In this document: one piece after another, positions 1 to 25,805 of the stretch
Position numbering within the stretch: position 1 is the first letter of the stretch
How the letters are laid out: the number at the start of each line of letters is the position of its first letter
Virus record (IMG/VR): IMGVR_UViG_3300027870_000014
Span: 1 to 25,805 of that record
DNA length: 25,805 nt
From: a virus
Reading direction: 5' to 3' (one strand)
The notes under the pieces: generated by a model
Database searches by the model: none
What the model was told of the DNA's origin: nothing
Seen by the model: the letters and a program-made list of their open reading frames with translations, nothing else
Made by a program: the position numbers and the translations under genes

Positions 1-50
1 CCTGCGCACCGCATATGTGAAGCAGTCCGCCCAGCTGCGCATGTGCGCTG

Positions 51-362
51 ATGAACTGGAGTCATCCCTTGCAGAAGCCGTGGCACAAGGAGCGCCAGCA
101 CCGGAAGCTGACTGGCCGCCCATGGCGCAGGCTAAGGGAACAGATACTGGTGAGGGACAAGTACTTGTGCCAGCTGTGCCGCGCCGCCGGCCGTATACGC
201 GAGGCAACAGAGGTGGATCACATGATCCCGTTGTCGAAGGAAGGGACAGACAAGCCGTCGAACCTTCAGAGTCTGTGCAGTGAATGCCACGAGCGGAAGT
301 CAAAGGCTGAGCGCGGCGGATCCGAGCCAACGCAATTCGGCATAGATGGGTGGCCGCAATGA
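51..362 (+). CDS. HNH endonuclease, packaging-associated
   Basis: A 103-residue protein with a complete HNH nuclease core. A first zinc knuckle CQLC is near residues 40-43, the catalytic segment EVDHMIPLSKEG is near 54-65, and the closing NLQSLCSECHERK has the second CxxC and the final H. This is the size and build of the small HNH proteins next to terminase genes in HK97-type phages. In that family they nick or cut DNA and assist the terminase in packaging (established for HK97 gp74). Position just before the terminase genes supports the same role here. The start at the ATG at 51 is the first in this frame after a stop at 18-20. No strong ribosome site is visible, so an upstream non-ATG start cannot be excluded. 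The fragment before the stop could be the end of a previous gene. Confidence 0.85.
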   Translation: MNWSHPLQKPWHKERQHRKLTGRPWRRLREQILVRDKYLCQLCRAAGRIREATEVDHMIPLSKEGTDKPSNLQSLCSECHERKSKAERGGSEPTQFGIDGWPQ

Positions 363-571
363 ATATCCGACAGCTATCTAGCGTAATGGGTTCGAAGGCC
401 GAATGGACCGGCAAGGCCCATAGGTTCTACGCCAAGGATGCCAATCACTACGACCTGCTGCAGGACCTCGCCGCTGCAATGCAGAGAGCACCGAAGGCTG
501 CGCGCATCCGTTGGTGGTCAAGAGGAGCGACAAGCGACAACCGAAGGTTCGTCGAAGTCGCAATGCACTGA
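359..571 (+). CDS. Small hypothetical protein coupled to HNH gene
   Basis: A 70-residue basic protein that I do not recognise. The ATG at 359 overlaps the HNH stop as ATGA, a typical translational-coupling junction, which is the main reason to accept it. An in-frame ATG at 350 would add three residues. The sequence has a Trp- and Arg-rich C-terminal half (RIRWWSRG) and no signal peptide, membrane segment or cysteine motif. Its position between HNH and the terminase small subunit suggests an accessory packaging role, but that is inference from place only. Two longer overlapping frames downstream (511-744, 596-814) look like noise. Confidence 0.5.
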   Translation: MNIRQLSSVMGSKAEWTGKAHRFYAKDANHYDLLQDLAAAMQRAPKAARIRWWSRGATSDNRRFVEVAMH

Positions 572-813
572 GCAGAACTTGTCGGAACACCGGCATTGGT
601 GCACCAGGCCGGCAGACGGATAAGGGGCTCCCGGTTATGTGTGGCTGGAGGCATCTTGTCACACGCATTCAATCCGGCGCTCGGCGGAGCGATATCCGCC
701 AACAAATCTTACGCGGACCGGGGCGGGAGGTCATTCATTTTTGATGGGCCGCCATCGGACACCGGCGCCGGTCCATCGCGCACGCATCCACAATTGGACG
801 GACGAGTACAGTA
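572..813 (+). other. Intergenic stretch before terminase
   Basis: No convincing gene is seen here. It holds a perfect 6-bp hairpin, GGCGGA at 683-688 and TCCGCC at 695-700 with a GCGATA loop, lacking a T-tract. A second GC-rich inverted repeat (CCGGC...GCCGG) lies around 590-612. No recognisable -35/-10 promoter pair was found. The stretch could hold a cos or pac-related site, since packaging signals often lie next to terminase genes, but nothing in the sequence proves it. Confidence 0.3.
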
Positions 814-1200
814 ATGGCTAGGGGAAGGCTGCCGATGGCAAAGGCTGAGGCCTCGGGCGCCATCGCCAAAAACGCGGGACGGTTCAAGGATCGAAAGGCG
901 CCAAAGGGGACTCGCCCGATTGGCGAACCCTACGCAAGGATGACCGACGCGCAGAAGGAATGCTGGCGCGAACTGGCCGGGGAGATGCCCTGGTTGCACA
1001 GCGCGCATCGGACGTTGCTACGGCTTGCTTGCTACCACGCAGCCAGGTTGGACGCGGATCCGGACTTCGGCGTTTCCGCTACTCAGGCGCTGAGTTCGAT
1101 CCTTTCCAAGCTCGGCGCGACCCCGGTCGATGAGACGAAGGTTACTCAGCCGGGCGAAGATGAAGACGACGATGCCGAGTTCTTCGGACGACCGCACTAG
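814..1200 (+). CDS. Terminase small subunit (P27-like)
   Basis: A 128-residue protein fitting the P27-type small terminase subunit, which recognises phage DNA and hands it to the large subunit. The N-terminal MARGRLP recalls the conserved MxRGRxP opening of that family. It is followed by a basic linker, a helical part around residues 43-75 (MTDAQKECWRELAGEMPWL, then LLRLACYHAARL), a short helix with SKLG (about 94-103), and an acidic tail. The start at 814 is preferred because of the family-like N-terminus. An alternative ATG at 835 has a better purine-rich ribosome site (820-828) and would remove seven residues. The gene overlaps the start of the large subunit by about 41 bases, the usual arrangement. 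The family match is from overall pattern rather than a decisive motif. Confidence 0.8.
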   Translation: MARGRLPMAKAEASGAIAKNAGRFKDRKAPKGTRPIGEPYARMTDAQKECWRELAGEMPWLHSAHRTLLRLACYHAARLDADPDFGVSATQALSSILSKLGATPVDETKVTQPGEDEDDDAEFFGRPH

Positions 1201-3028
1201 AGCGTACGCCGAAGCGGTCGTTGCCGGTGAGATTGTCGCGGGGCCGCACGTCAGGAATACATGCCGCCGGCATCTGCAGGATTTGGAACAGGCTGCCGAC
1301 CGCGGCCTATGGTTTGACCGCGAGGAGGCTGCTCGAGCGTTTCGATTTTTCGAGACGCGCCTAAAATTGTCGGAAGGACAGTTCGACGGAGATGCCTTCC
1401 AGCTCCATCCGTCGCAAGCCTTCATCGTCGGAAGCATCTTCGGCTGGCGACGGAAGGACGGGACGCGTCGGTTCCGCCGCGCCTACGTCGAGCAGGGCAA
1501 GGGCAACGGCAAATCGCCGATGGCGGGCGGCATCGCGCTCTTCGGCCTGATGGCCGATGGCGAGGCCGGTGCCCAGGTCTATTCGGCTGCCGCGCACAAG
1601 GATCAGGCCGCAATCCTGTTCCGCGATGCCGTGAAGATGGTTCGCGCATCTCCGCCGCTGATGAAGCGCATCCAGTTCAGCGGAGGCATCGGCCGCGAAT
1701 ACAACATGGCCTATCACAAGACCGGGAGTTTCTTTCGACCGATCTCGAAGGAGGCCGGCAAGACTGGATCCGGCCCGCGCCCTCACTTCGCACTAGCGGA
1801 TGAGGTGCACGAGCTTCCTGACGGCAAGATCCTGGAAATGCTCGAGCGCGGGTTCAAGTTCCGCAGACAGCCATTGTTGCTAATGACGACGAACTCCGGC
1901 ACCGACCGGAATTCGGTGTGCTGGCAGGAGCACGAATGGGCCGTTAGGGTCGCCGCGGGTAACGACGAGGACAAGCCGGACGGCGGGATTAAGTTTCTTG
2001 GCAAGGTGCTGGATGATTCGACCTTCAGCTTCATCTGCTCGATCGACGTCGGGGATGACCCCCTGAATGATCCATCGTGCTGGCCGAAAGCGAATCCTCT
2101 GCTCGGCGTCACCATCACGGAGGAGTATCTAGCCGGCGTCGTTGCTCAGGCGAAGAATATCCCATCAAAGCAGAACGGCATCCTTCGATTGCACTTCTGC
2201 GTTTGGACGGACTCCGAGTCGGCATGGATGAGCCGCGAGGTAGTCGAGCCGCTACTGGCGGACTTCGACCCTTCGGAGCATCGCGGAGCCAGCGTCAGCA
2301 TCGGTTTGGACTTGTCGCAGAACCGCGACATCACGGCGCAGGGCAATGTAGTCCGGACCGGAACAACGCCGGACGGCAAGCCGACGTTCGATGCCTGGAT
2401 CGAGGCATGGACGCCCGGGGACACGATGAAGGAGCGCTCCGAGCGCGACAAGCTGCCCTATCCGGTCTGGGCGCAGGAGGGCCACATACACGCGCCTCCT
2501 GGCGAGAACATAAATTACCGGCACGTCGCACAGACGCTCGCCGAGTACGACCGCGACTACAAGATCGCGATGGTCGCCTATGACCGATATGCGTTCAAGC
2601 GATTCGAGGAAGACGTCAAGGAGCTTGGCCTTTCGGTCAACTTCGTCGAGCACCCGCAGGGAGGCACGAAGAAGGGCAAGCCCACGCAGGAAATGATCGA
2701 CGCCGCGGAGCGCGAGAAGAAGCAAGCCGAGGGCCTTTGGTTCCCTGGATCGCTCCGCATGCTCGAAGACGCGATGCTCGAAGGCCGAATCCGGTTCCGA
2801 CGGAACCCGGTTCTGATCTCCGCAATCATGTCCGCGGTGGTAGAGAAGGACAAATGGGACAACGCCTGGCTATCGAAGCAGCGATCGGTCAACAAGATCG
2901 ACGCGATCGTGGCCATCGTCATGGCCTTCGGAGCGGCGAATGCGCTTCCTGTCGCGAAAAGAAAGATTCACCTTTTCATGGTTGGCGGAACGAATGACGT
3001 GTCAGGGCTGCATAAATCGCCAGCGTAA
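1160..3028 (+). CDS. Terminase large subunit
   Basis: A 622-residue packaging motor with ATPase and nuclease halves. Walker A is GKGNGKS near residues 113-119 and Walker B with the catalytic acid is ALADEVHEL near 211-219. The coupling segment TTNSGTDRNS follows near 243-252. The nuclease half begins with SIGLDLSQNRD and has the later acidic segments AYDRYAFKRFEED and VNKIDAIVAIVMA, which supply the expected metal-binding aspartates. Length and motif order match the Terminase_1 family of HK97-like phages. It pumps DNA into the prohead and cuts the concatemer, docked on the portal. The ATG at 1160 is chosen because it overlaps the small subunit. ATGs at 1130 and 1172 are possible, and 1172 (MPSSSDDR) is a close rival. 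Confidence 0.97.
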   Translation: MKTTMPSSSDDRTRAYAEAVVAGEIVAGPHVRNTCRRHLQDLEQAADRGLWFDREEAARAFRFFETRLKLSEGQFDGDAFQLHPSQAFIVGSIFGWRRKDGTRRFRRAYVEQGKGNGKSPMAGGIALFGLMADGEAGAQVYSAAAHKDQAAILFRDAVKMVRASPPLMKRIQFSGGIGREYNMAYHKTGSFFRPISKEAGKTGSGPRPHFALADEVHELPDGKILEMLERGFKFRRQPLLLMTTNSGTDRNSVCWQEHEWAVRVAAGNDEDKPDGGIKFLGKVLDDSTFSFICSIDVGDDPLNDPSCWPKANPLLGVTITEEYLAGVVAQAKNIPSKQNGILRLHFCVWTDSESAWMSREVVEPLLADFDPSEHRGASVSIGLDLSQNRDITAQGNVVRTGTTPDGKPTFDAWIEAWTPGDTMKERSERDKLPYPVWAQEGHIHAPPGENINYRHVAQTLAEYDRDYKIAMVAYDRYAFKRFEEDVKELGLSVNFVEHPQGGTKKGKPTQEMIDAAEREKKQAEGLWFPGSLRMLEDAMLEGRIRFRRNPVLISAIMSAVVEKDKWDNAWLSKQRSVNKIDAIVAIVMAFGAANALPVAKRKIHLFMVGGTNDVSGLHKSPA

Positions 3029-3179
3029 GCTGGTCGAACGCCTATGCAAGTATCCCGATAGTCGTTTCTGCAAGAGCGCGCAGGCGCGCCTTGAGCGGAT
3101 GCTGCGAGCGAGTTCTGCTAAAATGGCGAGGCCGGAGGGTGCTAGTAACACCGCTCCGGCCTCTGACCACAACGACTAG
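2994..3179 (+). CDS. Small CxxC protein after terminase
   Basis: A 61-residue basic protein with CQGC at residues 3-6 and further cysteines at about 16 and 24, suggesting a small zinc-binding fold, followed by an Arg/Lys-rich helix and a polar C-terminal tail. The ATG at 2994 is preceded by GGCGGAA, a fair ribosome site, and overlaps the terminase end by 35 bases. An in-frame ATG at 2940 would add 18 residues deep inside the terminase gene and is less likely. Small cysteine-containing proteins are common beside phage terminase genes, but I assign no function. Its last third is encoded by the inverted repeat at 3128-3163, so this part of the protein is constrained by the nucleic-acid hairpin. 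Confidence 0.6.
   Translation: MTCQGCINRQRKLVERLCKYPDSRFCKSAQARLERMLRASSAKMARPEGASNTAPASDHND
3128..3163 (+). other. Long perfect hairpin in CxxC gene
   Basis: Bases 3128-3137 (GAGGCCGGAG) are perfectly complementary to 3154-3163 (CTCCGGCCTC). Inside this stem GGTG (3138-3141) pairs with CACC (3149-3152), with one bulged G at 3153 and a CTAGTAA loop. That is 14 base pairs in a 36-base span. There is no T-tract, so it is not a standard intrinsic terminator. It ends 27 bases before the GIY-YIG start codon and may be an RNA structure acting on transcript stability or on translation of the next gene, or a DNA site. Function is unknown. Confidence 0.7.
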
Positions 3180-3190
3180 CGAGAGTCGCC

Positions 3191-3826
3191 ATGGCTGACG
3201 CCATCTTAGCCGACCTCGAATCGTCTGGCATATATCAGATACGCAATCTGGTGAGCGGTAAGCGGTACATCGGAAGCGCGAAATCTTTTCGGAAGCGTTT
3301 CTATCTGCATAAGTGGCACCTTCGCAAGGGCATTCATAAGAATGCGCGATTGCAGAATGCATGGGATAAATTCGGGGCTGAATCTTTCAGCTTCGAAATT
3401 GTTGAGATGTGCTGTTGCGCCGACCTTATAGCCCGAGAGCAGCATTTCATCGACACCGTTAATCCCGAGTACAACTTAGCGCCGCGCGCCGGAAACACCG
3501 CCGGAGTCGTCATGAGCGACTCGGCGAAGAAGCTCATTTCAATTGCAAATACGGGCAATAAATATTGCCTGGGCAGGGAAGTGTCGCCCTCTACGCGAGA
3601 AAAAATAGCATCAGCAAATCGCGGTAGATTGGCGGGAAGAAAGCAATCCGACGAGCATATAAGCCGAAGGATTGCGCACCGAATCGGAAGAAAATTGAGC
3701 GACGAGACTAAGGCAAAAATTTCAGCTTCACGTACTGGCCAAAAGTTAGATAAGCCACGCAGCGCGGAATATCGAGCAAAGATTTCTGAGTCACATCGAA
3801 GAAGGCGCGAATCCAATGAGCGGTGA
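3191..3826 (+). CDS. GIY-YIG homing endonuclease with NUMOD3 repeats
   Basis: A 211-residue free-standing homing endonuclease. The catalytic domain has GIYQIRN at residues 13-19, KRYIG at 24-28, basic RKR near 34-36, His40, and the metal-binding glutamate in AREQHFID (Glu83) with Asn95 in the closing NPEYNLAPR. Residues about 108-205 carry several NUMOD3-like DNA-binding repeats (SPSTREKIASANRG, SDETKAKISASRTG, SAEYRAKISESHR). Such genes cut a related phage genome lacking them and are copied in by repair. The gene is visibly more A/T-rich than its neighbours, a sign of recent arrival. It sits between the CxxC gene and the protease and overlaps the protease start by 11 bases. No intron boundaries were seen. 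Confidence 0.93.
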   Translation: MADAILADLESSGIYQIRNLVSGKRYIGSAKSFRKRFYLHKWHLRKGIHKNARLQNAWDKFGAESFSFEIVEMCCCADLIAREQHFIDTVNPEYNLAPRAGNTAGVVMSDSAKKLISIANTGNKYCLGREVSPSTREKIASANRGRLAGRKQSDEHISRRIAHRIGRKLSDETKAKISASRTGQKLDKPRSAEYRAKISESHRRRRESNER

Positions 3827-4409
3827 GATATTCAGGGCATATAGCCTATTGACTGAAAAGTCTTTCGATGAAGGCGATGCCGTGATTCGCGGAATTGCCA
3901 CCACCCCAACGCCGGATCGCGTATCCGACGTGATCGTTCCTGGCGGCGTCGTTTTTCGAACCCGTGACATCAAGCTGCACCTATATCACGACACGGATAA
4001 GCCCGTCGGCCAGGTTTCCTTTGGAAAGCCGACCGCGAACGGCCTCACTTTTGAGGCTCGCATTCCCGACGTGAAGGAGGAAGGGATTGTCCGGGACCGC
4101 GTAAACGAAGCCCGGCACTCACTGAAGTACAACCTGATATCCGCCGTCAGCGTTGGCTTCAGGCCGCTGGAAGGCGGAATCGAGATCATGCCGGGCGGCG
4201 GCTACAAGTTCACGGCATGGGAAATGATTGAGCTATCCCTGACCAGCGTTCCGGCGAATCCCGAGGCAATCGTTCAAGCGGTGAAGAAGTTTGGGCATGG
4301 CGCTATGCCCTCCGAGATCGTTCGCCTTATTCGTGCCGCTGATTCCGGTGGATCCGTGAAGCTGATTCGCGGCAATGCAAACATCGGGGCCGTCCGGCTC
4401 CTGAAATAG
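3816..4409 (+). CDS. Prohead maturation protease (HK97 U35/S78 family)
   Basis: A 197-residue serine protease that trims the capsid protein's N-terminal domain inside the prohead before DNA entry. The expected catalytic residues are visible: His58 in LYHDTDKPVG, Ser112 in ISAVSVGF, and an acidic residue before LSLTSVPANP (Glu139). Length fits the family. The ATG at 3816 lies inside the end of the GIY-YIG gene, with a possible GAAGAAGG ribosome site about 11 bases upstream. It stands directly before the major capsid gene, its substrate. The SLTSVPANPEA segment is a family hallmark, so identification is firm. Confidence 0.95.
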   Translation: MSGEIFRAYSLLTEKSFDEGDAVIRGIATTPTPDRVSDVIVPGGVVFRTRDIKLHLYHDTDKPVGQVSFGKPTANGLTFEARIPDVKEEGIVRDRVNEARHSLKYNLISAVSVGFRPLEGGIEIMPGGGYKFTAWEMIELSLTSVPANPEAIVQAVKKFGHGAMPSEIVRLIRAADSGGSVKLIRGNANIGAVRLLK

Positions 4410-4470
4410 TTCGCGGCATATAGCACGTTACGCAGGCGGCGCCTCCAGTGGAGGCCATAGGGCTGCGCAA

Positions 4471-4546
4471 GACCGTCGTGAGACGGCCTATCGCATCGCG
4501 GTGACGCGAGGCATCACAATTGGAAGGAAGCAACACACGTGAAGAC
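4471..4546 (+). promoter_or_regulatory. Structured leader of capsid mRNA (element copy 1)
   Basis: Hairpin A is CCGTC (4473-4477), loop GTGA, GACGG (4482-4486), flanked by GA and CC. Hairpin B is TCGCG (4496-4500), loop GTGA (4501-4504), CGCGA (4505-4509), followed directly by GGCATC (4510-4515). A strong ribosome site, GGAAGGAAG at 4522-4530, then precedes CACACGTGAA (4534-4543), which contains the GTG start at 4539. A further GC-rich hairpin (4441-4446 with 4450-4455) lies upstream. The second copy at 14931-15008 keeps the architecture with compensatory base-pair changes, arguing for a functional RNA structure. Role in translation or mRNA stability is inferred from position. Confidence 0.65.
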
Positions 4547-5972
4547 GTACGCAGAGCATATCGCCGCGCTGGAAGCGACGCGCGCCGACAAGCAGAAGCG
4601 CATGAAGGAACTCCATGCTGGCGCCGTCGATGGCGTCCGCACCATGGATTCCGCTGAATCGCAGGAATTCGAGACGCTCGAATCCGAGATCAAGACGATC
4701 GACGCCGATATCGAGCGCACCAAGAAGCTCGAAGCGATCGACAAGGGCACTGCAACGGCGGTGAGCGGCGAAGAAAAGAGCAATGCAACCGCCCAGGCCG
4801 GCGCGCCGCTGCGCAGTGAACTCAATCTCAAGACCGTCGAGAAACTGGAGCCGGGCATCGCCTTCGCGCGCTACGGCATGTGCGTGTTCGCGGCGAAGGG
4901 CGACCATTCCAAGGCGTTCCAGCTCGCGCAAAAGCACTACCCGCAGACCGAAAGCATCGTCAAGACGCTCAAGGCGCAGTCCGAAGGCGCGAACCTGCAG
5001 GAAATGATGCGCCTCAAGACGTCGATTGCCGCGGGCACGACCACGGATTCGACGTGGGCGGCTCCGCTGGTCTACGCCAACACGTTCGGCGGCGACTTCA
5101 TCGAGTTCCTGCGCGGGCAGACGCTGGTCGGTCGCGCCGCGTTCCGCCGCGTTCCGTTCAACGTCCGCATTGCGGGCCAGAATGGCGGCACCACGGGCTA
5201 CTGGGTCGGCCAGGGCAAGGCGAAGCCGGTTTCGAAGGCCTCGTTCAACGCCACGACCGTTCCGTTCACCAAGATCGCCGGCATCGCGGTGCTGACGCAG
5301 GAACTGATCCGGTTCTCGGATCCGTCGGCCGAGCGCCTGGTCCGCGACGACCTTGCGCGAGCTGTCACGGAACGCGCCGATTCGGACCTGTTCGATCCCG
5401 ATGTCGCCGCGGTGGCGAACGTCAACCCTGCCGGCCTGCTCAATGGCGTCAACCCGGTTGCAGGACCTGCGACCACCGATGCGGATGACATCCGCTGCGC
5501 GCTGATGCGCCTGTGGGCTCCGTGGGATTCGACGTATCTGGGCGCTCGCCCGGCGTACTTCACGACCCCGGCTGTAGCGCGCTTCCTGGCGTTCCAGCGC
5601 GATGCCCTCGGCAACCTCGCCTTCCCCGGCGTGACTCCGACGGGCGGCACGCTGGATGGCGTACCGATCTACGTTTCGCAGTACCTCGCGAACAACGGCG
5701 GTTCGGGCGGCGCTCCGCTGATCCTGGTTGACCAGGATGAGATCTTCCTGGCGGACGACGGCAACGTGACGGTCGATTTCTCGACCGAAGCATCGATCGA
5801 AATGAGCGATGCGCCGACGGCGGCCTCGGGCGTTCCGACTGCCGGCTCGGTCAACACGGTCAGCATGTTCCAGACGAACAGTGTTGCTCTCCGTGCCGAG
5901 CGCTTCATCTGGTGGGGTCCGCGTCGTAGCGGCGCCATCAACTGGATCGACGGTTTCCCGACCAGCTGCTAA
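4539..5972 (+). CDS. Major capsid protein (HK97 fold)
   Basis: A 477-residue HK97-type capsid protein. Residues about 5-65 are charged and coiled-coil-like (LEATRADKQKRMKELH, then ESEIKTIDADIERTKK), the usual internal scaffold or delta domain removed by the protease encoded just upstream. The shell domain begins around residue 160 (AAGTTTDSTWAAPLVYANTFGGDFIEFLRG). It includes the typical E-loop/P-domain stretch around AFRRVPFNVRIAGQNGG and ends with the common SVALRAERFIWWGPRR segment. The GTG at 4539 is chosen because a strong ribosome site lies just upstream and the whole scaffold coil is retained. A structured leader precedes it and a terminator-like hairpin follows, as expected for the highest-dose virion protein. 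Confidence 0.97.
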   Translation: MKTYAEHIAALEATRADKQKRMKELHAGAVDGVRTMDSAESQEFETLESEIKTIDADIERTKKLEAIDKGTATAVSGEEKSNATAQAGAPLRSELNLKTVEKLEPGIAFARYGMCVFAAKGDHSKAFQLAQKHYPQTESIVKTLKAQSEGANLQEMMRLKTSIAAGTTTDSTWAAPLVYANTFGGDFIEFLRGQTLVGRAAFRRVPFNVRIAGQNGGTTGYWVGQGKAKPVSKASFNATTVPFTKIAGIAVLTQELIRFSDPSAERLVRDDLARAVTERADSDLFDPDVAAVANVNPAGLLNGVNPVAGPATTDADDIRCALMRLWAPWDSTYLGARPAYFTTPAVARFLAFQRDALGNLAFPGVTPTGGTLDGVPIYVSQYLANNGGSGGAPLILVDQDEIFLADDGNVTVDFSTEASIEMSDAPTAASGVPTAGSVNTVSMFQTNSVALRAERFIWWGPRRSGAINWIDGFPTSC

Positions 5973-5980
5973 GCAACTTT

Positions 5981-6011
5981 GAGGCGGCGGGCTTCGGCCC
6001 GCCCCTCTTTT
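5981..6011 (+). terminator. Terminator-like hairpin after capsid gene
   Basis: GGCGGGC (5986-5992) pairs with GCCCGCC (5997-6003) around a stable TTCG tetraloop. GAGG (5981-5984) can extend the stem with CCTC (6004-6007) across one bulged C, and TTTT follows at 6008-6011. This fits an intrinsic terminator. Because portal and connector genes lie downstream with no obvious new promoter, it probably acts as a partial terminator, or as a 3' stabiliser, that lowers expression after the capsid gene. Confidence 0.75.
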
Positions 6012-6022
6012 CGAGGTGAGCG

Positions 6023-6319
6023 ATGCAAGTCACGCCCGTAAAGAAGAAGTTCGGAAAACACGTTCCAGGCGACGTGTTCGAGTTGCGAGACAAGACCGCC
6101 AAGATTCTCATCGCTGTCGGCAAACTGGCTCCGGCAGGATATTTGACGCGCGATATGCGCGCGGAGCGACCGCAGGCGCCCGCCGTGATCGTCGATGCTC
6201 CGCAGGTTGCGGTTGTCTCCGATCCTGTCGTCGATGAATCCGCCGAGGAAGCGCCATACGGATACAAGGCGGACGGCACGCCGCGCAAGCGCCCCGGTCG
6301 GCCGGCATCGGAATCCTGA
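6023..6319 (+). CDS. Small hypothetical protein between capsid and portal
   Basis: A 98-residue protein with a good ribosome site (GAGGTGA at 6013-6019). The N-terminal half (KKKFGKHVPGDVFELRDKTAKILIAVGKLAPA) looks like a small compact domain of the kind often seen directly after phage capsid genes. The middle is Ala/Val/Pro-rich. The C-terminus has a basic DGTPRKRPGRPAS tail that resembles an AT-hook (GRP core with basic flanks). Function is unknown: a minor head component or DNA-contacting protein is possible. It ends two bases before the portal start. Confidence 0.75.
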   Translation: MQVTPVKKKFGKHVPGDVFELRDKTAKILIAVGKLAPAGYLTRDMRAERPQAPAVIVDAPQVAVVSDPVVDESAEEAPYGYKADGTPRKRPGRPASES

Positions 6320-6320
6320 A

Positions 6321-7721
6321 ATGCGCCTTCTTGGTCTGGATATCAAACGCGCGGCCAGCGGCATGGCGACCGTGCCTGCGCGCGGATGGTCCCGGATTCT
6401 CGAATCATTCACGGGCGCATGGCAACAGAATGTTGAGGTCAAGCAGTGCGATCTGGTTTCGTACCCGACGCTATATGCGTGCATTCAGCGCATTGCATCG
6501 GATATCGGCAAATTGCCGTTCTGCCTGAAGCGGAAGAACAACAGCGGCATTTGGCAAGAGGAGGATAATCCCGCCTATTCCCCCGTGCTCCGCAAGCCGA
6601 ATGGATACCAGACTACGCAGCAGTTTCTTGAGCTTTGGCTGGTATCGAAGCTGACGCAGGGCAATACCTATGTCCTCAAGGTGCGCGACAACCGCGGCGT
6701 TGTGGTCGCGATGTATGTACTCGACCCGTGCCGCGTGCAGCCGATGGTCACGGAATCCGGCGCCGTCTACTACCAGCTGATGACGGATAGGCTCAATAAG
6801 CTGCCCGAGGGCCTGCCGCAGGATAGATTGCTTGTTCCGGCGTCGGAGATCATCCACGACCGTTGCATTACCTTCCACCATCCGCTGATTGGCGTGCCGC
6901 CTTTGTGCGCAGCCTATTGGCCGGCGGTGAAGAACCTAAAGATCCTGCAGAGTTCGACGCAATTCTTCGGAAACAGTTCGCAGCCTGGCGGCATCCTGTC
7001 AGCGCCGGCTGGAATGGACGACGAGGATGCGCAGCGGATCAAGGAATACTGGGACGCGAATTACAGCGGCACCAACGCCGGCAAGGTCGCAGTTATCGGC
7101 GCCGATATGAAGTTCACCAGCTTCGCCATGAAGGGCGCCGATTCTCAGCTTGTCGAGCAGATGCGCTACTCGGATGAGCAGATTTGCCAGCCCTTTGGCG
7201 TCCCGCCATTCAAGATCGGCATTGGCACGATCCCGGCCGGACTGGGCATCGATGCGATCAACCTGATGTATTTCGACGATGCGCTTTCGTGCCACGTCGA
7301 GGCGATCGAGAACCTTCTCGACCAGGCGCTCGCGCTGTCCAATGATCTCGGCATCTGGCTCGACACGGAGCCGCTTTTGCGCATGGACGTTGGCAAGCAG
7401 GCAGACGTGGAATCGAAGCTGGTGGGCGGAAAGATCAAGACGCCGGACGAGGCGCGCAAGCGGTTCAACCTCGGCGCTACTGGCGGCGGCGATACGCTTT
7501 GGGGCCAGCAGCAGGACTACCCGCTCGGCATGCTGGCCGATCGTGCGGAATGGGATCCGAATATGCAGCAGCCGGCGCAATCGGCTCCGGTCGCGCCCGA
7601 TCCTACGGCCGATCCGAGCGCGGACCCAAGCGCCAATGCGGCAGAAGAGATGCGGCAACTTAAAGCCGAACTGTGGGCGCGCAAGGCGCTAGACGCGATA
7701 CGAGAGGCCGTCAATGCTTGA
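6321..7721 (+). CDS. Portal protein (HK97 family)
   Basis: A 466-residue portal subunit. It forms the ring at the single capsid vertex through which terminase pumps DNA and to which connectors bind. Family features include the N-terminal VKQCDLVSYPTLYACIQRIASDIGKLPF stretch, the wing segment with PNGYQTTQQFLELWL, the HHPLIGVPPLCAAYWP region and the stem/crown segment EQICQPFGVPPFKIGIG. The tail holds a short DP-rich repeat (DPTADPSADPSA), then a helix. The ATG at 6321 lies directly after the previous stop and gives a family-like N-terminus. An in-frame ATG at 6195 would overlap the upstream gene by over 120 bases and is rejected. The gene lies after the capsid gene rather than before the protease, which differs from the HK97 order. 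Confidence 0.95.
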   Translation: MRLLGLDIKRAASGMATVPARGWSRILESFTGAWQQNVEVKQCDLVSYPTLYACIQRIASDIGKLPFCLKRKNNSGIWQEEDNPAYSPVLRKPNGYQTTQQFLELWLVSKLTQGNTYVLKVRDNRGVVVAMYVLDPCRVQPMVTESGAVYYQLMTDRLNKLPEGLPQDRLLVPASEIIHDRCITFHHPLIGVPPLCAAYWPAVKNLKILQSSTQFFGNSSQPGGILSAPAGMDDEDAQRIKEYWDANYSGTNAGKVAVIGADMKFTSFAMKGADSQLVEQMRYSDEQICQPFGVPPFKIGIGTIPAGLGIDAINLMYFDDALSCHVEAIENLLDQALALSNDLGIWLDTEPLLRMDVGKQADVESKLVGGKIKTPDEARKRFNLGATGGGDTLWGQQQDYPLGMLADRAEWDPNMQQPAQSAPVAPDPTADPSADPSANAAEEMRQLKAELWARKALDAIREAVNA

Positions 7722-8604
7722 CGCAACAGAGTTTGGCAAGGCGATGGCCGCGATCGTTCGCGACGCTACGACGCCGCTGCAGAAGCGCATCGAGGAGCTT
7801 GAGGCGCGGCAATTGCAGCGCGGCGAGAAGGGCGATCCTGGTATCGCTGGTGAGCGAGGCGAGGCTGGCGAGCCGGGTATTGCCGGTCCACAGGGTGAGC
7901 CGGGGCCGCAAGGGCCGCAGGGCGCTCCCGGCAAGGACGCTGATCCGATCGATCTTGCCGATGTTGCGCGCGAGCTGGCATCGCTGCCGGAAATCAAAAC
8001 AGTGCTTGACCTGTTGACGGCCGAAGCGGTCGCGAAGCACTTCCAGGCAAACCCGGTGCGCGATGGCAGGGATGGCGCGCCTGGCGCGAATGGCAAGGAC
8101 GGCGCAGCCGGTCCGCAAGGCGAGCGCGGCCTCGACGGCGCGGTCGGCAAGGACGGAGCCGGTATCGCTGATCTGCTAATAGACCGAGACGGCCATCTCG
8201 TGGCGACCATGACGGATGGCCGCACGAAGAACCTTGGCCCAGTGATCGGCAAGGATGGTGCGCCAGGCAAGGACGGCGCAGACTTCACCGACTGCGAGAT
8301 CGAATACGACGGGGAACGTACGATCACGGTACGCGGTAAGGGCGGCGAGATCGTCAAGCATGTTCCAATCCCGATCGACCGCGGCTACTGGTCGGAAGGC
8401 AAGTCTGCAGAGCGGGCCGATATCCTGACGCACAACGGCTGCGCATGGATCGCGTTGCGAGCAACGAAGGCAACACCTTGCCATGAGAACAAGGATGACT
8501 GGCGCCTGATGGTCCGCAAGGGCCGCGACGGCGTTGACGGTCGCAATGGGCGAGACCTTGGCCCGGCTCCGCCCGTGAAGCTCAACGGAGCCGGCGATGC
8601 TTGA
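7714..8604 (+). CDS. Collagen-like virion protein, possible head fibre
   Basis: A 296-residue protein with four blocks of collagen Gly-X-Y triplets at about residues 37-75, 118-148, 179-189 and 270-281. Residues 5-36 form a likely coiled coil that could start trimerisation. Residues about 190-265 form a globular segment containing YWSEGKSAERADILTHNG and CAWIALRATK, a pattern common in phage fibre-like proteins. It overlaps the portal gene by 8 bases (ribosome site GAGAGG just upstream) and the connector gene by 8 bases, so it is made with head-neck proteins. A head or neck fibre that contacts the host surface is the best inference. Collagen-like stretches are often glycosylated in other systems, of interest given the sugar-transfer genes downstream. 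No signal peptide. Confidence 0.85.
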   Translation: MLDATEFGKAMAAIVRDATTPLQKRIEELEARQLQRGEKGDPGIAGERGEAGEPGIAGPQGEPGPQGPQGAPGKDADPIDLADVARELASLPEIKTVLDLLTAEAVAKHFQANPVRDGRDGAPGANGKDGAAGPQGERGLDGAVGKDGAGIADLLIDRDGHLVATMTDGRTKNLGPVIGKDGAPGKDGADFTDCEIEYDGERTITVRGKGGEIVKHVPIPIDRGYWSEGKSAERADILTHNGCAWIALRATKATPCHENKDDWRLMVRKGRDGVDGRNGRDLGPAPPVKLNGAGDA

Positions 8605-8989
8605 ACTCGTCACGCACGACGAAGCCGTTGCGCATCTCCGTCTAGACGAGTCCGCGGACGATGCGTGGCTTTCGGTCTTCATCCCGGCGATCTCGGAAGC
8701 CGTCGCTGGCTGGCTGAAGGACGAATGGCGGCTCTATGTGCCGGAGATGGACGGCGGCGAGGTCGTTGTCGATTCCTCTGGCGATCCTGTGCCGGCAGTC
8801 GATTCAAACGGCTACACCGTGCGCCCCGTCGTCAAGGCCGCGGTGCTGTTGGAGCTTAGCAGCGTCTACCGCTATCGCGAGGGCGAAGGGAAAGACAACG
8901 TGGTTTCGGATGCTGCCGGCCATGGGTATTCGCTCAACAAGGCCTCAACCGCCATACTGGCATCGCTGCGTAAATCGACTCTCGCATGA
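8597..8989 (+). CDS. Head-tail connector (HK97 gp6-like)
   Basis: A 130-residue protein of the gp6-like connector type, which forms a ring under the portal. Visible family features are the opening THDEAVAHLRLDESADDAWLSVFIPAISEAVAGWL, a short loop, then RPVVKAAVLLELSSVYRYREGEG, where the helical stretch before the arginine-rich YRYRE is typical. It overlaps the collagen-like gene by 8 bases and the next connector by 4, consistent with coupled synthesis at matched ratios. Similar proteins are called Phage_connect_1 or DNA packaging protein in other phages. Confidence 0.85.
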   Translation: MLELVTHDEAVAHLRLDESADDAWLSVFIPAISEAVAGWLKDEWRLYVPEMDGGEVVVDSSGDPVPAVDSNGYTVRPVVKAAVLLELSSVYRYREGEGKDNVVSDAAGHGYSLNKASTAILASLRKSTLA

Positions 8990-9324
8990 GCAACGTAGCC
9001 GCCGGCCGCCTCCGTCACCGCATCCGCATTGATGAGCAGGTTACGCTGAAGAATTCATCCGGCGAGCAGACGGTCGAATGGGAAGAAGTCGCGACGGTAT
9101 GGGCGGCAATCGAACCGCTTAGCGCTCGCGAATCGATGATCGCCGAGCAGACGCAATCGAAGGTAAGCGCGCGGATCATCATCCGTTCAAGGAACGACAT
9201 TCGCGCCAGCATGCGCGCCGTTCATGGGACGACGATCTACAACATCGAAGGCGTGATCCGCGATCCGGATAGCGGGCAGGAGTGGATTACGTTGACCGTG
9301 ACGACTGGAGTCAATGAAGGCTAG
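8986..9324 (+). CDS. Head-tail joining / head closure protein
   Basis: A 112-residue member of the phage head-tail joining family (SPP1 gp16 / HK97 gp7-like), which binds under the connector ring and forms the tail-docking surface. Recognisable are GRLRHRIRIDEQV, then EEVATVWAAIEPLSARE with the W-A-x-I-E-P-L hallmark, and a C-terminal half with IIRSRNDIRASMRAVHGTTIYNIEGVI. A 4-base overlap links it to the connector gene. An 11-base overlap links it to the first gene of the sugar/methyl cassette, which separates it from the next structural gene by about 4.6 kb. Confidence 0.9.
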   Translation: MSNVAAGRLRHRIRIDEQVTLKNSSGEQTVEWEEVATVWAAIEPLSARESMIAEQTQSKVSARIIIRSRNDIRASMRAVHGTTIYNIEGVIRDPDSGQEWITLTVTTGVNEG

Positions 9325-10027
9325 GGCGTTCCTAAATCTTCGCTACACCGTCCCCGAACGGCGCGCAGTGTTCACGGAAGGGTTGCAGCAGATCGGATTC
9401 GAAGTAGTGCATGGCCTGACGCGCGAGCCGCGCGAAGGCGATGTGCTCGTGACGTGGAACCGCATCCACGAAGGCGATGCCTGCGCGCGCGAGTTCGAGC
9501 GGCGCGGCAATGCGGTCCTAGTGACCGAGAACGCAACGTGGGGAAACGGCTTCGCCGGCGAACCCTGGTACACCCTGGCACGGAGCTATCATAACCTCAG
9601 TGGCACATTCCCGATTGGCGGTGACGAGCGGTGGGACTCTCTGGGCGTCGAGCTGGCGCCATGGCGGACGAGAGGCGAGACAGTCATTCTGCCCAGCCGA
9701 GGCATCGGCCCGCCTGCCCATCGGATGCCTCGCGATTGGACATCGCGGCAGGTTGGACGAGTCCGGTCGCATCCTGGTACGGGGCCGGCGAAACGGCTCG
9801 AAGAAGACCTCGCCGAGTGCGGCCGGGTGGTTACGTGGGGTTCTGGCGCGGCAGTCAAGGCGCTAATGCTCGGCATTCCGGTCGAATCGCACATGCCGGG
9901 ATGGATCGCGGCTCAAGACAACACTGATGCCGGGCGACTGGCAATGTTCCGGCGGCTAGCGCATGCGCAGTGGCGCCTTTCAGAACTCAGGACGGGTGAG
10001 CCATTCGCACGATTGCTTGCGAGGTAG
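9314..10027 (+). CDS. Putative GT-B-like glycosyltransferase, copy 1
   Basis: A 237-residue protein. The most telling segment is GRVVTWGSGAAVKALMLGIPVESH near residues 168-191, the pattern of a nucleotide-sugar-binding half in GT-B or capsule-type glycosyltransferases (conserved Ser/Ala-rich turn, then GIPV). RSHPGTGPAKRLEEDL just before it resembles their RPHPG-type loop. It ends with WRLSELRTGEPFARLL. The next gene shares both the GIPV region and this C-terminal signature, so the two are paralogues. The start ATG at 9314 lies inside the head-closure gene. No membrane segment or signal peptide. Donor and acceptor sugars cannot be told. Family assignment is pattern-based and moderate. Confidence 0.6.
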   Translation: MKARAFLNLRYTVPERRAVFTEGLQQIGFEVVHGLTREPREGDVLVTWNRIHEGDACAREFERRGNAVLVTENATWGNGFAGEPWYTLARSYHNLSGTFPIGGDERWDSLGVELAPWRTRGETVILPSRGIGPPAHRMPRDWTSRQVGRVRSHPGTGPAKRLEEDLAECGRVVTWGSGAAVKALMLGIPVESHMPGWIAAQDNTDAGRLAMFRRLAHAQWRLSELRTGEPFARLLAR

Positions 10028-10028
10028 C

Positions 10029-10826
10029 GTGAATCTCAGGGTCGCATGTCTGACCCATCCGGGACAGAAGCGCTATCGGCTTGTGGCTGAGGCAATGGCG
10101 GTCGGGATCGGTCGCTGCGGCGATACGCCTTACATGCATCCATTGAGCGGACCGATGATGCAGGCGGACGTTGCAGTCTGCTACGGGTGGAAACGCCGCG
10201 CGCAATACATCGGCTATCCGCGGTTCGTCTATGCGGACCTCGGATACTGGCACCGAGACACGCATTACCGCCTCGTAGCCGGAGGATGGAGTCCGGAAGG
10301 GTACGTTATGGCCGGACTTCCATCGGAACGTCTCGCGAAGCTGGGCGTCGATGTGAAGCCGTGGAAGCAAGGCGGCGATACGATCATCATTGCTGGATCG
10401 ACTGGCAAGTCCTGCGTAGAGCATGGGCTGGCCTATCGGTCATGGGAGATTCGCGCGGCTGAACGCCTGCGAGATTGCGGTAAGCGCATCGTCTACAGGC
10501 CGAAGCCGACGGACCCATGTAAGGCGCCGCTTCCTGGCGTCGAATATGACCAAGCGCCGATCGAGGAATCATTGGCGCGAGCCTGCGCACTGGTAACGCA
10601 TCATTCCAATGCTGCAGTTCAGGCACTTGCGGCTGGCATTCCCGTCCATTGCGAGGTCGGCGCCGCTGCGGCCTTCAGCGTGCCGATGTCGGAAATCGCA
10701 CAAGCGCCGCGACTGGATGGCAGGGATCAGTTCCTTGCCGACGTCGCTTGGCTGAATTGGTCGTTGGATGAGATGCGCTCTGGCGAGGCTTGGGCGCACA
10801 TGAAGGAGCGAGGATTGCTGTGCTGA
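10029..10826 (+). CDS. Putative GT-B-like glycosyltransferase, copy 2
   Basis: A 265-residue protein (GTG start at 10029, one base after the previous stop, with GAGG just upstream) paralogous to the preceding gene. Shared features are the segment ALVTHHSNAAVQALAAGIPVH near residues 206-226 and the C-terminal LNWSLDEMRSGEAWAHM, matching WRLSELRTGEPFARL in copy 1. It also keeps RIVYRPKPTDP near 166-176, a basic loop typical of sugar-nucleotide phosphate binding, and an N-terminal Rossmann-like half (NLRVACLTHPGQKRYRLVAEAM). An ATG at 9963 would overlap copy 1 and is less likely. Probably soluble and cytoplasmic. Glycosyltransferase role is inferred from pattern and neighbours. Confidence 0.6.
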   Translation: MNLRVACLTHPGQKRYRLVAEAMAVGIGRCGDTPYMHPLSGPMMQADVAVCYGWKRRAQYIGYPRFVYADLGYWHRDTHYRLVAGGWSPEGYVMAGLPSERLAKLGVDVKPWKQGGDTIIIAGSTGKSCVEHGLAYRSWEIRAAERLRDCGKRIVYRPKPTDPCKAPLPGVEYDQAPIEESLARACALVTHHSNAAVQALAAGIPVHCEVGAAAAFSVPMSEIAQAPRLDGRDQFLADVAWLNWSLDEMRSGEAWAHMKERGLLC

Positions 10827-11518
10827 CATTCGACGCGGTGACGACTTTCGCGGAATCGCATTGGGAATCCCATGCGAAGCGATGCGTCGAGACTTTCCGG
10901 CAATTCTGGAGTGGCATCCCGCTGCGGACATTTACGGACGCGCAGCTTGAACTTGGGTCCGATTGGCTGCCGGAGTTCAAACAGCGCCATCGGCACCGCC
11001 CAACGCACAACTACCGCTTCGATGCTGTCCGGTTCGCGCACAAGGTAGCCGCCATCGAGATGGCATTCCGGGCAGGAAGCGCAGACGTACTGATTTGGAT
11101 CGATGCCGACTGCGTGACGCATGCGCCGGTAGACGCGGAATGGCTTTCAAGCCTGCTAGGAGATGCCGACCTTGGCTATCTCCGGCGCTCGACGAAGTAT
11201 CCGGAATGCGGATTTGTGATGTTCCGCCGATCGCAGGAAGGCGCCGAGCTGATTAAGGCAATGGTCCGCCTGTACCAGACCGATCGCCTGTTCGATCTGC
11301 CGGAGTGGCACGACTGCATGGCACTGGATCATGCCCGGCAGACGCTGGGCACGCGCTGGACGTCGCTTTCTGGAGATGCCGAGTCAACCGGGCATCCATT
11401 GGTCAATGGGCCGCTGGGCGCTCGCCTGGATCACTTGAAGGGCAAGCGCAAGGCGGCCGGAAAGTCGCTCAAGTCGGATTTGAAGAAATCGCGCAGCGAG
11501 GCCTATTGGAATGGGTAA
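10820..11518 (+). CDS. Putative GT-A glycosyltransferase (DxD)
   Basis: A 232-residue protein with a classic GT-A metal-binding DxD: ADVLIWIDADCVTHAPV around residues 88-104, with Asp95 and Asp97. Upstream RFAHKVAAIEMAF (71-83) matches the donor-binding helix often seen before DxD. Downstream GFVMFRRSQEGAELI and EWHDCMALDHAR complete a GT8/GT34-like layout. The C-terminus is lysine-rich and may contact nucleic acid, lipid or partner protein. The GTG at 10820 is chosen because GAGG lies six to seven bases upstream and it overlaps the previous stop by 7 bases. The ATG at 10790 is an alternative. A retaining hexosyltransferase is a guess. Confidence 0.75.
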   Translation: MLTFDAVTTFAESHWESHAKRCVETFRQFWSGIPLRTFTDAQLELGSDWLPEFKQRHRHRPTHNYRFDAVRFAHKVAAIEMAFRAGSADVLIWIDADCVTHAPVDAEWLSSLLGDADLGYLRRSTKYPECGFVMFRRSQEGAELIKAMVRLYQTDRLFDLPEWHDCMALDHARQTLGTRWTSLSGDAESTGHPLVNGPLGARLDHLKGKRKAAGKSLKSDLKKSRSEAYWNG

Positions 11519-12179
11519 GGGGCTGACCGCATCCATGCAGCTAGTCAAGGGCTTGGCGATGCCGGCCTTCGACGAGTTCATGGTCAAGATCGTGCCGGAT
11601 GATGGCCGATACCAGCACGAGAACCTGATGGCGGCGGCTTCGCATTGCAGGCAGCGCCGTACGGTCATCGATGGCGGCGCGCATGTGGGCATGTGGTCGC
11701 GAACGTTCGCCGGCCTGTTCGATCGCGTGATCGCTTTCGAGCCGTCACCCGATACCTTCGAATGCCTGCTCTACAACATCGACGCGCCGAACGTGGATTG
11801 CAGGAATCAGGCGCTTGGCGCCGCTCCCGGCAAGATCCACATGACCCTCGCCGGGTTCGAAGGGACGCAGCGCGAAAAGAACTCCGGCGCTCGCTATGTC
11901 GCGGACGGCGGCAACATTGACCGCGTGACGGTCGACTCGCTCGATCTGGACGACCTGGATCTGCTGAAAATGGACATTGAGGGCAGCGAGGTCGAGGCAT
12001 TGAAGGGCGCGCGCGAAACACTCCTGCGCTGCCGGCCCGTGGTCCTGTTTGAAGGAAAGAACGAATGGATCCGCCGCGGGTTCAAGGAAGATGCGCCGCA
12101 GCGCTTCCTGTCATCGCTCGGCGCTGAAAAGTTCGAGCGCGTCGGGATCGATGAAATTTGGGGCTGGCCCAATGGCTAA
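11511..12179 (+). CDS. FkbM-family methyltransferase
   Basis: A 222-residue SAM-dependent methyltransferase of the FkbM (Methyltransf_21) family, which commonly O-methylates sugars and polyketides. Motif I is VIDGGAHVG at residues 52-60, motif II-like VIAFEPSPDTFECLLYNI at 73-90, and the family hallmark VDSLDLDDLDLLKMDIEGSEVEALKGA spans about 141-167. The segment CRPVVLFEGKN follows. Identification is firm. It overlaps the GT-A gene by 8 bases and the next methyltransferase by 8 bases. In this company the most likely substrate is a sugar added by the neighbouring transferases. Confidence 0.93.
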   Translation: MGKGLTASMQLVKGLAMPAFDEFMVKIVPDDGRYQHENLMAAASHCRQRRTVIDGGAHVGMWSRTFAGLFDRVIAFEPSPDTFECLLYNIDAPNVDCRNQALGAAPGKIHMTLAGFEGTQREKNSGARYVADGGNIDRVTVDSLDLDDLDLLKMDIEGSEVEALKGARETLLRCRPVVLFEGKNEWIRRGFKEDAPQRFLSSLGAEKFERVGIDEIWGWPNG

Positions 12180-12759
12180 GCGATATGCGCAGATGCTTCC
12201 GATCATCGCCGAGCTGAAGCCGTCCGTGATCGTCGAGGTCGGCGTACACAAAGGACTGCGCGGATCTGCGCTTAGCCTGGAAGCCCTGAAACATTCGGCC
12301 AATGTCCGCTACGTCGGTTATGACGTGTTCGAGACGATGGGCGAGGAGTTCCAGCGCGAGGCCTTGAATGGCAAGAGCACGCCATCTGAGGCGCGCGCTC
12401 GGCAGGCTTTCGATCCAATCGTCGGCCAGCATCCCGGGTTTGCCTACGCCTTCCACGTGGGCGACACGCGCAAGACTCTGCACGGGCGGTCACTGGACGC
12501 AGACTTCGCGTTCATCGATGGCGACCATCGCGTTGAGGCGATCCGCGGCGACTATATGGCACTCAAAGATGCCAAGGTTGTCGTGTTGGATGACTTCTAC
12601 ATGCCTGGGCCTTCCGGATCACTACCGGACCTATTGCTCTACGGCGCGAATTCACTGGTCGATGAGCTTCGAGCAGATGGGCGCGAGGTGGAAATTCTTC
12701 CGATTGGCGACCTATGCAATCACGGCGCAGTGGCGCATCTGGCGGTAGTTCGCCAATGA
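12172..12759 (+). CDS. Class I SAM methyltransferase (Methyltransf_24-like)
   Basis: A 195-residue protein with a Rossmann-type SAM site: VIVEVGVHKGLRG at residues 19-31 as motif I, RYVGYDVFETM at 46-56 with the acidic residue after strand 2, and DFAFIDGDHRVEAIRGDY at 111-128, where the IDGDH is typical of Methyltransf_24 and TylF-like sugar O-methyltransferases. VVVLDDFYMPG (136-146) adds possible metal-binding aspartates. The start at 12172 overlaps the FkbM gene by 8 bases. An in-frame ATG at 12049 lies far inside that gene and is rejected. Two different methyltransferases side by side suggest two positions of methylation on one glycan, which is inference. Confidence 0.85.
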   Translation: MAKRYAQMLPIIAELKPSVIVEVGVHKGLRGSALSLEALKHSANVRYVGYDVFETMGEEFQREALNGKSTPSEARARQAFDPIVGQHPGFAYAFHVGDTRKTLHGRSLDADFAFIDGDHRVEAIRGDYMALKDAKVVVLDDFYMPGPSGSLPDLLLYGANSLVDELRADGREVEILPIGDLCNHGAVAHLAVVRQ

Positions 12760-13394
12760 TAGACCTGTTCGCTGGATGGGACGCGCGCGAGGAGGCCGGG
12801 TTCCATGTGTTCTGCCGCAGCGTGCTTTCGCGGGCATCAGTTCCGGTCCGGATTACTCCGGTTGGCGCATTCGGTGGACCGCAGGGGACGAACGAGTTCA
12901 CCTATTCGCGGTTCATGGTCCCGGCGATGATGGACTATCGCGGTCATGCGATCTTCATGGATGGAAGCGACATGCTTGCGCAGGACGACATTGCGAAGCT
13001 CGACGAACTGTTCGATGCGGCCTTCGCAGTGCAGGTCGTGAAACACCCGAACTACAAGACGCGGCACAAGGTCAAGTATATCGGAACGGCGATGGAGTGC
13101 CCGAATACGAACTATGCCCGGAAGAACTGGGCCTCGGTCATGCTGATCAATTGCGAGCATGAGGCATGGCGGTCTGTTCCAGAAGGATTGGACGCGCTGC
13201 AATTGCGATTCATTCCTGATGAGCTGATCGGCGAGCTTCCTGCGACATGGAATTGTCTTGTGGATGAGGGGCATGCGCCAGGCTCGGTGCTTCACTGGAC
13301 GGCCGGCATCCCCGCTTTCAAGCACTACACGAACGCTACGCAATCCGACGTATGGCACGCCGAGTGCGCAGCGATGATGCAGGCAGCGGCATGA
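12756..13394 (+). CDS. Putative GT-A (GT8-like) glycosyltransferase
   Basis: A 212-residue protein with a DxxD metal site in HAIFMDGSDMLAQDDI around residues 64-79 (Asp69, Asp72). It is preceded by SRFMVPAMMDY (51-61), in the place where GT8-type enzymes carry the donor-binding helix. The later VMLINCEHEAWRSV and VLHWTAGIPAFKHY resemble the acceptor-side motifs of GT-A enzymes, where LHWxGxPKPW-like patterns are common. It starts with ATGA overlapping the methyltransferase stop. Not homologous by eye to the other GT-A gene of the cassette beyond the DxD region. Predicted soluble. Confidence 0.72.
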   Translation: MIDLFAGWDAREEAGFHVFCRSVLSRASVPVRITPVGAFGGPQGTNEFTYSRFMVPAMMDYRGHAIFMDGSDMLAQDDIAKLDELFDAAFAVQVVKHPNYKTRHKVKYIGTAMECPNTNYARKNWASVMLINCEHEAWRSVPEGLDALQLRFIPDELIGELPATWNCLVDEGHAPGSVLHWTAGIPAFKHYTNATQSDVWHAECAAMMQAAA

Positions 13395-13894
13395 AGGTCG
13401 CGGTACTCGCCACCGGACCGAGCATGTCTCAGGCCGTGGCGGATCGTGCGCGCGCAGAATGCGATGCCGTGGTGGCGGTCAACAAAGCAATGGAGCTGGC
13501 GCCTTGGGCCGACGCTCTGGCGGCGAATGACCACGCATGGTGGCGTGCCAATCCGGAAGCCAAGACGTTCGCCGGCCGCAAGTTCAGTGCGAACAAGATC
13601 GAAGGCGTGGAACAGGTCGTGTCGGATCTAGTGACGCGCCAATCCAGCTCAGGTGTTCTCGGGCTTCATGTGGCGCAACTACTCGGCGCAACCGAGGTCG
13701 AGCTACACGGTTTCGAGAACCGAGGCGATCACTACTTCGGCAAGTACCCGGAACCGCTTCGCAACACATCGCCGTCGCGTTATAGCGCATTCGAGGACCA
13801 GCTTAGCGCGCTTGGCGCCTCGATGAAGAAGGCTGGAATCCGCATCATAAACAGGACGCCGGACTCGGCGCTAAGGTGCTTCGACCGTGGCTGA
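13391..13894 (+). CDS. DUF115/MptE-like protein
   Basis: A 167-residue Rossmann-like protein. The opening MKVAVLATGPSMSQAVADRAR carries the GxGPS-like nucleotide loop. AVVAVNKAMELAPWADALAANDHAWW follows, and SSSGVLGLHVAQLLGATEVELHGFE near residues 86-109 is the hallmark of the DUF115 group (MAF flagellin-glycosylation factors, MptE-type 6-hydroxymethylpterin pyrophosphokinases). In bacteria such proteins are tied to flagellin glycosylation with nonulosonic acids, while archaeal MptE acts in pterin synthesis. Here sugar transfer or sugar handling is more likely from context. It overlaps its neighbours by 4 and 8 bases. The protein is shorter than full MAF enzymes, so it may be only the nucleotide-binding core. 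Confidence 0.65.
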   Translation: MKVAVLATGPSMSQAVADRARAECDAVVAVNKAMELAPWADALAANDHAWWRANPEAKTFAGRKFSANKIEGVEQVVSDLVTRQSSSGVLGLHVAQLLGATEVELHGFENRGDHYFGKYPEPLRNTSPSRYSAFEDQLSALGASMKKAGIRIINRTPDSALRCFDRG

Positions 13895-14378
13895 CCTTGT
13901 TCGGGTGGATGGCCTGCGAGAGCTTCAGGCGAAGCTCACGTCGCTCGGTATCGAGTACGGCACCAAGGCCGCCTACAACCCTGTCCGCAATGCGCTAAAC
14001 AAGGCCGCCCGCGTCATCCGCGATTCGGCGAAGCAGAAGGTGCGCCGCAAGACGGGCACTCTGGCGGACAACATCATCGTTACGTCGAAGGGAAAGCCAG
14101 ACCCTAATGGACTGATTAGCTCCAAGGTGGTCGTGCGATCGAAGGCGAAGGCCTACAAGGACAACCCTCGCAACCGCAGGACCGGCAAGGTTGGCGGAAG
14201 CTACAAGAACTACGGCCCGCTGTTCTATGCGCGCTTTCTTGAATTCGGGACTAGCAGGATGCAGCCCTACCCATTCCTCCGCCCGGCATTCGAAGAAAAC
14301 AAGATGGCGCTACCGCAGATGATCAAGAACGAATTGGCTGACGCGATTGAGCGCAGCGTGGCGAAGCTAGGCCGATGA
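13887..14378 (+). CDS. HK97 gp10-like tail completion protein
   Basis: A 163-residue protein of the HK97-gp10-like family. Features are the opening VDGLRELQAKLTSLG, a basic helix (NALNKAARVIRDSAKQKV), RKTGTLADNIIV, and the C-terminal LEFGTSRMQPYPFLRPAFEE, where the E-F-G-T-S...P-Y-P-F-L-R-P-A pattern is diagnostic. It sits at the top of the tail where tail and head join. The start is GTG at 13887, 8 bases inside the cassette's last gene. In most relatives it directly follows the head-closure gene. Here it is displaced by the cassette. Confidence 0.92.
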   Translation: MADLVRVDGLRELQAKLTSLGIEYGTKAAYNPVRNALNKAARVIRDSAKQKVRRKTGTLADNIIVTSKGKPDPNGLISSKVVVRSKAKAYKDNPRNRRTGKVGGSYKNYGPLFYARFLEFGTSRMQPYPFLRPAFEENKMALPQMIKNELADAIERSVAKLGR

Positions 14379-14737
14379 CCGTTCAACTTCCGCGGGTTCA
14401 GAATGCGCTGGAAGGATCGACCGCGCTCACGACGATCGTTGCTGACCGAATCAGCATGGGCATCGCGCCGGAGGATCAGACGCGGCCCTATGTCGTCTGG
14501 TGGATCGTTTCTGCCGTGCCGGAGAACCTGCTGGGCGAGCGACCGCTGGAAGACGACCAGCGCGTCCAGGTGGATTGCTGGGCCATGAGTCAGCCGCAGT
14601 GCCGGCAGATGATGCAGGCCGCGAACGATGCCTGCGAGGCGATCGGTCATGTGGTGCTCGGGCCGTCGTACGAGTATGAGGCAGAGTCCAAATTGCATAG
14701 ATGGTCTTTCGACCTCGAGGTGCGGAACACGAGATGA
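14375..14737 (+). CDS. Tail completion / terminator protein (DUF3168-like)
   Basis: A 120-residue protein fitting the DUF3168 tail terminator group, which caps the tail tube and sets the head-proximal end. Family-like features are VQNALEGSTALTTIVADRI near the N-terminus, RPYVVWWIVS, RVQVDCWAMSQPQCRQMMQAANDAC and the closing HRWSFDLEVRNT. It overlaps the gp10-like gene by ATGA. It is the last gene of the coupled chain that started at the portal-collagen junction. A terminator and the tail-tube leader follow. Confidence 0.85.
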   Translation: MTVQLPRVQNALEGSTALTTIVADRISMGIAPEDQTRPYVVWWIVSAVPENLLGERPLEDDQRVQVDCWAMSQPQCRQMMQAANDACEAIGHVVLGPSYEYEAESKLHRWSFDLEVRNTR

Positions 14738-14778
14738 CGAGCACGCATCCGGGTGAAATCGGTTGCGCTGTTCGATCG

Positions 14779-14805
14779 GGAAGGAAAGCGCGCGTAATTC
14801 CTTCC
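14779..14805 (+). other. Purine/pyrimidine hairpin in intergenic stretch
   Basis: GGAAGGAA (14779-14786) is perfectly complementary to TTCCTTCC (14798-14805) around an 11-base loop rich in CG steps. It lies in the 263-base gap between the tail terminator gene and the tail tube gene, 68 bases before the intrinsic terminator. No gene is supported in this gap. The GGAAGGAA arm looks like a ribosome site hidden in a stem, but no good reading frame follows it. Confidence 0.5.
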
Positions 14806-14872
14806 TTCGGTGTACTCGCAATTCAATAGCGGGAAGTCCGACGCAGGCCCGAGCGATACGGGCACTAATTCC

Positions 14873-14899
14873 AAGGCCAGCCATTGCGCTGGCCTTTTT
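14873..14899 (+). terminator. Intrinsic terminator before tail tube gene
   Basis: AAGGCCAGC (14873-14881) pairs perfectly with GCTGGCCTT (14888-14896) around a CATTGC loop, and the stem runs into a T-tract at 14895-14899. This is a textbook rho-independent terminator. It ends the head/connector transcript about 100 bases before the tail tube start, so either the tail genes have their own promoter in the short space after it, or read-through is partial. No clear promoter was found between 14900 and 14930. Confidence 0.85.
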
Positions 14900-14930
14900 C
14901 ATTTCCGGCGGAGCGCTCTGCCGGGAAAAC

Positions 14931-15008
14931 GACTGTCGTGATGACAGCCGGTTCGCAACGCCGCGAGGCGTGGCATCCCATCGATGGAGCAATAGCACAC
15001 GTGAAAAC
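14931..15008 (+). promoter_or_regulatory. Structured leader of tail tube mRNA (element copy 2)
   Basis: Hairpin A is CTGTC (14933-14937), loop GTGAT, GACAG (14943-14947), with the same GA/CC flanks as copy 1. Hairpin B is ACGCC (14958-14962), loop GCGA, GGCGT (14967-14971), followed at once by GGCATC (14972-14977). TCGCA precedes hairpin B exactly as in copy 1. A ribosome site, GGAG (14986-14989), and CACACGTGAA (14996-15005) follow, with the GTG start at 15001. Compared with the capsid leader, one pair of hairpin A and two pairs of hairpin B differ with both partners changed. An extra GC-rich hairpin lies at 14905-14924. Confidence 0.65.
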
Positions 15009-15462
15009 CCAAGGCACCGAACTCTGGTTCGTTTCCGATGCCAGCACGCCCGCGATCGTCAAGGTCGGTTGTCCGACCGGCGTGACCGGCCTCGGCGGCA
15101 GCCGCAATCAGATCGACGTCACCTGCCTGGACTCGGCGGAAATGCAGTATGAGCCCGGCATGGCGAATCCCTCAACCGTTTCCGTTCCGATCAACTTCGA
15201 TCCGCAGAACGTCTCGCACGAAGAACTGCTTGACATGTTCGACAACGGCACGATCGTGCATTGGATCCTCGGCTTCAGCGACGACACCGCGCCGCCGACG
15301 GTCGATGGTTCCGGCACCGTTACCTACCCGTCGACGCGCAGCTATATCGACTGGTACGGCTACCTCGCCGACTTCCCGTTCGATGCCGCTCTCAACTCGG
15401 TCTACAAGACGAACATGACGATCCAGCGCAGCGGCGCGCGCGGCTTCCACAAGAAGACCTGA
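15001..15462 (+). CDS. Major tail tube protein
   Basis: A 153-residue protein placed and sized as a siphovirus tail tube subunit. It is beta-rich with the family-like opening GTELWFVSDASTPAIVKVGCPTGVTGLGG, then RNQIDVTCLDSAEMQYEPGMANP, where an I-D-V-T-C/S-LDS pattern is common in tail tube proteins. PVSIxFDPQN-like and IVHWILGFSDD segments follow. The GTG at 15001 has a ribosome site 11 bases upstream and sits in the same leader element as the capsid start. An upstream in-frame ATG at 14884 would place the reading frame across the terminator and leader hairpins and is rejected. Both capsid and this gene begin with GTG-AAR-AC. Confidence 0.88.
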   Translation: MKTQGTELWFVSDASTPAIVKVGCPTGVTGLGGSRNQIDVTCLDSAEMQYEPGMANPSTVSVPINFDPQNVSHEELLDMFDNGTIVHWILGFSDDTAPPTVDGSGTVTYPSTRSYIDWYGYLADFPFDAALNSVYKTNMTIQRSGARGFHKKT

Positions 15463-15469
15463 TCCGCCT

Positions 15470-15550
15470 AACGGCATCCCCGTTCCAACCTTGCAGCCGG
15501 CGTCGCCGGTCAACTGCGTCCCTTGCCGTGCGCAGGGCGTCGTCGGCTGC
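15470..15550 (+). other. Structured spacer before tail chaperone gene
   Basis: AACGG (15470-15474) pairs with CCGTT (15480-15484). A larger fold follows, with GCAGCCG (15493-15499) pairing perfectly with CGGCTGC (15544-15550) and inner hairpins, one of which (CCGGC-GTC-GCCGG at 15497-15509) competes with the outer stem. The 115-base spacer holds no gene. The structure may limit transcription or translation after the tail tube gene. It does not share the conserved sequence blocks of the two leader elements. Confidence 0.4.
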
Positions 15551-15577
15551 ATCTATCTCAACGGCAGGAGTAATTCA

Positions 15578-15904
15578 ATGTTGGACCTCAGCGATTTCAT
15601 TGACACCGCCCCTACGCAGCGGGAAATCACCTACAAGGGCAAGAAGAAGACCTTCTACTTCCGCGAACTCGGCGCGGACGAGGCGGAAACCCTGTTCCTC
15701 GGCGTCGATTCCGACCCGAAGAAGAACAAGGGTCTTCGAAACAAGATCATCGCGCAGATCGTCGTCACTGAATCCGGCGAAAAGGCCTTCAAGGTCGAGG
15801 ATGCCGGCAAGCTTCCGAACGAACTCGCGAACGCCCTGAATGCGGTTGCGCTGGAAGTAAACGGCGTCGGCAACAAGGCGGCCGAAGAAGCAAAAAACGA
15901 CTGA
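15578..15904 (+). CDS. Tail assembly chaperone, short form (gpG-like)
   Basis: A 108-residue protein between the tail tube and tape-measure genes, the fixed place of lambda gpG-type tail assembly chaperones, which coat the tape measure while the tail tube grows. It opens LDLSDFIDTAPTQREITYKGKKKTFYFRELGADEAE, a pattern seen in this group, and ends in an Ala/Glu-rich tail. The ATG at 15578 has GGAG nine bases upstream. An in-frame ATG at 15491 would run the protein through the structured spacer and is rejected. The last codons contain an in-frame slippery heptamer, so a longer form is also made. Confidence 0.85.
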   Translation: MLDLSDFIDTAPTQREITYKGKKKTFYFRELGADEAETLFLGVDSDPKKNKGLRNKIIAQIVVTESGEKAFKVEDAGKLPNELANALNAVALEVNGVGNKAAEEAKND

Positions 15905-16185
15905 CGGATTCGCAATCCTTCTGGTGGTCCCTGTTCATCCGGACAGGGATTCCACCGCGGATCGCCAAGCGAATCCTGACGCATCGGGAATACCTGGAGC
16001 TTCGACTCTGGGCGAAAAGCAACCCGATAGATGACCAGTCAAATCACCACATTCCGATTGCGTCCCTGCAGTCGTCGATGGTGAACATGATGGGCAACAA
16101 ATCGAAGGTCACAGACTTCCTGATTTTCAATCAGGACAGGACGGACGATATCGAGGCCTTGCTCAAAGACGAGTTCGACGAATAG
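15578..16185 (+). CDS. Tail assembly chaperone, -1 frameshift form (gpGT-like)
   Basis: If ribosomes slip back one base at AAAAAAC (15892-15898), reading continues past the 15904 stop for 95 more residues to TAG at 16183-16185, giving about 202 residues. The extension, joined at 15898, has no start codon of its own near its beginning. It has protein-like content: SFWWSLFIRTGIPPRIAKRI, then THREYLELRLWAKSNP, an E-Y-L-E-L/W helix much like T-domains of other tail chaperones, and an acidic C-terminus. The T part normally binds the tape measure and the G part recruits tail tube subunits. This fused product is easily missed by automatic gene callers. Confidence 0.85.
15892..15898 (+). promoter_or_regulatory. 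-1 ribosomal frameshift slippery site
   Basis: A AAA AAC in the zero frame (GCA AAA AAC) is a standard X XXY YYZ heptamer, two codons before the zero-frame stop. A strong stem-loop follows: GGTGG TCCCTGT (15923-15934) pairs with ACAGGGA TT CCACC (15943-15956), with a TT bulge. The 24-base distance is longer than the usual 5-9 bases for a stimulator, so its part in frameshifting is uncertain. The slippery site itself is in the expected phage gene and position. Confidence 0.85.
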
Positions 16186-16202
16186 GGGCGCTTCGGCGCC
16201 CC
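16185..16202 (+). terminator. Terminator-like UUCG hairpin before tape measure gene
   Basis: GGGGCGC (16185-16191) pairs perfectly with GCGCCCC (16196-16202) around a TTCG tetraloop. The following TTCGCATTT is only a weak T-tract, so full termination is doubtful. Its first base is the last base of the frameshift-product stop. It resembles the hairpin after the capsid gene (same GC stem and TTCG loop). It likely attenuates or protects the upstream mRNA end before the tape-measure gene. Confidence 0.5.
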
Positions 16203-16222
16203 TTCGCATTTCCGGGAAACCA

Positions 16223-19200
16223 ATGGCAGACCTTAGCTCCCTTGTAATCCGACTCAGTGCCGATGTCGCGTCGCTGCAGAGCGACATGGGTAAGGCTGTA
16301 GGCATTACGCAGCGCTCTGCCGATCAAATGGCGGGCGCCATTAATGGGATTAACTCCCTTGTAAAGGAGTTCGCCAAGGGATTAGCTGCGGCGTTCACCG
16401 TAGACAAGATTATAGGCGTTGCCAAGGCAGCCATTGACCTTGGCGACAGCCTCAACAAAATGTCGCAGAAGGTCGGCGTATCTGTCGAGTCTCTTTCTGC
16501 ACTGCGCAATGTCGGGCAGCTTGCCGATGCCAGTTTCGAGCAGCTGGGCGCTGGCATGGTCAAGCTGTCGCGCAACGCGGCAGAGGCGGCCGAGGGTGGC
16601 AAGCAACAGGCCGCCGCATTCGCCGCCATTGGTGTGGCGGTCAAGGACGCCAACGGGCAACTGCGCCCAACACAGGCGATCCTTGAAGACGTAGCCAAGA
16701 AGATGGCCGGATACGAGGACGGCGCATCCAAGACCGCCCTTGCAACGCAGCTATTCGGCAAGGCCGGCGCTGAACTCATCCCCGTACTGAACCAGCTTGG
16801 AGAGGGCGGATTCGCGAAGGCGGCCGCGGCTGCGCGCGATTACAACCAGGTTATCGGCCAAGAGCAGGCGGCGCAATCGGAAGCATTCAACGACAACCTG
16901 ACGCGCCTATCCATGGCCGCATCGGGGTTTGCGAATGCTGTCGTAAAGGATCTCCTGCCGGGCCTCGTGGCCTATTCGCACGACATGGCCGAGGCGGCGA
17001 AGACCAACGATGGCTATGCCTCTAGCGCATCCGGAGTTTCCACCGCCATCAAGAGCATCGTTCTCGCGCTGACGACGGTAAAGGAATTCCTGTCGGCAAG
17101 CGGAACGATCACGTTCGCCTTCTTCGATGCGGTAAAGACCACGTTCACCGCGTCAGCCGAGTACATCGGAACGTGGGCGGCTGGCGTTGCCAAGGAGATC
17201 AAGGCGGCATTCACCATTGGCGGCCCAAGCGTTGCTGACATCAAGGCAGAGACGGAAGGGCGGCTCGACGCTATTGCAGCAGGTGCTAGTAAGTCATTCA
17301 GGGGAATCAAGGATGCGCTCGGCGGCGGGCTGACCGAGAACGTCAGCAACGTCAGGAAGGCCTACAACGATCTTTTCGGTACGTTCTCCAACGTATCCGG
17401 CGCCGCGGACACGACCGCCGGTGCAATCCACAAGACGGTCGCGCCGTTGCTTGCTTCGGCTGATGCCGCCTCCAACGCCGCAAAGGCGCTCATGGAGCTG
17501 GCCGCGGCGCAGAAGGCCGCGATGGACATGCTGGACAGCCTGCGCGGCACCACGGACGCCAATGCCAAGGTACAGGCCGAATTCGACAAGGGCATGCGCG
17601 CCCTGCAGACGACCATGGAAGCATGGGCGATTGCTGGCGGCGACATCACCACGATCATTGCCGCATGGCAGGAAGGTGAAGACCTTCTGAAGGCCTCGCT
17701 GGAAAAGAAGAATGCGGCCCTCGCCAAGAGCGGCGACGTGCTCGGAAACTATCTGGACGAGCTCCGCCAGAGCACCGCGCTTTCAACAATGACGGAGCGC
17801 GAGAAGGCTATCGCGACGGCGATTGCCAAGGTTACGGACGAGTGGAACAAGAACACCGCAGCTGGAATCCGTAACAAGCAATCGCTGCAGGCCGTCGTTA
17901 GCGGAGCTTCTATCGCAGCCGGCGCGGCATTCGACCTTTCGAAGGCATTCGAGGACGCGCAAAGGGCGCTGGACCAATTCAATAGCCCAACTCCTTTCGA
18001 AAACCTGAACAAGGCGATCGAGGAAGTTGGCGAGCAATTGAAGAAGGCCACAGATCCGGAAGTCGTCAAAAGGCTCGGCGAGGAGCTTGACCGGCTCGAC
18101 ACCAAGAAGATCAGCATCCAGCTGGAGCGAGGCGCGCAGGCCGTATCCGCAGGTCTTACCAGCCTGCAGGGCCTAGCCAAGGAAGGAACGAAGGCCTACG
18201 CAGAAATGCAGGTGGCGATCGATGCTGCCAACATCGCTGCGGCCATCGGCGCCATCGTCAATCAAGGCATGGGCGACCCGTACACGGCGTTCGCGCGCAT
18301 CGCGGCAATGGCCGCGCTCATGGCGACGTTCGTACACGACGTTGGTAGCGCCGGATCCGCTGGATTTCATGATGTAGCTGCATCTCGGCAGGAATCGCAG
18401 GGAACCGGGACGGTTCTGGGCGATTCCAAAGCCAAGAGCGAGAGCATCGCCAAGGCGACGGAGATCACAGCAAACGCGACCACGCAGCTTGTCGGGCTGA
18501 ATCGCGGGATGCTGACGGCTCTGCAGTCCCTACAGCATGCGCTTGGGGCTGCGGGCGTGCAGCTTGCTCGCGGCGCTGGTGAAGTTCCGACGCCAACCCT
18601 GTCCGGAAACCAGACCGCACCCATCGGATCTCCGGTCGGCAATGCCATCATCGGCTTCTTGTTCGGCGGCAGTCAGAAGGTAGTCGATCAGGGCATCGTC
18701 ATTGCAGGCGGCGCGCTCAATGAAATGCTCAACAACATCGTCGTTGGCGCGTATCAGACGATCGAGACAAATGGCGGACTATTCGGCAGCAATAGCACCA
18801 AGGAGGCCGTAACTCCGGTTGCCGCAGAGTTCGCCAAGCAATTCCAGCTGGTCATCGGCTCGATCATCGATACCGTACGCGCTGGCGCCACGGCGCTTGG
18901 CCTGTTGCCAGCGGATATCGAAAAGGCAATCGCGGCCTACAAGGTCGAGGAAATCAAGATCAGTCTCAAGGGGCTGTCTGCGGAGGATCAGCAGAAGGCG
19001 CTTGAGGCGGTGTTCTCGTCGATCTTCGACGGCCTCGCCGGTGCAGTAGTGCCGTTCATCGGCCAGTTCCAGAAGGTCGGAGAAGGCCTGGGCGAGACCC
19101 TTGTCCGCGTCGCTACCGAAGTCCAGGTTACCCAAGAGGCGTTCAAGCAACTCGGCTTGGCCGTAGATACGACCGATCCGGAGAAGTTCGCGCAGATTGC

Positions 19201-20641
19201 CGATGGATTGGTCGAGGCGGCGGGCGGGATAGATGCATTCATCTCCGGCATGCAGTCGTTCGTCAAGAACTTCTCGGATAGCGCGCACCAGTTCATGATC
19301 GACTCGGACGCGCTGAATTCCGCGTTCTCCCAGGTCGGCCTGAAACTCCCTTCCACGCGCGATGGCATGTGGGAGCTGATGCAGTCGCTCGACGCATCCA
19401 CCGAGTCTGGCCGCGCGGCCATTGCCACGTTGCTGCGCCTGTCGGATACCGCTAATGCCTACTACGACCAGCTCGACAAGTTCAAGGAAAACCTTGGCCT
19501 TTCCGGAAACAGCGAATTCAACAAGCAGCTGAAGTCGATTCAGGATTCCGCGATCGGCCTGATCAAGGCGCTGCAGGCTGCCGGCGCTTCGACCCAGACG
19601 CTGCAGCGCGTCTACGATGCGTCGGTCAACAAGATCAACCAGTTGATCGATCAGATGAAGGCCTCGGCGCAGTCCTTGGCGTTCTCGCTCGGCCTGACCA
19701 ACCATGGTTCGCTGGATCAGATCAACTCGGAGATCACCCGCCTGCAGGGCTTGGCGGGCGACGGCGCCAATTCCGTTCGGGACTTCGGCGGCGCCATCCA
19801 GGACGCAGCACAGCGCGCCAGCGACGCTATCAACCTTCTCATCGGCGACCTGTCCCCGCTCAACGACCGCGCCAAGCTGGAGGAGGCTCGCAAGGGCCTG
19901 ATGGCCGGGACTGTTACGCAAGAGCAGTTCCTTGAGATCGCGCGCCGGCTCTACGCATCTAGCCAGCAGTACAAGAATGCGTTTGCATTCGCTCAGCAGT
20001 TCCCCGGCCGCGGCGCATCCGATTCTGTGTCGGTTGGCGGCGGATCCAGCGCGCAAGGACTGAGCGCGGCGCAGCAACAGCGCCTTGCCGATCTCCTTGA
20101 AGAACAGAAGAAGCTCACTGCGCAGAATCAGATCCAGCAATATCGCGACTTCACGCAGCAGGTAGTCCAGATCTCGGAAGCCACTGGCGAGGACTTCACC
20201 AAAGTCCTTGCCGATATGGGCGTCACCGACATCGACGAGCTGGTGAAGGGCCTTGGCCTGCAGAATCAGGACCAGCTCAAGGCTTACATCGAGAACATCA
20301 AGAAGCAGCAGGACCTTGACGGAAACAACACGAAGTCGATCGTTGATGTCCTGAAGCAGATCCTTGAAGCGCTCGGCGGCACGCCGACCGATTCGGCGCC
20401 TGGCGAAGGTCTCAACGAGCCGGGCGGCGGCAAGCCTGGATCGACCAATCGAGATCTCAACACGAACCGCACAAGCAACGCGCCGGTAGTTCCCGGAGAA
20501 GGTGGCGGACGAAGCGGCGGCGGAGGCAGCAATCGCATGCTAACCGACGACGACGCCGACGCTATTGGCGATGCGGTCGAGCGCGCAATGCGCCGGATTG
20601 GCAGCAGTGATTACCGCAACAACCGCGGCGTCACCGCTTAA
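16223..20641 (+). CDS. Tail tape-measure protein
   Basis: A 1472-residue protein that sets tail length and is ejected ahead of the DNA. The N-terminal part, SSLVIRLSADVASLQSDMGKA and onwards, is the usual tape-measure opening. Next come hydrophobic, possibly membrane-inserting helices (EFAKGLAAAFTVDKIIGVAKAAIDLG near residues 50-75, and a Gly/Ala-rich stretch near 720-880). Long Ala/Gln/Glu/Lys helices fill the middle. The C-terminal 150 residues include coiled coil (QQQRLADLLEEQKKLTAQNQ) and Gly-rich linkers before a short acidic end. By the usual rule of about 0.15 nm per residue the tail would be around 220 nm. No lysozyme or peptidase motif was recognised. The stop overlaps the next start as TAATG. 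Confidence 0.96.
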   Translation: MADLSSLVIRLSADVASLQSDMGKAVGITQRSADQMAGAINGINSLVKEFAKGLAAAFTVDKIIGVAKAAIDLGDSLNKMSQKVGVSVESLSALRNVGQLADASFEQLGAGMVKLSRNAAEAAEGGKQQAAAFAAIGVAVKDANGQLRPTQAILEDVAKKMAGYEDGASKTALATQLFGKAGAELIPVLNQLGEGGFAKAAAAARDYNQVIGQEQAAQSEAFNDNLTRLSMAASGFANAVVKDLLPGLVAYSHDMAEAAKTNDGYASSASGVSTAIKSIVLALTTVKEFLSASGTITFAFFDAVKTTFTASAEYIGTWAAGVAKEIKAAFTIGGPSVADIKAETEGRLDAIAAGASKSFRGIKDALGGGLTENVSNVRKAYNDLFGTFSNVSGAADTTAGAIHKTVAPLLASADAASNAAKALMELAAAQKAAMDMLDSLRGTTDANAKVQAEFDKGMRALQTTMEAWAIAGGDITTIIAAWQEGEDLLKASLEKKNAALAKSGDVLGNYLDELRQSTALSTMTEREKAIATAIAKVTDEWNKNTAAGIRNKQSLQAVVSGASIAAGAAFDLSKAFEDAQRALDQFNSPTPFENLNKAIEEVGEQLKKATDPEVVKRLGEELDRLDTKKISIQLERGAQAVSAGLTSLQGLAKEGTKAYAEMQVAIDAANIAAAIGAIVNQGMGDPYTAFARIAAMAALMATFVHDVGSAGSAGFHDVAASRQESQGTGTVLGDSKAKSESIAKATEITANATTQLVGLNRGMLTALQSLQHALGAAGVQLARGAGEVPTPTLSGNQTAPIGSPVGNAIIGFLFGGSQKVVDQGIVIAGGALNEMLNNIVVGAYQTIETNGGLFGSNSTKEAVTPVAAEFAKQFQLVIGSIIDTVRAGATALGLLPADIEKAIAAYKVEEIKISLKGLSAEDQQKALEAVFSSIFDGLAGAVVPFIGQFQKVGEGLGETLVRVATEVQVTQEAFKQLGLAVDTTDPEKFAQIADGLVEAAGGIDAFISGMQSFVKNFSDSAHQFMIDSDALNSAFSQVGLKLPSTRDGMWELMQSLDASTESGRAAIATLLRLSDTANAYYDQLDKFKENLGLSGNSEFNKQLKSIQDSAIGLIKALQAAGASTQTLQRVYDASVNKINQLIDQMKASAQSLAFSLGLTNHGSLDQINSEITRLQGLAGDGANSVRDFGGAIQDAAQRASDAINLLIGDLSPLNDRAKLEEARKGLMAGTVTQEQFLEIARRLYASSQQYKNAFAFAQQFPGRGASDSVSVGGGSSAQGLSAAQQQRLADLLEEQKKLTAQNQIQQYRDFTQQVVQISEATGEDFTKVLADMGVTDIDELVKGLGLQNQDQLKAYIENIKKQQDLDGNNTKSIVDVLKQILEALGGTPTDSAPGEGLNEPGGGKPGSTNRDLNTNRTSNAPVVPGEGGGRSGGGGSNRMLTDDDADAIGDAVERAMRRIGSSDYRNNRGVTA

Positions 20642-23304
20642 TGGGCGCCCGTCTGTACGCAACCCTCGACCAAAACCGGGTCGGTGAATCGCTGCTGCTG
20701 GATCAAAGCCTGCTCGTCGTAGTTACGGGAGAGGCCTGCGACATACACCGCATGATCCTTGGCACCCTGCCGGCCTACTCCGGCCGGTTCGTGTATGAGT
20801 GCTACTTCTGGTCGCAGTCTCGCGGTGACCTTTCCGGCCTTGTATCGATCGGTGTGGCGGCGGTTGGCGCTGACATCACGCAATTCGTTGGCGAGTCCGC
20901 GGATAGCTTCGGGTTCAGGGTTCCCGACGGCGAGATCTGGAACAACAACGCATCGATCGCGACCGTCAATTCTAGCGCCGAGCGTGTTGCGATCTCCGTG
21001 ATTCTTGACCTTTCGCCATCCTCGTGTACGTGCGATTTCCTGATCAATGGATCATCGGTATATCAGGCAACGCTTCCGACCGGTCAAGGCTGGCTCCCTG
21101 CTATCAGCATCGGCAGCGCCGAAGCCGGCGACATCTCTGCATCGGTCAACTTCGGTCAGAACAGGTTTGATACGCTGAACGACGAATCGGGCTGGTACGA
21201 GCAGCAGACCGGCCTGGCCGATATCACCCTTTCGTTGGTAACGGATGCGCTGCTACTCACAGAAGACAATTCCAGCGCAACCAAGGTGCGCTATGCACCC
21301 AAGCTGCTGAACGGCAAAAGCCTTTCGATTCGTCGCGAGCCGAAGGCGTGGTTTCAGGAGTCCAGCAGAGCGAAGCCAGCGGCGGCTACCACGCTGCGTT
21401 TCGACAATTCAAAAAGCGAATTCAATGAATTGCTTGCGGCAGATATTCGCGACGCGGACGTTACGCTGCGAACGATCACTGGATATTCACGCGGCGTTTG
21501 CGATGAGGCGGACGCAACGACCGTCTTTACCGGCGTACTGGAGAACGTCACCGCGCCGAAGGTCACGGAGGTTGAGGTATCGATTAGCGACACACTCAGC
21601 CGCTTGGATCGTCCGATGCGTTGCCGTGTCGTTCCTCCATTTCGCGACGCCACATCCGTCGGCAAGATCCTCCCCATAGGCCTGGGCGCGCAGCGCAACA
21701 TCCAGCCGCTACTTCTGGACGGCGAGGAGGAGGGCGGGCTGTACGCGCTCGGCGATGCGCCAATGTCCAACGTGGCGGCCGCCACTGACCAGGCCGCCCC
21801 GCTCGACCCATACGCCACGCCGCCGCAATATAGGCCGGCTAGCGGCGGATCAGAGATCATCCTGGACAGCCCGCCTATTGGCAGGTTCGCGGTCGATTGC
21901 AGTTCTGTCGGTCAGCAGTACGTCATCCCAGGTGACGAGGACGTTCTCGACGGAATCGGATCATTCGATACATGGGACACGAGCGGCCAGCCGGAAGGGT
22001 GGGACATTCCCACAACTCCGCCGTTCCTTTCCACGGTCACAGACAACGGATCGATCCAGCACCTAAGCACGACCAGGCATCCGAGCTATCTGCGCATCCT
22101 TTCATTCGTCCCGTACAACACGAACGTTTTCAATTACGGGTATCCGGTATTCACTAGCGCAACCTACATTGAGCCTGGCGCGACCTACAACATTTCGTTC
22201 CGCCTGATTTCGACCTATGGCGGCCGCGCGGATGATCCAACAATCAAGTATGGCCTAGCGGTCCTGTCGTCGTTCGAGGATTCGGCGCAGTACTGGATCA
22301 GTCCCTATAAACAGCCGCTGACGGTTCCTCTTGGTGTTGAGAGAACATACACGTTCAGCTACACGGTTCCGCGGAATGCGCCTAGCGATCTCAAAGTCAT
22401 CCTGTCTGCCGTTGCACAGATTGGCGGCACGGCGCCTGCGCTGCTCTGCATCGTCGATGTTGACGATGTAAAGGTCGAGAAACTGGGCCAGTACACCATC
22501 GCGCCGCTTGAAGGAATCTCGGTCAAGGACGCCTTCACGGAGATCCTTGTCAACCGGGAAAAGGAAGATCCATCCATCTTCAGCGCGTCGGATTGCGATG
22601 CGATCGACGCCGCCACCGGATACCGGCTCGGCTTCCGATATACGGACGTTCCGAACGTCTTGCAGGTGCTGCAGGACATAGCCGATCAGGTTGGCGCTGC
22701 GATATTCACGGATGCGGAAGGAGTCATTCGCATACGGCGCCTGACCGATCCGCGCAATGGAACGCCATCCTTCGCGCTGTCTGAGGCGAATGTGGTATCG
22801 GCAAGCGTTCGGCAGTACTCCGATGATGGCAAGTCGTTCACGACGCTGGTATGGGCGCGCCCCAACTGTGTGCCATTCGGCGCTGGCGATTTCGTGACCG
22901 ACACCGAGACTGTGCCGGCATCTGTGCGCGCGCAGTATCAAGGGCTTGCGCAGTATTCGATCCAATCTACGGTCAACGTCGCGCACCAGTACGAGGCTTC
23001 CAAGAGCGCAAGCCGCAAGCTATTGCGCATCGACGATCCAGAGCAGGCGCAGGACGAGATCAACCGGATTGCCGAAGACCTGTTCATCGAAAAGGCGATC
23101 TATCTGACTCTCGACGTGTTGTTCGATGGCAATAGCGTTGGCCTGTCAAGCCTAAAGACTCCGGCGCACCAGATCTACTACGGCGACGTATGCACTATCT
23201 CGCTGGCCGCTCTCGGCCTGTCTGATACGCGCGCCGTGGTAACCGCGACCGAGCTGTTCCCAACGCAAGGTCGCATCAATCTAACACTCAGGTACATCCC
23301 ATGA
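20641..23304 (+). CDS. Tail tip/hub protein with SPRY and jelly-roll domains
   Basis: An 887-residue protein directly after the tape measure, where distal tail and baseplate hub genes lie. Residues about 46-178 look like a SPRY domain: GRFVYECYFW, GLVSIGVAA, DSFGFRVPDGEIWNN, then ISVILDL, DFLINGSS, LPAISIG and VNFGQNRFDTL follow the SPRY strand pattern closely. Residues about 190-370 resemble tail-hub segments (FTGVLENVTAPKVTEVEVSI). Residues about 438-615 look like an inserted carbohydrate-binding jelly-roll (SFDTWD...EGWDI, ATYIEPGATYNISFRL, CIVDVDDVKVE). The C-terminal third has ISVKDAFTEIL and LQVLQDIADQVGAAIFTDAEGVIRIRR. Probable role: tail tip and host contact. Start is ATG at 20641 (TAATG overlap). 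Confidence 0.8.
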   Translation: MGARLYATLDQNRVGESLLLDQSLLVVVTGEACDIHRMILGTLPAYSGRFVYECYFWSQSRGDLSGLVSIGVAAVGADITQFVGESADSFGFRVPDGEIWNNNASIATVNSSAERVAISVILDLSPSSCTCDFLINGSSVYQATLPTGQGWLPAISIGSAEAGDISASVNFGQNRFDTLNDESGWYEQQTGLADITLSLVTDALLLTEDNSSATKVRYAPKLLNGKSLSIRREPKAWFQESSRAKPAAATTLRFDNSKSEFNELLAADIRDADVTLRTITGYSRGVCDEADATTVFTGVLENVTAPKVTEVEVSISDTLSRLDRPMRCRVVPPFRDATSVGKILPIGLGAQRNIQPLLLDGEEEGGLYALGDAPMSNVAAATDQAAPLDPYATPPQYRPASGGSEIILDSPPIGRFAVDCSSVGQQYVIPGDEDVLDGIGSFDTWDTSGQPEGWDIPTTPPFLSTVTDNGSIQHLSTTRHPSYLRILSFVPYNTNVFNYGYPVFTSATYIEPGATYNISFRLISTYGGRADDPTIKYGLAVLSSFEDSAQYWISPYKQPLTVPLGVERTYTFSYTVPRNAPSDLKVILSAVAQIGGTAPALLCIVDVDDVKVEKLGQYTIAPLEGISVKDAFTEILVNREKEDPSIFSASDCDAIDAATGYRLGFRYTDVPNVLQVLQDIADQVGAAIFTDAEGVIRIRRLTDPRNGTPSFALSEANVVSASVRQYSDDGKSFTTLVWARPNCVPFGAGDFVTDTETVPASVRAQYQGLAQYSIQSTVNVAHQYEASKSASRKLLRIDDPEQAQDEINRIAEDLFIEKAIYLTLDVLFDGNSVGLSSLKTPAHQIYYGDVCTISLAALGLSDTRAVVTATELFPTQGRINLTLRYIP

Positions 23305-24155
23305 TCGTAGGGCATAGCCGGCCGGAAAAAATCTCATGGACGGTTACCGGGACCGGGGCATCCATCGACACCAGCGACACGACTGATCTGACGGACGGAA
23401 GGCCAGACACGGTAGTTCCGTTCACATGGCTAAGCGGAACGCAGAACACTTCCTCTGTCATGGGAGTGGTTGCTGAGTGGACCGGTGCAATCGTTCCAGG
23501 CATCGTCGGCATATCGAACATTGACCTGCCGGCAGGGACAAAAATGCAGGTGGCTTTCCGCCGCGAATCGGACGCTGTTGGCACGTACCCATACAACGGG
23601 TCTGGACTCGTAGTTAGCCAGCGAGTCCAAGAAGGGCCGCGCGGCGAGCGTACGGCATGGTTCCTATTCACCGGGACGACGCCAGTAGTCGGATGCAAAA
23701 TCCTGATCTACAACGATGTAAACGGATCGGCGACGATTGTCGCATCCCAGTCTTTCCACATCGGCGAAATCGTCATTGCCGCAACCGACGATATCTGCGT
23801 CGGACTGACGGCATCGATCGACCAGATAGACCCTAGCGTTAACCAGTTCTCGTGGAACAACCAGGCCTACACCAGCCCCGGCGTTCCATATCGCCAATTG
23901 AACTTCAACCTGCGAACGGCAGACGAAACACTCTGGTTCGATTCGTACGAGCCGATGCTCGCGAAGATCGATCGCGGGCAAGTGTGCGCCTACGTCCTTT
24001 CATACCGCGACAGTCTCGGAAACCTTAGCACCAAGAAGCTGCACCGGTATGCGCTGATCGGCATTGCAGTCAAGCAGCCGACGCGAACGCACGTTGTCCG
24101 CGGCTTGTACAGCAGCGCGCAATTCCAAGTTGTTGAAAGCCCGATCCCAACCTGA
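23301..24155 (+). CDS. Hypothetical tail-tip protein
   Basis: A 284-residue protein starting with ATGA overlap to the hub gene. It is rich in Thr, Ser, Gly and Val with alternating beta pattern. The segment TVTGTGASIDTSDTTDLTDGRPDTVVPFTWLSG is of a kind seen in phage tail proteins with a galactose-binding-like fold, then GIVGISNIDLPAGTKMQVAFRR. No catalytic motif, signal peptide or membrane segment. Placement between hub and fibre-type genes suggests a minor tail or baseplate component. The assignment is by position and composition only. Confidence 0.65.
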   Translation: MIVGHSRPEKISWTVTGTGASIDTSDTTDLTDGRPDTVVPFTWLSGTQNTSSVMGVVAEWTGAIVPGIVGISNIDLPAGTKMQVAFRRESDAVGTYPYNGSGLVVSQRVQEGPRGERTAWFLFTGTTPVVGCKILIYNDVNGSATIVASQSFHIGEIVIAATDDICVGLTASIDQIDPSVNQFSWNNQAYTSPGVPYRQLNFNLRTADETLWFDSYEPMLAKIDRGQVCAYVLSYRDSLGNLSTKKLHRYALIGIAVKQPTRTHVVRGLYSSAQFQVVESPIPT

Positions 24156-24164
24156 GCGGCCGCC

Positions 24165-25343
24165 ATGACCCAAACAAAAACCGGCGTCCTGCTGAAGATC
24201 GACTCTACGCCTCTAAGTGATAAGCCGCTTGTCCTGCGCATCATCTCGGGGAAGATTACCCGCGGTACTCCGCTCCCTTCATCTGGCCCGTTCCGGATGA
24301 AGCTGTACGCGACCGGCGGAAGTGGCGGCTATGTGTTCTCCATTGAGAGTTCGTCGGCTTACGACGGGCTGCCGCCCGGCATCTCTCTCAATGCGTCCAC
24401 CGGCTTTTTCTCTGGCACGCCTACCGCGGTAGGGCGCTATCGCTTCCGCGCAAAGGTCCAGGATTCATCGTCAACGGTTGCAGAGGAGGACTTCACGCTC
24501 GATGTTGCTGGCAGGCTATCGGTGCGCAACGGAACTCCAGTCGATGGCGAGGTCACCGTCCCCTATTCGTATCAGTTTCGTGTCACTGGGAATACCGGAA
24601 CGGTTCAATGGTCTGTGCTTAGCGGCTCGCTTCCAGCAAGCCTTAGTCTTTCATCCGCCGGACTTCTTAGCGGCACGCCAAGCGGCGACGGGATCAGCTA
24701 TTTCGTCGTTCGCGCCGAGGATCTAACAACTGGGGACACCCTCGACATAACGGTTCGAATGACCGTCTATCCAAAGCTGCAGATGTTCGTTAACCCGCTC
24801 ATGCGGTATGCGACTGTTGGGGTTGAGTTCTCGATCGATGCTTCGATTCCAACCGGCGACTACAGCGGAGCATCAACCGGCGTTGGCCCATGGACATATG
24901 AAGTAGGCCCCGGAAGTGATTCATGGATAACCATTGATAGCAGGGGAATCATCCGCGGCACTGCGCCAGCTAGCGCTGTTTCTACGACAACCCTTGGCAT
25001 TCCAGACGACACGATCAATTTTTCCTACATCGTAACTGACGCACTTGGTGTTACAGCAATCAATTCGCTTCTTGGCGGCGTTATTCCAAGCGGTCAAGCA
25101 AAGATTCAGCCGCAGAAGAATGGGACCAACGTAGGTGCTCCGGGGCCTAATAAGCTCAACCTCAAGGAGGGGGCCAATGTAACGATCACCGCGACCAATG
25201 ATGGAACGACAGTCACCTATGAGATCGCCGCATCCGGCAGCGGCGGTGGCGTCGAGACAGTCAACGGCATCGGCCCTGATAGCTCCGGCGACATCAACAC
25301 CATCCACGAAATGCGCCGACTTGCGGCACTGAGGGCCTACTGA
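24165..25343 (+). CDS. Ig-like repeat tail protein
   Basis: A 392-residue protein with putative Ig-type (He_PIG) repeats. The clearest is residues about 33-115 with GLPPGISLNASTGFFSGTPTA, then about 117-202 with GSLPASLSLSSAGLLSGTPSG, and a weaker third around 205-300 with DSWITIDSRGIIRGTAPAS. The L-P-x-G-L-S-L-x-x-x-T-G-x-x-x-G-T-P pattern is typical of that domain. The C-terminus (GTNVGAPGPNKLNLKEGANVTITATNDG, then Gly-Ser linker) looks like phage fibre modules. It probably binds carbohydrate or protein at the cell surface as part of the tail tip. Start chosen at the ATG at 24165, 9 bases after the previous stop. Confidence 0.8.
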   Translation: MTQTKTGVLLKIDSTPLSDKPLVLRIISGKITRGTPLPSSGPFRMKLYATGGSGGYVFSIESSSAYDGLPPGISLNASTGFFSGTPTAVGRYRFRAKVQDSSSTVAEEDFTLDVAGRLSVRNGTPVDGEVTVPYSYQFRVTGNTGTVQWSVLSGSLPASLSLSSAGLLSGTPSGDGISYFVVRAEDLTTGDTLDITVRMTVYPKLQMFVNPLMRYATVGVEFSIDASIPTGDYSGASTGVGPWTYEVGPGSDSWITIDSRGIIRGTAPASAVSTTTLGIPDDTINFSYIVTDALGVTAINSLLGGVIPSGQAKIQPQKNGTNVGAPGPNKLNLKEGANVTITATNDGTTVTYEIAASGSGGGVETVNGIGPDSSGDINTIHEMRRLAALRAY

Positions 25344-25805
25344 TGCTTTTGGACTCGACCAGCCAATCGCTGGAAATCATCCTGGCTGGTGCTGTCACGA
25401 CCAACCAGCTTAACGTCAGCTCGGAATGGGTTGACATGACCGCTACAGCGACGACGGGGGGGTCCACCGTCGCGAACTCGAACAGCACGACCGCTGTAAC
25501 GATCGTTGCCGCGCCAGCCGTCAGCACACAGCGGCGCATTCTCGGGGTGCAGGTCTACAACGCAGACACCGCAAGCGCGACGGTGACGATTCGCATCAAT
25601 AGTTCTAGCACCTACTACCCTGCTGTGAAGGTTGCAGTGCCTTCCGGGTACACACTGCAATACACCGACACGGCAGGGTGGACGATGATTTCCGCAAGCG
25701 GGATCATTCAGGTCGCCGGGCCTGCTGGCGCAAACGGCGCTGACGGCATCGCCAAGACGGGCGGTATGAATGACCAAACCGGAACGTCGTACACGCTTGT
25801 TCTCG
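25343..25805 (+). CDS. Fibre-like protein, 3' end outside window
   Basis: An open frame starting at the ATG at 25343 (TGATG overlap with the Ig-like gene) with no stop before the window end; 154 residues are visible. It begins MLLDSTSQSLEIILAGAVTTN, followed by NQLNVSSEWVDMTATATTGG and RRILGVQVYNADTASATVTIRI, a beta-rich phage minor structural pattern. Further on it has a short collagen-like run (GPAGANGADG) at about residues 127-136, and a new domain (GGMNDQTGTSYTLVL) begins at the edge. A tail fibre or minor tail protein is likely. The full length is unknown. Confidence 0.75.
   Translation, partial: MLLDSTSQSLEIILAGAVTTNQLNVSSEWVDMTATATTGGSTVANSNSTTAVTIVAAPAVSTQRRILGVQVYNADTASATVTIRINSSSTYYPAVKVAVPSGYTLQYTDTAGWTMISASGIIQVAGPAGANGADGIAKTGGMNDQTGTSYTLVL

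Follow-up and report, generated by a model that had tools for sequence, protein, structure and literature searches.

Phages need hundreds of copies of their head and tail-tube proteins and only a few copies of the products of neighboring genes in the same operon; to our knowledge, the means by which these protein ratios are set have been worked out in only a few model phages. The phage DNA analyzed here (the window, 25,805 nucleotides in full) raises this question in a concrete form: what does an RNA structure shared by the leaders of the major head gene and the major tail gene do there?

Hairpins in two leaders of the window

On the plus strand, the head-gene leader contains hairpin A (GA-CCGTC-GTGA-GACGG-CC) at positions 4471 to 4488 and hairpin B, the copy proximal to the gene (GCA-TCGCG-GTGA-CGCGA-GGC), at 4493 to 4512, with its stem-loop at 4496 to 4509. 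Both are apparent in the sequence and the predicted fold, and both are matched by a covariance model (hits at 4471 to 4492, E = 1e-5, and 4493 to 4539, E = 8e-8). Downstream lie ATCAC (4513 to 4517), identified by sequence, motif comparison and the model as a variant of the AUYCC box described below; the Shine-Dalgarno sequence GGAAGG (4522 to 4527); and the GTG start of the major head protein gene (4539 to 5972), which was assigned by protein family match to phrog_617/10. The tail-tube leader, on the same strand, repeats this order, with hairpin A (GA-CTGTC-GTGAT-GACAG-CC) at 14931 to 14949 (model hit 14931 to 14954, E = 0.003) and the proximal hairpin B (GCA-ACGCC-GCGA-GGCGT-GGC) at 14955 to 14974 (stem-loop 14958 to 14971; model hit 14955 to 15001, E = 2e-8), both again present in sequence and fold. 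An AUYCC box (ATCCC, 14975 to 14979, from sequence and motif comparison), the Shine-Dalgarno sequence GGAG (14986 to 14989) and the GTG start of the major tail (tail-tube) protein gene (15001 to 15462; protein family match to phrog_158) follow. Two other plus-strand features lie nearby, namely, a structured element upstream in head-gene leaders that is distinct from the GNGA motif (GCAGGC...GGCCATAGGGCTGC, 4432 to 4466) and an intrinsic-terminator-like hairpin with a T run 5' of the tail-tube leader (14873 to 14899).

The first-pass annotation had described one layout for both leaders, three double changes between the copies that preserve pairing, and hairpin A-to-start distances of 68 and 70 nt, all of which are present in the sequence, and the genes behind the leaders do encode abundant virion proteins, as it had proposed. 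In both leaders, TCGCA precedes hairpin B and GGCATC follows it; CACACGTGAA, which is likewise common to both, was encountered in this phage only. The description of a two-hairpin element needs revision. Both hairpins are real, but they are tandem copies of one motif rather than different parts, and single-hairpin forms are common, with many phages carrying one hairpin only. What recurs elsewhere is a single hairpin with the AUYCC box, set at a constant spacing from the start codon.

Although the predicted folds of both leaders contain hairpins A and B, their fold energies are ordinary (z = -1.6 and -0.7), and folding alone would therefore have missed the element. The covariance model, trained on 37 sequences drawn mostly from other phages (1 of the 37 being the tail-tube hairpin B of the window), gave confident matches within the window only at the four hairpin sites of the two leaders.

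Consensus, pairing and controls

From the base up, the hairpin of the motif is built of two lower pairs, an A·C mismatch, a 5-bp stem (YYGYY/RRCRR) and a GNGA loop; the AUYCC box comes after it, the sequence behind the hairpin being CC-N-AUYCC. The loop is GNGA in 45/45 copies, with G at loop position 3 in every one of them although A was permitted there; the third stem pair is likewise G-C in 45/45, and the stem ends 24 to 29 nt before the start codon in 40 of the 45. Being conserved, on the sense strand and at a fixed distance 5' of start codons, the motif has the structural hallmarks of a cis-acting leader RNA.

Pattern scans yielded approximately 80 additional leaders. Stable hairpins are common, however, and the scans might simply have collected look-alikes: in bacterial genomes the pattern is about as frequent as chance predicts, in part inside terminators, and single-stranded RNA (ssRNA) phages also contain about five matches outside leaders. 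Counts of upper-stem pairs are not independent evidence on this point, since they come from copies chosen for pairing. Independent evidence comes from a stem-free pattern, for which full complementarity was found in 15/15 leader copies versus 0/13 non-leader matches, from a second pattern that did not fully impose pairing (40/41 leader copies complementary), and from the lower pair, which no search required (G-C in 20 copies, C-G in 13, U-A in 2, A-U in 1, and unpaired in 2). Moreover, scanning with shuffled stems returned 6 contigs, none resembling these leaders, compared with 68 for the real pattern, and loop-control patterns found 0 to 5 leaders, compared with 49 for the GNGA motif. The same phages also carry additional copies at the same position that had not been used for selection. 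Chance or base composition, already contradicted by these results, is left with a negligible probability. At loci selected by protein, 18/18 model matches fell on the strand of the gene.

The first-pass annotation had named a lack of further copies or of covariation as grounds for abandoning its proposal; instead, many related and unrelated phages carry the covarying element. Its proposal that no named family matches also stands. At the gathering cutoffs of all Rfam 15 families, the window gave 0 matches and 18 other loci gave only tRNAs and one twister-P5, and low-threshold scans of individual copies produced nothing convincing. The twister-P5 match overlaps an unrelated pattern match in contig L107. 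The Rfam motifs GP20-a, GP20-b and Mu-gpT-DE, which are associated with phage structural genes, resemble our motif in being structured RNAs of unknown function that adjoin phage head or scaffold genes; they fell below threshold in the window and the 18 other loci and were not listed in low-threshold scans of four copies. Like the motif, the mini-ykkC (guanidine-II) riboswitch has two small, similar tandem hairpins just before the ribosome site, but its loops are ACGR, whereas all 45 copies have GNGA loops, and Rfam gave no match. Full-text literature searches, both for the sequence itself and for leader motifs of phage capsid genes, found no match among the texts covered, which did not include a 2017 survey of 224 candidate RNAs. 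Given that the element is conserved, covarying, without an Rfam match and linked with the genes for the most abundant virion proteins, its designation as a new cis-regulatory RNA is well supported.

Carriers and downstream genes

The genes behind the motif encode head proteins of several families (phrog_10/617/29/212/283/334/1005), decoration (phrog_49) and scaffold (phrog_3927/8865) proteins, and major tail proteins (phrog_158/584/807/13196). One contig, L203, has separate copies before its decoration, head and tail-tube genes. Behind a few copies are less abundant or unknown products, i.e., a portal protein (L371), a tail-completion protein (L333), a replicase (L139) and unknown proteins (L097, L346 and L106). 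Pseudomonas phage PAJU2 and Salicola phage CGphi29 are among the cultured phages that carry the motif. Of the head-gene homologs in this clade, no more than roughly one in four has the motif, indicating that it is dispensable.

Six ssRNA phage contigs with a PF03431 replicase also carry the motif, directly before the coat gene in 5/6 and before the replicase in 1/6, which implies that it must act as RNA. It is rare in such phages, being found in 0/80 relatives sampled. The motif was absent from approximately 560 other alpha- and gammaproteobacterial genomes, and the consensus had no BLAST match in E. coli genomes. Matches from scans of Firmicutes and Bacteroidota genomes were mostly chance or terminators, the model finding none in six genomes that were either of this kind or controls, and we attribute the BLAST matches in Caulobacter phages CcrColossus and CcrPW, together with the ctUnS216 match, to chance.

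This range of downstream genes bears on whether a head, tail or coat protein might bind its own leader, a feedback role that the first-pass annotation had suggested. The location of the motif at virion genes would suit such a role, and the MS2-type coat operators provide a precedent: the MS2/Qbeta operator, bound by coat protein at the replicase start, is likewise a sequence-specific RNA hairpin beside a phage start codon. In contrast to that operator, the motif mostly precedes the head or coat gene itself, including in most of its ssRNA phage copies, and it does so in phages with unrelated coat proteins. Since the proteins encoded behind the same hairpin, from several head families to ssRNA phage replicase, belong to unrelated families, they cannot share one RNA-binding site, and we consider feedback highly unlikely.

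Candidate modes of action

We favor, at roughly even confidence, the view that the motif is a cis-acting RNA signal that raises the expression of abundant virion proteins through a host factor, plausibly at translation initiation; the hairpin probably helps the host ribosome to make virion proteins in large amounts. One hairpin, or two in tandem, would have its 3' end about 25 to 28 nt upstream of the start codon, immediately beyond the 5' edge of the ribosome footprint, with the single-stranded AUYCC box and then the Shine-Dalgarno sequence on the 3' side of the hairpin. The GNGA loop, invariant third G-C pair, A·C mismatch and box could then be recognized as one unit by a factor common to diverse proteobacterial hosts, most plausibly within the translation initiation machinery (the 30S subunit or a ribosome-associated protein), and this recognition would raise ribosome loading on the downstream gene. 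That the factor would be a shared host one is suggested by the presence of the motif in unrelated phages and minimal RNA phages and its absence from the approximately 560 bacterial genomes. A resemblance of the hairpin to helix 36 of 16S rRNA (UGUC-GUGA-GAUG) was set aside, since a likeness of this degree may be coincidental. The T7 gene 10 leader, which raises expression, similarly places a hairpin and then a strong ribosome site before a major capsid gene; it differs from the motif in that its hairpin forms the 5' end of the mRNA, it has neither a GNGA loop nor an AUYCC box, and it is not homologous. A purely structural insulator of the ribosome-binding site is unsupported, since the predicted accessibility of that site was unchanged when the hairpin pairs were forbidden (0.392 versus 0.395, P = 0.82).

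Alternatively, the hairpin could mark or protect the 5' terminus that processing leaves on a late mRNA segment, giving head and tail-tube messages a longer life than their neighbors, with its sequence features tuning recognition by an RNase such as RNase E. Stabilizing 5' stem-loops are established for ompA and T7 late mRNAs. Among head-gene leaders without the motif, 7/24 have a terminator-like hairpin ending 25 to 31 nt before the start, in the same slot, versus 0/11 of those with the motif, and terminators lie within 150 nt upstream of 5/41 copies versus 1.2% of control windows. These terminator hairpins keep the stability explanation alive. The motif itself is not an intrinsic terminator, its hairpin being followed by CC-N-AUYCC and not by the T run that comes directly after the GC-rich stem of a terminator. 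One copy also shares its topology with a hairpin in the RNase E 5' untranslated region (RF00040, rne5), with 2 bp, a 1-by-1 mismatch with A, a 5-bp stem and a GUGA loop, but in rne5 the third pair is A-U, there is no AUYCC box, and the match reached only 11.1 bits over 24/333 positions against a cutoff of 180. Moreover, a search of 21 Lysobacterales genomes did not find rne5, and the covariance model gave the E. coli rne leader a score of just 4.4 bits. A protective hairpin would need neither a fixed GNGA loop nor a fixed third pair, and in ssRNA phages the motif is part of the genomic RNA, which cutting at that point would damage. These genomic copies favor translation over stability, and we regard an effect on stability as rather unlikely.

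A regulated switch, in which a host or phage regulator bound to the hairpins holds back virion-gene translation until late in infection, would be consistent with the sequence-specific conservation of the motif and with its tandem copies, which are typical of cooperative binding sites. Pairing between the AUYCC box and the GGA of the Shine-Dalgarno sequence is conceivable, but beyond the fixed core such pairing shows no covariation (14/41 observed versus 14.1 expected), which also argues against a conserved third hairpin. In addition, a phage-encoded regulator cannot be common to ssRNA phages and unrelated tailed phages, and repression poorly suits the proteins needed most. A switch is thus improbable.

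The favored expression signal may extend to a wider proposal, which we put forward only tentatively: the sequence-specific hairpin and the AUYCC box could constitute a general "virion gene" translation signal that the host ribosome, or a factor associated with it, reads directly; unrelated tailed double-stranded DNA phages would use this signal, ssRNA phages would have acquired it separately, and the sampled host genomes would make no use of it. The cultured carriers make the motif testable now. In metagenomes it would mark the genes of abundant virion proteins by sequence, and it might also serve as a compact leader for boosting expression in non-model proteobacteria. As a short signal common to unrelated phages with DNA or RNA genomes, the motif would suggest that phages exploit an unrecognized step in bacterial translation or mRNA decay.

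Hairpin copies in the window and in related phages

The window, a 25.8-kb IMG/VR virus record, derives from a lambda-like siphovirus, and inspection of its sequence showed that its head leader (hairpins at 4471-4512) and tail-tube leader (hairpins at 14931-14974) have exactly the two layouts described in the first-pass annotation, including the three double changes that retain pairing and the hairpin-to-start distances. The first of these leaders belongs, as it had proposed, to a major head gene (phrog_617/10) and the second to a major tail gene (phrog_158). Its two-hairpin layout holds insofar as both hairpins are present, but the proximal hairpin B repeats the distal hairpin A rather than forming a separate part, and our covariance model (37 training sequences, mostly from other phages, one being the tail-tube hairpin B) matches both. 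Since the predicted fold energies of the two leaders were not remarkable, the case for the element rests on comparison.

Head-gene and tail-tube homologues were taken from IMG/VR by protein similarity, independently of the motif. The further copies in related phages on which the annotation had made its proposal depend were found: about one-quarter of the head loci and several tail-tube loci carried the same hairpins in their leaders, with stems changed but compensated. Across 59 homologue loci, some of which had trained the model, the 12 best matches all lay in leader position and 18 of 18 matches were on the gene's strand. In four contigs, extra matches lay 180 to 280 nt 5' of the head gene (L005:1316-1361, L008:944-962, L015:1240-1284, and L029:1222-1268).

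Several neighboring features were also observed. A second structured element, GCAGGCAUYGCC-variable stem-GGCCAUAGGGCUGC, occurs only in head-gene leaders (window 4432-4466; L006, L008, L010, L012, L013, L029, L035, L049, L050, L057, L130, and L300); its internal-loop letters are invariant, and its inner stem covaries, with pairing in 98.7% of cells and double changes at 5 pairs. Some leaders have this element but lack the GNGA hairpin, and the element is also present in Stenotrophomonas phage SOVA965. Tandem CGTGGAA(C)-loop hairpins lie 5' of the GNGA hairpins upstream of the head gene in L088, L091, L094, L100, and L117, and similar loops (CGTTGCAC, TTTGTTG) occur in many other head leaders. 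In head leaders that lack the GNGA hairpin, its slot is often taken by an intrinsic-terminator hairpin whose end lies 25 to 31 nt before the start codon (L018, L028, L033, L039, L017, L041, and L063). Elsewhere in the window, several ORFs of ~160 to 290 amino acids between the head-completion and tail genes (9314-13894), some glycosyltransferase- or methyltransferase-like by eye, form a block unusual for a lambda-like morphogenesis module, and a GIY-YIG-like homing endonuclease ORF (also by eye) separates the terminase and protease genes (3191-3826).

Pairing and consensus across viral contigs

The element also recurs well beyond this phage group. An exact-pattern scan of 2.9 million viral contigs with the hairpin A core, GACNGTCGTGAGACNGCC, matched 68 contigs; in a large share of these, the match lies 20 to 60 nt upstream of a Shine-Dalgarno sequence that leads into a long gene. 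A shuffled-stem control matched 6 contigs, none resembling these leaders. A second stem family, GACYGCYGTGARGCRGCC, matched 74 contigs, with 41 leaders among the newly fetched matches. A pattern match in L107, a viral contig of 204 kb, overlaps a twister-P5 ribozyme known from Rfam (L107:3229-3296).

Because pattern GACYGNNGNGANNCRGCCNATYCC leaves the four innermost stem letters free, it permits a noncircular pairing test: full complementarity was seen in 15/15 leader matches versus 0/13 elsewhere. With the second pattern, the figures were 40/41 for leaders and 16/27 for other matches, several of these 27 being leaders cut off at contig ends. The covariation that the annotation had required is present in the leader stems. 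The lower base pair, for which pairing was never demanded in the collection counted, was G-C in 20 copies, C-G in 13, U-A in 2, A-U in 1, and unpaired in 2; upper-stem counts are descriptive only, since those copies were chosen to pair.

The consensus consists of two lower pairs, a 1x1 mismatch (A.C in 33/45 copies), a 5-bp stem (YYGYY/RRCRR), the loop, ~3 nt, AUYCC, and a Shine-Dalgarno sequence, with 24 to 29 nt from stem end to start codon in 40/45 copies. The third pair was G-C and the loop GNGA in all 45 copies (GUGA in 33; the loop has a fifth base in a few) in a search that permitted GNAA. GTGA patterns had brought in part of these copies, but some 19 obtained without them gave the same consensus. 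Six other loop classes yielded 0 to 5 matches at the same loci, compared with 49 for the GNGA element. That the loop and third pair are fixed points to recognition of the element by something, rather than to stability alone. Tandem hairpins occur in other phages as well (e.g., L196, L203, and L368), including cultured Pseudomonas aeruginosa phage PAJU2 (CTGCC-GGGA-GGCAG, then CCGCT-GTGA-AGCGG), and the proximal hairpin holds the fixed slot before the start codon. PAJU2 has two more short GNGA-loop hairpins, CGTC-GAGA-GACG and ACGTC-GGGA-GACGT, at 10534-10609 (L306:1035-1110), upstream of the terminator preceding its major tail gene.

Downstream genes and carriers

The element precedes major head genes (PHROG families 10/617, 29, 212, 283, 334, and 1005), decoration (PHROG 49) and scaffold (PHROG 3927 and 8865) genes, and major tail protein genes (PHROG 158, 584, 807, and 13196). 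Copies stand before both head and tail tube in the window, L130, L133, L088, L100, L123, L003, and L050; before both scaffold and head in L122, L199, and L193; and, one copy each, before decoration, head, and tail tube in lambda-like contig L203. L166 has them on two contigs, ahead of the head gene and of a second gene in the virion region whose function is unknown. Exceptions are a portal gene (L371), a tail-completion gene (L333), and a few unknowns.

Cultured carriers are PAJU2 and vB_PaS_IME307 (P. aeruginosa) and CGphi29 (Salicola), and SOVA965 has a degenerate copy. Prophages with the element were present in one MAG each from the Alphaproteobacteria (two contigs, both with two copies), Lysobacterales, and Desulfuromonadales. 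None of 273 other gammaproteobacterial or 288 other alphaproteobacterial genomes matched under stricter filters, which weak copies may escape, and BLAST found no match in E. coli genomes.

Six contigs that encode an ssRNA-phage replicase (PF03431) carry the hairpin directly before the coat-position gene (L080, L103, L112, L137, and L316) or the replicase gene (L139), coat identity being based on gene order, with a weak coat-family match in L137 only. The consensus is complete, with a YCC box, in L080, L137, and L316; the box deviates in L103, L112, and L139. Chance hairpins do arise in such structured genomes, since about five further ssRNA-phage matches are antisense or fall within genes. Leader positions make up ~2% of the searchable ssRNA space, yet 6 of ~11 matches fall there, far beyond chance (rough binomial estimate, ~1e-8). 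The hairpin was not found in 80 sampled ssRNA-phage relatives, which marks its acquisition as rare and scattered. ssRNA phages never pass through DNA, so the element must work at the RNA level.

Possible mechanism and novelty

The element is common to unrelated phages and minimal RNA phages, so that what reads it is most likely a host factor, which would bind the hairpin and act at translation initiation. The sequence constraint, the fixed start-codon distance, and the use before internal genes of RNA genomes favor translation initiation, which we rank first at about an even chance. A role in mRNA stability ranks second and seems rather unlikely; in its favor, a terminator hairpin occupies exactly the same slot in 7/24 relatives without the element versus 0/11 with it, and one copy resembles an RNase E leader hairpin in topology. 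A trivial structural role was countered by two results: predicted ribosome-binding-site accessibility was unchanged when the hairpin was forbidden, and no covarying pairing linked the AUYCC box to the Shine-Dalgarno region.

Consistent with the annotation's failure to name a family, no Rfam family matches, and the sequence was not found in the openly accessible papers searched. By sequence comparison, the element is a putative new family within a known general class, the cis-acting leader RNAs, and it would be unusual among these in spanning DNA and RNA phages.

Follow-up and report, generated by a model that had tools for sequence, protein, structure and literature searches.

The window, by which we mean the whole 25,805-nt stretch of viral DNA analysed here, carries seven plus-strand genes (G1 to G7, 9314-13894) between the gene for the head-closure protein Hc1 and that for an HK97-gp10-like protein (Table 1); all seven lie where the preliminary description had placed them. 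It had also described their junctions as overlaps of 4-11 nt or a 1-nt gap, in agreement with the series from Hc1 through gp10 (overlap of 11 nt, 1-nt gap, overlaps of 7, 8, 8, 4, 4 and 8 nt). Hc1 and gp10 are normally neighbours, as it had stated: they adjoin in 32 related loci (spacing -40 to +3 nt, with one at 116 nt), indicating that the cassette is an insertion, and lie 0.5-7.2 kb apart in 67 related loci. No sigma70-like site was found on the plus strand between 6100 and 16300, and the hairpin 3' of the tail-terminator gene is the sole terminator-like one on that strand in the same interval, the number of such sites not exceeding that in shuffled sequences.

Table 1. Features in and around the cassette; gene starts are the refined ones.
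Feature	Position	Strand	Assignment	Basis
Fibre gene	7714..8604	+	collagen-like fibre-type protein	PF01391 (E 1.6e-12); 31 GXY triplets
Hc1	8986..9324	+	head-closure protein, upstream flank	PF05521 (E 4.7e-30); phrog_25
G1	9314..10027	+	GT-B-type, CMP-Kdo transferase fold	AF2 model, structural matches, motif counts
G2	10029..10826	+	diverged G1 paralogue, GTG start	self-comparison, alignments
G3	10820..11518	+	GT-A glycosyltransferase, GTG start after AAGGAG	AF2 model, structural matches, alignment
G4	11511..12179	+	FkbM-family methyltransferase	PF05050, TIGR01444
G5	12172..12759	+	Methyltransf_24-type methyltransferase, accessory	PF13578; L004 gene order
G6	12756..13394	+	probable GT-A/GT8-like glycosyltransferase	WbbM profile match, conserved acidic residues
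G7	13391..13894	+	GT42/Cst-II-like, most widespread member	phrog_4603, Cst-II profile
gp10	13887..14378	+	HK97-gp10-like Neck1/tail-completion protein, downstream flank	PF04883 (E 2.9e-10); phrog_5
Hairpin	14873..14896	+	terminator-like, 3' of tail-terminator gene	consensus match

G1 and G2 had been read as two paralogous GT-B-like proteins, which is borne out by their 38% local identity (E 2e-7) and by the GT-B-type fold of a confident AF2 model of G1 (pLDDT 92.3). The best 15 structural matches of this model are all WbbB, KpsC or KrkA (Z 9.3-11.9; top scores 11.9, 11.3 and 9.7, respectively) and the next unrelated protein reaches 6.8, while a PDB sequence search found no match of G1 to these three enzymes. 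The CMP-binding motif (K/R)xHP, defined for retaining Kdo transferases (PMC12887879), is R151-x-H153-P154 in the window G1, and both its R/K and its HP are present in 76 of 76 G1 proteins. The QxxxD nucleophile motif is absent: in a by-eye pairing with the corresponding loop, which follows strand 1 of the C-terminal domain, all 76 proteins have Gly at position 132, and 60/76 have Q128, which is Ser in the window. Because the nucleophilic Asp is missing, we reject G1 as a true beta-Kdo transferase of family GT99, GT107 or GT140, and its chemistry is uncertain. G2 has RPKP in the alignments where G1 has RxHP and matches PF20471 (putative glycosyltransferase) below the cut-off; no Pfam family was matched above its cut-off by G1, G2, G3 or G6.

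Two further proteins had been described as GT-A-type with DxD/DxxD sites, an assignment that stands for G3 and is graded as probable for G6. The top structural match of the confident G3 model (AF2, pLDDT 91.9) is the PBCV-1 capsid-glycosylation enzyme 2p72 (Z 15.6), the next being glycogenin (13.1); glycogenin and alpha-1,3-galactosyltransferase match at Z 12-13. Its DxD motif (D95-A96-D97) is invariant in 13/13 proteins, and PDB sequence searches with G3 and with G5 returned nothing useful. The G6 profile matches WbbM (E 7e-4), and D69 and D72 are invariant; PF01501 (GT8) scores 12.1 bits against the window G6 and 32.7 bits against its homologue in contig L138, the curated cut-off being 24.3. 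Both methyltransferase families were recovered: G4 matches PF05050 (FkbM; E 2.1e-15, 57.7 bits against a cut-off of 22.7) and TIGR01444 (E 3.7e-24, 85.8 bits against a curated cut-off of 37.7), and G5 matches PF13578 (Methyltransf_24) above the Pfam cut-off (E 1.4e-6). The methylated oligosaccharide proposed earlier is a putative product, predicted from the methyltransferases.

G7 was called DUF115-like; the gene is present, and its identity can be sharpened to phrog_4603, alpha-2,3-sialyltransferase (E 3.6e-22). A G7-family profile (A4) matches Cst-II entries (E 7e-5 over 126 positions), in an alignment that stops at Cst-II residue 172; the catalytic His of Cst-II is His188, and G7 has an invariant His114. 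Homologues of G7 are D3 orf7, PAJU2 ORF010 and P1 PmgO. In six contigs (L060, L146, L157, L159, L184 and L197) a single polypeptide joins the G7 domain to a surface protein of the collagen/PKD type, with GXY repeats, a PKD domain and in some cases also a LamG-like domain. In another contig, L045, G7 is fused to a GT9 domain. The surface fusions, the annotation of PAJU2 ORF010 as a structural protein (AP009624) and the occurrence of G7 without the rest of the cassette would also fit G7 being itself a particle component, a neck binding or scaffold module, with the other enzymes decorating it or its partner instead of a major virion protein. We consider this improbable, since most G7 proteins are bare enzyme-like domains of about 170 aa with conserved GPS, SG and His, and it is in any case compatible with, rather than exclusive of, glycosylation of virion proteins by the cassette.

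The gene set recurs in order in dozens of contigs, as the search suggested by the preliminary description revealed. Prophage-like records, L172 and L177 among them, have the complete cassette. The related loci were sampled by pattern scans, and their counts are not independent events. Virion genes stand on one or both sides of G1 for 83 of 86 distinct G1 proteins and on both sides for 45, nearly all one-sided cases running off the contig end; among the other three loci, L137 has G1 next to TerS/TerL, and in L138 it is flanked by a head-tail adaptor gene on one side and a head-morphogenesis gene on the other. (L138 was binned as Methanoperedens; its GcrA gene suggests an alphaproteobacterial phage, and we make no claim of an archaeal virus.) The site is kept on different head backbones, of which the first reads Portal-fibre-Ad1-Hc1-[cassette]-gp10 and the second Portal-protease-probable capsid-[cassette]-Hc1-gp10. 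Of 331 junctions within cassettes, 292 overlap or leave a gap no longer than 20 nt. Among 76 loci that were not fetched via G7, scored with a G7 profile cleared of GT9-like sequence, 42 have G7 and G1, 11 G7 only, 23 neither and none G1 alone. Some cassettes also carry a prolyl-hydroxylase-like (P4H-like) oxygenase. The six genes shared with the sister contig L004, which lacks G5, are under strong purifying selection (dN/dS 0.06-0.12); this and the recurrent gene order indicate that the cassette is no chance assembly.

Such a related set at the same place in many phages suggests that these phages sugar-coat their own particles. Late cytoplasmic glycosylation of virion proteins by the cassette is the best-supported reading and, in our judgement, a fairly probable one, with a candidate acceptor only. 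It is favoured by the recurrence of the site next to virion genes on different head backbones, the G7 fusions with surface-type domains that some phages have, the resemblance of the G3 fold to a viral capsid-glycosylating enzyme, the lack of DNA-hydroxymethylation and O-antigen flippase genes in long related records, the tight coupling of the junctions with no plus-strand sigma70-like site, and the nested dependency of G1 on G7. The virion decoration proposed in the preliminary description therefore remains the best explanation, albeit an unproved one. The genes, their position, their recurrence, the purifying selection and, as confident models, the G1 and G3 folds are observations; what the enzymes do, with which donor and in what order, on which acceptor and to what advantage we infer as follows. 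The enzymes would be expressed late, as part of the structural operon, and would work in the cytoplasm while particles assemble or beforehand. G7 probably adds the first sugar, perhaps from a host-supplied CMP-activated acidic sugar; no CMP-sugar synthetase was found in 20 related records, which leaves the host as the source of any CMP donor. G1, G2, G3 and G6 would lengthen the chain, G4 and G5 would O-methylate it, and the glycan, carried by a protein of the head, neck or fibre, would change recognition or stability.

Glycosylation of phage DNA bases, as in T-even or TET/JBP-type phages, has known precedents among phage glycosyltransferases (PMC12619734), and a PHROG with the name DNA methyltransferase is among the matches to G5, though a weak one. 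We regard it as highly improbable here: the thymidylate-synthase-type hydroxymethylase PF00303 occurs in 0/20 related records (control matched in 9/14), a test in which the window, as a 25.8-kb fragment, covers its own genome only in part; the oxygenase of some cassettes is prolyl-hydroxylase-like; and the genes lie among neck rather than replication genes. Tet_JBP matched 0/20 records, and its control matched nowhere.

The main rival of virion glycosylation is late modification of the LOS or LPS core, in which soluble glycosyltransferases would act at the inner membrane to cap the core, and released progeny would then avoid debris and cells already infected. The absence of a flippase or membrane protein, cited earlier against O-antigen conversion, does count against the Gtr type: PF04138 (GtrA) is found in 0/20 related records (control matched in 7/14), and the cassette proteins of the window have no transmembrane-like stretch. 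It does not count against soluble LOS-core enzymes, which need no flippase and which several of the folds resemble. Several relatives by profile or fold, namely Cst-II (of G7), WbbM (of G6) and WbbB (of G1), are surface-polysaccharide enzymes, a point against virion decoration; the G1 fold is also like KpsC and KrkA; the product of D3 orf12, which occupies this site too, resembles by eye a family 9 (heptosyltransferase-type) enzyme, with no Pfam match; and 11/20 related records carry an integrase, indicating that many of these phages are temperate. Set against this, the cassette shares translational coupling with neck genes and is no separate conversion unit, the site is kept on several backbones, six contigs have G7 fusions with surface-type domains, and late expression leaves little time for surface remodelling. 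We therefore judge core modification unlikely.

The preliminary description passed over the collagen-like gene, an obvious candidate acceptor of virion glycosylation that occurs with or without the cassette. It is attractive because it lies two genes upstream and some cassettes include the P4H-like oxygenase. As a dedicated acceptor the fibre was rejected: nearly every portal-scan locus has one, including 23 complete loci without a glycosyltransferase or methyltransferase gene, its PAJU2 counterpart lacks GXY repeats, and the second backbone has a cassette and no fibre. Collagen stalks of at least 8 triplets are somewhat more frequent where the cassette is present (26/36 against 10/23, p 0.03, in one of three tests and with kinship ignored); the association of P4H with collagen (5/5 against 21/31, p 0.29) is not significant. 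The presence of the fibre gene in cassette-free phages counts against virion decoration, as do the missing G1 nucleophile and the P1 virion study, whose main text does not name PmgO (PMC9024508).

More broadly, we tentatively envisage, as a possibility we would put at somewhat below even, a modular, exchangeable virion-glycosylation pathway in tailed phages of Gram-negative bacteria, with initiation by the GT42-like G7 (in some cases part of one polypeptide with a displayed protein of collagen/PKD/LamG type), CMP-sugar-type and GT-A extension, O-methylation and in some a prolyl-hydroxylase-like oxygenase, the block moving between head backbones beside virion genes. If the cassette does glycosylate virions, self-encoded glycosylation would be common among environmental phages and prophages, with some five glycosyltransferases and the methyltransferases working as an assembly line; many 'hypothetical' neck-region genes (D3 orf7 and orf12-13, P1 pmgO) would gain a testable role, with a bearing on how particles evade binding, neutralisation or damage. 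The question is directly testable in the cultured phages CcrColossus, P1 and D3, which carry parts of the cassette.

A literature search found no papers on a neck-located sialyltransferase or FkbM protein in phages, and the known systems share different parts of the arrangement. In D3, PAJU2 and P1 the G7 homologue is located among morphogenetic genes or next to them, and D3 orf12-13 and PAJU2 ORF011-012 likewise lie between Hc1/adaptor and gp10, whereas no homologue of G1, G2, G3 or G6 was found in these phages. The giant Caulobacter phages CcrColossus and CcrBL9 possess a block, gp126-131 in CcrColossus, with G7, G1, G2 and G6 homologues, a methyltransferase and a further glycosyltransferase, which follows the tail-fibre genes rather than lying in the neck module. 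The retaining Kdo transferases WbbB (GT99), KpsC (GT107) and KrkA (GT140) (PMC10148158, PMC12887879) share overall fold and (K/R)xHP with G1, which is shorter (237 aa) and lacks QxxxD. The chlorovirus PBCV-1 encodes a glycosyltransferase set for its own major capsid protein (PMC11571054), including the nearest fold to G3 (2p72/2p73), but it is a eukaryotic giant virus with another gene arrangement, and G3 is 11% identical to its enzyme. In the literature found, proven virion glycosylation of tailed phages is confined to mycobacteriophages: in Che8, Corndog and Myrna, phage glycosyltransferases glycosylate capsid and tail-tube proteins (Freeman 2023, as cited in PMC12363180), and an antibody shield has been proposed for these glycans (PMC12363180). 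As in those phages the glycosyltransferases are phage-encoded, the virion glycan here being a proposed one; Che8 gp110 and Corndog gp38, as described there, are single key genes, whereas the window has a seven-gene neck-module set with methyltransferases and CMP-sugar-type folds, which suggests a variant of the known kind of phage virion glycosylation.

The seven-gene cassette (G1-G7) is an insertion at a recurrent site, because the head-closure gene Hc1 adjoins the HK97-gp10-like Neck1 gene (gp10) in 32 related loci and the two lie 0.5-7.2 kb apart in 67. The seven genes and tight junctions of the preliminary description are borne out: every gene is encoded on the + strand, and neighbours overlap by 4-11 nt except at one junction, which is a 1-nt gap. 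The base composition of the cassette is that of its surroundings; by this measure, therefore, it is not recently imported.

The window is the entire virus record of 25,805 bases, covering the packaging, head, neck and tail region of a siphovirus-type phage. HNH, TerS, TerL, a GIY-YIG homing endonuclease, protease, major capsid and portal genes lie upstream of the gene for a collagen-like fibre-type protein, which is followed by Ad1, Hc1, the cassette and gp10, and then by tail terminator, major tail, chaperone, tape measure and tail protein genes. The homing endonuclease gene separates TerL from the head protease and lies in a region of lower GC (~0.52), and a tail protein with putative Ig domains is encoded near the contig end. 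The tail assembly chaperone gene has a slippery A_AAA_AAC close to its end. From there the -1 frame stays open for ~95 codons, a stretch that matches small, separately encoded ORFs of the related contigs L004, L008, L010 and L019, making a lambda G/GT-type programmed frameshift likely.

Features of the window and of related contigs (L-numbers)
Feature	Sequence	Position	Strand
GIY-YIG homing endonuclease	window	3191-3826	
Collagen-like fibre-type protein	window	7714-8604	+
G1	window	9314-10027	+
G2	window	10029-10826	+
G3	window	10820-11518	+
G4	window	11511-12179	+
G5	window	12172-12759	+
G6	window	12756-13394	+
G7	window	13391-13894	+
Terminator-like hairpin	window	14873-14896	
Tail assembly chaperone	window	15491-15904	
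Slippery A_AAA_AAC	window	15892-15898	
Tail protein, putative Ig (He_PIG) domains	window	24165-25343	
G7-fusion ORF	L060	7686-9605	
G7-fusion ORF	L146	8093-9988	
G7-fusion ORF	L157	2116-4035	
G7-fusion ORF	L159	3487-5382	
G7-fusion ORF	L184	4206-5930	
G7-fusion ORF	L197	3058-4854	
G7 domain fused to GT9-like domain	L045	3898-5262	
PF13640 oxygenase in cassette	L010	6240-6836	
PF13640 oxygenase in cassette	L020	10845-11432	
PF13640 oxygenase in cassette	L036, L039, L141, L144, L170		
GcrA-like regulator	L138	11416-11940	

Relatives came from scans for G7 (43 viral contigs), for G1 (154 relatives, 80 of them kept) and for the portal (80 loci, not chosen for cassette presence); these loci from pattern scans are mutually related and often fragments, so that all counts are descriptive. 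Gene-order, G1-neighbour and fibre labels are from HMMs built for this analysis, whose G7 label takes in some GT9-like ORFs. The common order is Portal-fibre-Ad1-Hc1-[G7-G1-c13-G2-(c21)-c14-G6]-gp10. In this scheme c14 is a methyltransferase, c21 is a 2OG-Fe(II) oxygenase and c13 is weakly GT-like; some contigs carry extra GDP-mannose-dehydratase-like or GT-D-fold genes. On another backbone the block lies between a probable capsid gene and Hc1 (L163, L185, L186 and L208, with L198 similar). For 83 of the 86 distinct G1 proteins, virion genes lie to one or both sides, and two of the remaining three loci adjoin TerS/TerL or head genes. One contig binned as Candidatus Methanoperedens (L138) encodes a GcrA-like regulator, suggesting a misbinned alphaproteobacterial phage.

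The cassette enzyme functions are predicted, and fold similarity alone does not establish function. The confident G1 model (pLDDT 92.3) has CMP-Kdo transferases as all of its best 15 structural matches, including WbbB (Z 11.9), KpsC (11.3) and KrkA (9.7), with the next match at 6.8. In these transferases (R/K)xHP is the CMP-binding motif and QxxxD the catalytic motif (PMC12887879, PMC10148158). G1 shares their fold and (R/K)xHP, which is invariant across 76 G1 proteins, but lacks the QxxxD nucleophile, Gly occupying that position in all 76; it therefore looks like a CMP-sugar enzyme with a mechanism other than the known one. G1 and G2 are paralogues, G6 is GT8/WbbM-like, G7 is Cst-II-like, and G4 and G5 are FkbM and Methyltransf_24 proteins, respectively. 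G3, also confidently modelled (pLDDT 91.9), has a GT-A fold with an invariant DAD.

Of 76 loci retrieved by routes other than G7, 42 carry G7 together with G1, 11 carry G7 but not G1, and 23 lack both; G1 never occurs there without G7, which suggests that G7 may act first. Six contigs encode a fusion protein of 574-639 aa in which the G7 domain shares one ORF with collagen-like GXY repeats, a linker rich in Gly, a PKD domain and, in some cases, a LamG-like domain. Elsewhere a G7 domain is fused to what by eye resembles a family 9 (heptosyltransferase-like) glycosyltransferase, with no Pfam hit.

The obvious candidate for the acceptor is the collagen-like fibre-type protein, but phages that lack the cassette have it too; no other virion protein stood out. 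Some related cassettes encode a prolyl-4-hydroxylase-like 2OG-Fe(II) oxygenase, and these phages also have a collagen-like fibre gene, whose product the oxygenase could hydroxylate. The genes carried by 20 related records argue against DNA and Gtr-type targets, and LOS modification is a possible role.

Between the window and its sister contig L004, dN/dS is 0.06-0.12 for G1, G2, G3, G4, G6 and G7; it is 0.11-0.17 for flanking structural genes. The L004 cassette has no G5, and this methyltransferase is therefore accessory.

We propose that the cassette would be transcribed late from the structural operon, a timing inferred from its position. No + strand promoter-like site was found in 6100-16300, a result within what shuffles give, as is the one terminator-like hairpin. 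G7 would transfer the first sugar to a virion protein in the cytoplasm, G1, G2, G3 and G6 would extend the glycan, and G4 and G5 would O-methylate it. The analysis shows how the genes are ordered and coupled, that they are conserved and recur, and which folds the models take; donors, order of action, acceptor and benefit are inferred.

G7 homologues of phages D3, PAJU2 and P1 also lie within or beside morphogenetic genes. Giant Caulobacter phages carry a related block downstream of their tail-fibre genes, whereas the window cassette lies between Hc1 and gp10. In predicted fold, G3 is nearest to a PBCV-1 enzyme (Z 15.6 vs 13.1 for glycogenin) that takes part in viral capsid glycosylation.
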